Shown in pieces: positions 1 to 64,000 of a stretch of 64,000 bases of DNA; position 1 is the first letter of the stretch; the number at the start of each line of letters is the position of its first letter. The position numbers and the translations under genes are program-made. Source of the stretch: Acholoe squamosa (taxonomy: Eukaryota; Annelida; Polychaeta; Phyllodocida; Polynoidae); NCBI GenBank assembly GCA_949317995.1, contig OX439038.1:37701113-37765112 (forward strand), given 5' to 3'. The notes beneath the pieces were generated by a model. The model made no database searches, was not told the origin of the DNA, and worked only from the letters and a program-made list of their open reading frames with translations.

Positions 1-2081
1 GGGATGTAAGCAAACTACAATCCGAGTTGCATGCCATGGAGGAGAAGCTAAAGAAACTTCAACTCCGGAAGGCGGAGACGGAAGCCAAAATGGTCTCGGA
101 ACAAGCCGAGATCAGGAAAGAGACCAGTGAGTACCAGAGGTCTCAGAAAGAGAAGGGTGAAAAGTACCGCCTACTTAAGGATACTTTTAAGCGAGAGGCA
201 TTAGCTGCTCAAGAAGAACGAAACCGAGCTGTGGCGGATAATGAAAAGATTCGATCCGAAATCTTAACAGAAAATGCACAGCTAAGGGAGGAACAGCGAA
301 ACCTGACTACAGATGTAGCTACCCTCACAATAAATAAGTCTGCTATGGAGAGTTATTTACAGGAGCAAGAGCAAACGAATGCCCCTCCTGCGAGTAAGGA
401 CACAAACCCGAACTCGACGTTCGTTAAACAGGGTGACCCAGTTTCCTGTTCTACGCCGAAGAATCCGCAGTATAATCCTTTTGTGAATGATAATGCAACG
501 CGGAATGTAGATCAAGGGGGAGTTTATATCAGAACCCAAGATAAGCATGGCCGAACTAGTAGAGTCCGGATAAGTGAAGTCCCCATAGTCCACAACTTGG
601 ACCCGGACTATACACCCCGGGATGCCTCCGATAGTAGTGCGGAGACTAGTGGATTCCACATTCATGTGGATCCGACTGACAATGTGGGGTTGGGAGCTGG
701 TAATGATAGCACCCAACCCAATCCATCGAACGATGGCAGCCAGTCAACGGGAAACCAGCCATCCGACGGCGGTTACCAAGGCGCACAAGGGGGGGGCGGT
801 GCTTCGGGTACCACAGGCCATAGTGGTACCTCGGGTACCGGCCCTAACCAGGGTGGTGCGGGCTATACGAAACACAGTGGTACACAGTGGACGTATACAC
901 AGCCACCACCACCACCTCCACCGGGCAACTCGAGCTTCGGTGGTATAGGGGGCAATCGAACCTTGAATGAAACCAAGGCGATTGAATGGAGCAAACAGCA
1001 ATGCACTAGATTGATGTATGCTCACAATTCTGCCCGAAGGGTAGCCGTTATTCCTAGGGAATATGACGGTACTCGGCCATGGAAAGAGTGGTTTGAAGAT
1101 TTCATCGACGTGATGAACTGTAATGGGTGGACCCCATACGAGGCCAAACCGCATCTGGTGAGATGTCTGAAAGGCGGGCCGGGTCGCATGGCCGTGGAGC
1201 AATGGCGGACCTGGTACGGTCTCGTAGGGAGTTTCGAGCAGTTAGTTGAAACTGCTAGCGGACTATTATGTAACATGGTCAAAGAGGACCCGATGGTCCG
1301 TTTTAAGAAACGTACACAGAAGCCCAATGAACCTTTCAGAGCATACGGTATGGAACTCCATGCCCTGCTAAGCAAGGCCAGACCCGGTACTGAAAACCAG
1401 GACTGGTATATGGACGATTTGATTACACAATTCGTCAAGGGTCTGAGAGACCGAGATGAACAGATAGCGGCGAGGGATGCCTGGAAAGAAGGCATAACAC
1501 TACACGGCATATTTAATGGTATAGATATGGCCGTGAAGAAGCGAACGATGTTAGCTGGGGACATACCTAATGCCAGCGGCTTGGTTCCCCTGGCATCAGT
1601 GATCCAGCAGCCTGAGGTAAATATTCCCTCAGATGACTTCGAATTGATTGATATCGAACAGGAGGACGGCACCTTCTGTTCGATGCAATTAAGGAAGAAT
1701 ACTTCAGGTAGGAAGTATATTCCAAGGAAGACGTTCAACAAGCCAAGGGACTCTAGACCGTCATCCGAGGTCAAGAGTGACCCGAAAGCCGGCAAGAAGG
1801 CGGTCAAGCCTCCTGTAAGCACTGACAAAGCGAAGGGTCAGTCTCCGGACATGACCAAACTTATGGAAGACATGTGTAAGAAAATTACAGATGCCATCCA
1901 AGCCAGTCGGCAAAGACCCAGAGTGGATCGCCGAACTGTTAAGTGTTTCAGGTGCCAGCGCATGGGACACTACTCATCGGAATGTACCGCTGCTAAGCCG
2001 GTAATGGCTGCCTTCTATGAAGCCGTAGACAATGGCGAAGGAAGGGAGAACGCTACGGATTCCACTGATGTGGAAAACTAG
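1..2081 (+). CDS. gag: Gag polyprotein of A1 (5'-partial)
   Basis: Structural protein that packages the retrotransposon RNA. The frame is open from base 3, so the N-terminus is missing; A3 shows another 350 or so residues belong upstream. Visible in order: a Lys/Glu/Gln-rich coiled coil (about residues 1-110 of this fragment), a disordered Gly/Ser/Thr/Gln linker ending in a run of prolines (about 890-930 nt), a capsid-like region with the EYDGTRPWKEWFEDF segment (about 1060-1100 nt), and a nucleocapsid knuckle KCFRCQRMGHYSSEC (C-x2-C-x4-H-x4-C, about 1941-1985 nt). It ends in GAA AAC TAG; pol follows in the -1 frame with no gap. About 90% similar to A2 gag by eye. Known for the family: CCHC Gag. 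Inferred: packaging role. Confidence 0.9.
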   Translation, partial: DVSKLQSELHAMEEKLKKLQLRKAETEAKMVSEQAEIRKETSEYQRSQKEKGEKYRLLKDTFKREALAAQEERNRAVADNEKIRSEILTENAQLREEQRNLTTDVATLTINKSAMESYLQEQEQTNAPPASKDTNPNSTFVKQGDPVSCSTPKNPQYNPFVNDNATRNVDQGGVYIRTQDKHGRTSRVRISEVPIVHNLDPDYTPRDASDSSAETSGFHIHVDPTDNVGLGAGNDSTQPNPSNDGSQSTGNQPSDGGYQGAQGGGGASGTTGHSGTSGTGPNQGGAGYTKHSGTQWTYTQPPPPPPPGNSSFGGIGGNRTLNETKAIEWSKQQCTRLMYAHNSARRVAVIPREYDGTRPWKEWFEDFIDVMNCNGWTPYEAKPHLVRCLKGGPGRMAVEQWRTWYGLVGSFEQLVETASGLLCNMVKEDPMVRFKKRTQKPNEPFRAYGMELHALLSKARPGTENQDWYMDDLITQFVKGLRDRDEQIAARDAWKEGITLHGIFNGIDMAVKKRTMLAGDIPNASGLVPLASVIQQPEVNIPSDDFELIDIEQEDGTFCSMQLRKNTSGRKYIPRKTFNKPRDSRPSSEVKSDPKAGKKAVKPPVSTDKAKGQSPDMTKLMEDMCKKITDAIQASRQRPRVDRRTVKCFRCQRMGHYSSECTAAKPVMAAFYEAVDNGEGRENATDSTDVEN
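2072..2081 (+). promoter_or_regulatory. Putative gag-pol -1 frameshift site of A1
   Basis: Gag ends in GGAAAAC followed directly by TAG, and the pol frame is open through this point in the -1 register. The heptamer is one base away from the canonical GGGAAAC form; in this version the P-site codon would re-pair poorly. The same GGAAAAC-TAG string is kept in A2 and both B1 copies. Confidence 0.55.
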
Positions 2082-5000
2082 TGGGGGTTGTGTCAACTGC
2101 ATCTGATATAACCCCGAGGGAGAACGAATGCCAAAATGCTACCGGGGGTGACCCGGTGGAAGATTTCGAGTCAATTACACCTGGAGGCCGGGTGGCTGTG
2201 GGTGCGCACCCCTGCACCTCGGCCGGGGCCAGGGACCCTGGTGCTTATATGTGCGGGAGTGAGCATATGGAGGCGAGTGGCCGCACTAGGGGAGAGGAAG
2301 GATGGATCAAAGAGTTGATCCGAGTGTGTGGGACACGCCTTCCCCCAAGTCATCCGTGTCTGGAATTCCTGAGAGGACTCGGATTGAATCTTGGTGATTC
2401 GGGAGACTTTCACCAGTTTACCAGTAACCCCTCACCTTTGGGGGGGAGACGGTGGTATGTACCCATATCTGTGGAAGGCCGGGTAGGGGAATTCTTAGTG
2501 GATACTGGAGCCAGCCACTCCTGTGTGTCCAAAAGATTTTTCGACTCGGTGGCCGGCAGTCATGAGAACCTCAAAACGGGGGTAAATGCTTGCACGGCCG
2601 ACGGAAGCAGTATGCGTACATTTGGTAGAACGTTTATGCCTATCCGTATAGGAGGCAAGGAATTTGTTCTTTCGCCGACTATAGCAGAGGTTAGTGATTA
2701 CGGGATCCTCGGACTGGATTTTGCAAGCTTATACGGAGCCGTCTTGGACCCGAGGGATGGTATGATGAGTATACGGAACCCGTATGGCTTGCATATCCAA
2801 TGCGTATTGAGACAAGTGTCTTCGGTTGCATCGGTGATACACACGGTGAAGATCCCACCGGGTACCACTTGCGATGTCCTTTGTGGCGGATCAATGGCCC
2901 AAAGGAATGAAACTGGAGTCTATGAACCCAACACGGTGTATTTGTCGAGCATCGGGTTGGACTCAGTGGATACATTAGTGGCTAATGCAGCTTGGACTGT
3001 ATTACCCATAACTAACCGAAGTGGTTCGGTGGTTTATTTGAAGCGAGGCGACAGCGTAGGTAGGATGAGTTCGGTAGAACATATCGCCGAGGCTAAATTC
3101 AATAAACCACTAAACCCTGTTAGTAAGCATCCTATGGATGAAGAATTCCAAAAGCTGATTGATCAGTCAGATTTAAAGAATACGGAGGATAAGGATTGCC
3201 TAGCGAGACTCCTACAAAAGTACGAGAGTGCTTTTGGTAGGGAAGGAGGACCGGTGGGTAGATCCGATAAGGTGTTGCACACCATAGATGTGGGCAACAA
3301 GAAACCTTTTAAAATCCCGTATCGTAGACTTCCTCTCAAGAAGAAGTTAATTTGTGAAGAGCAAATACAAAAACAATTGGACCTAGGGGTCATCGTGCCT
3401 AGCTCGAGTCCCTGGTCCAGCTCTGTTTGTATGACTACTAAGAAAGACGGTACAATCCGCTTTTGTGTCGACTACCGGAAACTTCTCGCAATGGTGGTGT
3501 ATACGAAGAAGTACAAGCATTTCCTTTGGGGGAGTGACTTTACTTTAAGAACAGACCATTCGTCTCTTAGGTGGCTCCTTAACTTTAAGGACGCCGAGGG
3601 GATGATTGGAAGATGGTTAGCTCATCTATCCGAATTCGGATTAGAGCATAAGCAAATAGAGCACCGACCCGGTGCTAAACATATCAATGCGGATGCCTTG
3701 TCAAGACGACCTATCCGAAGGTGCCAAAATGCCACTTGTGAAGACTGCGGAGCCCACAATGCTGTGGTAGCCGGGCTGGTATTTAATTATACCACCCCCC
3801 GTATCCCCTGGGAGGAGGCTGTATGCAGCTATCTCGATTGGTCCCCGGAGACCATCAAGAAGTTTCAACAGTCAGACCCCACCACTGCGCGCATAATGGA
3901 ATACCTACGGTCAGGTATTAAACCGGCAAGGCCGCTAGTATCCCTGGAGGATAGGGAAGCGAGACGATTGCTAGCCCAATGGACCGAGCTAGAGATCCGA
4001 GACGGCATACTATGTAGGTGGAAGACAACTCCCACCAACGGTAGGCTGTTGCAAATAGTGATACCCGCCCCGATGAGGAGGGATATCATGTATTATTGCC
4101 ATGGTCACCAAACGAGTGGCCATTTCGGTAAGAAGAGGTCAATAGAGCGCCTACAAAGGCGTTACTACTGGCCCGGTATGAGAGGCGACCTGCTCCGGTG
4201 GATCGCCACTTGCCCGGATTGTTGTAAAAACAAGCCGGGACCCGGCCTGGGTAAGCAACCCTTATCGCAGGAATTGTTTGGTGTCAGATTCGCTCGGGTA
4301 GCGATAGACATAATCAGCGGGATTAAGACGACGCCCTGAGACAATACTTGTATGATGGTCGTAACCGACTACTATACCAAGTACACTCGGGTGTTCCCCC
4401 TTCCTAACCACAAAGCCGCCACATGCGCGGAGGCATTTGTGAAGGGCTGGGTGCTGCATTTGGGTGTTCCCCTTATGATGCACAGCGACCAAGGAAGGGA
4501 GTTCGAGTCAGAACTTTGGCAGGAAATGTGCCATTACCTAGCCATTTGTAAGACCCGGACAAACCCATACCGACCACAGTCGGATGGGCAGGTAGAGCGC
4601 TTCAACAGAACCCTTATACAAGTGCTAAAGCCCCTGGTTAATACCCACCAGGACGACTGGGATGAACAGTGCGAGTTTGTAGTACATGCCTACAACAACA
4701 CTGTCCATTCATCCACTAATTGCACCCCAAACATGCTAGTGTTCGGCGAGGACATCATAATGCCCGCCGACTTAGTGTATGGAGTGGTTGGGATAGACCC
4801 GGAGGCGCCCTGCACTGTGTTGTTTGTGGAGTCGTTAAGGGATCGGTTCAAACAGGCATACGAGGCCGTTCGGAAAGAACTGCTGAAGAGTGCGAAGTGG
4901 CAGAAGGTGGGCTATGACACCAATGCTAAACGAATTCGCTTTAATGTTGGGGACAAAGTACTAAGGTACTATGAGCCGCTAGATAAGCTGAAGCTCGTAA

Positions 5001-5444
5001 CGCCTTGGGAAGGTCCGTTTAAAATTATTCGCGTCATCTCCGAGTCCACGGTGATGATGGAGGACTGCCTAACTGGTAGGAAATGGAAGACGAATGTCGG
5101 AAAACTTCGGCCCTGGAAGGGGCGCGAAGAGGCGGAGAGGGAGTTACAAACCACCTGCGTCTGTCCCTAGCGGACCGGGAGTGGTAGTACCAATGAAGCG
5201 CCCTAGAGGCCGGCCGAGAAAGACGCCGGGAGACGAGGTTATGGTGAAAAAGAAGACGAAGGCCAGGAAACGACCTAACCGTAAGAAAAGGAAGAATGTC
5301 TCGCTGAGTGAAGGCATTACGTATGGGAAAGGTCCCGCAGTGGCTAAGCGGAATCCAGAAAAGGCCGTACGTAAAGCCGGGAAAAATAAAAGGCTAACCG
5401 AAGGCGTTAGACGCAGTCCCCGGTTGAGGTCTGCCGTAACCTAA
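2081..5444 (+). pseudogene. pol: Pol of A1 (protease, partial RT, RNase H end, integrase), broken
   Basis: Protease shows the VDTGASHS active site (about 2498-2521). The RT starts normally but at about 3483 jumps in frame from the RT N-terminal part (DYRK) to the RNase H region (VVYTKK), losing 289 codons that hold the YLDD box. A TGA at 4338-4340 replaces the Arg codon of A2 just before the integrase catalytic core. The core continues at 4352 with HSDQG and VERFNR. A 5-base deletion near 5144 shifts the frame before the C-terminal tail, which resumes to 5444 with the AT-hook-like PRGRPRK and basic repeats. Integrase zinc-binding HHCC residues are present around 4100-4230. Clearly homologous to A2 pol but not translatable as one protein. 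Confidence 0.9.
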
Positions 5445-5956
5445 CTCAGTACACAACGAGCTGCTGCGTGTTGTCCGCCATAGGCGGGTAACATACGTTC
5501 CACGGCTGGAGATGCCGAACGCGCCCTCCCCGGGTGGCTGTATCCCGTGAGTGGCGGTCGGATTAACCGGTACATTCGCTTTGAAGCGTTGTATACACCG
5601 CCAAGCTCCAGACGATAGCACTCGGGTAGTAGGCCGCGTCTCGCATGTCGAGTCGAATGTTAGTTCGGATCTAGTTCCCTAGGTGGCGCCGCTGGTGCGG
5701 CTGGAAAGCGCGGAACTAGGTCACCGGATAGCCACGGCGGGATCTCGCGAGACGAGAGGTCTGACGTCATACTGGTCATAACTAGAGCGGACTCGTGGTG
5801 GTTAGACGCCACCCGTTTTCGCTCTGGTTAGTGTTGGTGGTTTACAGCCCCTAGCTGTCGAGTTAGCTCGGTCTAACAACACCCCTTTGTTGGACGAATC
5901 CTTCGGGAGGAGTCCAACACATTTGCCAATTTTTATTGGAAGTCGCCCTCAGTGCC
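5445..5956 (+). promoter_or_regulatory. Spacer between pol and ORF3 of A1, promoter-like
   Basis: About 510 noncoding, GC-rich bases between the pol stop and the ORF3 ATG. It holds the palindrome TCTCGCGAGA (5743-5752) and a full CRE palindrome TGACGTCA (5762-5769), about 190-210 bases before the ATG, with no TATA box in sight. Nearly the same sequence is present in A2. TCTCGCGAGA and CRE are known core elements of TATA-less animal promoters; that this spacer drives ORF3 is inference. Confidence 0.5.
5889..5918 (+). promoter_or_regulatory. Conserved UUCG-capped hairpin before ORF3 (A1)
   Basis: GTTGGAC pairs with GTCCAAC; inside, TCC and GGA close a TTCG tetraloop across a small GAA/GGA internal loop. 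It ends 38 bases before the ORF3 ATG. The same structure is in A2 (40111-40140) and, with one changed arm base, in A3 (25155-25184). Confidence 0.6.
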
Positions 5957-6777
5957 ATGGCACAGGGGACGATTGACGCTGCAGCAGCGGCTTCGGGTTG
6001 CAATGTAGATGTCTTGGACATTCCGATGTATCCTCCGGGATTCAAGACTCGCATCGAACGTATGGCACACGTCGATTGCGAGGCCGGTGTTGTATACACC
6101 TCCTGGGGGACCTACATCCCCATGCATGCCTCTATGTTCGGATGCGGACCATTGGCAGTGAAGCAAGGCATGCCCGATGCCATACCAGACGACTTCAAGA
6201 CTCTGGTTATGGACTCGTGCAGCGACGAGTTGGCTGAAAATATGCCAGTCTCCTGGCTCCGCAACTACCTGAAGTTAGCGGACGCGAAGAGAAGATCAGG
6301 CAGCTGGAAAGGAAGAAAGTCGAGGAGGCTCTCGAGTCCTGCCGGCGTCAGCAGATGGAAGCTGAAAAGCTTAAGGAGTTCCACCGCGCTGAGAACGCCG
6401 GGTACATTCACAGGTACAAGGAGGCTGACCTCAAATTCTTCCTGGCATTCGGGAAACACCTGGAGGAATGGGACGGCTTTCCGTCGTCCCTGATCTTCAT
6501 CCCGGATGCCCCACCGGTCCCGGCTGCTCCGCCGGTTCCGGCAGCTCCCCCACTCCCGGCTACTCTTTTCGCCCGGAAGGCCCCCGCTGCCACGGCTGCT
6601 TTACCTGCACCCGAGGCACTGGACAGCCCATCCGCGGTGATGAGCGCCTTGAGCCTGGGGAGCGACACGCCTAGCGAGGCTTCCACGCTGCTCTCTGTGA
6701 GCAGCTGCAGCAGCTCGGCTCCATCTGCCTCAGTGGAGTCGGCTGAGAAGATGGACACGGATCCGGAGGATCTTTAA
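5957..6777 (+). pseudogene. ORF3 of A1, internal deletion and frameshift
   Basis: Starts at ATG in a good context (GCCATGG) with MAQGTID, as in A2 ORF3. The N-terminal block with DVLDIPMYPPGF and TSWGTYIPMHASMFGCGP is kept to about 6285. It then jumps to the C-terminal coiled coil, having lost about 2.4 kb including both zinc fingers, and the frame shifts at the join. The 3' part (6355-6777) resumes in another frame with the coiled coil, the LEEWDG motif (about 6464) and the Pro/Ala/Ser tail. Its stop matches that of A2. It is a deletion derivative of the unknown third retrotransposon protein described at 40180-43686. Confidence 0.82.
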
Positions 6778-7553
6778 GTGTCCATCTGTTGGTGTTTTCT
6801 TCGTACCCGAGGGTAAAAGCATTTAATATGCCAGAGGCACTGATCCTTATACTGGACTCGTTAATCTGGGACGGAACCTGCGGCGAAGATGGACGCTAAC
6901 CCGAAAGTACCAAAAGGACTACCACACCTAACCGGGGCTCCATCTTCCCATCTTCATCAGGGCACAACACAACAGCAACGTGGCTTGCCACCACACACAT
7001 GTCGCCGGGTGGAGCTGCAGAAACCAGTCGTTCCAGATTCGCCGGAAGTCCGGTATATTGTAAGGGCGATCCTGCTACCCTGGTAGGACGCCTATACTTC
7101 TCAGTATTAATATTTTGTATAAATCTATTTTTATATCGTATTTATATTCTTATAATTAAAACAAACAAAATTTTTCTCGGGTTATCTACCCCACCTCGGG
7201 TCGGTTGGTAAATACTGTAAAATTTTATTCATATCACCTGACTACATGTCTACAACTCTTTATTGCGTCTCGGATTTAATAATAACATCATTGTAACATT
7301 GTTACTACTTACCACCATAGGTCGATGGTGCATAAGGCGCCACTTCCTATTTGTTATTATTCATCAATACTTCGGGTTATATGCGACGATGCCTCATTAT
7401 GTACATATTATTTATAATGCCCCTTAATGTTCTATATTCAATACGAACTTTATATATATAGACTTACCTATTTATGTATAATACTACTGTATAAAGTTAA
7501 CAATAGTTATTTGTTAATTACACCCAACCCTAGGTAAAGTCTAGTGGGGATGG
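6778..7553 (+). other. 3' noncoding region of A1
   Basis: About 775 bases between the ORF3 stop and the 3' LTR, alignable by eye with 43687-44439 of A2. It becomes very AT-rich after about 7090. Short ORFs here have no counterpart frame in A2, so I call none. It ends in the polypurine tract AGTGGGGATGG at 7543-7553, the expected plus-strand primer. Confidence 0.75.
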
Positions 7554-7920
7554 TGTAGGGGCCGGCATCGTTGTATATATATTAGTGCCGTTCATCCGAG
7601 AGACGTGTTCGTGTGGTGCTTGTTCCTTCTATGCCAGCTAGGTGTCGCTTTGCTATACCTCGTTGGTACAAGAGGGGGCAGCACCATGCCTCGCGTCCAG
7701 CTTCTACTAAGGAGCCGGACGAGCGGCAGAAGGGGACTGGACCTGGTCCAGTCCAGACGCTTAAACATTAACTACAGTGTACAAAGTGAATAAAGTCCTA
7801 CCCGAGAGGTAGGGGTTTCTGGGGCTTTGCCCAACCCGAACTACTCGTGTTGTGTTGGTATATCTAGTGGTAAGCGAGCCAAAGAGCCACCCAACATATA
7901 AGTCGATACGAACCATTACA
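7554..7920 (+). repeat. 3' LTR of A1 (family A LTR)
   Basis: Begins TGTAGGGGCC and ends CCATTACA, the TG...CA ends expected of an LTR. It has a TATATATA box near its start and an AATAAA signal followed by a small CCTACC/GGTAGG hairpin. A dyad near 7738-7758 (GGACTGGAC...GTCCAGTCC) is shared with A2. It is preceded by a polypurine tract and followed by CTAT. Confidence 0.9.
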
Positions 7921-8384
7921 CTATAGAATAAAGAGAAATTGGAAAAGATTTGACCCCAAAACCGGCTTATAGGATTTTCCTGAACTCACCCCCCTGCTTA
8001 TGACAGGGGTTTTTACGGTACTACACTACATTATGTACATAGGATCCGAATGGACTAGCACTACAGGCTTCATGGGCTAGCTGGCCCTCGTCACATATCT
8101 ACGCCATCCAGATAATAACTACAGACATTAGCACTTCTAGAGAATTAAGGGTAGCTGCCCTATTTCAACTCCCATGTTATATATATGTAATGGATTTCTA
8201 GAGACTAGCACTTCCAACCGGTGGTTAGCTGACCACAGTTGGAATATATTTTTCACCAAGTTCAGGACGTATTGACTGCACATCAGGACATCATCTAGAC
8301 AAGATTCATCATTATATAATATATATATATATTCATATGATTGTATTTATAATTACATCAACATATCAGTATGTTATTAACTAT

Positions 8385-8747
8385 TGTAATGGTTCGTATC
8401 GACTTATATGTTGGGTGGCTCGTTGGCTCGCTTATCACTAAAGATACCAACACAACACGAGTGATTCGGGTTGGGCAAAGCCCCGGATACCCCTACCTCT
8501 CGGGTAGGACTTTATTCACTTCTCAGCTGCTTATAGTTAAACGTCTTGACTGGACTACGTCCAGTCCCCTTCTGCGGCTCGTCCGGCTTCTTAGTAGAAG
8601 CTGGACGCGAGGCATGGTGCTGCCCCCTCTTGTACCAGCCGGGTATCGCAAAGCGACACCTAGTTGGCATAGAAGGAACAAGCACCACACGAACACGTCT
8701 CTCGGATGAACCGCACTAGTATATATACAACGATGCCGGCCCCTACA
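8385..8747 (-). repeat. Solo family A LTR inserted in B2
   Basis: On the minus strand it starts TGTAGGGG and ends CCATTACA, with the same TATA stretch, poly(A) signal and hairpin as the LTR at 7554-7920. B2-like sequence continues on both sides and no A-type internal DNA is attached, so it is best read as a solo LTR left by LTR-LTR recombination. Flanks are CTAT (left) and CCAT (right), a possible 4-bp target duplication with one change. Confidence 0.72.
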
Positions 8748-9422
8748 CCATCTTTCATACGAAACCAGTGTATACCTATAGAAGGTTTATATGCTCTATA
8801 GCTTACGGGTTTATAAAAGTAATTGGATCCACACTATTTGTATTAAGTCTTGAGACGTTATAGGATCTGATAAAATGTATGATTCATGTACACCAGAATG
8901 TCATATTTATTTATTTATGACACATTATTGTATAAAAGTATTGATCTAGTGCTAATGATAGTTAATCTAATGTATGGAATTATAATATGTTAAATATTTT
9001 TTTCTTTCGCGTGTATGGGTTCATCATTACGGTTTCAAACTAAACAGTTCTGTTCGGAACTAATGGTTATCAAAAGTATCATTATATAGTAGTGTTGCGT
9101 TTAGAGTCTTTTTCAAGACTGTCATAGTTTGTTGTCCAATAACAACTCAATAATCCATTTTTGTTTGGATTGTTTAAAATTATCAGATCCGTTACACATA
9201 TCTGATTAATAACTAAGACTGTCGAATTGTATCAACCTACATTATGACTATTCGTAACTCTATACTACTATCGGATGTGTTTAAAAGTTTCTTGTGTGAT
9301 ACTTTGAGATACGGTTGTTATATTTGTAGTTATACCTCTATTAATCAGGTAGACATAATGTATATGTTATCCCTACATAATATGTAATAGTTATAACTCC
9401 TACCTATTGTCTGGGGGAGTAG

Positions 9423-9861
9423 TGTAGAGGTATACCTGTAAGAGGTATTGTAATAAAGTGTCGTCTGGCGTGGCGGGCGAGTCCTGTCGCTGGATGTTCC
9501 TAGGGTTTTGGATAAGTGGCAGCACTGATCCGGACCCACGGGACATCTGGCGACAAACACTAGGGTTCCTATATAAAGCCCTGGGCTCAGTCGCTACGTC
9601 AGAGGCCCTCCAGGCCTCCGTACTAAACATATATATGTGGATCAACGCAGTAAAAGGTATGCCCGTGCACCCCCTCGTGGGCGTACATTTTACCATGTTG
9701 ATCCACATATATCTAAGTAAAAGATTAGCTGCCCCACCTACACCTTCCGGGTAGCCATTGTGCTGGAATAAAACCGTTGGCATACACTCGCATCACTGTC
9801 TTGTCTTTTCCTTCCTAATCGCAAGACTCGAACCACCGAACTGGTAAAACAAACCGTTACA
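9423..9861 (+). repeat. 3' LTR of B2 (family B LTR)
   Basis: Starts TGTAGAGG after the polypurine tract CTGGGGGAGTAG and ends CCGTTACA. Like the LTRs of B1, it contains TATATAAAG (9570-9580), a GACGTCAGAGGCC-like stretch and AAAACCGTTGGCATACACT near the end. At 439 bp it is about 60 bp longer than B1's LTRs, largely because of an inverted repeat at 9631-9712. Confidence 0.82.
9631..9712. repeat. Long inverted repeat inside the B2 LTR
   Basis: Arms 9631-9667 and 9676-9712 match at about 31 of 37 positions around an 8-base centre, and the outer 16 bases of each arm are exact complements. The corresponding part of the B1 LTRs has unrelated sequence. It would form a strong RNA hairpin or cruciform, and may be a small hairpin insertion. 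Confidence 0.75.
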
Positions 9862-9945
9862 TTATGTTGAATATCATGGTAATAAATATTGATGGTAATG
9901 AATATTGATGGGTCTCAACTACCTATTCTAAGTGGCTTTTTTCAT

Positions 9946-10585
9946 AGAATTAGATAATCAAATGAATGTATATAGACGTTGCCTGTACATTACCACAACC
10001 GCAGTTCAAAGAGGCCGCTCCTTTGGCACCACCTGCCTTTTATGCCAAGCACACACTCTCCCCTGTGTGGTCACTTCCAGGATACAACATGTGTCCAGGA
10101 TTTCAGGCGCCCCTGGTCCCTGATTGGTCCAGTGCCTCTAAGCCTGTATATGGTGAGTGTGAATAAAAAGTTATATTCAATCACTCCTCACTATTGTTAG
10201 ATTATATGTGCTCATTCTGGGAGAGGTTCTTTTATGATTTTTAGAAACCATAAAGTATTTTTAAAGTGCTCTTTGAACCCCGGTTTCGATCATAGATCTC
10301 ATCAGGTGATACTGTATGTACCAGGCAGTCAGAGTTCCCTCAGACTAAAAATAGATGGGGATATACCCCATGTGTTGGTGTGTGTTTGGGTGAGTGGAAG
10401 CACTGCTGTGTGCAGTCCTATATAGGGGTGGTGCATGGGAGCTGGCCATGTCCCCTTGGTGGCGATGGATTACATTGGTCACTTGGGAGTTCCAATTCTA
10501 ATTTTGTTGATATAGGGAAAATGTCTGGCGACATCCTTCCACTTATTTCAGCAAAATAGGTCTCCAGAATTAGATAATCAAATGA
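9946..10585. repeat. 640-bp segment bounded by an exact 20-bp direct repeat
   Basis: The 20-base string AGAATTAGATAATCAAATGA occurs at 9946-9965 and again at 10566-10585. A repeat of this length looks like a target-site duplication from retroposition, so the roughly 600 bp between may be an inserted copy. I see no poly(A) tail at either end. The segment contains the exon-like stretch at 9996-10151. Confidence 0.4.
9996..10151 (+). CDS. Candidate internal exon, unrecognised protein
   Basis: A GC-richer open stretch framed by a possible splice acceptor (CCGCAG before 9996) and a good donor (GGTGAGT at about 10151). The frame reads as a Pro/Ala-rich peptide including KEAAPLAPPAFYAKHTLSP and VPDWSSASKPVY. 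I do not recognise it. Its phase does not join neatly to the exon-like stretch at 11047-11191, so either an exon lies between or they belong to different genes. It also lies inside the segment bounded by the 20-bp repeat, so it could be retroposed. Confidence 0.28.
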
Positions 10586-11046
10586 TTTATTTTCAACGTT
10601 AATGAATGAGTAGAAATATTATTCGAATACAACTTATCCGTGCTTTTCATTACAAATTCTTGGCTCACCCTCAAAAGGATGTTAAGGCTTATTAAATATA
10701 AATGTAATATTGTATCCGTGTTGTTTATATCTCCAAGAGATATGAAACCACATACTTGTAGTGCAAAGGCTTAATTAGCTTTGTACCTCCAAGAGATACA
10801 CAATTCTATAGTACCTAAAGTAGTATAATAGAGATTAAGAATGCCTCCAAGAGACAAGAAAAATCCAACGTAGATATGCTTGCTGCCAAAAGTATCAGTG
10901 TTTTTGGTTAGTATCGAACATTTAAAAAGTCATACCCTAGGTGCGTCTTTTAGTGTCCTCCAAGAGTCAGGATTTACCTTTTAGGTTGTATTTGTAATGC
11001 GCTGTATATGCATGTTTATGTGAGTTAATTCCACTCCATTTACCAG
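10586..11046. other. Noncoding DNA with a decayed 57-bp periodic repeat
   Basis: CTCCAAGAG recurs at 10731, 10787, 10845 and 10958, spaced 56, 58 and 113 bases, suggesting a decayed tandem repeat of about 57 bp with one unit lost. The rest is AT-rich with no gene I can support. Confidence 0.4.
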
Positions 11047-11191
11047 GTCCAGTGATGACGACTACTGCCCAAAGGACCAAGTAGACATCATCCAGGACAA
11101 AGTTCTACACATGCTCACTAACCTCTATGGGGAGGTAGAGGTTAATCACATCTACAAACAAGAATCTCAACATGAGGGGAAGCCAGAGTAG
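11047..11191 (+). CDS. Candidate 3'-terminal coding exon of a host gene
   Basis: After a plausible acceptor (TTTACCAG, ending 11046) the frame from 11048 is open for 47 codons to TAG at 11189-11191. It reads as acidic, helix-like protein: [20 protein letters not shown], then [20 protein letters not shown], ending EGKPE. Codon use and composition look coding and unlike the AT-rich surroundings. There is no ATG at its start, consistent with an exon. I do not recognise the protein. Its upstream partner is unknown. Confidence 0.42.
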
Positions 11192-11756
11192 TATCTTCTG
11201 TACCAACTGGTATCATTATCTGATATATGATAATTATGTAAACTCCCGTGGCCTGCAACGTGACTCGGGTGAGTCTGAGTCCTCATTCCTAGGGAGGTAG
11301 AAGGTTGGTAGGTTAATGAGCTGGATTAAAGCAGTAAAATATCCTCCATCTAGCAAACATGCCAGCTTACATTGGGGTGCGAGAACATTAAACCACTCAT
11401 ATATTCAGTGTCGTGATGAAAATATATATGGGCCTGGAAACTAAAACAATGGCTGATTCACTGTTAGCGCGGCAACTAGTGAGTACTACTCATGAGATGA
11501 GTAGACTAGTGTATAGTTCACAGTCACCACGGTGTAAAGGATAGGGAGGCCTTGCAATCTATTTTTGTTTGTGGCTCCTCTACTATGGACTATTCCTGCA
11601 CACTATTCTATTGTAATAACAACAGTGTGTGTACTTATCAGTGAAGGAATTTTCAGAATATATCTCATACTTTTGATTTTATTCGCAGATTAGACATTTC
11701 ATCATTTGGAGCCCTATGACAGATTAGCATTAGAGCATTTTAAGATTCAGAAATGC
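11192..11756. other. Noncoding, nothing recognised
   Basis: Unique-looking AT-rich sequence after the candidate terminal exon. No convincing poly(A) signal close to the stop and no ORF worth calling. Confidence 0.4.
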
Positions 11757-12115
11757 ATCTCTGCAGCCTTTTTTTCGAATTGTTCGTTCTGAAACTACTA
11801 TACATATATATGCAGTACAGGTTTCATCTCAGTGGGTTATGGTACAATTGGATCATATTTTCTGTATTTGAACAAGGTATTCACTGTTTAAGATCTCTAA
11901 TGAGAAATCAGTGCTAAAGTGTGTGTTGCCATATGCGCATTTTTGTAAATCAGAGGTCAAAGTATAAAGACACCTTATGAAACTGCTACATTCTTTTCTG
12001 TGTAAACATTTTTAGTTTACATCAAAATAATGCTTGCTCAGAATATGTATCTGCTATTGGTGATGAAACATTAATTTAATTACTCCTTTCATTATATTTC
12101 ATTATATAAACAATT
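11757..12115. repeat. Dispersed repeat, copy 1 of 2
   Basis: Closely matches 13806-14272: shared stretches include GTTTCATCTCAGTGGGTTAT, TGAACAAGGTATTCACTG and GTCAAAGTATAAAGACACC. This copy lacks about 120 bp present in copy 2 (about 14066-14187). No long ORF. Probably a nonautonomous element or an old segmental copy. Confidence 0.7.
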
Positions 12116-12928
12116 TTGTGGAAGATTGAAAACATGTATGTACAGATGTACTTACACTGTGCTCTCCCTCTACAGAGAGGTGGAGTGATCTGGCCGGTTT
12201 GCTGACCACTGGCCCATGATGAGCTACAGACTATTATGCGGTAATTGGCAGTTGGGTGTGTATGTGTGGGGGGGAGTAAGGCAGAGCAGGCTCCTGGCGA
12301 TCTGAGACAGTGTACATTCATAATGACACACCTGTTGACTATGACATTGAATAAGACAGGTCCCTGTGACAGCTGAGTGAGGTGCATGCAGACTGGACAG
12401 TCTACAGGCTATTAGTACTTAGCTGCAGTGGGTAGTTCTGGTTGAATGTGTGCTAAATACTATTAAAAGCCCAGATGATAGTATGCCCTATCTATCAGTC
12501 TCACCAACTGAAACTAAACACAAGATTACAAGTCGCTGCAACATGTCTCACAGGACTATTCTCTACTATTGTATTAAAATCTACAACACTATGGTTTTAT
12601 TATTATTAACACAAAGGCAGCTTGTATTGATCACCAATGGCACTATAAAACAGCTGATGCGGAGATGTATTTATACTGTATATACATGTACTTACTTCCT
12701 AGTGCCATAGATATTTTTTTTCTATTGAATAGAGGACCATGGGACATTTCATGGGTGACGGATCTATATCATATGGTCATTAAAATCATTCTCATCATTT
12801 CAATCAGTTTTTGTTGTTAGTGTTCAGGTAGTAATATTGCATACTAAGTATGTCTATAAATGAAGCCGGCTATCCATATTCGTATATACAGATATTTGTA
12901 GAGACCCTTTTTAGGGTAAGAAATTCAT
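12116..12928. other. Noncoding, nothing recognised
   Basis: AT-rich sequence with short random ORFs only. A T-rich run lies near 12713-12721. Confidence 0.4.
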
Positions 12929-13192
12929 ATGTTTGAAAGATGTTTTGAATATCCTGTTAAGGTGGATGACGGGAAGAGAATTCACATTCATGACACAGGT
13001 TTCTGCACAGATTTGATGCCAAAATGCCCACTAGGAGTGCTAGTATTCTTTACCTGTGCTAACCTCAGGAGTTTTCCTGGGGAAGTAAGGAATGTGATGA
13101 ATGGTTTCCCACAGAACTATCACAACATTTGTGCATTTGATAGTGCGAATACAATAATCACAGATATCAATTCTTTTACTCCTAAACTATAG
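12929..13192 (+). CDS. Unrecognised 87-aa ORF, possibly a relic or exon
   Basis: An ATG-initiated frame of 87 codons with protein-like composition (HDTGFCTDLMPKCPLG, FTCANLRSFPGEVRN). Four cysteines and a hydrophobic VLVFF run are visible, but no family motif that I know. No clear splice sites. It could be a piece of a decayed transposon or host gene, or a chance ORF. Confidence 0.2.
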   Translation: MFERCFEYPVKVDDGKRIHIHDTGFCTDLMPKCPLGVLVFFTCANLRSFPGEVRNVMNGFPQNYHNICAFDSANTIITDINSFTPKL

Positions 13193-13508
13193 TAAGTTCA
13201 TAAATAAATTACCTTAAACATATACACATAAACACTGCACTTGGACTGCATGCATGACCCCAAAAGAGGCCTAGAAATTAGGTAGTGCTCAACATGTTTT
13301 CTGACTAAGATATTATATTTTTTTCTTATTGTACATGACTTCCTCTCTTCCCAAAAAAAAAAGTTCCAGACAAGGTACATCATTTCCATGGCCTCTAAAA
13401 ACAGATTTTGCTCTAAAAAGTGCATTTTGGCTGCCAAGGGGGCATTTTGAAGATCACCTTCCCCCCCCCCCTAAATCAGCTATTAGCTTTGCAATGGAAT
13501 TATTGTTG

Positions 13509-13794
13509 TGTTGCTAGGGTAAGCAGTTGCCTAGCAACAGGCACTTTATGTCATAATTCCTTAGAAACCAGGTGAAAATCATTTATTACAGTAATCTACC
13601 CCCACCTACTCATTCATTGTTGCATAGCAACCAAAATATCTACCTAGTAACCAATGAAATATACCAATATTGCTGTAAAAGTCTAATTTCTATTTACTAA
13701 TGGTCATTTAAAGTTGCCCTATCAAAAATAGATGCTTTCAAATGCTTTAGGTGGCATCAGTTATCGTTGCTAGGTTAAGTGGTTGCTTAGCAAC
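13509..13794. promoter_or_regulatory. Cluster of RFX X-box-like palindromes
   Basis: Three 13-base palindromes fit GTTGC-NNN-GCAAC: GTTGCCTAGCAAC (13526-13538), GTTGCATAGCAAC (13619-13631) and GTTGCTTAGCAAC (13782-13794), with half sites at about 13510 and 13765. This matches the known binding pattern of RFX factors. The sites could instead be part of a repeat. Confidence 0.4.
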
Positions 13795-13805
13795 AGCAAG
13801 ATTCA

Positions 13806-14272
13806 AAAAACCTCTCTGTAGCCTTTGTTTTAGAATTGTTATGTAGTACACGTTTCATCTCAGTGGGTTATGGTACAATTGGATCATTTTTTTCTGTATT
13901 TGAACAAGGTATTCACTGTTTAAGATCTCTATGGCGAAATCAGTGCTAAAGTGTGTGTAGCCATATCTGCGTTTTTGAACATCAGAGGAGGTCAAAGTGT
14001 AAAGACACCTTGTGGAACTGCTATGTTCTTTTCTGTGTTAACTTTTGTAGTTTACATTGAAATAATGAGTTGAGTTTGAGTTTTAACAAGTTTTATTTGG
14101 CAAAATGTACGCTTTTTAGGTCAGCCAAAGTAGTAACACAAAAATAAATAGAACAGTATACACTCAGACATGGATATACATGAATAATGCTTTCTCAGAA
14201 TATGTATTTCCTATTGGTGATGAAACATTACTTTAACTACTCGTTTCATTATATTTTGTTTTATAAACTCAC
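13806..14272. repeat. Dispersed repeat, copy 2 of 2
   Basis: Partner of 11757-12115, with about 120 bp of extra sequence (about 14066-14187). The two copies lie 2.0 kb apart in the same orientation and differ by scattered substitutions, so the duplication is old. Confidence 0.7.
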
Positions 14273-14376
14273 TGACGTAGCAATGAAACATTACTTTAAC
14301 ATTACATTACAATGAAACATTACTTTAACTACTCGTTTCATTATATTTTGTTTTATAAACTCACTGACGTAGCAAT
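14222..14376. repeat. Local duplication of a 63-bp unit
   Basis: Units 14222-14284 and 14314-14376 are essentially identical (containing ACTTTAACTACTCGTTTC and ACTCACTGACGTAGCAAT), separated by 29 bp. A recent local duplication within the end of dispersed repeat copy 2. Confidence 0.8.
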
Positions 14377-14861
14377 ACGAAACATTCAGTATTACAATCC
14401 TGATTGTATTGTTTTTCTTGCTGGGATCTGTAATGTCACGATCAAATACACAGTCACTGAATTGAGGGCTAGCCCTGATGACATTCGTGGAGACTTCCCT
14501 GAACTTATGAGTAATGCTTGCAGAAAATTGGGTGTAGTACACGTAATGTTCTGCCCCATTATTGGGATAGACCTACAATGATACTATTAGGCCACACCCA
14601 CACCAAGAAGTGCTGAACTATTTCATTGTAGATGTCAACAGGTTAATCACACGGTTCAATTGCCTTATTCCCACACCCTGGACTGCCACCCAATGCCATA
14701 AAGGAGTGGGTGGTGGTCAGTACATTCATTGGCTTGATTGGCTGACAGATGGCTGCCATCTTGACTGCGATGCAATGGAAATCTATGCATATGAAACAGA
14801 CGTTGCTGTCACAAAATTATATTGGAAAACGCAACAATTCCAAATTCCAATACAGTTCTAG
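14370..14861 (+). pseudogene. Decayed coding fragment, possibly a mobile-element-borne domain
   Basis: Two open stretches in different frames read like consecutive parts of one protein. The first (to 14581) has NPDCIVFLAGICNVTIKYTV and ELMSNACRKLGVVHV. The second (from about 14597) has HPHQEVLNYFIVDVNRLI, then PTPWTATQCHKG, and LTDGCHLDCDAMEIYAY. The layout resembles small SGNH/GDSL-like proteins often multiplied in invertebrate genomes (Asp-Gly-x-His near the end), but this is from memory and weak. A stop and a frameshift separate the two halves. Confidence 0.35.
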
Positions 14862-15892
14862 TAAAGCATTAATGGTCTAAACAAGTGCAGTACAATGAAA
14901 TGACGTACTATTACATAACATGAGATCTTTAGTGATTTTTCCACCTTTGGCTGAGGTCCTTTGTAAATGACAGTTATTAGTGCAAGTAACACTGAATACC
15001 ACTGTACAATACTGTAAAATGCTACCTTACTTTCTAAAATTTCAAAGTTTTTCAGGGGAATCATAATTCCAACAAGAGTGTATGCAGAGCTCTCAACACT
15101 CAAGCATCTGTCGTGAATCTCACACATCTGGCATGATTCTCACACATTTGGGGGTTGTCTCACTCTCTCACTGTTTCTCACGCATTTTAGACTTTGTAAT
15201 TTCAGTATAAACTTATATAGTGAACTTGAACATCCATCCTCGGTTGATGTACCAAAATGCTCTAAAAATCAAAAAATGAACCTCCATATTTCTCCAAATT
15301 TTCTTGGGGGCATACCCAAACCCCCTGGAACTGCATTTATTTCAATGCATCTCGGAAATCTAGAAAATTCCAAGCTTCAGGGAAAAGTCTCACTCTTTGG
15401 CTCCATTAGAACATGAGAGCTCTGTGGTATGTGTGACGCCTGTCACAGATGGCTCGTGCATACATGCATGCAAACTCGTCATTTTTTCAGTTTTCCCAAT
15501 TATTCTAAGATCTGTCAGGGTCACTCTTTGTCCAGATCCCATGAGATATCATTTCACCATTTTATATATATGGTGGGGTCTTTGGATACAAGGGCATCAG
15601 CCGCCCTCAAAAAGCACCAAAATGCACAAATTGACATCTCAATATTCAAACTTTTCCTGGGCGAGATACCCCCAGACCCCCCATCCCATTTTAACCTATC
15701 AATGGCAAATCAAAGAAGAGTCTTTACTTTTAATGCCTCGATTTTTTTTTCGCATTCGGAATTTGCATATGTCATGGTCAGATCATGTGCTCAGTGTTCT
15801 CTCTCTCTCTCCCTAGCCTTTCCTCCCATCTCCCCTTCCCCTAACCTTTCCCCAAATCTCTCCCCTCATCTGGAGTGGGCCTAGCAAGACAT
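14862..15892. other. Noncoding DNA with short dispersed repeat pieces and a pyrimidine tract
   Basis: Pieces near 15250-15330 and 15600-15690 share a theme seen again at 16257, 20114, 20270 and 20780: an A/T-rich CAATATTCAAA-TTTTCCTGGG stretch followed by CCCCCAGACCCCCC. About 15799-15870 is almost pure C/T on the plus strand. I find no gene. Confidence 0.5.
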
Positions 15893-16250
15893 ACCTCACC
15901 TGACCTGGATGGCCCGAACTGTACCCACCCAGACTGCCCCTGGACAGACTCACCCGGACCAGACAGATCTACCTGGATTGCCCCCAGACTCACCCTGGAT
16001 GGATCCACCCTGACAGACCCAGACTAAACCGACCTGGACTGGAAAGACCCGGACCAAATGGACTTGGACCAAATGGATCTGGACTGAACCTACCACAACA
16101 GACCCAGTCAAGACTTCAATGGGACCCAGACCAGACCGGACAGAATCAGATGGATCCAGACTGAACAGAGCCACACCATACAGACCCATACGAGATGGAC
16201 TCGACCGGGATAAACCCGACCCATCCAGTCGGGTCATCCAGTCATACCTC
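15893..16250. repeat. Degenerate tandem repeat rich in GACC/GGA triplet-like units
   Basis: Repeated variants of GACCCGGACCAAATGGACTTGG-like words (no fixed unit; about 10-22 bp spacing). Markedly GC-richer than its surroundings. ORFs in it are composition artefacts. Confidence 0.55.
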
Positions 16251-16256
16251 AACAAA

Positions 16257-16412
16257 ATGCACCATTTGACTTCTCAATATTCAAAATTTTCCTGGGGGAC
16301 ATCTCCATATACCCTTAAGCTCCCTGAGCCAAAAACAGTGTATTGATGATGCAGGGGTAGTAAAACCTTGGGGTCAGGTGGAATGTGTGCCCCCCTGCAC
16401 CATCCAGTTATT
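16257..16412. repeat. Flanking direct repeat, left copy
   Basis: About 155 bp running from CACCATTTGACTTCTC to CCCTGCACCATCCAGT. It recurs at 20114-20272 with few differences and brackets the two satellite arrays. Confidence 0.8.
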
Positions 16413-16441
16413 ATTCTATGGTCTTAGACAGACCATAGAAT
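16413..16441. repeat. Perfect short hairpin
   Basis: TATTCTATGGTCT and AGACCATAGAATA are exact complements separated by a few bases. Isolated; no terminator role is implied in a eukaryote. Confidence 0.6.
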
Positions 16442-16779
16442 ACTTACAAGAACCATGTTCACCGATGTTGAATCGCCCTTCTAGTGTAGACTTGCTATAG
16501 CCTAGCCACATATTGCCCTTTTTTTACTCATAGGATTACACATAGGGTTGCACAGGGACCAACCTATCCTTTTAATATTGGCTGTTAGTGCTTGGACAAA
16601 GAAAGTCTACTCACCCTGGATATAGCTGTGAAAACCCATTTTAACCCTTTAATGCACTGGTGTCTGTTTCTATAGGGGTATACATAGGGCAGTGCATAGG
16701 GTTTATGATGCATTGATGTACACTGTGATCCTTACAGGATTAGCAGGCTGTCCAGGGGCCGCACATACTTCCCTATGAT
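16442..16779. other. Transition into the satellite, nothing else recognised
   Basis: Mostly unique sequence; from about 16700 it contains diverged units of the following satellite (GATGCATTGATG). Confidence 0.45.
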
Positions 16780-18468
16780 GCATTGATGCACTTTATCCCT
16801 TTATGGATGGCATGATGCATTGATACAGTCAACCCTTTATGAATGGCATGATGCATTGATTCACTTTCAGCCTTTATAGATAGCATGATGCATTGATGCA
16901 CATTTAACCCTTTATGGATAGCATGATGCATTGATGCACATTTAACTCTTTATGATTGGCATGATTCATTGATGCACATCTAACCTTTTATAGATAGCAT
17001 GATGCATTGGTGCACATTTAACCCTTTATGGATAGCATGATGCATTGATGCACAGTTAACCCATTATGAATGGCATGATGCATTGATACACTTGAACCCT
17101 TTAAGAATGGCATGATGCATTGATGTACTTTAACCCTTTATGAATGGCATGATGCATTGATGCACAGTTAACCTGTTATGAATGGCATGATGCATTGATG
17201 CACGGTTAACCCTCTATGAATGACATGATGCATTGATGCACTTTAACCCTTTATTGAAGGCATGATGGATTGATGTGCAGTTAACCCTTTATGGGTGGCA
17301 TGATGCATTGATACACAGTTAACCCTTTATGAATGGCATGATGCATTGATGCACATCTAACCCTTTATAGATAGCATGATGCATTAATGCACATTTAACC
17401 CTTCATGGATGGCAAGATGCAGTGATGCACATTTAAACCTTTATGGATGGCAAGATGCAGTTATGCACAGTTAACCCTTTATGAATGGCATGATGCATTG
17501 ATGTACTTTAACCCTCTTGGATAGCATGATGCATTGATGCACAGTTAACCCTTTATGGATTTCACAAAGCATTAATGCACATTTAACCCTTTATGGGTGG
17601 CATGATGTGGTGATGCACAGTTAACCCTTTATGAATGGCATGATGCATTGACACACTTTAACCCATTAAGAATGCCATAATGCAGTGATGCACTTTTACC
17701 CTTTATTGGTGGCATGATGGATTGATACACAGTTAACCCTTTATGAATGGCATGATGCATTGATTCACTTTAAGCCTTTATTGATGGCATGATGGATCGA
17801 TACACAGTTAACCCTTAATGAATGGCATGATGCATTGATGCACTTTAACCTTTTATGAAAGGCATGATGCATTCATGCACTTTAACCCTTTATGAAAGGC
17901 ATGATGCATTGACACACTTTAACCCGTTAAGAATGGCATGATGCAGTGATGCACTTTTACCCTTTATTGGTGGCATGGATTGATGCACAGTTAACCCTTT
18001 ATGGATAACATGATGCATTGATGCACATTTAACCCTTCATGGATAACATGATGCATCGATGCACAGTTAACCCTTTATGGATAGCATGATGCATTGATGC
18101 ACAGTTAACCCTTTATGAATGGCATGATGCATTGATGCACATTTAACCCTTCATGGAAACATGATGCATCGATGCACTTTAACCCTTTATGAATAGATGA
18201 TGCATTGATGCACTTTAACCCTTTATGGGTGGCATGATGCATTGATACATAGTTAATCCTTAATGAATGGCATGATGCATTGATGCACATTTAACCCTTC
18301 ATGGATAACCTGATGCATTGATGCACTTAACCCTTTATGGATGGCATGATGCATTGATACACAGTTAACCCCTTAGGGATAGCATGGTACATTGATGCAC
18401 AGTCAACCCTTTATTGATAGACAAGGCATTGATGTGCAGTTAACCCTTTTATGGATGTCATGATGCAT
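16780..18468. repeat. Satellite array 1, unit about 37 bp, roughly 45 copies
   Basis: Consensus words are TTAACCCTTTATGGATGG followed by CATGATGCATTGATGCACA. Units differ by substitutions and small indels, and copies alternate between short types (ending TTT, AGTT or ATTT), hinting at higher-order structure. There are no unique spacers. Minus-strand ORFs here are repeat artefacts. Confidence 0.93.
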
Positions 18469-20025
18469 TGTCAGCAAATATGTCAGTAATAATGCACTAT
18501 TTGTCAGCAATTAGTCAATTTATGTTAGTAATTACTCACTTTTTGTCAGTAATTAGTCCAAATATGTCAGTAATAATGCACTATTTGTCAGCAATTAGTC
18601 AATTTATGTTAGTAATTACTCACATTTTGTCAGTAATTACTCACTTTTTGTCAGTAATTAGTCCAAATATGTCAGTAATAATGCACTATTTGTCGGCAAT
18701 TAGTCAATATATGTTAGTTATTACTCACTATTTGTCAGTAGTTGTAAAAATATATCAGTAATAATGCACTATTTGTCAGCAATTAGTCAATACATGTCAG
18801 TAATTACTTGCCATTTATCAGCAATTAGTCAATATATGTTAGTAATTACTCACCATTTGTTAGCAATTAGTCGAAATATGTCAGTATTTACTCACAATCT
18901 GTCAGCAATTAGTCAATATATAACCAAGGAATAGTCATTGATTCAATTGTGCATCCTCCCTTTCTCACAATCTGTCAGATATTAGTAAAAATATGTCAGT
19001 ATCTATGGACTATTTGTCAGCAATTAGTTAATATATGTTAGTAATTGTTCACTATTTGTCAGCAATTTGTCAATATATGTCAGTAAGTACTCACTATTTG
19101 TCAGCAATTAATCAATATATGTCAGTATTTACTTACTATTTCAGCACTAGTAATTGTTCACTATTTGTCAGCAATTTGTCAATATATATCAGTATAATTT
19201 TACTCACAATTTGTCAGCAATTAATCAATATATGTCAGTACTAAGTCACTCTATATCAGCAATTGTCAATACATGTCAGTATTTACTCACAATCTGTCAG
19301 CATTTAGTCAATATATAACAGAGAAATAGCCATTGATTCAATTGTGCATCCTGCCTTGACTGGTATGTGTCAAAATATGTCAGTATATATGGTCTATTTG
19401 TCAGCAATTAGTTAATATAATTATGTTAGTAATTATTCACTATTTGTCAGCAATTAGTCAATACATGGTAGTGGTTACTTACATTTTATCAGCATTTAGT
19501 CAATATATGTTAGTAACTGCTCACTATTTGTCAGCAATTAGTCTAAATGTCAGTAATTGCTCACTATTTGTCAGCAATCATTCAATATATATTAGTAATT
19601 ACTCACTTTTTGTCAGCAATTAGTCGATATATGTCAGTAATTGCTCATAACTTATCTGAAATTAGTCAATATATGTCAGTAATTACTCACTCTTTTTCAG
19701 CAATTAGTCAATATATGTCAGTAATTATTCACTATTTATCAGAAATAGTCAATATATGTCAGTAATTACTCACTCTTTGTCAGCAATTATTCAGGATATG
19801 TCAATACTTAGTCACTAGATATCAGAAATTAGTCAACACATGTCAGTATTTACATACAATTTGTCAGCAATTAGTCAATAGATGTCAGTATTTTACTCAC
19901 TTTTTGTCAGCATTCAGTCAATATATGCCAGTACCTCCTCCTATGTCGGTAATAATGCAGTATTTGTGAGCAACTATTCAATATATGTCAGTAATTACTC
20001 ACTATTTGTCAGCAATTAGTTAAAG
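18469..20025. repeat. Satellite array 2, unit about 42 bp, roughly 37 copies
   Basis: Consensus words are TTAGTCAATATATGTCAG followed by TAATTACTCACTATTTGTCAGCAA (split here at 18 bases). It begins immediately after array 1 at TGTCAGCAAATATG. Two inserts about 60 bp long, at about 18920-18960 and 19315-19360, share CATTGATTCAATTGTGCATCC. Because 42 is divisible by three, long repetitive ORFs run through it; I do not call them genes. Confidence 0.93.
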
Positions 20026-20113
20026 CATAGTTTAGCATAGCACATAGAACACAGTTGCCCATAGATCATTTTAGGGCAATGCCCTATCCTTAGACATTTT
20101 ACATCACCAAATT

Positions 20114-20272
20114 GCACCATTTGACTTCTCGATATTCAATTTTTTTTTTGTGGGGGACATCTCCATATACCCCTAGGCTCCCTGAGCCAAAAGCAGTGTA
20201 TATGATGCAGGGGTAGTAAAACCTTGGGGTCAGGTGGGATGTGTGCCCCCCTGCACCATCCAGTCATACGTC
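20114..20272. repeat. Flanking direct repeat, right copy
   Basis: Partner of 16257-16412. Ends in the same CCCTGCACCATCCAGT. Together the copies bracket about 3.7 kb containing both satellites. Confidence 0.8.
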
Positions 20273-21013
20273 ACCAAAATTCATCAATATTCAAAATTTT
20301 CCTGAAGGACATAGCCCCAGACCCCCCTCTGATTCTTACTCTCTATCACACATTAATCACACTAACAATAAAAAAACATGCCCAAGAGTTTTAAACATTT
20401 TTCTTGGAAAGCAGTATGCGAATACTTAGAGTTGGCCTGGCCATTTGCTCAGAAACCCAAACCCCCAACCCATGTGAATGGTAAAGTTTTTGATTTGCCT
20501 GTTTGGATTGCTTTGGTTATCCCCCTCCCCCAAACAAAATTTCCAAAGGCTGTGCTAAAAGAGCCCATCTCCCATTCCCTATAGTTAAGAGTCATAAAGG
20601 CCTATGTGTGTCTGCAGCAAGTTGGTTCAGACTTAAAAGATCCCTCAAATGCGGTTTGCTTGCTTGCTTTAACCTAATACCACAGAAATCAATCTTGTGA
20701 TTCATCCAGATCCATGCAATGAGATCCCATTTTAACATTTTGTAGAATTTTAAACAGAGGGTATAGGGAAACCTCAAAAACCACCAGAATGCATAAATTT
20801 AGGCTCTAGATTTATAAAACTGTTTGACTGGGGCGGTAATGCCTCCAGACCACCCTATACTTAGCTTGTCCTGGCTGCTATTTAAACAAAAGACATAAGG
20901 CTAAGTACATGTAGTGTGTGACTCGCACTGCAGCTACTGATGAAATTGGTCTTAAGAAGTGGAACCCCCTTTTCAATTTCTTGCATTCCAATAGAAAAAT
21001 AATTAATTGATGA
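20273..21013. other. Noncoding with dispersed repeat pieces
   Basis: 20273-20330 and 20780-20860 again carry the TTCAAAATTTTCCTG...CCCCAGACC theme. No supportable gene. Confidence 0.45.
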
Positions 21014-21600
21014 CACTATAAAAGATCGCCATGGTACAGAGGGGTGGCTCTCTGGAATACTCTACCTGAGGAGATTCAGAAAGCTACGACAAAGGTAAAA
21101 TTCAAAGAGGGTGTGATGAAGATAGAAAATATAAAGTTGAACCTGAAATTGGGTTATAATTGATAATGAGAAGCAGGTGTGGAAACTGCGCCACTTCATA
21201 TTCATATTCATACTCACATTCATATCCTTTTTCATGTTTACAACCATATTGATATTGCTGATGTTCCCATATTCATATAACAGCATATACTACCAACTCT
21301 AATTATCACTTATTTGAACTAAAGACAAGGTGTATTTAGCTGTAATCATGATGTACTGAAATAATGTGTAGACACACAAATCACTATGTATGACATATTA
21401 TTTACTATCTATCTCTTTTTGCTTTTAATTTGTATATGTACTTTCTATGTTAATAACCTATTGAGTGAATATTGCCAGTCCCTATTTTTCCATCTGCTGA
21501 TTGTGTTCATATTGACATTTGTCAAGATCCATGAAGTTATTGTACTGTTTCATTTGTGACTTTCCTTTGAAAAATCAATAAAACTTGCTGCTCTATAGCA
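21014..21600 (+). mobile_element. 3' end of a non-LTR retrotransposon (LINE-like)
   Basis: From 21014 to the stop at 21161-21163 the frame encodes a peptide including SPWYRGVALWNTLPEEIQKA, which resembles the last residues of LINE reverse transcriptase ORFs (the RG..LWN.LP signature). About 410 bp of 3' noncoding DNA follow, ending near an AATAAA at 21577. The element is 5'-truncated, as is usual for LINEs. Confidence 0.6.
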
Positions 21601-21900
21601 TTATTTAAATGAACATAGCAGTTCATTAATGCAATGAGCAAGTCCAAAAAAAACAACTCTGGGAAGTGATACTTTTACCTTATACTTCAGTGAAACAATA
21701 CAATTGAGTGTGATATGATGCTGTACAATGTGGTGCAACACAACTCGATGTTGGGGGGGCGCGAAATATTTTGACCCCTCCTGAATATTTTGGCACCTCT
21801 CAAAGGGGGGGCGGAAAATATTTTCAGGGGTCAAAACAAAAACCCCCTGTTGTTAAAAAATGAACACTCCCTAAGAGATTTGTGAACCCTCACGTTGTAA
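21601..21900. other. Noncoding with G-runs and an inverted repeat
   Basis: TTTTGACCCCT at about 21770 is answered by AGGGGTCAAAA at about 21822 within G-rich runs (GGGGGGGCG twice). It looks like a decayed dispersed repeat. No gene. Confidence 0.4.
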
Positions 21901-22257
21901 ATGAAATGTAGCCTATATAGCAAGACAATTAAAATATCTTACATCTTACCCTATACTGAAATTATGGCAGTATGTGAAACCTGGTTAGATAAACATCATA
22001 ACACAGCCATGGTATCCTACCCAGGATATAATATCATTATAATGGACAGAAGACCACATGTTGATAAGGACTGTGGGGGCCTTTTAATGTATATCAAAAA
22101 GGATATTGGCATTACAGAATGCCCTGACTATGAGGTTATGGTTGCTGATCTGGAAGTACACACTACCAAGTACAGGGTCATTCTGGTTTATAAACCACCT
22201 GAGGTAGGAAACCAACCCATAATGGACTACCTGAAGGCCATTCTGAATAATACTGTA
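21901..22257 (+). pseudogene. LINE endonuclease (APE-type) fragment, cut by insertion
   Basis: About 118 codons resembling the endonuclease domain of CR1/Jockey-like LINEs: IMAVCETWLDKHHN, then YPGYNIIIMDRRPH, CGGLLMYIKKDIGI and YRVILVYKPP. The catalytic region upstream and all of the RT are missing. The frame is interrupted at 22258 by the end of the outermost LTR element, giving its insertion point. It lies to the right of the LINE 3' end at 21014, so it is a separate insertion. Confidence 0.65.
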
Positions 22258-22388
22258 ATGTAAGACCGTCGATGGTTCTGAAAGTAATACGAATACAAGG
22301 ATATCCGGTTCAGAAGGCAACAAGTTTTATTCAGTATCCTAAGTTACAGGGAGCTTAAAGTATTCCGTATGGGTAAGGGGTTGTCCTT
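22258..22388 (-). repeat. 3' part of an LTR of a third type
   Basis: On the minus strand it holds ACTGAATAAAACTTG (poly(A) signal) and ends GGTCTTACA, like the ends of the A and B LTRs (ATTACA, CTTACA), but the rest is unlike either. It is joined directly to truncated A3 ORF3 at about 22389 with no polypurine tract, so its U3 is missing. Confidence 0.5.
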
Positions 22389-25113
22389 CGGCAGGACAAG
22401 AAGACCTCCTCGACCTTCTTAATTTCCTGCTGCTTTATTTTGTCTTCCTCCCTCTTCTGGATCTCATAGACCAGATTGAAGGTGGCTTCAGTCATTGTCC
22501 GCCAGTAGTCGATAGACTTCTGGCGATGGAACGACTGCCACTTGGCCATCAGGTCATTCTGGATCTCAATTGTACGTACGTCTCTATGATCGATGAACGT
22601 ATCCGGATCCTGAAGACCTGACAGGGTACTGGCTATCAGTCCCATAACGGGGACCCGAGGGACCGCGGATGGGGCGATAGCTGGTTCAGGTGCAGTGGCT
22701 TCACTTGGAGGGTGCTGTGTTGAAGGTGGGGGAGGTGGAGGTAGAGCAGCTACCTGGCTAACCACCCGATGGGTCTGGTTACCAGGCATGTCCAGAGCCG
22801 AGACCTGTTGTCCCGACTGGCGACGATCAGCTGGATTAGCTGGTCTGGGCTGATCCTTATAGCCCGACAGGCTTACGGATCGGTCTGCGCGGGTCCGTTT
22901 GGAGGTACTGGTAGCCGAACCTCCATTGCTTCCTTTCGAACGGGCTTTTCCTTTCTCCCGTTTGTCGTCACCTCGCCATTTCTTCACCTTCAGGTGCACC
23001 TTGGTGGGCATCCCGAACTTAGTGCTGGAGTAGTTAAAGGCCAAATACGCCATGAGGTTACCACTACTCCAAGAGCAGAATTCGGGCTCGAATGCCTGAT
23101 CCTTAATTCAATCCTTTGTATTCAACGCAGCCCAATTTGCAAGGAGCTCGTTGAAACACTTTACAGCACGCTTCCGGGTCTTTTCCAGGCCTGTACTGTG
23201 GGCTTTCTGCAAGTGCAGAGCAAAGTCCCAGGGCCAGTGAATGGTGAAGGTGCCGTCACAAAGTTTACCCGGGCGATCTCCGGGGATGCATCGCATCAGA
23301 GGCTTGTGGTGCATGTGATGCTCCACAATATGTCGAGCGAAGCGAGGCTTTGTCTCGAATGTCTTCTCACCGGTGAGCGCGAGCTGACATGACTCAGATG
23401 GGCTACGGCCACCAGTACCTCAAAATCCCCATTGGGTCATAGCCCATTGAACTTTTGTTCTGGCCTCGTAGTTGTAAATAGAACCCAATTTGGACTTGAG
23501 CTGGTTGATCCAAATCAGGTAAAATTTACTTACTGGCGTGTCGTTAGGACCGGACTTCATCCACTCCTCGTCATCGCTATCACCATCTTTATTGACGGCG
23601 CCCGGGCACATGAAGTGGATTGTGTCGTATGCACAATCCGCAAAGCAGTGAGGAGTACGGTCTTTAAACCCCTCGGCTGCATTCTTCCACATCCACTTCT
23701 GATTTTCGTCCTTCAGGACGTCCGTGGTCATTTCTTCCCACGTCATCACAGACTCCAAATCAGATTTGGCTGATGCGGGCAGCTCTAGGTCGCTTCCGCT
23801 CCCCGAGTCGCTGTCCGTGTAAATGCCTGCTCCTCTAGGCTGGGCTCGGCTGGTGGTGGTAGTACCAGTCGAAGCCACAACCGAGGTGGTGGCGGCCGTC
23901 CCGCTGGTGGTAGCAGAGGGTCCTGCAGTAACCGAGGTGGTTACTGTAACTGTTGTCGCTGTGGAGGCTGCAGGCTCCGGGTCGCCCTTGCCCCCCTTCT
24001 TGGGAGTAGAGGGTTTGGGCTCCGCCGGAGACGCTTTTGCTCCATTCTTCTTTTTCCGGCGGCTAGCCTTGGGTGGCTGCGGCGGGGCTTCGGGACTAGA
24101 ATCCGACTTGCGTCCTTGTCCTTAGCCCGAGTGCTTCTCCTGCTACTGACCGGTGAGTCAAAGCCGGAGGCGGCAGTCGCCTTGTGTTGAGCCTGCTGCT
24201 TGCGGTGTGCCCGACGGGCAGCGGCTAACTCCTTCTGCTGTTCGTCAAGTTCACGGCGCTTGGTTTCAACAGCAGCTTGCTGGCGAGAAATGTCCTCCTC
24301 CGAGATTCCACCAGCCGCCTCAGGTATGCTGGCGCCTGGTTCCTTCTCGGATTTGGACCTTTCGATGGCGATCCGAAGGTCCTCCACTTCGAGATCAGAC
24401 TCGGTGAGTGGTACCTTTGGCGCGGGCTTACGGCTCAATTTCTTGACCCGTCCGGATTCCACCAACGACTGTGTGATGGTGGAGTCTGTATCCATGTCGG
24501 ATTCCGACTCTCTCAGCTGGCTCACCTTCCGGGTTATACCTTCAGAAAGAAGCACAGCCAAGTTTTCATCCAGGGCCATAGCTCCTGCCAACCGTCTGTA
24601 GTTGCGGAGCCATGACACCGGCATGTTCTCGGCCAACTCGTCCGTACACGAGTCTATCACCAGAGTCTTAAAATCATCTGGGATATTCTCGGGTTGGCCG
24701 GGCACTTCCGCTAAGGGACAGCATCCAAACATGGAGGGATGCATGGGGATATACGTCCCCCAGCTGGTATATACCACACCCTCCTCCTCGTCCACATGGG
24801 ACAGGCACTGGGTGCGGGTTCTTTATCCCGGAGGATACAGCGGAATGTTCAAGACATCGATGGGGTGTGCCGGACCCGGTACCGTAGGTGATGGTTCCGG
24901 GTTAGGAGGAGGAGGCATCCGCTCCCTGTCTGCGACCTCGGTCGACATGGCAGAGAGATTCTGGGCGGCCTCTTCCACTTCGGGTTCTCGTTCGAGAACA
25001 GCTGTTGAGGAGTCCATGGTCTCCTCTACTCGAGACGAGACCGTCGGGTCCTCGCCTTCATCCAACTGAACGTTGGCCTTTTGACGCGCAGCGTCAATCG
25101 TCCCCTGTGCCAT
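22389..25113 (-). pseudogene. ORF3 of A3, degraded and 3'-truncated
   Basis: Homolog of A2 ORF3, starting with ATG MAQGTIDAARQ at 25113. Recognisable blocks in several frames: the MYPPG region, VVYTSWGTYIPMHPSMFGC (about 24790-24730), the coiled coil with EEDISRQQAAVE (about 24305), RTPHCFADCAYDTIHFMCPG (about 23660-23600), the second zinc-finger region with LHLQKAHSTGLEKTRKRA (about 23220-23170), the Pro-rich linker and the C-terminal coiled coil to SCRR. At 22389 it stops abruptly against foreign LTR sequence. At least four frame changes separate the blocks. Confidence 0.82.
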
Positions 25114-25619
25114 CACAGTGGGATGATCTTCCAATTTAAAAAATTGGCAGCTGTGTTGAACTCCTCCCGAAGGATTCGTCCAACACAAAGGGGAGATAAA
25201 CATGCAGCTATAAGCTGCCGGAGGGTGTAGAATAACTGGAGCAAAACCAGTGATGTCTTACCGCCACGAGTCCACTCTAGTTATGACCAAAATGGCGTCC
25301 AACCTCTCGTCTCGCGAGATCCCGCTATGGGCTATCCGGTGACCTAGTTCCGCGCTTTCCCGCCACGCCTGTGGCCTCACCTAGCGGACTAGATCCGAAC
25401 TAAAATTCAGCTCGGTATACGAGACGCAGGTTGCCACCCGAGTGCTATCGTCTGGAACTTGGCGGTATATACAATGCTATAAAGCGAATGTACCGGTTAA
25501 TCCGTCCCCCCGCACACTGGATACAGCTACCCGAGGAACGCGCGTTCGACACCCCCAGCCGTGGAACATATGTTATTCGCCTACGGCGGACAACACGCAG
25601 CAGCTCGTTGTGTACTGAG
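25114..25619 (-). promoter_or_regulatory. Spacer between pol and ORF3 of A3, promoter relic
   Basis: Aligns with the A1 and A2 spacers. TCTCGCGAGA is kept (25310-25319) and an AAAATGGCG YY1-like word is at about 25290, but the CRE position has mutated. The hairpin at 25155-25184 is kept with one arm mismatch. Confidence 0.5.
25155..25184 (-). promoter_or_regulatory. Conserved UUCG-capped hairpin before ORF3 (A3)
   Basis: Same position and design as in A1 and A2; one outer-arm base differs (GTTCAAC instead of GTCCAAC), allowing a G-U pair in RNA. Confidence 0.5.
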
Positions 25620-25675
25620 TTAGGTAACGGCAGACCTCAACCGAGGACTGCGTCTAACGCCTTGGGTTAGCATCG
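25620..25675 (-). pseudogene. pol: Pol tail of A3, downstream of the B1 insertion
   Basis: Encodes LTQGVRRSPRLRSAVT and a stop, the last residues of A-family Pol. It is separated from the rest of A3 pol (53706 onward) by the B1 insertion. Confidence 0.85.
25672..25675. repeat. Target-site duplication of B1, left copy (ATCG)
   Basis: ATCG immediately left of the LTR at 25676 matches ATCG at 53706-53709 immediately right of the LTR ending 53705. Removing one copy restores the A3 pol frame. Confidence 0.85.
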
Positions 25676-26052
25676 TGTAAGGGTTCGTGGCCTTACGGAC
25701 CTGGGGGGTTCGGGTCTTACGGTTCGGAAAGAAAGAGTAAGACAGTATTCCAAGTGTATGCCAACGGTTAGTTTTATTTCTTAGTGTACACTCACGGCTG
25801 CCGTATGATATCAAAGAGGCAGCTAATATTAAAGAATAATGGTTTACATGGTGTGGAGGCCAGAAGGGCCTCTGACGTAGCGGCTGAGCCCTGGGCTTTA
25901 TATATGGACCCAGGTGTTCGTCGCCAGACGTCCTCACAGACCCGGATCGGTGCTGCCACCTATCCGGAACCTGAGGAACGTCCGACGACTCGACTCACCC
26001 GCCACGTCAGACGGTACCCAACTCCTATGGTTTAATAACGTGTACCTCTACA
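25676..26052 (-). repeat. 3' LTR of B1
   Basis: 377 bp; minus strand TGTAGAGG...CCCTTACA with a TATATAAAG box and AATAAA. Preceded on its own strand by the polypurine tract CTGGGGGAGTGG (26064-26053). Confidence 0.93.
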
Positions 26053-27578
26053 CCACTCCCCCAGACATTTAGGAGGGTGTTATAGTTATAATAATATTAC
26101 CAGGATAACATTTCTATATGTCTAAACCTTTAGTAATAGAGGTACAACCATAGGTATAACGTTAACACCAGGTTAAGTATGAATCGAATGTCATATATAT
26201 ATATTCGATAGTGAATGTAGTTACAAATAACAATTAGGATGTTGAAATATTATACGAATTACTTGAATAAGTGACAGTTGTGTGAAACGGAACTGTTAGT
26301 TAGATTACTATACCATATAATATCATATTATATTTACGGTATAATTAATAAGACAAGTAATATGAATCGTATACATGTGATGATGACAGTTATGTGTAAC
26401 GGAACTGTCGACAATAAATAAATCACATAATAACATCCGTATGTGTTTGTAGTTATTAATACCACATTTGAATATATAGTCTTAAAGAAGACTGTTATAG
26501 TAACTTCACTATATAATGACATGTCGTATATTATTAACATATGAATCCGTTAAGGATTCCGTGAGTAGTACGAATAGGACCATTTATACCATACACTTGA
26601 AAAGAAAAAAAATCACGGTGTGGTAATGAATATAATAATAATATATTATCACCGTGTACCTAATAACCTTTATAGCACCAGATCAATATACTTATTATAC
26701 AATTTGTCTCGCAGGACAATAATGTGTGTTTTCTGGTGAAGTTTAGCGGATCTTATAATATGAATACCAACAATAATCAAAGATCCGTATCAATAAATAT
26801 CTATGTACCCGTATCATAATATGTATATAGTGGATATGCACATACATATAATATTATAGAAAAATAGAAATATGACATTATATACAATATGCAGAAATTA
26901 TAGATGCTGCTGGAGTCCTCTGCTGTAATCCTCCGGGTACTAGTGGGTAGGTGTGGTCAGCTAACCACGGGATGGACGTGCTAGAGTTTATGGTTTCCTT
27001 ATATAGAGTGAACACGGTAGATGAATTTGGGGCAGCTACCCACAATCCTCTAGTAGTGCTAAAATTTATGGTATATCCGAATGGTGTAGAATGTAGAATA
27101 ATAGTCCGGATGTGTCAACAGTGTAGAAAACGTAATCCTTTTTAAGTTTAGTTGACATAAGTAGAAAATAGTCCAATATAGGTTGATCCGGAAGTAATAG
27201 TAGTATTTGATATAAGTCCATTCGGGAGTATAGATGAGTTGTAGAGGTAAATCGTAAAGTCCATCCTAGTAAGTGGTTAGCACGGGTAACAGCAGGAGTC
27301 TGGAACTGGCATCCGGATACGTCTCACAGCAGCAAGTCTACTATCGGATTGTTCATAGGTGAAGTTATAAATCCGAATAGACTATTCAGGGTGCAATAAG
27401 GGTTATACAGCCTGAATTATACAATAAGCTGGTCATGAGAGGAACCCGGAACACATACTATAGGTGTTCATACACTAGTGAAGAAAACATTCGCAGACCT
27501 ATAGGGTTCCGCAAAGACTATATCTGGTTATTTGGTGATGGAGAAAAAAAAATTATGGGAGAAATAACCCTAGCATGC
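26053..27578 (-). other. 3' noncoding region of B1
   Basis: About 1.5 kb of AT-rich DNA between the ORF3 stop and the 3' LTR. Alignable in parts with the B2 remnant (8120-9422). No ORF with a counterpart in B2, so none is called. Confidence 0.75.
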
Positions 27579-30530
27579 TTAAGCGGATTTCTTAGCATGC
27601 TTCTTCTTAAGAAGAGCTAGAGCCGACTCGGGAGTGCCGTCCCACTCGTCCAAGTCGACTCCGAATACCCTCATGAACTTAGTGTTCAAGTTGGTATTCC
27701 GAGTAATCTCCTCTTTTACACGTTTCTCCAGCACGTGCACATCCATAGCTGCCTTTTCTTGGGCAGCTGCGGCAGCCTCCTCCTGGGCCTTCACATCGTC
27801 CCGGATGAGGGTCTCGAGGCGCTGCTTTTCAGCGTCACCCACCTGTTTCATACACAACAGGGTGTCGTTTAGGAGACCCTGATGAAACTCGGTCGCTTTT
27901 TCGCGAACACACTTCTCCCAGTGGGTGTAGATGGCCTTCTGAACATCTGCCTCCCCTTGGCGAGACTTCTCAAACCAAACTTCCGCATTACCGGTTTTAA
28001 TGGTAATAGCGTCCTTTGGTTTCACAGGTGCAGCGACAGCCTTGGGAGGAGTCGATGCGGCCTGTGGACCACTTCCGGGTTTGGGGCTTCCGGACACGCC
28101 TGCCGTTGGTACACAGTAGGCAGGGGGTGCGTTCTGCTTCAATCCCATTTGCAGGTACATGTTCAACTGCTCCTGGGTGAAGGTAACTGGCAGGGCGGCT
28201 GGAGCGGATGCAGATCTGGCGGCAGCAGGTGCTGTGGTCTTCTTTGGCATAAGACGACCATCCTTTCCTACCACCAAGGTCTGGCTCTCAGGTCCAGGTC
28301 CCTGGTTTAAGGACGGAAAGTTACGAGGATTAACTTTCCCAGGCTTAGATACGGCTCCAGCGTATCCGGCAGGTTCGGGCTTCTTGAACACCGGAGTGCC
28401 CTGAGCCTGCTCTGCGGGGTGCCTAGCCAGAGGGGACCTGGAACGGTCCTCCGCTCTGACTTTCAGTTTAGCAGTGGTGCTCTGACCATTACCGTTGCCA
28501 CCACGGTTCTGGTCTCTTCTGCTCCTTTCACGAGCTCTCTTTGCATCCTTTCCGGATTCCTCGCATTTCTGCCAGAGAGACTCGTGCATGTCCAGCTTAC
28601 CCTTTCCAGGAGTCAGGACTATCTTAGCGCGGAGTTTCGAATCCTTAGTCTTCGGAACCTCGCAGAGGACTTGGTCCCCTGGTCGGATCTTAGACCAAGC
28701 ATCCTCGCTCAGACTATCGAACTCCTTCATGAGTTCCTGATGAAGCTCCATGATGCGCTTCCGTGCCCCGTCCAAACCTTCTGCGTGGCATTTCTTCTGG
28801 TGTCTAGCCAGATCACTACGTCGGTTGTATTGCACCTTCGTAGTACACTTCTTGCCCTTCTTACCATAACTCGGATCACAAATGTAAACCGGGTGATGGT
28901 GGAAGTGGGCCTCTACCAGATGCCGTTGAAACCGGGCTGGAGTACTCCAGGTCCGGATCGTGACATCACTCGCATCCTGGCAGATAGAGAAGGGACAGGA
29001 CTTTTGGTCGTCACCGTACCACTTCTCTAAAGCCCAACGCAGCTTCCTCCTCTGGGTATAAGTGTAATACCCTTCGGTGTGGTTTAGCATAAGCCACATC
29101 TTTCGATAGGCTTTGCTCGGATTGGGGTCCTCGTCCGAAAGACGCATCCAATCTTCATCATCTGACTCATTATTTTTGTTGACTGAGTCCGGGCAGGCAT
29201 AGAGGGTAGAGCCGTCCTTCTTTACTCCGTACGCACAGTCGGAGAAGCACGTCGGAATCCGGGTTTTGAATCCAGACTTGGCGTTAGCCCAGCGTTCGGC
29301 CTCGGTTTGAGTTGATGGAGTGGCCTTCTCATCATACTCAACCGAGGACTCGTGCACAGACTCCTCGTCAGACGATTCAACCTCCATGGCAGTACTACCA
29401 GTGGTTGAGGTGCTGGGTTTCGGCTCGGCTCTAGCAGAATCCGGGAGATTCTTGAGCTTCCGAGCAGCGGACCTTCGGTTCTTGCTGACCTTCCAGTCTT
29501 CCTCCGGTTCCTGGGTTCCGGATGCGCTGGAGGTCGAGGCTTCTACCTGAGTGGTAGTACTGCCGGTGGCTGGTGTAGCACTGGCTGAACTCCTGGTGGC
29601 AAGTTTCAGGTCGGGGATAGGAGGTGCGGGTACTTCCGCGGCCCTCTTAGCCTCTTCCTGAGCCTCCTGTTCGGCAGTCATTCGGCGGACGAGAACCGTC
29701 CGAAGGGCTGCACCTTGGTCCATACCGGTTAGTGAATTGTTCTGGACATCCACTAATTCTTGCTCGGTTATATAGAAACCTTCATCCCACTGCTCGAAGT
29801 TAGCAGCGGCTTCCCTGTACTCCTTTGTGGTCCGGTACTGGGGCCGGGTAGCACAAGGGCGTGGGTAAGTTTGCCCCTCAGAATCCGAGACGCAGCCTAC
29901 CCAATCAATATTCGTAGCCTTGACGTTCCACAGGGACTTGTCAGGCTTCGGGTACGCTCCGAGCTCGAAGGCTCGGTTGGCTTCATACACTGTCTCACGG
30001 AAGTCAGCGTCTACCATAAGTCCCCGTTGGAACCACGGCCAGTCTTGAAGCCACTCGGGAGGCGTCCTGGTCAGCTGATTGGGAACCATAACGCCCTCGA
30101 CAGCTATCCGAACTTTCGGGTCCAACCTGACTGGTGTCCCGTCCGCGTAGGTCACTTGCGCCTGCAGTTCCGGGTGGACATACAGGTAGCGACCATCATA
30201 CTCTACTGGGAACGGGTTAGCCACTGCTGGCTTCCACTGATCCTTTGGTCTGTAGACTTGGGTGGTCTCGGACTCTGTCGCTGCGGGTTCAGCACTCGCA
30301 GCCGCTCCGGATCCCTCGGGTGGGAGTGGAGATAACAGTTTCTCTGGCTCATTTAGTGAAAATGAAGCCAGCTTCTCCTCGAACGAGCGATCCGTGGATT
30401 CCTCCACGTCCATCATCTCGCTCTCTTCCTGTGTAACAGGCGACAAAGCTTCCGGAAAAGCTTCTGCGGACGGAGTCAGCTTATCCGGGTCACCGGATAG
30501 CTTGGCTGCAGCTACGGATTCCTCAGCCAT
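27579..30530 (-). CDS. ORF3 of B1: unknown 983-aa protein with two C2H2-like fingers
   Basis: Intact frame between pol and the 3' LTR. I take the ATG at 30530 (SPV-MAEES) rather than the upstream TTG. Order: acidic Ser/Glu N-terminus; a block with NPFPVEYDGRYLYVHPELQ (about residues 105-125); a Thr/Ser/Ala linker; a Cys block GFKTRIPTCFSDCAYGVKK then VNKNNESDDEDWM (about 417-455); two zinc fingers starting CPFSICQ (about 511-575), each ending in H-x4-H; a basic, low-complexity region with VNPRNFPSLNQGPG; an Ala-rich coiled coil; and the C-terminal FGVDLDEWDGTPESALALL. The Cys block, fingers and WDG motif align with A2 ORF3; the N-terminal block does not. No signal peptide or membrane segment. 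Nuclear or nucleic-acid binding is inferred from the fingers. I know no named family for it. Confidence 0.85.
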   Translation of the reverse strand: MAEESVAAAKLSGDPDKLTPSAEAFPEALSPVTQEESEMMDVEESTDRSFEEKLASFSLNEPEKLLSPLPPEGSGAAASAEPAATESETTQVYRPKDQWKPAVANPFPVEYDGRYLYVHPELQAQVTYADGTPVRLDPKVRIAVEGVMVPNQLTRTPPEWLQDWPWFQRGLMVDADFRETVYEANRAFELGAYPKPDKSLWNVKATNIDWVGCVSDSEGQTYPRPCATRPQYRTTKEYREAAANFEQWDEGFYITEQELVDVQNNSLTGMDQGAALRTVLVRRMTAEQEAQEEAKRAAEVPAPPIPDLKLATRSSASATPATGSTTTQVEASTSSASGTQEPEEDWKVSKNRRSAARKLKNLPDSARAEPKPSTSTTGSTAMEVESSDEESVHESSVEYDEKATPSTQTEAERWANAKSGFKTRIPTCFSDCAYGVKKDGSTLYACPDSVNKNNESDDEDWMRLSDEDPNPSKAYRKMWLMLNHTEGYYTYTQRRKLRWALEKWYGDDQKSCPFSICQDASDVTIRTWSTPARFQRHLVEAHFHHHPVYICDPSYGKKGKKCTTKVQYNRRSDLARHQKKCHAEGLDGARKRIMELHQELMKEFDSLSEDAWSKIRPGDQVLCEVPKTKDSKLRAKIVLTPGKGKLDMHESLWQKCEESGKDAKRARERSRRDQNRGGNGNGQSTTAKLKVRAEDRSRSPLARHPAEQAQGTPVFKKPEPAGYAGAVSKPGKVNPRNFPSLNQGPGPESQTLVVGKDGRLMPKKTTAPAAARSASAPAALPVTFTQEQLNMYLQMGLKQNAPPAYCVPTAGVSGSPKPGSGPQAASTPPKAVAAPVKPKDAITIKTGNAEVWFEKSRQGEADVQKAIYTHWEKCVREKATEFHQGLLNDTLLCMKQVGDAEKQRLETLIRDDVKAQEEAAAAAQEKAAMDVHVLEKRVKEEITRNTNLNTKFMRVFGVDLDEWDGTPESALALLKKKHAKKSA

Positions 30531-30967
30531 GACTGGGGAATCGCCCACGGGAGTAAAGTACTCCTTTTTCCGGCTTTTACGGCGCCGGGGCCGACACAAA
30601 CGGAGCGAGCTCGACCGTCTTGGACGTTACCGAAAAACAATATGGCGACAGGCCAGCATTCGTGACGTCATTTCCCCGTTGCGCGCGGGGTCACGAGAGG
30701 TCAGCCGAGACTGGACACTGTGACGTCATGCGGAAACGCACGTGCTACGAGCGGTACATCAACAAACTGATTGTTTTTAGGTAATTATCGCTCACGCCGA
30801 TGACTCGTCTGGGGATTTAAGTGGAGTTTATGGAAAGCTTAAGCAAATCCACCGGATTATCCGTCCACTACCCATTGGTACATCATGCGGCGGCGACAAA
30901 TAAGCCTTCCAGGTCAGTTGTCATCCGTTCCTCTAAATGTAAACATTACACCCGTTGTGTATACAGG
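30531..30967 (-). promoter_or_regulatory. Spacer between pol and ORF3 of B1, promoter-like
   Basis: About 440 bases, GC-rich near ORF3. It has two CRE palindromes TGACGTCA (30663-30670, 30721-30728), an E-box CACGTG (30739-30744), a GCGCGC run (30680-30687) and an ATGGCG word (about 30642). They lie about 110-210 bases upstream of the ORF3 ATG, as in family A. No TATA box. An independent ORF3 promoter is inference. Confidence 0.45.
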
Positions 30968-32973
30968 TTAGGTCACTGCAGTCCTCTGGGCAATTCGAGG
31001 GCTGCGATGAACGTATCTCCCCTTCTCGGATAGTTCTTTATCGGACCTGACAGTCTGAAGAGCCTTTTCTAGGTGCTTCTTAGCCTTAGAAACACCTTTC
31101 CTCTTCTTTTTGTCTTCACCTGCCGAGACTTTTTTAACTCCCCCACGCTTAATCGGTGTTGGCGTGGGTGTCACTGATTAGGAACACTTTTTAGGCCTAC
31201 CACGACCACGCTTCACTGTAGTGTTCTTTACCTGGTCTATTATGCGATTCTGGTTCAGGATCTTTCCGGAACCTTCACCATACATTTCTGTGGAGGTCTC
31301 CCTCCCAGACCATTTCCTTAATCTAGCCACATTTGACTTATAAAGTCGACCAAGGTCAGATTTGATAATTACGGTACAATCACTGATAACTTGTGTTATA
31401 GTAAAGGGACCATCCCAATTAGACGCTAATTTTACGTGTCTAAGTGGTTCATGTAGTCTGAGAACTCTGTCTCCGGATTGGAATTTCCGATGCCTTAGAT
31501 CGGTATCGTATCCTACTTTCTGCCATTTGGCGCTTTTCTCCAAATCAATTCGGACAGACTCATATGCTTTTTTAAATCTGTCTCTTAAACATTCCACAAA
31601 AACTACATGGCAAGGTAGTTCAGGGTCCATCCCTACGACTCCAAAAACTAGGTCAGCAGGCATTATCAAATCCTCTCCGAATACTAAAAGGTTCGGAGTA
31701 CAATTTGTACTTGAATGTACCGTACTGTTATAAGCATGTGCCACGAAATGACATTGCTCATCCCAGTCATCCATATGTTCATTAACGAGTGACTTTAGAA
31801 CTTGGATGAGGGTTCTATTGAACCTTTCTACCAATCCGTCGCTTTGTGGCCTATACGGGCTGGTTCTAGTCTTGCAAATAGCTAAGTATTCGCACATACC
31901 CTGCCAGAGATTTGATTCGAATTCTCTGCCTTGGTCACTGTGTAACATTAATGGTACACCGAAACTTAGTACCCAACCTTTTACAAAGGCTTTGGCACAA
32001 GTAACTGCTTTGTGGTCCGGTAGTGGAAATACTTTAGTGTATTTCGTATAATAATCACACACTACCATCATACAGGTATTATCATTAGCGGTTGTATTAA
32101 ATCCACTAATAATATCTACCCCGATTCTTGCGAATCTAACTCCGAAAAGTTCTTGGGATAGGGGAAGTTTGCCCATCCCGGGTCCGGGTTTATTTTTACA
32201 ACAATCCGGACAGGTGATTACCCATCTTTGCAAGTCCCGTGTCATGCCAGGCCAATAGTATTTCTTGGAAAGTCGTGCTAACGAGCGTTTCCTTCCGAAA
32301 TGACCACTGGTCCGATGTCCATGACAGAAGTACATAATGTCATGTCTCATAGCATGTGGTATCACCACTTGCATGATTCTCTCACCATTATTACATGGCT
32401 TCCAACGGTATAACACGCCTTTCCGGACTTCAAGCTCGGTCCATTGAGCAAGAAACCTTCTCATTTCTCGATTTTCCAGAGAGACCTCAGGCCTAACTGG
32501 ACGTATACCCTTTGGTACTAATTGCAATAGCTGCGCAGTTATCGAGTCAGCTTCCTGGAAACGTCGTATGTGATCCATAGACCAATCCAGTACACTGGCA
32601 ACTAGGGGTTCGAATGGTCTTCGAATCCCTGCTAGCACTGCCCTATGAGCTCCACAATCAGTACAATCCGGATTATCACATTTCCGGATTGGTATTCGAG
32701 ACAAGGCATCAGCATTCAAATGCTTCACTCCAGGTCTATGCTGAATTTGGTGATGTTCAAGCCCATATTCTGATAGATGGGCTAACCATCGGCCTAACAT
32801 TCCTTCAGCATCTCGGAAGTTCAGTAGCCATCTCAACGAGGAATGATCCGTACGCAATGTAAAGTTCGTTCCCCATAGGAAATGTTTGAACTTCTTGGTG
32901 TATACAACTACTGCTAACAGCTCTCTTTTGGTTGTGCAGTAATTGCGCTGAGTTTTACTCAGTGTATTGCTGG
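30968..32973 (-). pseudogene. pol: Distal pol of B1: RNase H end, integrase and basic tail
   Basis: Continues pol from 44804 across the A2 insertion: NTLSKTQRNYCTTKRELLAV, RTDHSSLRWLL and ADALSR (RNase H), then the integrase zinc site (HGHRTSGHFG, CPDCCKNKPG), catalytic core with VDIISG, HSDQGREFES and VERFNR (D, D, E), a GPF module and an AT-hook-like RGRGRPKK. A TAA at 31178-31180 stops the frame; the same frame then continues to 30968 with a Lys-rich tail ending RTAVT, matching the LRSAVT end of family A. So the stop is either a mutation in an older, longer tail or a read-through site. Confidence 0.88.
32970..32973. repeat. Target-site duplication of A2, left copy (CTGG)
   Basis: CTGG before the LTR at 32974 equals CTGG at 44804-44807 after the LTR ending 44803. 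Collapsing them restores the AFASNTLSK stretch of B1 pol. Confidence 0.9.
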
Positions 32974-33337
32974 TGTAGGGGCCGGCATCATTGTATATAT
33001 ATTAGTGCCGTTCATCCGAGAGACGTGTTCGTGTGGTGCTTGTTCCTTCTATGCTAGCTAGGTGTCGCTTTGCGATACCTCGTTGGTACAAGAGGGGGCA
33101 GCACCATGCCTCGCGTCCAGCTCCTACTAAGGAGCCGGACGAGCGGCAGAAGGGGACTGGACATGGTCCAGTCCAGACGCTAATACTTTGTCATCAGAGA
33201 GATTGAATAAAGTCCTACCCGAGAGGTAGGGGTTTCTGGGGCTTTGCCCAACCCGAACTACTCGTGTTGTGTTGGTACATCTAGTGGTAAGCGAGCCAAA
33301 GAGCCACCCAACATATAAGTCAATACGAACCATTACA
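32974..33337 (+). repeat. 5' LTR of A2
   Basis: TGTAGGGG...CCATTACA. Contains a TATATATA box (about 32993), a 9-bp dyad GGACTGGAC/GTCCAGTCC around ATG (33154-33174), AATAAA (33206-33211) and, three bases later, a CCTACC/GGTAGG hairpin (33214-33230). Confidence 0.95.
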
Positions 33338-33338
33338 C

Positions 33339-33350
33339 TGGTGCCGTGAC
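33339..33350 (+). promoter_or_regulatory. Primer binding site matching tRNA-His (A2)
   Basis: TGGTGCCGTGAC, one base after the LTR, is complementary to the CCA-end of animal tRNA-His as I recall it. The same 12 bases are at 60744-60755, 62339-62350 and 53316-53327 on the minus strand. Confidence 0.75.
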
Positions 33351-33378
33351 CAATAAATTACAAACTGAGTTGCACGCA

Positions 33379-35424
33379 ATGGAGGAGAAGCTTAAGAAAC
33401 TTCAACTCCGGAAAGCTGAGACAGAAGCCAAGATGGTCTCGGAACAAGCCGAGATTAGGAAGGAGACTACTGAATATAACAGGTCTCAGAAAGAGAAGGG
33501 TGAAAAGTACCGCCTACTTAAGGATACTTTTAAGCGAGAGGCAATGATCGCCCAAGAAGAAAGAAACCGAGCTGTGGCTGAAAATGAAAAGATTCGATCC
33601 GAAATCTTGGCAGAAAACGCACAGCTTAGGGAGGAACAGCGAAACCTGACTACAGACGTAGCTACCCTCACATTAAATAAGTCCACTATGGAGAGTTATT
33701 TACAGGAGCAAGAGGAAACACATGCCCCTCCGGCGAGTAGGGTGATAAACCCGAACTCGACGTTCGTGAAACAGGGCGACCCGGTCTCCTGTTCTACACC
33801 GAAGAATCCGCAGTATAATCCTTTTGTAAATGATAATGCTTCGCGGAACGTAGATCAAGGGGGTGTTTACATCAGAACCCAGGATAAGCATGGCCGAACT
33901 AGTAGAGTCCGGATAAGTGAGGTGCCCATAGTCCACAACCTGGACCCGGACTATACCCCTAGAGAGGCTTCCGACAGTAGTGCGGAGACCAGTGGGTTCC
34001 ACATTCATGTGGATCCTAGTAACGACCCGGGGCTGGGTGCTGGTAATGACAACACCCAACCGAATCCATCAAACGATGGCGGCCAGTCAACGGGAAACCA
34101 GCCATCCGATGGCGGGTACCAAGGCGCGCAAGGGGGGGGCGCTGCTTCGGGTGCCACAAGCCATAGTGGTACCTCGGGTACCGGCCCCAACCAAGGTAGT
34201 GCGAGTTATACGAACCACGGTGGTACACAGTGGACGTATACTCAACCTCCACCACCGCCTCCACCTGGCAATTCTAGCTTCGGTGGTATAGGGGGCAATC
34301 GGACCTTGAATGAAACCAAGGCGATTGAATGGAGCAAACAGCAATGCACTAGATTGATGTATGCTCCCAATTCTGCCCGAAGGGTAGCCGTTATTCCTAA
34401 AGAATATGACGGTACTCGACCATGGAAAGAGTGGTTTGAAGATTTCATCGATGTGATGAACTGTAATGGATGGACCCCATACGAGGCCAAGCCACATCTG
34501 GTGAGATGTCTGAAAGGCGGGCCGGGTCGCATGGCTGTAGAGCAATGGCGAACCTGGTACGGCCTCGTTGGGAGTTTTGAGCAGTTAGTAGAAACTGCTA
34601 GTGGACTGTTATGTAATATGGTCAAGGAAGACCCGATGGTCCGTTTTAAGAAACGCACACAGAAGCCGAATGAAGCTTTCAGAGCATACGGTATGGAACT
34701 CCATGCCCTGCTAAGTAAGGCCAGACCCGGTACTGAAAACCAGGACTGGTATATGGACGATTTGATCACTCAATTCGTCAAGGGTCTAAGAGACCGAGAT
34801 GAACAAATAGCAGCGAGGGACGCCTGGAAGGAGGGCATAACACTACACGGCATTTTTAATGGTATAGATATGGCCGTGAAGAAGCGAGCTATGTTAGCTG
34901 GGGACATACCTAATGCCAGCGGCTTGGTACCCCTAGCATCGGTGACCCAGCAGTCGGAGGTCGATACTCCATCAGACGACTTCGAATTGATTGATATCGA
35001 ACAGGAAGACGGCACCTTCTGTTCGATGCAATTAAGGAAGAATACTTCAGGTAGGAAGTATATTCCCAGGAAATCTTTCAATAAACAAAGGGACTCTAGA
35101 CCTTCATCCGAGGTCAAGAGTGACCCGAAGGCTGTCGATAAGGCGGTCAAGTCCATTGTAAGCACTGACAAAGTGAAGATTCAGTCCCCGGACATGACCA
35201 AACTTCTGGAAGACATGTGTAAGAAAATTACAGATGCCATCCAAGCCAATCGGCAAAGACCCCGGGTGGATCGCCGAACGGTTAAGTGTTTCAGGTGCCA
35301 GCGCATGGGACACTACTCATCTGAATGTACCGCTACTAAGCCGGTAATGGCTGCCTTCTATGAAGCCGAAGACGACGGCGTAGAAAGGGAGAATGCTAGG
35401 GATTCCACAGATGTGGAAAACTAG
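33379..35424 (+). CDS. gag: Gag of A2, N-terminally shortened (681 aa)
   Basis: The frame is open from the PBS (33346, a GTG), but the first ATG is 33379 (MEEKLKKL). Coiled coil about residues 1-115; disordered region with NPQYNPFVNDNA (kept in all copies, B included as YSPFVDDGA); Gly/Ser/Gln linker and Pro run; capsid-like region around YDGTRPWKEWFEDF; CCHC knuckle KCFRCQRMGHYSSEC near the end. A3 Gag shows about 350 more residues upstream, so A2 has lost them by a deletion joining PBS to coiled coil. Ends GAA AAC TAG with pol in the -1 frame. It forms the particle shell and binds RNA, by family knowledge; whether this short form works is unknown. Confidence 0.88.
   Translation: MEEKLKKLQLRKAETEAKMVSEQAEIRKETTEYNRSQKEKGEKYRLLKDTFKREAMIAQEERNRAVAENEKIRSEILAENAQLREEQRNLTTDVATLTLNKSTMESYLQEQEETHAPPASRVINPNSTFVKQGDPVSCSTPKNPQYNPFVNDNASRNVDQGGVYIRTQDKHGRTSRVRISEVPIVHNLDPDYTPREASDSSAETSGFHIHVDPSNDPGLGAGNDNTQPNPSNDGGQSTGNQPSDGGYQGAQGGGAASGATSHSGTSGTGPNQGSASYTNHGGTQWTYTQPPPPPPPGNSSFGGIGGNRTLNETKAIEWSKQQCTRLMYAPNSARRVAVIPKEYDGTRPWKEWFEDFIDVMNCNGWTPYEAKPHLVRCLKGGPGRMAVEQWRTWYGLVGSFEQLVETASGLLCNMVKEDPMVRFKKRTQKPNEAFRAYGMELHALLSKARPGTENQDWYMDDLITQFVKGLRDRDEQIAARDAWKEGITLHGIFNGIDMAVKKRAMLAGDIPNASGLVPLASVTQQSEVDTPSDDFELIDIEQEDGTFCSMQLRKNTSGRKYIPRKSFNKQRDSRPSSEVKSDPKAVDKAVKSIVSTDKVKIQSPDMTKLLEDMCKKITDAIQANRQRPRVDRRTVKCFRCQRMGHYSSECTATKPVMAAFYEAEDDGVERENARDSTDVEN
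35415..35424 (+). promoter_or_regulatory. Putative gag-pol -1 frameshift site (A2)
   Basis: GGAAAAC immediately before TAG; pol open in the -1 frame across it. A CCGGG/CCCGG stem can form about 60 bases downstream (about 35486-35501), a possible stimulator. Confidence 0.5.
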
Positions 35425-38400
35425 TGGGGGTTGTGTCAACGGCATCTGACATGGCCCCGAGTGGGAACGAATGCCAAAATGCTACCGGGGGTATCCCGGT
35501 GGAAGATTTCGAGTCAATTACACCTGGAGGCCGGGTGGCTGAGGGTGCGCACCCCTGCACCTCGGCCGGGGCCAGGGACCCTAGTGTTGATATGTGCAGG
35601 AGTGATCATATGGAGGCGAGTGGCCGCACTAGGGGAGAGGAAGGATGGATCAAAGAGTTGATTCGAGTGTGTGGGACACGCCTTCCCCCAAGTCATCCGT
35701 GTCTGGAATTCCTGAGAGGACTCGGATTGAATCTTGGTGATTCGGGAGACTTTCACCAGTTTACCAGTAACCCCTCGCCTTTAGGGGGGAGACGGTGGTA
35801 TGTACCCATATCTGTGGAAGGCCGGGTAGGGGAATTCTTGGTGGATACTGGAGCTAGTCATTCATGTGTGTCCAAAAGATTCTTCGATTCGGTGGCCGGC
35901 AGCCATGAGAACCTCAAAACGGGGGTAAATGCTTGCACGGCCGACGGAAGCAGTATGCGTACATTTGGTAGGACGTTTATGCCTATCCATATAGGAGGCA
36001 AAGAGTTTGTTCTTTCGCCAACTATAGCAGAGGTTAGTGATGACGGAATCCTCGGATTGGATTTTGCAAGCTTATACGGGGCCGTCTTGGACCCGAGGGA
36101 CGGTAGTATGGATATACGGAGCCCGTATGGCTTGCATGTCCAATGCGTATTGAGACAGGTGTCTTCGGTCGCAGCAGTGGTACATACGGTGAAGATCCCA
36201 CCGGGTACCACTTGCGATGTCCTTTGTGGCGGATCCATGGCTCAGAGGAATGAAGCTGGAGTCTACGAACCCGACACGGTGTATCTGTCAAGCATCGGGT
36301 TAGACTCAGTGGATACATTAGTGGCTAATGCAGCTTGGTCCGTATTACCCATAACTAACCGAAGTGGTTCAGTGGTTTATTTGAGGCGAGGCGACAGTGT
36401 TGGAAGGATGAGTTCGGTAGAACATGTCGCCGAGGCTAAATTTAACAAACCACTAAACCCAGTTAGTCAGCATCCTATGGATGAAGAATTCCAAAAGCTG
36501 ATTGATCAGTCAGATTTAAAGAATACGGACGATAAGGATTGCCTAGCGAGACTTCTACAAAAGTACGAAGGTGCTTTTGGTAGGGAAGGAGGCCCGGTGG
36601 GTAGATCCGATAAGGTGTTGCACACCATAGATGTGGGCAGCGAGAAACCTTTTAAAATCCCGTATCGTAGACTTCCCCTTAAAAAGAAGTTAATCTGTGA
36701 AGAGCAAATACAGAAACAGTTGGACCTAGGGGTAATCGTGCCTAGCTCGAGTCCCTGGTCCAGCCCTGTTTGTATGACTACTAAGAAAGACGGTACAATC
36801 CGCTTTTGTGTCGACTACCGGAAATTGAACGGTATAACAAAGAAGAACTCGTATCCTTTACCAAGGATAGACGAGACTTTAGATAGCTTGGGCGGAAACC
36901 AATGGTTCTGTACCTTGGATTTACAGTCCGGATATTGGCAAATACCAATGCACCCCAAAGACAAGGAGAAGACAGCATTCTCCAGTCATATGGGGCTGTT
37001 TGAGTATAATGTCCTACCCTTCGGATTGTGTAACGCCCCCGCTACATTCGAGGCCATGATGGAATCCTTACTGAGTGACCTTTTGTGGAAGAAATGCCTG
37101 GTTTACTTGGATGATGTGGTCGTGTTCGGCAAGTCATTCAAGGAATGCCTGGCAAATCTGCAACTAGTCCTCGACCGGATACTATCAAACGGTCTTAAAC
37201 TTAAACCCAAGAAATGTAATTTGTTTAAGAAAACCATTACATACTTGGGAAGGATCATTACTCCTAACGGGGTAAGAGCGGATCCGGAAAAATTAGAAGC
37301 TGTAGAAAATTGGGAAAGACCCACGAGTGCTAAGGAGGTGAGATCATTTTTAGGATTTTGTTCCTATTATCGTGATTTCATACCGAATTACTCTCGTGTC
37401 AGCTTCCCCATGCAGTGCTTAGCTCACTGGACCCCGGGTAGGGCACGGGACCCATTCCCATGGACCAGCGAGCAAGAAGAGTCTTTTAATAAAATAAAAG
37501 ATTTATTTAGGAATACACCCGTGTTGAAATATCCCACTCCCGAGGGACATTTCATCTTAGACACCGATGCGAGCAATGATGCGATTGGGGCAGCTCTCTC
37601 TCAGGTCCAAGAGGGAGTCGAAGTGCCAATAGCATTTGCTAGCAACACGTTAAGCAAGACACAGCGAAATTATTGTACCACCAAGCGAGAACTCCTCGCT
37701 GTGGTGGTGTATACGAAGAAGTTTAAGCATTTCCTTTGGGGAAGTGACTTTACTTTAAGAACAGACCATTCGTCTCTTAGGTGGCTCCTTAACTTCAAGG
37801 ACGCCGAGGGGATGATTGGACGTTGGTTAGCTCACCTATCCGAATTCGGATTAGAGCATAAACAAATAGAGCACCGACCCGGTGCTAAACACATCAATGC
37901 GGATGCCTTGTCAAGACGGCCTATCCGAAGGTGCCAAAATGCCACATGTGAAGACTGCGGGGCCCACAATGCTGTGGTAGCCGGGTTGGTATTTAATTAT
38001 ACCACCCCCCGTATCCCCTGGGAGGAGGCTGTATGCAGCTATCTCGATTGGTCCCCGGAGACCATCAAGAAGTTTCAACAGTCAGACCCCACCACTGCGC
38101 GCATAATGGAATACCTACGGTCAGGCATTAAACCGGCAAGGCCTCTAGTTTCCCTGGAGGATAGGGAAGCGAGGCGGTTGCTGGCTCAATGGGCCGAGCT
38201 AGAGATCCGAGACGGCATACTATGTAGGTGGAAGACAACTCCCACCAACGGTAGGCTGTTGCAAATAGTGATACCCGCCCCGATGAGGAGGGATATCATG
38301 TATTATTGCCATGGCCACCAAACGAGTGGCCATTTCGGTAAGAGAAGGTCGATAGAGCGTCTACAAAGGCGTTACTACTGGCCCGGTATGAGAGGCGACC

Positions 38401-39659
38401 TGCTCCGGTGGATCGCCACTTGCCCGGATTGTTGTAAAAACAAACCGGGACCCGGCCTGGGTAAGCAACCCTTATCACAGGAATTGTTTGGTGTCAGATT
38501 TGCTCGAATAGCGATAGACATCATCAGTGGGATTAAGACGACGCCGCGAGACAATACTTGTATGATGGTCGTAACTGACTATTATACTAAGTACACTCGG
38601 GTGTTCCCCCTTCCCAACCACAAAGCCGCCACATGCGCGGAGGCATTTGTGAAAGGCTGGGTGCTGCATTTGGGTGTTCCCCTTATGATGCACAGTGACC
38701 AGGGAAGGGAGTTCGAGTCAGAACTTTGGCAGGAAATGTGCCATTACCTAGCCATTTGTAAGACCCGAACAAACCCGTACCGACCACAGTCGGATGGGCA
38801 GGTAGAACGCTTCAATAGAACCCTCATACAAGTACTAAAGCCCCTGGTTAATACCCACCAGGATGACTGGGATGAACAGTGCGAGTTTGTAGTACATGCC
38901 TACAACAACACTGTCCATTCATCAACTAACTGCACCCCAAACATGCTAGTGTTCGGCGAGGACATCATAATGCCCGCCGACTTAGTGTATGGAGTGGTTG
39001 GAATAGACCCGGAGGCGCCCTGCACGGTGCTGTTTGTAGAGTCATTAAGGGACCGGTTCAAACAGGCATACGAGGCCGTTCGGAAAGAACTGCTGAAGAG
39101 TGCGAAGTGGCAGAAGGTGGGCTATGACACCAATGCTAAACGAATTCGTTTTAATGTTGGGGACAAAGTACTAAGGTACTACGAGCCGCTGGATAAGCTG
39201 AAGCTCGTAACGCCTTGGGAAGGTCCATTTAAAATCGTTCGCGTCATCTCCGAGTCCACGGTGATGATAGAGGACTGCCTGACGGGTAGGAAATGGAAGA
39301 CAAATGTCGGAAAACTTCGGCCCTGGAAGGGGCGCGAAGAGGCGGAGAGGGAGTTCGGTTACAAACCACCTGAATCTGTCCCTAGCGGACCGAGCGTGGT
39401 AGTACCGACGAAACGCCCTAGAGGCCGGCCGAGAAAGACGCCGGGAGACGAGGTTATAGTAAAAAAGAAGACGAAGGCCAGGAAACGACCTAATCGTAAG
39501 AAATGGAAGAAAGTCTCGCTGAGTGAAGGCATTACGTATGGGAAGGGTCCCGCTCTGACTAAGCGAGATCCAGAAAAGGCCGTACGTAAAGCCGGGAAAA
39601 ATAAAATGCTAACCGAAGGCGTTAGACGCAGCCCCCGGTTGAGGTCTGCTGTAACCTAA
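35422..39659 (+). CDS. pol: Pol polyprotein of A2, intact (about 1411 aa)
   Basis: Expressed presumably by -1 frameshifting from gag. Protease VDTGASHS at about residue 139; RT with LPFGLCNAPATFEAMME and YLDDVVVF (about 560); RNase H with LDTDAS, TKRELLAVV, RTDHSS and ADALSR; integrase with HHCC zinc site (H, H, CPDC at about 962-995) and D-D-E core (AIDIISG about 1033, HSDQG about 1090, VERFNR about 1127); a GPF module near 1266; and a Lys/Arg-rich tail with AT-hook-like KRPRGRPRK (about 1330) ending RRSPRLRSAVT. RT before integrase with a single LTR pair places it in Ty3/gypsy. No chromodomain seen. The only complete pol in the window. Confidence 0.95.
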
Positions 39660-40179
39660 CTCAGTACACAACGAGCTGCTGCGTGTTGTCCGCCATAGGC
39701 AGGCAACATACGTTCCACGGCCTGAGATGTCGAACGCGCCCTCCCCGGGTGGCTGTATCCCGTGAGTGGCGGTCGGATTAACCGGTACATTCGCTTTGAA
39801 GCGTTGTATACACCGCTAAGCTCCAGACGATAGCACTCGGGTAGTAGGCCGCGTCTCACATGTCGAGTCGAATGTTGGTTCGGATCTAGTTCCCTAGGTG
39901 GCGCTGCTGGTGTGGCGGGAAAGCGCGGAACTAGGTCACCGGATAGCCATGGCGGGATCTCGCGAGACGAGAGGTCTGACGTCATACTGGTCATAACTAG
40001 AGCGGACTCGTGGTGGTTAGACGCCACCCGTTTTTGCTCTAGTTATTTGTCGGCGGTTATACAGCCTGTAGCTGTCGTGTTAGCCTAGCTAACCCCCCAA
40101 AAGCCTTTCTGTTGGACGAATCCTTCGGGAGGAGTCCAACAAAACTTGCCAATTAATTTTGGAAGTCGAACCCGGTGCC
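39660..40179 (+). promoter_or_regulatory. Spacer between pol and ORF3 of A2, promoter-like
   Basis: 520 noncoding GC-rich bases. TCTCGCGAGA at 39958-39967 and TGACGTCA at 39977-39984, 195-220 bases before the ORF3 ATG; no TATA box. Kept nearly base for base between A1 and A2, though it encodes nothing. Known: both motifs act in TATA-less animal promoters. Inferred: a separate ORF3 transcript. Confidence 0.5.
40111..40140 (+). promoter_or_regulatory. Conserved UUCG-capped hairpin before ORF3 (A2)
   Basis: Outer stem GTTGGAC/GTCCAAC, small GAA/GGA internal loop, inner TCC/GGA closing TTCG. It ends 39 bases before the ATG. Could be a 5'-leader RNA structure or a DNA palindrome bound by protein. 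Confidence 0.6.
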
Positions 40180-43100
40180 ATGGCACAGGGAACGATTGAC
40201 GCTGCGCGTCAAACAGCCAACATTCCGTTGGAACAAGACGAGGACCCGAAGGTCCCGTCTCGGGTCGAGGAATCTATGGATTCTTCGACAGAGGAGGCCG
40301 CCCAGACGCTCACGGCTATGGCCGAGGCAACCGACCGGGAGAGGATGCCACCTCCACCCCCGCCACGCCCGGAGCGCCCGTCAACAACAGACGCTTCGGG
40401 TAGCAAAGTGGATGTCCTGGACATTCCAATGTATCCTCCGGGATTCAGGACGCAGATCAGACGTCTAGCACACGTCGATCGCCAGGAAGGTATCGTGTAT
40501 ACCTCCTGGGGTACGTACATCCCTATGCACGCCTCCATGTTCGGATGCGGGCCCATGGCGGTGGAGCAGGGCGTGCCCGAGCCCATACCAGATGAACTCA
40601 AAACTATGGTAATGGACTCGTGTAGTGACGAGCTGGCTGACAACATGCCAGTTTCTTGGCTCCGCAACTACCTAAAGTTGGCGGAGAATATGGCGACTAA
40701 CGAGAATTTAGCTCGAGCCGTCTTGATCTCTGCGGGCATCATCCAGAAGGCCACGGAGTTAAGGGAGTCCGAATCCGACATGGATACAGACTCCACGGTA
40801 ACCTTGTCGTCGGTGGAAACCGACCGGGTCAAGCGATTGACCCGTAAACCTGCACCCAAGGGTCCTCTCACTGAGAGCGACCTGGAGGCTGAAGATGTCC
40901 GCATCGCCGTCGAGAGGTCCACGACCGAGACCGACCCAGCTGCCGACATCCCAGAGGCACCTGGCGAGATCTCTGAAGAGGACATCTCACGCCAGCAGGC
41001 TGCTGTAGAGGCAAAGCGAATCGAGCTTGCCAAGCAGCAGAAGGAGCTCACCGCAGCTCGCCGGGCCCATCGCAAGCAGCAGGCCCAACGAAAAACAGAG
41101 ATCTCTTCCGACTCTGACTCCCCAGTCAGCGGAAGGAGGAGCCCTCGGACAGGGGACAGGAGCCGACGCGAGTCGGATTCCAGTCCCGAAGTTCCGGCCC
41201 AACCGACTAAGGTTGTGCGCCGGAAGAAGAAGAATGGAGCGAAAGCGTCTCCGGTAGAGCCCACGCCCCCCACCAAGCCGAGGGGTAAGGGCAAACCGAA
41301 GACGCCCGCTCCCACCACTACAACCACCACGGTAGCCACCTCGGTTACTGCATCTTCTGCAGCCAGCACGTCGGGTGCAAAGACGAAGTCCCCTACCAAG
41401 GCTCCGACTGGTACTACCACCTCCAGCCGAGCCGGCCGTAGGGGAGCTGACATATACACGGACAGCGAGGAAAGCGAAAGCGATCCAGAGCTGCCCGAGT
41501 CTGCCAAATCTGATTTGGAGTCCGTGACAACGTGGGAAGAAATGACCACGGATGTTCCCAAGGACGACAATCAGAAGTGGATGTGGAAGAATGCAGCCGA
41601 GGGGTTCAAGGAACGGACTCCCCGCTGCTTCGCGGACTGTGCTTACGACACAGTCCATTATATGTGTCCGAGCGCCGTCAATAAGGACGGTGACAGCGAT
41701 GACGAGGAGTGGATGAAGTCCGGCCCCTCAGATACGCCAGTAGGCAAGTTCTACCTGATTTGGATTGACCAGCTCAAGTCCAAATTAGGCTCGATCTACA
41801 GCTACGAGGCCCGGACGAAAGTCCAGTGGGCAATGACCCAATGGGGACCAACCGGCAACCGCCGAAGGTGCCCGTTTGAGTCTTGCCAGCTGTCTCTCAC
41901 GGGTGAGAAGATGTTCGAGACGAAGCCCCGCTTCGCTCGACACATCGTTGAATTTCATATGCATCACAAGCCTGTGATGATGTGTGTGCTCGGGGACCGC
42001 CCGAGTAAACATTGTGATGGCTCGTTCAGCACTCACCGGCGCCGAGACATGGCTCTGCATTTGCAGAAGGCCCATGGCATCGGCCTGGAGAAGACCAGGA
42101 AACGAGCCATCAAGTGCTTCAGCGAGCTCCTTGCAAATTGGTCCGCGCTGAGCATCAAGGAAGTGAAAGAGCAGGCATTCGAGACCGGATTCTGCTCGTG
42201 GAAGAGCGGCAACTTGCTGACTTACTTCCAGACGAACTCCTCGTCCACAAAATTCGGGATGCCCAGCGAGGTGCACCTGAAGGTGAAAAAGTGGCGAGGA
42301 GACGACAAGCGAGAGAAGGCCAAAGCCCGCTCTAAAGGTCCAAACGGAGGCACAGTCACGACTACTGCTTCCAAGAGGACCCGAGCAGACCGGTCCGTGA
42401 GCCCTTCGGGTGGCAAGGACCAGCCCAGACCAGCCAATCCAGCTGATCGTCGCGAGTCGGGACAACAGGTCTCGGCTCTGGAGATGCCTGGCAACCAGGC
42501 CCGCAGGTCGGGTAGCCAGGCGACCGCATCGGCGACTCCAGCCACCTCCACACCTGCACCCGCGGAACAACGCCCGGGCGAAGCCTCTGGCGGCCAGGAT
42601 GATGGGGGCGAACTGCTCGCTCCCCCATCCGGGTATTCTACTTGGTGGGCTGGAGAGGGATCCTCCGGCAAACGCCCCACGTACAGTGAGTACGCGGCGA
42701 AGTTCCCTTCAATGGGACCGGCTGGACCCGAGTCGCAGGTCCTTACCCCCTTGGGCCGGGCCAAAGCTCGTGGTAGGGGCCGCGGTGGGCTGGAGTCCAC
42801 CCGAGGCTCTCCGGGTGGTGGCCGAGGCCGAGGAGGCATCACGGTGGAGGGCCCGTCTGCTCCTCCAACAGGCACCCCGCCTGTCTCAGTGGAGGCCCCA
42901 GCGCCACCACCAGTGATAGTTCCACCAACAGGTCCTCGGGTACCCCTAATGGAACTAATCTCCGGTACCCTGTCAGGTCTTCAGGATCCGAACACGTTCG
43001 TCGACCACCGCGATGTCCGAACGGTTCAGATCCAGAATGAGCTGATGGAAGAATGGCAGGCATTGCACCGCCAGAAGTCTGTTGACTACTGGCGTGTGAT

Positions 43101-43686
43101 GACTGAAGCCACCGTCAATCTGGTCTACGAGATCCAGAGGCGGGAGGAAGATAAAATCAGGGAGCTGGAAAGGAAGAAGGTCGAGGAGGCCCTCGAGTCC
43201 TGCCGGCGAAAACAGAAGGAAGCCGAAAAGCTTAAAGAGTTTCACGAAGCTGAAAACTCCAGATATATCCATCGATTTAAGGAGGCGGACCTCAAGTTTT
43301 TCTTGGCATTCGGGAAACATCTGGAGGAGTGGGACGGCTTACCGTCGTCTCTCATCTTCGTTCCAGAGATACCCCCGGATGCCCCGCCAGCCCCGGCTAC
43401 TCCACCGGTCCTGGCCACTCCACCGGTCCCGGCTGCTCCGCCGATTCCGGCAGCTCTCTTGCTCCCGCCCCCCACTTGGAACCGGGCTGTCCCAACTGCC
43501 ACGGTTGCTGCACCAGCATCCGAGGCAATGGACAGCCCGTCCGCAGTGATGAGGGCCTTGAGCTTGGGGAGCGAGACTCCCAGCGAGGCTTCAGCGGCGC
43601 TCTCTACGAGCAGCTGTAGCAGCTCGGCTCCATCTGCCTCAGTTGAGCCGGCTGAGAAGATGGACACAGATCCTGAAGATCTTTGA
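40180..43686 (+). CDS. ORF3 of A2: unknown 1168-aa protein with Cys block, two C2H2-like fingers, RGG region
   Basis: Starts at ATG in a strong context (GCCATGG); the TTG seven codons upstream is less likely. Order: acidic N-terminus with Pro run (1-75); conserved block DVLDIPMYPPGF then YTSWGTYIPMHASMFGC (about 78-170); coiled coil EEDISRQQAAVEAKR (about 266-303); basic Ser/Thr/Pro linker; Cys block GFKERTPRCFADCAYDTVHY (about 475-497) followed by SDDEEWM; finger 1 C564-x4-C569-x18-H588-x4-H593; finger 2 C602-x9-C612-x14-H627-x4-H632; Pro/Gly region with an RGG-like KARGRGRGG (about 863-886); long coiled coil (about 960-1035); LEEWDG (about 1050); Pro/Ala/Ser tail. It lies where env would be, but has no signal peptide or membrane helix. 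A nucleic-acid-binding role is inferred. Not recognised as any named family. Confidence 0.9.
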   Translation: MAQGTIDAARQTANIPLEQDEDPKVPSRVEESMDSSTEEAAQTLTAMAEATDRERMPPPPPPRPERPSTTDASGSKVDVLDIPMYPPGFRTQIRRLAHVDRQEGIVYTSWGTYIPMHASMFGCGPMAVEQGVPEPIPDELKTMVMDSCSDELADNMPVSWLRNYLKLAENMATNENLARAVLISAGIIQKATELRESESDMDTDSTVTLSSVETDRVKRLTRKPAPKGPLTESDLEAEDVRIAVERSTTETDPAADIPEAPGEISEEDISRQQAAVEAKRIELAKQQKELTAARRAHRKQQAQRKTEISSDSDSPVSGRRSPRTGDRSRRESDSSPEVPAQPTKVVRRKKKNGAKASPVEPTPPTKPRGKGKPKTPAPTTTTTTVATSVTASSAASTSGAKTKSPTKAPTGTTTSSRAGRRGADIYTDSEESESDPELPESAKSDLESVTTWEEMTTDVPKDDNQKWMWKNAAEGFKERTPRCFADCAYDTVHYMCPSAVNKDGDSDDEEWMKSGPSDTPVGKFYLIWIDQLKSKLGSIYSYEARTKVQWAMTQWGPTGNRRRCPFESCQLSLTGEKMFETKPRFARHIVEFHMHHKPVMMCVLGDRPSKHCDGSFSTHRRRDMALHLQKAHGIGLEKTRKRAIKCFSELLANWSALSIKEVKEQAFETGFCSWKSGNLLTYFQTNSSSTKFGMPSEVHLKVKKWRGDDKREKAKARSKGPNGGTVTTTASKRTRADRSVSPSGGKDQPRPANPADRRESGQQVSALEMPGNQARRSGSQATASATPATSTPAPAEQRPGEASGGQDDGGELLAPPSGYSTWWAGEGSSGKRPTYSEYAAKFPSMGPAGPESQVLTPLGRAKARGRGRGGLESTRGSPGGGRGRGGITVEGPSAPPTGTPPVSVEAPAPPPVIVPPTGPRVPLMELISGTLSGLQDPNTFVDHRDVRTVQIQNELMEEWQALHRQKSVDYWRVMTEATVNLVYEIQRREEDKIRELERKKVEEALESCRRKQKEAEKLKEFHEAENSRYIHRFKEADLKFFLAFGKHLEEWDGLPSSLIFVPEIPPDAPPAPATPPVLATPPVPAAPPIPAALLLPPPTWNRAVPTATVAAPASEAMDSPSAVMRALSLGSETPSEASAALSTSSCSSSAPSASVEPAEKMDTDPEDL

Positions 43687-44439
43687 GTGTCCATCTGTTG
43701 GTGTCTCCTGGTACCCGAGGGTAAATGCATTTAATATGCCAGAGGCACTGTTCCTTACGCTGGACTCCTGATACCTGGATCGTAACCTGCAGCGAGGATG
43801 GACGCTAACCCGAACACCCAATGGACTACAACATCTAACCGGGTCTCCATCTTCCCATCTTCATCAGGGCACATCATAACAGCAACGTGGTTTGCCACCA
43901 CACATATGTCGCCGGATGGAGCTGCAGAAACCAGTCGTTCCAGGTTCGCCGGAAGTCCGGTATATTGTAAGGGTGATCCTGCTACCCTGGTAGGACACCT
44001 ATATTTCATATTTTGTATAAATTTTTTTTATATCGTATATTATATTCTTGTAAGTAAAAGTCAAAATTTTTTCGGGTTATTTACCCCACCTCGGGTCGGT
44101 AAAAACATTGTAAAAATTTTTCAATATCACCTTACTACACATCGAATATTCTTCGTCGCGTCTCATGTTTAATAATAACACACGTGTAATATTATCACCA
44201 TAGGTCGATGGTCCATAAGGGGCCACTTCCTATTTTTGTTATTATTTATAAACACTTCGGGTTATATACGATGATGCCTTATTGTGTACATATAACTTAT
44301 AATGCCCCTTAAATGTTCTATATTTAATACGAACTGTGTATATATAGACTTACCTATTTATTTATAACACCACTGTATAAAGTCAACAATAGTTACTTGT
44401 TAATTACACACAACCCTAGGTAAAGTCTAGTGGGGGTGG
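43687..44439 (+). other. 3' noncoding region of A2 with polypurine tract
   Basis: Aligns with 6778-7553. Carries GATCCTGCTACCCTGGTAGG (about 43973-43992), also found in the O-element noncoding DNA near 61430 and 63020 on the minus strand. Ends in AGTGGGGGTGG (44429-44439), the plus-strand primer. The upstream half is GC-rich and the rest AT-rich. Confidence 0.8.
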
Positions 44440-44803
44440 TGTAGGGGCCGGCATCATTGTATATATATTAGTGCCGTTCATCCGAGAGACGTGTTCGTGT
44501 GGTGCTTGTTCCTTCTATGCTAGCTAGGTGTCGCTTTGCGATACCTCGTTGGTACAAGAGGGGGCAGCACCATGCCTCGCGTCCAGCTCCTACTAAGGAG
44601 CCGGACGAGCGGCAGAAGGGGACTGGACATGGTCCAGTCCAGACGCTAATACTTTGTCATCAGAGAGATTGAATAAAGTCCTACCCGAGAGGTAGGGGTT
44701 TCTGGGGCTTTGCCCAACCCGAACTACTCGTGTTGTGTTGGTACATCTAGTGGTAAGCGAGCCAAAGAGCCACCCAACATATAAGTCAATACGAACCATT
44801 ACA
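44440..44803 (+). repeat. 3' LTR of A2
   Basis: 364 bp; I find no difference from the 5' LTR at 32974-33337 by eye. Confidence 0.95.
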
Positions 44804-47006
44804 CTGGCAAAGGCAATTGGTACTTCTCTCCCATTTTGGACTTGCGAGAGAGCTGCACCAATGCTGTCATTACTAGCGTCCGTATCCAGTATGAAATGAT
44901 CCGTTTCATTCGGATATTGTAATACTGGAGTACTCGTGAACAGATCCTTTAGCTTTTGAAAACCAGATTCCTGTTCATGCTCCCAAGGAAATTTTTCCTT
45001 GGTACTTCCTGGAGTCCAGTTAGCTATTGCTTGCAATGGATAACTGACTCTAGAATAATTCGGAATAAATTCCCTATAATAGGAACAGAATCCTAAAAAG
45101 GACCTCACTTCTTTGGGTGTTTTAGGTCTATTCCAATTCGTAACTGATTCGATTTTCTCCGGATCAGCTTTATTCCTTCATCACTAATGATGCGGCCCAA
45201 ATAATTTATGGACTTTCTAAACATGTGGCATTTCTTAGGTTTCAATTTGAGACCATTTGAAATAATATGTTCCAATACCATTTTTAGGTTATTAGAACAC
45301 TCTTCGAATGTTTTTCCGAAGACTATGACATCGTCAAGATATACAAGACATCTTTTCCACAATAAATCACTTAGAATTGTTTCCATCATTGCTTCAAATG
45401 TTGCAGGTGCATTGCACAATCCAAAAGGCATTACGTTATATTGGAATAGTCCAATATGACTTGAAAATGCAGTTTTCTCCATATCTGAAGGGTTCATTCC
45501 CACTTGCCAGTAACCTGATTGCAAGTCTAGGGTACAAAACCAGCTGTTTCCTCCTAAGGAGTCAATGGTTTCATCTATTCTCGGTAATGGATACGAATTC
45601 TTTTTCGTTACTCCATTCAACTTCCTGTAGTCTATGCAAAAGCGGATAGTACTGTCTTTCTTTGTTACCATACACACAGGACTACTCCATGGACTATTGG
45701 AAGGGACTATTACATCCTGTTCCAACATCTTGTTTATCTCATCTTCAGCTACTCTCTTTTTCGCTAAAGGTAACCGTCTATACGGTATCTTAAAGGGTTC
45801 AGCATCTCCAGTATCTATTTTATGTACTACCTTATTCGTCGTACCTAGTTTTTCACCAGGTTTGGCAAAGGCAGTCCTATACTGACAGAGCATATCATAG
45901 AACTCTTTCCGGTGTTCCGGATCTTCTAATGAAGTTTCTTCATACAACTTAAGTAAGTCTTCCGAAATTTCATCATCTCCTGTTACCTTTTGTAAGCTTA
46001 GCTTACTATCCGTTACAGTCGCCGAAAGGGTCACGTTTCCAAAAACTTGTCCTTTTTTCAAGTAGATAGTAGTGTTTCCAGTATTGGAGACAGGTACTAC
46101 CGACCAGGATGCATTCGCTACTATCGTGTCTACAGAATTTAATCCGATACTTGACAAAGTAACTACATCCGGTTCTATCACTGCGGGTTTATTACGCATT
46201 GCAGGATCACTTCTTACAAGCACATCACAGGCTACTCCCAGAGGGATTCGCACAGTGTGTGCTACACTAGCCATACTGCTCACTTGTCTCAGTACACACC
46301 TAACCTTTACGGGATATGGGTATTTCACACTCAACACTCCTGATTGAGGTTCCAACACAGCACCATACAGGGATGCGAAATCCAACCCAAGTATCCCCTC
46401 ATCTGCTATATCCGCAACGGTGGCGCTCATGACATAGTCATGTATACCATCCAACTGTAGTTTCACACAAGTTCTACCATACGTTTGCAAAGTACTGCCA
46501 TCGGCCGTCTGAGCACTTCCTCCCGATTTGAGAGTATCATGTTCATCCGGTATAAGATCGTAGAACCCCCTGGAGATACAAGAGTGGCTAGCTCCCGTAT
46601 CCACAAGGAATTCGGCAGATCTTCCGTTAACAGTGAGGCAAACATACCACCGCCTTCCGTTTAGAACAGAGGGCATGTCCGTGAGGATCGGAACGTCATT
46701 TTTCACACCAGGAGTCGATCCACATCCTTTCAGGAATTCCAGACAAGGATGACCCGGGGGCAGGTGGGCACCACAGACCTTGGCTAATTCATAGCCGCCT
46801 GCCTCGTTACTGATATTGGGTTTCCCCTGTGCTCCCGTGGCACCTGTTATATCAGCTTCCCTAACCTTCCGGGTGTCTACAACCACCTCGGTGTTAGGCG
46901 AGCTTGTTACTACATGCGAACTATCATCACGGATGGTGATATCATGGCAAGATTTGTCACTGGGATCCCCTTCTTTGCCCCTCGGGAGACCCCTTCCTAG
47001 TTTTCC
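44804..47006 (-). pseudogene. pol: Proximal pol of B1: protease, RT, start of RNase H
   Basis: The -1 frame is open from the gag end (47006) to the protease. LVDTGASHSCIS is the protease site (about 46590-46555). RT carries WFCTLDLQSGYWQ, LPFGLCNAPATFE-like PFGLCNAPATFEAMME and YLDDVIVF (about 45340). A one-base deletion near 45170 shifts the frame inside the RT connection (the following RSFLGFCSYYREFIPNYSRV is in the next frame). RNase H begins with FILDTDASNDSIGAALSQ and is cut at AFAS by A2; it resumes at 32973. Apart from that single base this pol looks well preserved. Confidence 0.9.
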
Positions 47007-49780
47007 TCTGTACTTATCCCAGAGACACCCTCCTGTTTACGCGGGACAGGCTTCTCAGCCATACATTCTGGAGCAAAATGCCCCAGTTTCTGGCATCTGA
47101 AACATCTCCTTTGAGATTTATCGACTCTCGGTCTCTTTAGAGCTTCTGTTAATCCGGCTATTAATGTTTCCATCATGTTAGTCGGAGCAACAGTGGCTGA
47201 CACGGTTGGCTTCGCCGTAGAGGCTACACTGTCAGGTTGAGTTGATCCGGAAGCTGGTTTACCAGCAACAGATCCTCCTCTCCCTCTCGAATGTACCTTC
47301 CTATACCGCTTTTGTCGGTAATACTTTCCAGCTACCTGGACTGAACCAATATATTCTCCGTTTTCATCGGAGACATATTCATCCTCCTCATCAGCATCAT
47401 GCGAATCAACTGCGGCTAACTGGGAAGTATCATATATCGGAGCAGGTGTACCTCCGTATTGGAAGGGAGCTGCTCTTACTGGACTAGGTCCAAGACCTAC
47501 CAATCGTTTCTTCATGTCATGTCCATCGATTGCTATGAACAGGTCACTGAAGGAAGTGTCATCTTTCCAAGAATCCCAGACCACTTGCTTGTGATCCGGA
47601 TCTCGCAATCCACTGTAGAATTGTATAAACAATTCTTGTAGATAGCAATCATCGTCATGAGCCCAATTTGGACGTGCTTTTGAAAGCAAGTCCTGCAGCT
47701 CCAAACCAAAGACTTTGTGTGATTCTTTAGGTTTTTGTGTTCTCTTCTTGAAACTTACCCACGGGTCTTCTCTAACGATTGATCCAAATAGGTATGCGGC
47801 ACATTCGACCAATTGATCATAGGTACCGTATAATCCATAAGCTGCTCTCCATTGGTTGAGAGCTACTTTTCTGCCTTTATTTAACCAACAGATCAAATAT
47901 GGCAGAGCTTCTTCTTTTGTCCAGCCACTACAATTGACTTCGTCGACAAAAGCTTGGTACCTGTCCTTCCAAGGATCATTAGAATCATATGGAGGGGGTA
48001 TCCGTGCCTGCCTACGTGCCGGATTATTACATCCGTGTAGTCTATCTGCTTCTCGCATGCTCCAGTTCATGACTTCCATGCCGTCTGCTCCCTTTCGGTA
48101 GCAGTCGATGCCAAGGTTTTGGATACATTGGCTCCTATCAAAGATGGTTTGCATCCCTGCAGGCATAGAAGTTCTCCTATTTGGCTTCCTGCCATCTCCT
48201 CCTGATCCTGATCCTCCGGATCCGGATCCTCCTGGGCCGCCTGGAGGGTTTCCTCCTGGTGGACCATTATTATTATAGTTTCCGGATGAACCGCCAGGGC
48301 ATCCACCATTGTAACCGGCGTTTCCAAAAGACGCATATCTAGGGTAAGAATTATTTTGATTCCATCCCTGGTTATAGCTATTACCATTTTGATAATTACC
48401 ACTTCCTGATGGATTATAATTATTTCTATATCCATAGGAAGATGTTCTCGGTTGATACATACCGCCATTAACATTGTTTTGTGGCGGGTTCGGTCTTGGA
48501 AAACGTCCATCAGTAGGACCATTACCAGAACCCGGAGGTGGATTCGGTAATCTTGGCCCTGCTGGTGTACTGTGGCCGGGTTGGGGGAAATATGAAGGTG
48601 GTGTCAACATATGCCTCGTTGGTCCGGGTGCTCTTGGTTGTGCCACGGGTGTATTGTTATTAGTCCCAGTAGCACCATCGTGAGTCGCTTTAATTTTGTG
48701 ACTCAAATCTGGTATGGGTGGTGCCGGACCTATCGTATCCAGCATTGGAGTTGCTGGTTTAGGTGCGGTTCCATTTACTGCGGTATTATCCGGTTTCTTG
48801 TAGATTCCGGATACTACATTCTTGTCAGCCCCATCATCAACGAATGGGCTGTATCTAATTGGGGTTGCATCTTTGGAAGTCTTTCCCAACATTGTAGATA
48901 CCACAGCTGGATCTATATTACCTATAGTTAACTGGGCGGCTTCTACATATTTATCTAGGGTTATTGCAGTAGTCTGCAATTCCTGAAGCTCATTTGTGAG
49001 TTTCTGTCTATCCTCCTCCAGTTGTTTGTTGTAAGCTATAATGCCTACCCGGATGGTTTCATTGTCTTCAGCTTGTTTACTACACTGAAGTTTCAATTTA
49101 TCCAACTCGTTCTGATAATGGCATATTTCGGATTCGAATTTTGCCTTATCAAGGTTTAGTTGGTCGTTCGTATCTATGTATGTTTGGATACGAGTGTGCC
49201 TATTATCATATTCTTTGTTGAATGATTCTCTCATTGACTGAAGTTTTAATTCTTCATTCTCGAGTTCCTTCATGTACTCACTCCTTCTGGCTTCGAATTC
49301 CTTTCGCATGCCAGTTAGGTCTTCTTCTAACTGAAGTTTTTCATGGAATACTTCATCTTTAGCTTTGACCAAGGTATTTAAGTTCTCGTTCAAAGTTACA
49401 TAAGTTTCATTCAACAACAGGACATCCGGTCGTTTGAATTCTTCACCTTCCGGTACCGCATAGGTTAAGTCGCCATCTATAGCGCTGTAATCTAATATTG
49501 GTAATTCGGGCCTGGGTAATCTATAAGGTAGTTCTCCGAATGTTACCCTTTTTGGCATTGGTGCCGGATGTTCTGGGTTAGTACTACCACCAACTTCGAA
49601 CATCGAATTACTTAACTTGTCAACAAGTGATTGTTGGCCTATTAAGTTACTCTGTCTCTGTATAGACTGTTCGCGTCGTACAGAGTCTGGCAGATTCTCC
49701 TCACTATCATTATAGTGGGGTCCGGGATCCCTCCAAGATGCAGATTCCGCATCTTGCGAGTTCGAATGGGTTTGGAGCAT
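46997..49780 (-). CDS. gag: Gag of B1, inner copy (927 aa)
   Basis: Starts at ATG (MLQTHSNSQDAES). Order: acidic/Asn-rich N-terminus; YRLPRPELPILDYSAIDGD; a long coiled coil (about residues 105-290); a Pro/Ala region; a low-complexity Gly/Asn/Tyr/Ser region (about 430-560, prion-like composition, e.g. NNYNPSGSGNYQNGNSYNQG); capsid-like core with PPYDSNDPWKDRYQAF; acidic stretch SHDADEEDEYVSDENG; CCHC knuckle RCFRCQKLGHFAPEC. Ends GAG GAA AAC TAG, with pol in -1. In this arrangement it lies 3' of the outer copy and has no LTR or PBS directly upstream, but it is the copy contiguous with full pol. Confidence 0.9.
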   Translation of the reverse strand: MLQTHSNSQDAESASWRDPGPHYNDSEENLPDSVRREQSIQRQSNLIGQQSLVDKLSNSMFEVGGSTNPEHPAPMPKRVTFGELPYRLPRPELPILDYSAIDGDLTYAVPEGEEFKRPDVLLLNETYVTLNENLNTLVKAKDEVFHEKLQLEEDLTGMRKEFEARRSEYMKELENEELKLQSMRESFNKEYDNRHTRIQTYIDTNDQLNLDKAKFESEICHYQNELDKLKLQCSKQAEDNETIRVGIIAYNKQLEEDRQKLTNELQELQTTAITLDKYVEAAQLTIGNIDPAVVSTMLGKTSKDATPIRYSPFVDDGADKNVVSGIYKKPDNTAVNGTAPKPATPMLDTIGPAPPIPDLSHKIKATHDGATGTNNNTPVAQPRAPGPTRHMLTPPSYFPQPGHSTPAGPRLPNPPPGSGNGPTDGRFPRPNPPQNNVNGGMYQPRTSSYGYRNNYNPSGSGNYQNGNSYNQGWNQNNSYPRYASFGNAGYNGGCPGGSSGNYNNNGPPGGNPPGGPGGSGSGGSGSGGDGRKPNRRTSMPAGMQTIFDRSQCIQNLGIDCYRKGADGMEVMNWSMREADRLHGCNNPARRQARIPPPYDSNDPWKDRYQAFVDEVNCSGWTKEEALPYLICWLNKGRKVALNQWRAAYGLYGTYDQLVECAAYLFGSIVREDPWVSFKKRTQKPKESHKVFGLELQDLLSKARPNWAHDDDCYLQELFIQFYSGLRDPDHKQVVWDSWKDDTSFSDLFIAIDGHDMKKRLVGLGPSPVRAAPFQYGGTPAPIYDTSQLAAVDSHDADEEDEYVSDENGEYIGSVQVAGKYYRQKRYRKVHSRGRGGSVAGKPASGSTQPDSVASTAKPTVSATVAPTNMMETLIAGLTEALKRPRVDKSQRRCFRCQKLGHFAPECMAEKPVPRKQEGVSGISTEEN
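47000..47006 (-). promoter_or_regulatory. Putative gag-pol -1 frameshift site (B1, inner)
   Basis: GGAAAAC before TAG on the minus strand. The -1 frame beyond it is open without interruption to the protease, about 35 codons before the first GTG/Met-like residue. The outer copy has the same at 50409-50415. Confidence 0.5.
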
Positions 49781-49879
49781 TAATGATCCATTTCCATTCT
49801 CTTGGGCAATTGATTGCCCTGCTGGGTTAGCTTCCCTGAGGGTGTCTAACCCATGTACCAGCCGTTCGGACGTTATAAC

Positions 49880-50415
49880 GTTCTACCATACGTTTGCAAA
49901 GTACTGCCATCGGCCGTCTGAGCACTTCCTCCCGATTTGAGAGTATCATGTTCATCCGGTATAAGATCGTAGAACCCCCTGGAGATACAAGAGTGGCTAG
50001 CTCCCGTATCCACAAGGAATTCGGCAGATCTTCCGTTAACAGTGAGGCAAACATACCACCGCCTTCCGTTTAGAACAGAGGGCATGTCCGTGAGGATCGG
50101 AACGTCATTTTTCACACCAGGAGTCGATCCACATCCTTTCAGGAATTCCAGACAAGGATGACCCGGGGGCAGGTGGGCACCACAGACCTTGGCTAATTCA
50201 TAGCCGCCTGCCTCGTTACTGATATTGGGTTTCCCCTGTGCTCCCGTGGCACCTGTTATATCAGCTTCCCTAACCTTCCGGGTGTCTACAACCACCTCGG
50301 TGTTAGGCGAGCTTGTTACTACATGCGAACTATCATCACGGATGGTGATATCATGGCAAGATTTGTCACTGGGATCCCCTTCTTTGCCCCTCGGGAGACC
50401 CCTTCCTAGTTTTCC
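49880..50415 (-). pseudogene. pol: Truncated pol start of B1, outer copy
   Basis: Contains the frameshift site, linker and protease through GGSAQTADGSTLQTYGRT, then breaks at the duplication join into the gag leader of the inner copy. No RT. The stretch past the join is out of context. Confidence 0.85.
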
Positions 50416-53189
50416 TCTGTACTTATCCCAGAGACACCCTCCTGTTTACGCGGGACAGGCTTCTCAGCCATACATTCTGGAGCAAAATGCCCCAGTTTCT
50501 GGCATCTGAAACATCTCCTTTGAGATTTATCGACTCTCGGTCTCTTTAGAGCTTCTGTTAATCCGGCTATTAATGTTTCCATCATGTTAGTCGGAGCAAC
50601 AGTGGCTGACACGGTTGGCTTCGCCGTAGAGGCTACACTGTCAGGTTGAGTTGATCCGGAAGCTGGTTTACCAGCAACAGATCCTCCTCTCCCTCTCGAA
50701 TGTACCTTCCTATACCGCTTTTGTCGGTAATACTTTCCAGCTACCTGGACTGAACCAATATATTCTCCGTTTTCATCGGAGACATATTCATCCTCCTCAT
50801 CAGCATCATGCGAATCAACTGCGGCTAACTGGGAAGTATCATATATCGGAGCAGGTGTACCTCCGTATTGGAAGGGAGCTGCTCTTACTGGACTAGGTCC
50901 AAGACCTACCAATCGTTTCTTCATGTCATGTCCATCGATTGCTATGAACAGGTCACTGAAGGAAGTGTCATCTTTCCAAGAATCCCAGACCACTTGCTTG
51001 TGATCCGGATCTCGCAATCCACTGTAGAATTGTATAAACAATTCTTGTAGATAGCAATCATCGTCATGAGCCCAATTTGGACGTGCTTTTGAAAGCAAGT
51101 CCTGCAGCTCCAAACCAAAGACTTTGTGTGATTCTTTAGGTTTTTGTGTTCTCTTCTTGAAACTTACCCACGGGTCTTCTCTAACGATTGATCCAAATAG
51201 GTATGCGGCACATTCGACCAATTGATCATAGGTACCGTATAATCCATAAGCTGCTCTCCATTGGTTGAGAGCTACTTTTCTGCCTTTATTTAACCAACAG
51301 ATCAAATATGGCAGAGCTTCTTCTTTTGTCCAGCCACTACAATTGACTTCGTCGACAAAAGCTTGGTACCTGTCCTTCCAAGGATCATTAGAATCATATG
51401 GAGGGGGTATCCGTGCCTGCCTACGTGCCGGATTATTACATCCGTGTAGTCTATCTGCTTCTCGCATGCTCCAGTTCATGACTTCCATGCCGTCTGCTCC
51501 CTTTCGGTAGCAGTCGATGCCAAGGTTTTGGATACATTGGCTCCTATCAAAGATGGTTTGCATCCCTGCAGGCATAGAAGTTCTCCTATTTGGCTTCCTG
51601 CCATCTCCTCCTGATCCTGATCCTCCGGATCCGGATCCTCCTGGGCCGCCTGGAGGGTTTCCTCCTGGTGGACCATTATTATTATAGTTTCCGGATGAAC
51701 CGCCAGGGCATCCACCATTGTAACCGGCGTTTCCAAAAGACGCATATCTAGGGTAAGAATTATTTTGATTCCATCCCTGGTTATAGCTATTACCATTTTG
51801 ATAATTACCACTTCCTGATGGATTATAATTATTTCTATATCCATAGGAAGATGTTCTCGGTTGATACATACCGCCATTAACATTGTTTTGTGGCGGGTTC
51901 GGTCTTGGAAAACGTCCATCAGTAGGACCATTACCAGAACCCGGAGGTGGATTCGGTAATCTTGGCCCTGCTGGTGTACTGTGGCCGGGTTGGGGGAAAT
52001 ATGAAGGTGGTGTCAACATATGCCTCGTTGGTCCGGGTGCTCTTGGTTGTGCCACGGGTGTATTGTTATTAGTCCCAGTAGCACCATCGTGAGTCGCTTT
52101 AATTTTGTGACTCAAATCTGGTATGGGTGGTGCCGGACCTATCGTATCCAGCATTGGAGTTGCTGGTTTAGGTGCGGTTCCATTTACTGCGGTATTATCC
52201 GGTTTCTTGTAGATTCCGGATACTACATTCTTGTCAGCCCCATCATCAACGAATGGGCTGTATCTAATTGGGGTTGCATCTTTGGAAGTCTTTCCCAACA
52301 TTGTAGATACCACAGCTGGATCTATATTACCTATAGTTAACTGGGCGGCTTCTACATATTTATCTAGGGTTATTGCAGTAGTCTGCAATTCCTGAAGCTC
52401 ATTTGTGAGTTTCTGTCTATCCTCCTCCAGTTGTTTGTTGTAAGCTATAATGCCTACCCGGATGGTTTCATTGTCTTCAGCTTGTTTACTACACTGAAGT
52501 TTCAATTTATCCAACTCGTTCTGATAATGGCATATTTTGGATTCGAATTTTGCCTTATCAAGGTTTAGTTGGTCGTTCGTATCTATGTATGTTTGGATAC
52601 GAGTGTGCCTATTATCATATTCTTTGTTGAATGATTCTCTCATTGACTGAAGTTTTAATTCTTCATTCTCGAGTTCCTTCATGTACTCACTCCTTCTGGC
52701 TTCGAATTCCTTTCGCATGCCAGTTAGGTCTTCTTCTAACTGAAGTTTTTCATGGAATACTTCATCTTTAGCTTTGACCAAGGTATTTAAGTTCTCGTTC
52801 AAAGTTACATAAGTTTCATTCAACAACAGGACATCCGGTCGTTTGAATTCTTCACCTTCCGGTACCGCATAGGTTAAGTCGCCATCTATAGCGCTGTAAT
52901 CTAATATTGGTAATTCGGGCCTGGGTAATCTATAAGGTAGTTCTCCGAATGTTACCCTTTTTGGCATTGGTGCCGGATGTTCTGGGTTAGTACTACCACC
53001 AACTTCGAACATCGAATTACTTAACTTGTCAACAAGTGATTGTTGGCCTATTAAGTTACTCTGTCTCTGTATAGACTGTTCGCGTCGTACAGAGTCTGGC
53101 AGATTCTCCTCACTATCATTATAGTGGGGTCCGGGATCCCTCCAAGATGCAGATTCCGCATCTTGCGAGTTCGAATGGGTTTGGAGCAT
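50406..53189 (-). CDS. gag: Gag of B1, outer copy next to the 5' LTR (927 aa)
   Basis: Same protein as 46997-49780 with one visible residue change (ESKICHYQ here, ESEICHYQ there). First ATG at 53189. The frame stays open upstream through GTG at 53303 and across the PBS to the LTR edge, so a non-AUG start adding about 38 residues is possible. It is the copy placed to be translated from an LTR transcript, but its pol is truncated after the protease. Confidence 0.9.
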   Translation of the reverse strand: MLQTHSNSQDAESASWRDPGPHYNDSEENLPDSVRREQSIQRQSNLIGQQSLVDKLSNSMFEVGGSTNPEHPAPMPKRVTFGELPYRLPRPELPILDYSAIDGDLTYAVPEGEEFKRPDVLLLNETYVTLNENLNTLVKAKDEVFHEKLQLEEDLTGMRKEFEARRSEYMKELENEELKLQSMRESFNKEYDNRHTRIQTYIDTNDQLNLDKAKFESKICHYQNELDKLKLQCSKQAEDNETIRVGIIAYNKQLEEDRQKLTNELQELQTTAITLDKYVEAAQLTIGNIDPAVVSTMLGKTSKDATPIRYSPFVDDGADKNVVSGIYKKPDNTAVNGTAPKPATPMLDTIGPAPPIPDLSHKIKATHDGATGTNNNTPVAQPRAPGPTRHMLTPPSYFPQPGHSTPAGPRLPNPPPGSGNGPTDGRFPRPNPPQNNVNGGMYQPRTSSYGYRNNYNPSGSGNYQNGNSYNQGWNQNNSYPRYASFGNAGYNGGCPGGSSGNYNNNGPPGGNPPGGPGGSGSGGSGSGGDGRKPNRRTSMPAGMQTIFDRSQCIQNLGIDCYRKGADGMEVMNWSMREADRLHGCNNPARRQARIPPPYDSNDPWKDRYQAFVDEVNCSGWTKEEALPYLICWLNKGRKVALNQWRAAYGLYGTYDQLVECAAYLFGSIVREDPWVSFKKRTQKPKESHKVFGLELQDLLSKARPNWAHDDDCYLQELFIQFYSGLRDPDHKQVVWDSWKDDTSFSDLFIAIDGHDMKKRLVGLGPSPVRAAPFQYGGTPAPIYDTSQLAAVDSHDADEEDEYVSDENGEYIGSVQVAGKYYRQKRYRKVHSRGRGGSVAGKPASGSTQPDSVASTAKPTVSATVAPTNMMETLIAGLTEALKRPRVDKSQRRCFRCQKLGHFAPECMAEKPVPRKQEGVSGISTEEN

Positions 53190-53315
53190 TAATGATCCAT
53201 TTCCATTCTCTTGGGCAATTGATTGCCCTGCTGGGTTAGCTTCCCTGAGGGTGTCTAACCCATGTACCAGCCGTTCGGACGTTATAACGTCCGGGCTATA
53301 CACCAGAATTAACTG

Positions 53316-53327
53316 GTCACGGCACCA
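53316..53327 (-). promoter_or_regulatory. Primer binding site matching tRNA-His (B1)
   Basis: Minus-strand TGGTGCCGTGAC one base after the LTR, identical to family A. Confidence 0.75.
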
Positions 53328-53328
53328 G

Positions 53329-53705
53329 TGTAAGGGTTCGTGGCCTTACGGACCTGGGGGGTTCGGGTCTTACGGTTCGGAAAGAAAGAGTAAGACAGTA
53401 TTCCAAGTGTATGCCAACGGTTAGTTTTATTTCTTAGTGTACACTCACGGCTGCCGGATGATATCAAAGAGGCAGCTAATATTAAAGAATAATGGTTTAC
53501 ATGGTGTGGAGGCCAGAAGGGCCTCTGACGTAGCGGCTGAGCCCTGGGCTTTATATATGGACCCAGGTGTTCGTCGCCAGACGTCCCCACAAACCCGGAT
53601 CGGTGCTGCCACCTATCCGGAACCTGAGGAACGTCCGACGACTCGACTCACCCGCCACGTCAGACGGTACCCAACTCCTATGGTTTAATAACGTGTACCT
53701 CTACA
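53329..53705 (-). repeat. 5' LTR of B1
   Basis: 377 bp, same boundaries as 25676-26052. I see three substitutions between the two (near 53457, 53587 and 53592). TATA box and AATAAA present. Right flank ATCG. Confidence 0.93.
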
Positions 53706-56700
53706 ATCGTATTTTTCCTGGCTCTACGTATGGCCTTCTCCAGGTCACGCCTAGCCAGGGCGAGACCCTTCCCATACGTAATGCCTTCACTCAGCGAGAC
53801 GTTTTTCCATTTCTTACGATTAGGCCGTTTCCTGGCCATCGTCTTCCTTTTAGTCACTACTCTTGCTTCCGGCTCCTTCCTCGGCCGGCCTCTAGGGCGT
53901 TTCTCGTGTACCGTCACACTGGGCTTACTTCACGTGGCCTCAGGTGGCTGATATCCGAACTCCCTCTCCGCCGCTTCGCGTCCCTTCCAGGGCCGAAGCT
54001 TTCCGACATTCGTCTTCCACTTCCTACCAGTAAGGCAGTCCTCCATCATCACCGTGGATTCGGAGATGATGCGTATAATTTTGAATGGACCCTCCCAAGG
54101 CGTTACGAGCTTCAAACGTTTGAGTGGCTCGTAACACCTTAGTACCTTGTCCCCAACATTAAAGCGTATTCTTTTTGCATTGGTGTCATACCCCACCTTC
54201 TGCCATTTAGCACTTTTCAGCAGTTCTTTACGAAGGGCCTCGTATGCCTGCTTGAATCTGTCCCTTAACGACTCCACAAACAACACAGTGCAGGGCGCCT
54301 CTGGGTCTATCCCAACCACTCCGTACACCAAGTCGGCGGGTATAATTATGTCCTCGCCGAACACTAGAATGTTTGGAGTGCAATTAGTAGATGAATGAAC
54401 GGTGTTGTTGTAGGCGTGTACTACAAACTCACACTGTTCATCCCAGTCGTCCTGGTGGGAGTTAACCAGGGGCTTTAGCACTTGTATCAAAGTCCTATTG
54501 AACCTTTCTACCTGACCATCCGACTGTGGTCGGTATGGGTTGGTTCGGGTCTTATATATTGCTAAGTAGTGGCACATTTCTTGCCATAACTCCGACTCAA
54601 ACTCTCTTCCTTGGTCACTGTGCATCATGAGGGGGACACCCAAATGTAGCACCCAGCCTTTTACAAGTGCCTCAGCACATGTAGCGGCTTTGTGGTTAGG
54701 AAGAGGAAACAGCCGAGTATACTTTGTATAGTAGTCGGTTACGACCATCATACAGGTATTTTCTCTAGGTGTCATTTTAAATCCACTGATGATGTCGATT
54801 GCTACTCGAGCAAATCGGACACCAAACAATTCCTGGGACAAGGGTAGCTTGCCCAGGCCGGGTCCCGGCTTGTTTTTACAACAATCCGGGCAAGTCGCGA
54901 TCCACTTGAGTAGGTCGCTTCTCATTCCGGGCCAGTAGTAAAGTCTTTGTAGACGCTCTATTGATCTTTTCTTTCCGAAATGACCACTTGTTTGGTGGCC
55001 ATGGCAATAATACATGATATCCCTTCTCATCGAGGTGGGAATCACTATTTGTAATAGTCTACCGCCGGTGGAAGAGGTTTTCCACCTACACAGTATACCA
55101 TCTCGAATCTCCAGCTCGGTCCATTGAGCTATTAATTGCCTCGTTTCTCTGTCTTCCAGAGATAACATCTGCCTTGCTGGCTTGATACCTATCCGTAATT
55201 ATTCCCTTATGCGCGCAGTGGTGGGGTCGGACTGTTGGAACTTCTTGATGGTCTCCGGGGACCAATCGAGATAGCTGCATACAGCCTCCTCCCAGGGGAT
55301 ACGGGGGGGTGGTATAGTTATATACCAACCCTGCGACCACAGCATTGTGGGCCCCGCAGTCTTCACAAGTGGCATTCTGGCACTTTCGGACGGGTCGCCT
55401 CGACAAGGCATCCGAGTTAATATGTTTAGCACCTGGTCGGTGCTCGATCTGTTTGTGCTCCAATCCGAATTCGGATAGGTGAGCTAACTATCTCCCAATC
55501 ATCCCTTTGGCTTCCTTAAAGTTAAGGAGCCACCTTAGAGACAAATGGTCGGTCTGCAAAGTAAAGTCAGTTCCCCAAAGGAAATGCTTAAACTTCTTCG
55601 TATACACCACTACCGCGAGGCGTTCTCGTTTAGTGGTACAATAGTTACGCTGGGTCTTGCTTAACGTGTTGCTAGCAAAGGCCAATGGGACCTCCACTCC
55701 ATTCTGGACCTGAGAGAGGGCTGCCCCAATAGGGTCGTTGCTCGCATCGGTGTCTAGTATGAAATGCCCTTCGGGAGTAGGATATTTCAATACTGGTGTA
55801 TTCCTAAACAAATCTTTTATCTTATTAAAAGATTCTTCTTGCTCGCTGGTCCATGGGAATGGGTCCCGAGCTAAGCATTGCATGGGAAAGCTTACACGAG
55901 AGCAATTCGGTATAAAATCACGGTAATAGGAACAGAATCCTAAAAATGATCTAACCTCCTTAGCGCTCGTTGGCCTTTCCCAATTCTCGACTGCTTCCAA
56001 TTTATCCGGATCTGCACTCACTCCGCTAGGGGTGATGATCCTTCCCAGATATGTAATAGTTTTCTTAAACAGGTTACATTTCTTGGGTTTGAGTTTTAGA
56101 CCGTTGGATAGAATCTGGTCCAGTACCAGCTGCAGGTTCGCGTGGCATTCCTTAAACGACTTGCCGAATACGACAACGTCGTCTAGGTAGACCAAACACT
56201 TCTTCCACAGCAGGTCACTCAGTAGGGATTCCATCATGGCCTCAAATGTAGCCGGGGCATTACACAATCCGAAGGGCAAGACATTATACTCGAATAGCCC
56301 CATATGGCTAGAGAATGCTGTTTTCTCTATGTCATCGTGGTGCATCGGTATCTGCCAATACCCGGATTGCAAGTCCAAGGTACAGAACCATTGGTTCCCA
56401 CCCAAGCTATCTAAGGTCTCGTCAATCCTTGGAAGGGGATACGACTTCTTCTTAAGAGGAAGTCTACAATACGGGATCTTGAAAGGCTTCTCGTCGTCCA
56501 CATCTATGGTGTGGAACACCTCATCGGATCTACCCACGGGTCCTCCTTCCCTACCGAAAGCACTCTCGTACCTTCGCAGGAGGTCCCCCAGGCATTGTTT
56601 GTCCTCCGTATTCTGTAAATCTGATTTATCAATCAGTTTCTGGAATTCTTCATCCAGTGGATGCTTACTAACAGGGTTTAATGGTTTATTGAACTTGGCC

Positions 56701-57719
56701 TTGGTGACATGTTCTACCAAACTCATATCCCCTACACTGTCACCACGCTTCAAGTAAACCACCGAACCGGTTCGGTTAGTCATAGGTAATACAGACCATG
56801 CTGCATTTGCCACCAATGTGTCCACTGAGTCCAACCCGATACTCGATAAATATACCGTATCAGGTTCAAAGACTCCTGCCTCACCCTTTTGGGCCATTGA
56901 TCCGCCACAAAGGACATCACAAGTGGTGCCCGGAGGGATTTTCACCGTGTGTATAATCGAAGCTACCGAAGACACCTGTCTCAAGACGCACTGAACATGC
57001 AAGCCATACGGATTCCGAATACTCATCATTCCGTCCCTCGGGTCCAAGACGGCCCCGTATAAACTTGCAAAATCCAATCCGAGGATTCCGTCATCACTAA
57101 CCTCTGCAATAGTTGGCAAAAGAACAAATTCTTTGCCTCCTATTCGGATAGGCATAAACGTCCTACCAAAAGTCCTCATACTGCTTCCGTCGGCCGTGCA
57201 GGCATTTACACCCGTTTTGAGGTTCTCATGACTGCTGGCCACCGAGTCGAAGAATCTTTTGGACACACAGGAATGGCTAGCTCCAGTATCCACTAAGAAT
57301 TCTCCTACCCGGCCTTCCACAGATATGGGTACATACCACCGTCTCCCTCCCGAAGGGGATGGGTTGCTGGTAAACTGTTGAAAGTCTCCCGAATCACCAA
57401 GATTCAATCCGAGTCCTCTCAAAAATTCCAGACACGGATGACTTGGGGGAAGGCGTGTCCCACACACTCGAATCAACTCCTTGATCCATCCTTCCTCTCC
57501 CCCAGTGCGGCCACTCGCCTCCAAATGCTCGCCACCGTACATATTAGCACTAGGGTCCCTGGCCCCGGCCGGGATGCAGGGGTGCGCACCCACAGTCACC
57601 CGACCTCCAGGTGAATTTGACTCGAAATCTTCCACCGGATTACCCCCGGTGGCCTTTTGGCATTCATTCCCTGCTGGGGTTATACCCAATGCCGTGGAAA
57701 CAACCCCCACTAGTTTCCC
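53706..57719 (-). pseudogene. pol: Pol of A3, multiple lesions
   Basis: Starts in the -1 frame at the gag end. Protease VDTGASHS (about 57295). The RT N-terminal part is missing: after PYCRLPLKKK it jumps to SYPLPRIDETLDSLGG, losing about 55 residues between two KK runs. YLDDVVVF remains (about 56195). A small in-frame loss follows MQCLA. A TAG replaces the Trp codon near 55485. Frameshifts follow near 55320 and 55200. Integrase runs 55168-53930 with HSDQGREFES and VERFNR, then a frameshift before the AT-hook-like PRGRPRK. At 53706 the reading is cut by B1 and resumes at 25675. Confidence 0.9.
57710..57719 (-). promoter_or_regulatory. Canonical slippery heptamer GGGAAAC at the A3 gag end
   Basis: Read on the minus strand, codons are GGA AAC TAG preceded by G, i.e. 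G-GGA-AAC, a heptamer of the X-XXY-YYZ type used by several retroviruses. Pol follows in the -1 frame. This supports frameshifting as the ancestral mechanism. Confidence 0.7.
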
Positions 57720-60700
57720 CCTATATCAGGAGATTCCATAGCATTCTGGCTTTCCTCGCCCTCGACTTCGGCTTCATAGAAAGCCGCCATTACCGGCTTT
57801 GCAGCGGTACATTCAGATGAATAGTGTCCCATGCATTGGCACCTGAAACACTTAACCGTTCGGCGGTCCACCCTGGGTCTCTGCCGGTTGGCTTGGAGAG
57901 CGTCAGTAATTTTCTTACACATCTCCTCCATTAATTTGATCATATCCGGAGATTGACCCCTCGCCTTGTCAGTGCTATCAGAGGGCTTATATGCTTTGCT
58001 ACCAGCTTTAGCATTGCCCCTGACTTCGGATGGTGCTTTAGCATCCTTTGGCTTATTGAAAGCCTTCCTCGGAATGTACTTTCTGCCAGAAGTATTTTTC
58101 CTAAGCTGCATCAAGCAAAAGGTGCCGTCCTCCTGCTCAATGTCTATTAATTCGAAGTCGTCCGGGGTACCTTCTACCTCGGGTCGCTGAACTACAGACG
58201 CTACCGGAGTAGATCCCGAGGTGTTCGGGATGTCTCCAGCTAACATCGTTCGTTTCTTCACGGCCATATCTATACCATTAAATATGCCGTGCAGCGTAGT
58301 GCCCTCCTTCCAGGCGTCCCTAGCAGCGATTTGCTCGTCTCGGTCTCTTAGACCCTTGACGAATTGGGTGATCAAGTCGTCCATATACCAGTCTTGGTTC
58401 TCCATCCCCGGTCTGGCTTTACTTAACAGAGCATGCAGTTCCATACCGTATGCCCTGAAAGCTTCATTGGGTTTTTGGGTATGTTTCTTGAAACAAACCA
58501 TGGGATCCTCCTTGACCATATTACATAATAGTCCACTAGCAGACTCAACCAGCTGCTCAAAACTTCCAGCGAGACCATACCAGTTGCGCCATTGCTTGAC
58601 GGCCATGCGTCCCGGGCCACCCTTTAGACATCTTACTAGATGTGGCTTGGCCTCGTATGGGGTCCATCTGTTACAATTCATCACATCGATGAAATCTTCG
58701 AACCATTCTTTCCATGGCCGTGTACCGTCGTATTCCTTAGGAATGACGGCTACCCTTTGGGCTGAATTATGAGTATACATCAATCTGCTGCATTGTTGTT
58801 TGCTCCATTCAATCGCCTTGGTTTCATTCAAGGTTCGATTGCCTCCCATACCACCAAAACTGGCATTGTTTGGTGGTGGTGGTGGTGGTTGGTTATACGT
58901 CCACTGAGAACCATTGGAATTCGTATAGCCTCCACCCCCTGCGTTGGGGTTGGTACCCGAAGCACCATCACCCCCTTGCCCCTTCGGATTGGTAGATCCG
59001 CCTTGACTGCTGTCATTAGGCGGTTGACCAGCCTGACCGGGTTGGCTGCCACTGCTTTGTGGATTATGTTGGTTGCTAGGGTTACCTGCGTCCAACCCAA
59101 CATTATCTGTTTGATCCACATGTATGTGGAATCCATTTGTTTCGGCACAGTCTCTTGGCACGAAGTCCGGGTCCAAGTTGTGGACTATCGGGACTTCACT
59201 GATCTGAACTCTGCTGGTCCGGCCGTTCTTATCTTGGGTTCTAATATAGACACCCCCTTGATCTACATTCCGAGACGCATTATCATTCACGAATGGGTTG
59301 TACGCCGATTGCTTCGGAGTCGAACAGGAAACTGGGTCTCCTTGTTTGACAAATGTTGAGTTTGGATTTTGGTCCTTACTCTTTGGAGGAACATTCGCAT
59401 GCTCCTGTTCCTGTAAATAACTTTTCATTGCGGACTTAGCTATCATCAAGGTTGCCATGTCAGTGGTCAGATTCCTCTGTTCTTCTCTTAGCTGTGCATT
59501 CTCCGATAAGATCTCGGATCGGATCTTCTCATTGTCCGCTACAGCTCGGTTCCTTTCCTCCTGGGCCGCTACTGCTTCCCTTTTCAAAGTATCCTTTAGT
59601 ATACGATACTTCTCACCCTTTGGTACTCTGTGGTCTCTTTTTGGATCTCGGCTTGTTCCGAGACCAACTTGGCTTCTGTCTCCGCTTTACAGAGCTGAAG
59701 TCTTTTCAATTTTTCCTCCATGGCATGCAATTCAGATTGTAATTTGCTTACATCCCGAGCCTTAGCGACTTCCTCGGCTCTAGCCTTGTCAATCGATCTT
59801 CGTCTATTGGCTTCCTCGAGTTCTAGGTCAGCCAACTTGCTTTCTCTTTCTCTTTCATCCTTCTCTTTCAATTCCAACCGATGGACTAGAGAGGACAAAC
59901 GATACTTGAGGTCGGATTCTTTTAGAATTGCCTCCTGTTCGACAGAACGAAGCATTCCGATCCGTTCCTTTGTTTCATCTTCAATTTTCTTTTGGGCAGC
60001 TATGAATTGTTCATGCTGTCTCTTAGCTTGTTGCTCTACCTGTTCTTTGGCTTTCAAATAGGCCGAGGTAGTCTTATACCCGGGGCCCATCCGACGTCCA
60101 TATCTCGACTTATGACTGCCTCCCGGATTGAACATGGAGTCAGATAAGCCTTCATCTAAGGATAGACCTAGAGAGAGCATTTCCAAGCTTCTTGGCAATG
60201 CTTCTCGGGGTCTAACTCCCTTAGTGCTTGAAGATCCTTTTGGGTCTTCTTCACCCCTACCATCGTCGCTTTCATGATCCGACGATGTCATCAATGGGGC
60301 CACTCGGGTTGCCCCATCTACCGAAACGTTCATAGGGGTCACTGTACGTTGCATTGGGCTTTGAGCTTTTGGGGTCTCCAGTATCCTAGCACAGCTCGCT
60401 GGGATACTAGGTCCCAGCTGGCGCCTACTAGTTAACACTTGGGACCAATCGCTCAAGTTTAGCCTGGCAGGTTTAATTACCCCGCTAAATAACCCTGTAT
60501 CCGAAGCAACCTGTAGAGGTGTGTTCGGATACAATTTTACAATCCCATCTCCAATTCTGGTGGGATCGTCTGTTAGACCGGGTGTCGAGAAAACTGTCTG
60601 GACACTTTCTGGGTTGAACACATGTTGTTGACCCAGTTTCCAGTCTAACAACAAATGCTGGGATGTGTAAGGGCTGGAGGGACCCGCATTGGGTTGCCTG

Positions 60701-60735
60701 AGGCTTTCGGCCGTCTGGCCGCGCTCCACCCCCAA
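57710..60735 (-). pseudogene. gag: Gag of A3, full-length N-terminus but frameshifted
   Basis: The only copy in the window that shows the N-terminal third of family A Gag. The frame opens right after the PBS (a TGA lies in the PBS) but has no ATG until PMQRTVTPMN, about 130 residues in; the earliest candidate is a TTG at 60735. Then come Ser/Thr/Pro-rich sequence, DEGLSDSMFNPGGSHKSRYG, and a very long coiled coil (about residues 225-380). A 16-base deletion at about 59590 shifts the frame. It continues with the NPFVNDNA segment, a Gly/Asn/Pro linker, the capsid-like core and KCFRCQCMGHYSSEC (the position after the second Cys-x is altered relative to other copies). Ends GGA AAC TAG. Confidence 0.88.
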
Positions 60736-60743
60736 ACCAACTG

Positions 60744-60755
60744 GTCACGGCACCA
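60744..60755 (-). promoter_or_regulatory. Primer binding site matching tRNA-His (A3)
   Basis: Minus-strand TGGTGCCGTGAC one base after the LTR; duplicated at 62339-62350. Confidence 0.75.
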
Positions 60756-60756
60756 G

Positions 60757-61118
60757 TGTAATGGTTCGTATCGACTTAAATGTTGGGTGGCTCGTTGGCT
60801 CGCTTATCACTAAAGACACCAACACAACACGAGTAGTTCGGGTTGGGCAAAGCCCCAGACTCCCCTACCGCTCGGGTAGGACTTTATTACATTCTCTCTG
60901 GTTCAGAACATACGTCTGGACTGGACTATGTCCAGTCTCCTTCTGCGGATCGTCCGGCTTCTTAGTAGAAGCTAGACGCGAGGCATGGTGCTGCCCCCTC
61001 TTGTACCAAACAGGTATCGCGAAGCGACACCTGGTTGGCATAGAAGGAACGAGCACCACATGAGCGCGTCTCTCGGATGAAGCGCACTAGTATATATACA
61101 ACGATGCCGGCCCCTACA
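60757..61118 (-). repeat. 5' LTR of A3
   Basis: 362 bp, minus strand TGTAGGGG...CCATTACA. Shares poly(A) signal and hairpin positions with A2, with several substitutions. Right flank CTAA. No polypurine tract precedes it, so it is a 5' LTR at an insertion boundary. Confidence 0.9.
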
Positions 61119-61575
61119 CTAACAAGGTGTTACAACCCGTACAAGATACTATTAACAACATATAACCAACCCTTAGGTTCGGAATGAAAAATTACTATGA
61201 CCTTGATAGTTCTATTTATAATACAACTCTAATTAGAATACATGCATATCACATTTGCATTAGAATACCCTAGTGAGTCTGATATATATATATATTACTA
61301 GTAACATTTTAAGTATTTTTTTATACAGTTACAGCACCAGCAAAAAACAAATATGACAATGAACACAGAAAGGTGATATCGATCTGGTCTTAACAATGTG
61401 CCAGATATATGTATTTTAATTAATAGTAACCTACCAGGGTAGCAGGAGACCTTACAAATGTATATAATTAATTAATAATGTAGTTTTCATATCACCCAGA
61501 GAGTGTCCCGTTGTATGTTTGGCTGTCCCACCGTCTCAGTGTAGTTTTGTTGTGGTACTAGCTCAGGGCCTCTCG
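61119..61575 (-). other. O-element 3' noncoding DNA, duplicated copy
   Basis: AT-rich; contains a motif close to GATCCTGCTACCCTGGTAGG of the A2 3' noncoding region, showing that O is a relative of family A. Duplicate of 62714-63166. Confidence 0.6.
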
Positions 61576-62330
61576 TCAATTTTCTTTTGGGCAGCTATGA
61601 ATTGTTCATGCTGTCTCTTAGCTTGTTGCTCTACCTGTTCTTTGGCTTTCAAATAGGCCGAGGTAGTCTTATACCCGGGGCCCATCCGACGTTCATATCT
61701 CGACTTATGACTGCCTCCCGGATTGAACATGGAGTCAGATAAGCCTTCGTCTAAGGATAGACCTAGAGAGAGCATTTCCAAGCTTCTCGGCAATGCTTCT
61801 CGGGGTCTAACTCCCTTAGTGCTTGAAGATCCTTTTGGGTCTTCTTCACCCCTACCATCGTCGCTTTCATGATCCGACGATGTCATCAATGGGGCCACTC
61901 GGGTTGCCCCATCTACCGAAACGTTCATAGGGGTCACTGTACGTTGCATTGGGCTTTGAGCTTTTGGGGTCTCCAGTATCCTAGCACAGCTCACTGGGAT
62001 ACTAGGTCCCAGCTGGCGCCTACTAGTTAACACTTGGGACCAATCGCTCAAGTTTAGCCTGGCAGGTTTAATTACCCCGCTAAATAACCCTGTATCCGAA
62101 GCAACCTGTAGAGGTGTGTTCGGATACAATTTTACAATCCCATCTCCAATTCTAGTGGGATCGTCTGTTAGACCGGGTGTCGAGAAAACTGTCTGGACAC
62201 TTTCTGGGTTGAACACATGTTGTTGACCCGGTTTCCAGTCTAACAACAAATGCTGGGATGTGTAAGGGCTGGAGGGACCCGCATTGGGTTGCCTGAGGCT
62301 TTCGGCCGTCTGGCCGCGCTCCACCCCCAA
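61563..62330 (-). pseudogene. gag: Duplicated N-terminal fragment of A3 Gag
   Basis: 255 codons nearly identical to the first part of A3 Gag (60735 downward), ending after QFIAAQKKI where the duplication join runs into noncoding DNA. No other Gag parts. Confidence 0.88.
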
Positions 62331-62351
62331 ACCAACTGGTCACGGCACCAG

Positions 62352-62713
62352 TGTAATGGTTCGTATCGACTTAAATGTTGGGTGGCTCGTTGGCTCACTT
62401 ATCACTAAAGACACCAACACAACACGAGTAGTTCGGGTTGGGCAAAGCCCCAGACTCCCCTACCGCTCGGGTAGGACTTTATTACATTCTCTCTGGTTCA
62501 GAACATACGTCTGGACTGGACTATGTCCAGTCTCCTTCTGCGGATCGTCCGGCTTCTTAGTAGAAGCTAGACGCGAGGCATGGTGCTGCCCCCTCTTGTA
62601 CCAAACAGGTATCGCGAAGCGACACCTGGTTGGCATAGAAGGAACGAGCACCACATGAGCGCGTCTCTCGGATGAAGCGCACTAGTATATATACAACGAT
62701 GCCGGCCCCTACA
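62352..62713 (-). repeat. Duplicated 5' LTR of A3
   Basis: Copy of 60757-61118 at an offset of 1595 bp; I see at most one or two differences. PBS copy at 62339-62350. Confidence 0.9.
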
Positions 62714-63371
62714 CTAACAAGGTGTTACAACCCGTACAAGATACTATTAACAACATATAACCAACCCTTAGGTTCGGAATGAAAAATTACTATGACCTTG
62801 ATAGTTCTATTTATAATACAACTCTAATTAGAATACATGCATATCACATTTGCATTAGAATACCCTAGTGAGTCTGATATATATATTACTAGTAACATTT
62901 TAAGTATTTTTTTATACAGTTACAGCACCAGCAAAAAACAAATATGACAATGAACACAGAAAGGTGATATCGATCTGGTCTTAACAATGTGCCAGATATA
63001 TGTATTTTAATTAATAGTAACCTACCAGGGTAGCAGGAGACCTTACAAATATATATAATTAATTAATAATGTAGTTTTCATATCACCCAGAGAGTGTCCC
63101 GTTGTATGTTTGGCCGTCCCACCGTCTCAGTGTAGTTTTGTTGTGGTACTAGCTCAGGGCCTCTCGGGACCTTTCAGAGTCTGAGTACAGGACTGATCAT
63201 CTCCTAGGGTCTGGAATGTCCATTTCGGTCATATCGAACTGCTCCATCGTAAAATCCAGGTAACGTATTCATCCTCCGCTAGTCATCGTCCCCATTCCAG
63301 GCGTCAGCACTCATCATACCAATTCGGATTCATCAGAAAACAATAAAAGAATCAGTTTTGTTTTTTTCATC
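62714..63371 (-). other. 3' noncoding region of element O
   Basis: Minus-strand DNA between the O ORF3 stop and the A3 LTR; about 660 bp, AT-rich, no ORF. Contains the CCTACCAGGGTAGCAGGAG word (plus strand, about 63022) related to the A2 3' noncoding region. Confidence 0.6.
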
Positions 63372-64000
63372 TTATTTACTTTCAGAATCTTTCGGTTTCT
63401 CAGCAATCTGATCATCCAGAATTTCTTTGGCCTCACGGTGAGTGCCATCCCAATCGGACAATCTCCTTCCGAAAGCTTCAAAGAACTTCTGATTGAGGAA
63501 GTCTACCTCACTCCTAGCCTTAGCAACCTCAACAGTCCAGAAATCTGCTGCCTTCTTCTGACGTGCCTCCTGGGCTTCCAACTGCTTCATTTTCTCCCTA
63601 TGTTCTACATCCCTTTCCGATTCAATCCGAGTAATTTCCAATGACTGGATCCTTTCTGTCAGATTTACTACGGAACCCACAACTTCCTGCAGGTATTCTA
63701 CCTAAAGCGCATGATGGCGTCTCCAGTCGATCATGCAACTCTTTTGTATCTGAAAACTTTCCGGAGAGATATTAACAATATCGTAACTTGTCGGGTCCTG
63801 CATATACGGAGCCCGAGTGGGCAGTGGCTCACATTCGGAATGCTCTGAGGATCCAGAGTGTTTCCTACGTCTCGGATTCTCAGACAAGCTTTCAGATGCT
63901 ACAGAAGAGGTCATCACATCTCCCCGGGAGGTGGATATGGTGACTCCTCTACCATTTCCAACAGGTGGAGGGGCTGCTCTAGCCCAATTACCGACAGTCC
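63372..64000 (-). pseudogene. ORF3-like C-terminal fragment of element O
   Basis: Open to the window edge except for one TAG (63702-63704). Order: Ser/Glu/Pro-rich stretch (SSVASESLSENPRRRKHSG), then a coiled coil (about 63680-63470, LTERIQSLEITRIESERD) and a terminal NQKFFEAFGRRLSDWDGTHR. The FG-x2-L-x-WDG motif matches the ends of A2 and B1 ORF3. The rest has diverged, so it represents a third ORF3 lineage. Fingers would lie outside the window. Confidence 0.6.

What the first reader, a model, noticed from the sequence alone, without database searches (positions are those of the whole stretch)
40180..43686. A third large gene in Ty3/gypsy elements: zinc-finger protein in the env position
A2 ORF3 (1168 aa) and B1 ORF3 (983 aa) are both open and lie between pol and the 3' LTR. 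They share an ordered core: GFK-x-R-x-P-x-CF-x-DCAY, SDDE-x-WM, two C2H2-like fingers with H-x4-H ends, a coiled coil and a WDG end motif, while their N-termini differ. There is no signal peptide or membrane helix, so it is not an ordinary env. The shared core in two diverged families suggests a kept function, perhaps RNA or DNA binding, silencing evasion or targeting. Basis seen: the frames and motifs. Inferred: function and selection.
Basis: partly seen in the sequence, partly recalled or inferred. Interest (0 to 1): 0.88.

Follow-up and report, generated by a model that had tools for sequence, protein, structure and literature searches.

The report
Retrotransposon third gene, not an envelope
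Three diverged families of LTR retrotransposons in this genome share a fast-changing but strongly selected third gene that makes a zinc-finger-like, coiled-coil protein where an envelope gene usually sits, and it may have its own start region, so these mobile elements probably carry a private regulator whose role is still unknown.

Summary
A2 ORF3 (40180-43686, 1168 aa) and B1 ORF3 (27582-30530, minus, 983 aa) are open, lie between pol and the 3' LTR, and share an ordered core. Beyond the finding: a third family (D; fragment at the window's right end, full copies elsewhere in the genome) carries the gene in the same place. Between A2, B1 and a D copy, pol is 59-69% identical, ORF3 22-31%. dN/dS is 0.17 (A2 vs C), 0.14 (B copies) and median 0.15 (D, 45 pairs), so the protein is kept. 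A and D also share an N-terminal domain. No membrane segment, while 3 of 6 other Gypsy-type families sampled here have a Baculo_F envelope there. New: the 440-610 nt spacer before ORF3 has a block conserved between families, carries TCTCGCG, TGACGTCA or GCCATNTTG about 180-220 nt before the ATG, and in D diverges less than synonymous sites of both neighbouring genes. I read it as an internal promoter for a nuclear regulator (works like foamy-virus Tas or Cer1 CERV; member of neither). High CpG is not confined to the spacer, so it adds little. Expression and function are inferred. No homologue was found by sequence; the core could not be modelled.

The parts
32974..33337 (+). A2 5' LTR (TG...CA reading; 4-bp target duplication CTGG at 32970-32973 and 44804-44807)
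   Evidence: 100% identical to the 3' LTR. A 3-bp duplication with TG...AC ends fits the letters equally well
33346..35424 (+). A2 gag ORF (692 aa, zinc knuckle)
35424..39659 (+). A2 pol ORF (1411 aa; protease, RT, RNase H, integrase)
39660..40179 (+). pol-ORF3 spacer, proposed internal promoter and leader of ORF3
39754..39830 (+). block conserved with the B1 spacer (and B1 with D); holds GGTCGGATTAACCGG at 39771
   Evidence: 0 of 200 shuffles reach the A2-B1 or B1-D score; a pattern drawn from these blocks is found 4 times in the window, all in spacers
39958..39984 (+). TCTCGCGAGA (39958-39967) and TGACGTCA (39977-39984), about 200 nt before the ORF3 ATG
40180..43686 (+). A2 ORF3, 1168 aa
   Evidence: 39 full-length places without inner stops scored in the genome, A2 itself included
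40582..40722 (+). N-terminal domain shared with family D (P-x-x-WL-x-NY...N)
   Evidence: (E 7.5e-5)
41602..41715 (+). Cys block to DDEEWM
41869..41958 (+). finger-like C-x4-C...H-x4-H, first of two
41983..42075 (+). finger-like C...C...H-x4-H, second of two
42703..42744 (+). FPSMGPAGPESQVL motif shared by A, B and D
43024..43338 (+). C-terminal long helix (coiled coil) ending in the WDG motif
   Evidence: (one helix of 102 residues; 92 of 145 residues with pLDDT 90 or more)
44440..44803 (+). A2 3' LTR
27582..30530 (-). B1 ORF3, 983 aa (core 28785-29273; FPSLNQGPGPESQTL 28275-28319; helix-WDG 27636-27944)
30531..30967 (-). B1 spacer before ORF3 (437 nt after the homologous end of pol), with two TGACGTCA (30663, 30721), GCCATNTTG (30646, minus) and GGACGGATAATCCGG (30866, minus)
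   Evidence: This copy lacks a stretch present in the nine other B copies aligned
22385..25113 (-). C: degraded A-family ORF3, several stops, end truncated
5990..6774 (+). A1: ORF3 with an internal deletion (aa 72-169 and 984-1168 of A2 remain in the alignments)
63375..63803 (-). D: 3' end of ORF3 of a third family (KFFEAFG..LSDWDG)

Best explanation
ORF3 is a conserved accessory gene of one Gypsy lineage, inherited by at least three diverged families. It encodes a soluble protein with an acidic start, an N-terminal domain (A and D), charged and basic linkers with NLS-like runs, a Cys/His core with two C2H2-like fingers, and a C-terminal coiled coil that would let it dimerise. It is most likely transcribed from its own promoter in the pol-ORF3 spacer and works in the nucleus as a regulator of the element itself, binding the element's DNA (or RNA) to favour gag-pol expression, by activating the LTR or countering silencing. 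Shown: gene, position, selection, absence of membrane parts, conserved spacer. Inferred: promoter activity, nuclear site, nucleic-acid binding, regulatory role.
For: Selection: A2 vs C dN/dS 0.174 over 907 codons, 0.083 in the core, against gag 0.099 and pol 0.104; 36 pairs of 9 B copies pooled 0.144; 45 pairs of 10 D copies, median 0.149. Finger ligands kept in 8 of 8 A, 10 of 10 B and 18 of 21 D loci with a readable frame (A and B copies are near-identical, so D carries the weight). Not an envelope. Same place in three families whose pol is 59-69% identical. Spacer: block shared by B1-D (score 45, best of 200 shuffles 29-30) and A2-B1 (32 vs 29), while the 3' UTR shows no excess in any of three pairs and the LTR little in the one pair tested (7 of 200 shuffles reach it). 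All 4 TGACGTCA, all 3 TCTCGCGAGA and all 4 matches of the CGGAT-palindrome pattern in the 64-kb window lie in ORF3 spacers. Motif places relative to the ATG agree between families where the motif is present. D spacer divergence is below the synonymous divergence of pol and of ORF3, and below that of the 3' UTR, in 10 of 10 pairs of five copies. C-terminal helix predicted with pLDDT above 90.
Against: No expression data. Motifs were picked after looking and the A copies are not independent. No motif is in all families: A1 and A2 lack GCCATNTTG, B lacks TCTCGCG, D lacks TGACGTCA and 2 of 6 D copies lack TCTCGCG; GCCATNTTG also occurs once outside the spacers and once in an envelope-family spacer. 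CpG is no discrete spacer signal: o/e is 1.11-1.16 in the spacers (1.31 in B1's own), but 500-nt windows reach 1.31 at the end of A2 pol and 1.29 in its 3' UTR. The stretch without upstream ATG is only modestly unusual per copy (A2 38, A1 19, C 133, D 1-36, B 22-54, B1 78 of 500 shuffles) and would also fit a splice acceptor; B copies other than the window's have a pyrimidine-rich YAG in the leader. No 9-mer shared by LTR and spacer in the same orientation, one in the opposite orientation in A. A2-D spacers show no direct match (137 of 200 shuffles reach it). Fingers do not reach Pfam cut-offs; the core model failed (pLDDT 34).
Confidence: 0.42

Rival explanations
1. CERV/Rev-like: ORF3 is made from a spliced mRNA started in the 5' LTR and is needed to export unspliced genomic RNA from the nucleus.
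For: Cer1 of C. elegans, also an LTR retrotransposon, encodes such a protein (CERV, 517 aa, spliced, nuclear, Cys-rich, no obvious homology outside nematodes; PMC10309623 abstract and section 9). B copies other than the window's have a pyrimidine-rich YAG in the leader. The ATG-free leader fits an acceptor too.
Against: No covariation for an RNA structure in the spacer (1 of 171 predicted pairs with a double change; 7 similar sequences, so low power). The motif cluster is not explained by a splice acceptor. The pol-less L036 junction is not a GT-AG intron.
Confidence: 0.27
2. Integration or nuclear-entry helper: ORF3 joins the preintegration complex and steers it by binding chromatin or DNA.
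For: Basic NLS-like runs and DNA-binding-type finger ligands; no chromodomain was found in A2 pol.
Against: Across three searches hits fall on contigs C1 to C18; target preference was not examined. A separate, faster-evolving gene is unusual for an integrase partner (inference).
Confidence: 0.12
3. Structural or assembly partner of Gag (packaging, capsid maturation, RNA chaperone).
For: Coiled coil, basic and RG-containing tracts; the pol-deleted copy L036 keeps a gag piece plus an open ORF3.
Against: No profile similarity to Gag of A2 or B1 (E 0.028 or worse). L036 is one of 12 loci fetched and its gag lies in two frames.
Confidence: 0.12
4. Envelope-like protein for cell-to-cell spread.
For: Position between pol and the 3' LTR; 3 of 6 other families sampled in the same genome carry a Baculo_F envelope there.
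Against: No membrane segment or signal peptide by hydropathy in one protein of each family; no Baculo_F or other match.
Confidence: 0.02
5. A captured host gene carried as a passenger without use to the element.
For: No homologue known, so the origin is open.
Against: Kept in at least three families under selection.
Confidence: 0.03

Closest known systems
CERV of Cer1 (C. elegans LTR retrotransposon), PMC10309623 (abstract and section 9)
   Same: Non-envelope protein of an LTR retrotransposon, Cys-rich with a leucine-zipper/helix part, highly divergent between species, no obvious outside homologues
   Different: 517 aa; made from a 5-exon mRNA whose first exons share the gag frame; H, M and G domains and a possible C4 finger; shown to be nuclear and needed for RNA export. 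Here a free-standing 976-1168 aa ORF with two C2H2-like fingers and no function data
Accessory gene23 of maize Grande and other plant aORFs, PMC7264820 (abstract, sections 4, 7, 8)
   Same: Extra gene between pol and the 3' LTR; for Grande a nuclear protein and a promoter upstream of the gene are reported
   Different: Grande gene23 is antisense to gag-pol and in plants; here it is in sense orientation; no sequence link tested
Foamy virus Tas and internal promoter (PMC8670036, listing abstract only)
   Same: Regulatory protein of an LTR element, thought here to be driven by a second promoter downstream of the LTR
   Different: Retroviridae; Tas is essential for LTR and internal promoter activity, which is not shown here; homology not tested
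Bdelloid rotifer ORF3 (GDSL, DEDDy), PMC5408684 (passages)
   Same: Diverse non-envelope ORF3 after pol in LTR retrotransposons
   Different: Those are enzymes with recognised families; this ORF3 has no Pfam match above cut-off
Baculo_F envelopes of Gypsy elements
   Same: Same genomic position; present in 3 of 6 other families sampled here
   Different: Proteins with hydrophobic segments; ORF3 has none
VANC anti-silencing proteins of Arabidopsis VANDAL elements (PMC5735166 and PMC10398659, titles and start of abstracts in the listing only)
   Same: Element-encoded, sequence-specific protein that counters silencing (that role is only proposed here)
   Different: Plant elements; recalled to be DNA transposons; homology not tested

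Membership tests
Gypsy (Metaviridae) LTR retrotransposon | LTRs, gag, pol in the order PR-RT-RNaseH-INT; primer-binding site after the 5' LTR | tested here: met
   (PBS TGGTGCCGTGAC read by eye; its tRNA-His likeness is recalled)
Envelope (Baculo_F and other) | Recognisable family match | tested here: not met
   positive controls
Envelope (Baculo_F and other) | Signal peptide and membrane anchor | tested here: not met
   (hydropathy only)
C2H2 zinc-finger protein | Two Cys and two His per finger, kept across copies | tested here: met
   8 of 8 A, 10 of 10 B, 18 of 21 D (3 further D loci gave no readable frame)
C2H2 zinc-finger protein | Match to a zinc-finger profile above cut-off, or a modelled fold | tested here: not met
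   best zinc-finger match zf-H2C2_5 E 0.16, 12.0 bits (cut-off 27); model unusable, so the fold itself stays open
CERV (Cer1) | mRNA spliced from the gag 5' exons | not testable with these tools
   no transcript data; the free-standing ORF with its own ATG argues against it
CERV (Cer1) | Sequence homology | not tested
   CERV sequence not at hand
Foamy-virus Tas type circuit | Internal promoter upstream of the regulator gene | tested here: inconclusive
   conserved spacer and promoter-like motifs, but CpG not specific to the spacer and no activity data
Foamy-virus Tas type circuit | Regulator acts on LTR and internal promoter | not testable with these tools
   no shared 9-mer in the same orientation between LTR and spacer
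Bdelloid ORF3 enzymes (GDSL, DEDDy) | Enzyme family match | tested here: not met
Plant sense/antisense aORFs | Sequence homology | not tested
   no plant aORF sequence was at hand

The most novel reading that the evidence does not exclude
A Gypsy lineage has evolved a two-promoter plan like that of a complex retrovirus: an early, internally promoted zinc-finger regulator that acts on its own DNA or RNA before gag-pol is made, sits where other families keep an envelope, and coevolves fast with the host.
Probability: 0.28. Interest if true: 0.8.

Novelty: new variant of a known kind. Interest (0 to 1): 0.6.

Why it matters
Extra genes after pol are often taken for envelope-like ones. Here one genome offers a direct contrast: Gypsy-type families with a true envelope, and a lineage in which a large, selected, non-membrane protein with a conserved leader takes that place. 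Recent copies (39 places scored in family A, all at 100% rounded identity) mean expression and function can be tested. It would add a regulator-bearing type between simple retrotransposons and complex retroviruses.

Tried and rejected
Homologues: A2 core (634 candidates, none at E 0.01) and a 7-row ORF3 alignment (7990 candidates scored, none at E 0.01) in 5.8 billion proteins. The same database holds pol relatives at 66-69% identity (849 of 7987 scored at E 1e-5), so relatives of the element are in it; but candidates need shared 5-residue words and ORF3 is only about 25% conserved between families, so absence is weak evidence. PDB none; Pfam none above cut-off; IMG/VR: no relative with A2 pol or A2 ORF3 (13 pattern matches, none confirmed).

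Structure: the core model failed; only the C-terminal helix is confident. No fold search was run, since a failed core and a lone helix would give meaningless matches.

CpG as a promoter sign: the first comparison looked good, but a finer scan shows the end of A2 pol and its 3' UTR as CpG-rich as the spacer, so I no longer lean on it and lowered the promoter reading a little (0.45 to 0.42, novel case 0.30 to 0.28, splicing rival 0.25 to 0.27). RNA structure of the spacer: no covariation support. Spliced-copy idea for L036: junction has a 24-nt filler and no GT-AG, so it is a deletion. ORF3 as a gag duplicate: no. Shared LTR/spacer site: none in the same orientation. Within-family copies of A and B were ranked by protein score, which favours few amino-acid changes; I therefore lean on A2 vs C and on the D pairs. 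The D copies were chosen for long open frames, also a bias towards intact ones.

Literature on a zinc-finger ORF3 in Gypsy elements: in the lists shown by searches I saw no such protein named; CERV is the nearest. Most subscription papers and Repbase reports are not covered, so this is not proof of novelty.
Full report
What was checked. The window is G000:C4:37701113-37765112 of an unnamed 1.48-Gb genome in 63 contigs; contigs C1 to C18 appear in the hit tables and those whose length was printed are 54-127 Mb. The host was not identified: the one search meant to place it did not complete. A2 is a young Gypsy element on the + strand with two identical LTRs, gag, pol and ORF3. It sits inside B1 (minus strand, LTRs 99.2% identical), which sits inside C, an older A-family copy (read from the matches). 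ORF3 of A2 has 1168 codons from an ATG in GCCATGG context; ORF3 of B1 has 983.

More families than seen. The window holds two more A-family copies of ORF3, one internally deleted (A1) and one decayed (C), and at its right end the tail of a third, unlike family, D. Searching the host genome with A2 ORF3 scored 39 of 19,695 candidates; all 39, A2 included, are full length at 100% rounded identity without inner stops. With B1 ORF3, 47 of 13,275 were scored, 96-100%; by my count 25 of 47, B1 included, have no inner stop. With a 187-aa piece of D, 150 of 7,163 were scored, 79-100%, many with open frames up to 983 aa. Only the best candidates are scored, so these are lower bounds. Twelve D loci, chosen from the 150 for long frames and spread of score, were fetched: 11 of 12 have pol sequence similar to A2 pol upstream, followed in most after about 600 nt by ORF3; the twelfth (L036) has a gag piece, 24 nt of filler, and D sequence from 9 nt before the ORF3 ATG on, with pol gone.

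Rates. Between A2, B1 and D copy L032, pol is 59-69% identical (A-B RT part 58.7, A-B integrase part 66.9, A-D 67-68, B-D integrase part 68.6); pieces of pol in other D copies reach 79% to A2 and the last stretch of pol in some only 31-34%. ORF3 is 22-31% identical over the aligned parts. Profile comparison links the three full proteins (D-A E 7e-39, D-B 2e-33, B-A 8.5e-30), the N-terminal parts of A and D (E 7.5e-5), weakly D and B (0.023), and not A and B (0.069); 24 column-shuffled N-terminal controls gave E 0.046 or worse. A2 vs C dN/dS is 0.174 over 907 codons and 0.083 in aa 464-665; gag 0.099 and pol 0.104 for the same pair. A2 vs B1 is saturated at synonymous sites. Nine B copies against B1 give 0.10-0.36, pooled among themselves 0.144 (36 pairs). 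Ten of the twelve D copies (L039 and L043, broken, left out) give a median of 0.149 over 45 pairs, range 0.116-0.529, the three values above 0.3 at dS below 0.04. Seven further A2 copies share one amino-acid difference from A2 (residue 42) and otherwise differ from it only by silent changes. Copies of A and B were ranked by protein score, and D copies chosen for open frames, which biases towards conserved proteins; A2 vs C is free of that.

The protein. Order in the three families: acidic start; N-terminal domain (P-x-x-WL-x-NY, A and D; a weak echo in B); charged and basic stretch; GFK..C..C block to DDEEWM; C-x4-C...H-x4-H, then HHxPV..C...C...H-x4-H; FPxMGPxGPESQTL; a helix ending FGxxLxxWDG. 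Finger ligands are intact in 8 of 8 A, 10 of 10 B and 18 of 21 D loci in which a frame with the HHHPV string was found (3 of the 24 D loci gave none); A and B copies are near-identical, so the D count carries the weight. No zinc-finger profile reaches its cut-off. AlphaFold failed on the core from 4 window rows (pLDDT 34) but gives one helix of 102 residues, mostly at pLDDT above 90, for the C-terminal part. There is no hydrophobic segment: maximum Kyte-Doolittle over 19 residues 1.41 (A2), 0.68 (B1), 0.75 (D, L032), against 2.33-3.23 for three envelopes.

Control families. Of 150 RNase H hits listed, I read a 3.7-kb stretch downstream of six. None of the six has an ORF3 relative by a profile built from the seven-row alignment; tblastn without low-complexity filter gave only short matches of 33-60 columns to A2 ORF3 in three of them (E 6e-4 to 5e-3, two of them on the opposite strand). 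Three of six carry a Baculo_F envelope above Pfam's cut-off. So envelope detection works in this genome, and ORF3 is not a general feature of its Gypsy-type elements. Six is a small sample.

The spacer. Between pol and ORF3 lie 520 nt (A2), 437 nt (B1; 508 in B copy L011) and 607 nt (D, L032). B1 and D share an 80-nt block (score 45; best of 200 shuffles 29 to 30), A2 and B1 match at the same place (32; best 29), A2 and D do not directly (137 of 200 shuffles reach the score). The 3' UTRs show no such match in any of three pairs (47, 98 and 181 of 200 shuffles reach the score), and the LTRs of A2 and B1 only at the ends (7 of 200). A pattern drawn from the block, GG(A/T)CGGAT..(A/G)A(T/C)CCGG, is found four times in the window, each time in a spacer (A1, A2, B1, C). 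Nearer the ATG: TGACGTCA (4 of 4 in the window in spacers: A1, A2, B1 twice), TCTCGCGAGA (3 of 3: A1, A2, C), GCCATNTTG (2 of 3: C and B1; also in D; one outside). Relative to the ATG they lie at 195-222 nt (TGACGTCA, proximal site, and TCTCGCG) and 179-187 nt (GCCATNTTG) where present; A1 and A2 lack GCCATNTTG, B lacks TCTCGCG, D lacks TGACGTCA, 2 of 6 D copies lack TCTCGCG, 1 of 6 B copies lacks the proximal TGACGTCA, and B1 itself is 71 nt shorter. Three envelope-family spacers have no TGACGTCA or TCTCGCG but one has a GCCATNTTG. CpG o/e is 1.11-1.16 in the spacers as averages, 0.78-0.97 in other element parts as averages, 0.39 in a 7-kb stretch outside and 0-0.59 in the three envelope-family spacers; but 500-nt windows at the end of A2 pol and in its 3' UTR are as CpG-rich (up to 1.31 and 1.29), so CpG does not single the spacer out. 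In the D family, spacer divergence is lower than synonymous divergence of pol and of ORF3 in 10 of 10 pairs of five copies (for example 0.097 against 0.259 and 0.334), and lower than the 3' UTR in 10 of 10; these pairs are not independent. That TGACGTCA, TCTCGCGAGA and GCCATNTTG resemble CRE, a known TATA-less promoter motif and YY1 sites is recalled knowledge, not a tool result; the motifs were chosen after looking.

Reading. The account I prefer is a transcription unit of its own: a promoter about 200 nt before the ATG drives a nuclear regulator. Such regulation is familiar from complex retroviruses (recalled; foamy-virus Tas, PMC8670036, seen as a listing abstract), and Cer1 shows that an LTR retrotransposon can depend on an own protein for RNA export (PMC10309623, abstract and section 9 read). 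The plant Grande element has a nuclear accessory protein with its own promoter, antisense (PMC7264820, abstract and sections 4, 7, 8 read). Bdelloid elements have other ORF3 types (PMC5408684, passages). Retand (PMC11963269), Lamellibrachia (PMC8220671) and mollusc (PMC6238403) papers were seen in passages, Troyka (PMC12440569) as abstract, VANC papers as listing. Splicing from the LTR is not excluded.

Verdict. Real, selected and shared by at least three families; not an envelope; a new variant of the known kind 'accessory ORF after pol'. The conserved leader makes the question testable by simple 5'-end mapping.

Noticed in passing
46471-49881 and 49880-53290: A head-to-tail duplication of 3.4 kb (99.97%) covering the B1 gag region; assembly artefact or real, not resolved.
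   Followed up: no
59978-61575 and 61573-63166: A second head-to-tail duplication of 1.6 kb (99.1%) around an A-type LTR upstream of element C.
   Followed up: no
16775-20020: Large tandem arrays with periods near 38 and 21 nt.
   Followed up: no
L036 (G000:C7:17327600-17334700): A D-family element with pol deleted that keeps a gag piece and an open 976-aa ORF3; D sequence resumes 9 nt before the ATG after 24 nt of filler.
   Followed up: partly
L047, L049, L050: Three other Gypsy-type families of this genome have Baculo_F envelopes after pol.
   Followed up: partly
L045 and L046: Two Gypsy-type families with long open frames downstream of RNase H (511 and 1203 aa) and no Pfam match above cut-off.
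   Followed up: no
A2 vs A1: Synonymous divergence differs strongly along the element (dS: pol 0.20, gag 0.35, ORF3 0.72), which hints at recombination between subfamilies.
   Followed up: no
38924-39659 and 43774-44524: The end of A2 pol and part of its 3' UTR are as CpG-rich as the spacer (500-nt windows up to 1.31 and 1.29).
   Followed up: no
30531-30967 (minus): The B1 copy in the window lacks a stretch of the ORF3 leader (71 nt shorter) that the nine other B copies aligned have.
   Followed up: partly
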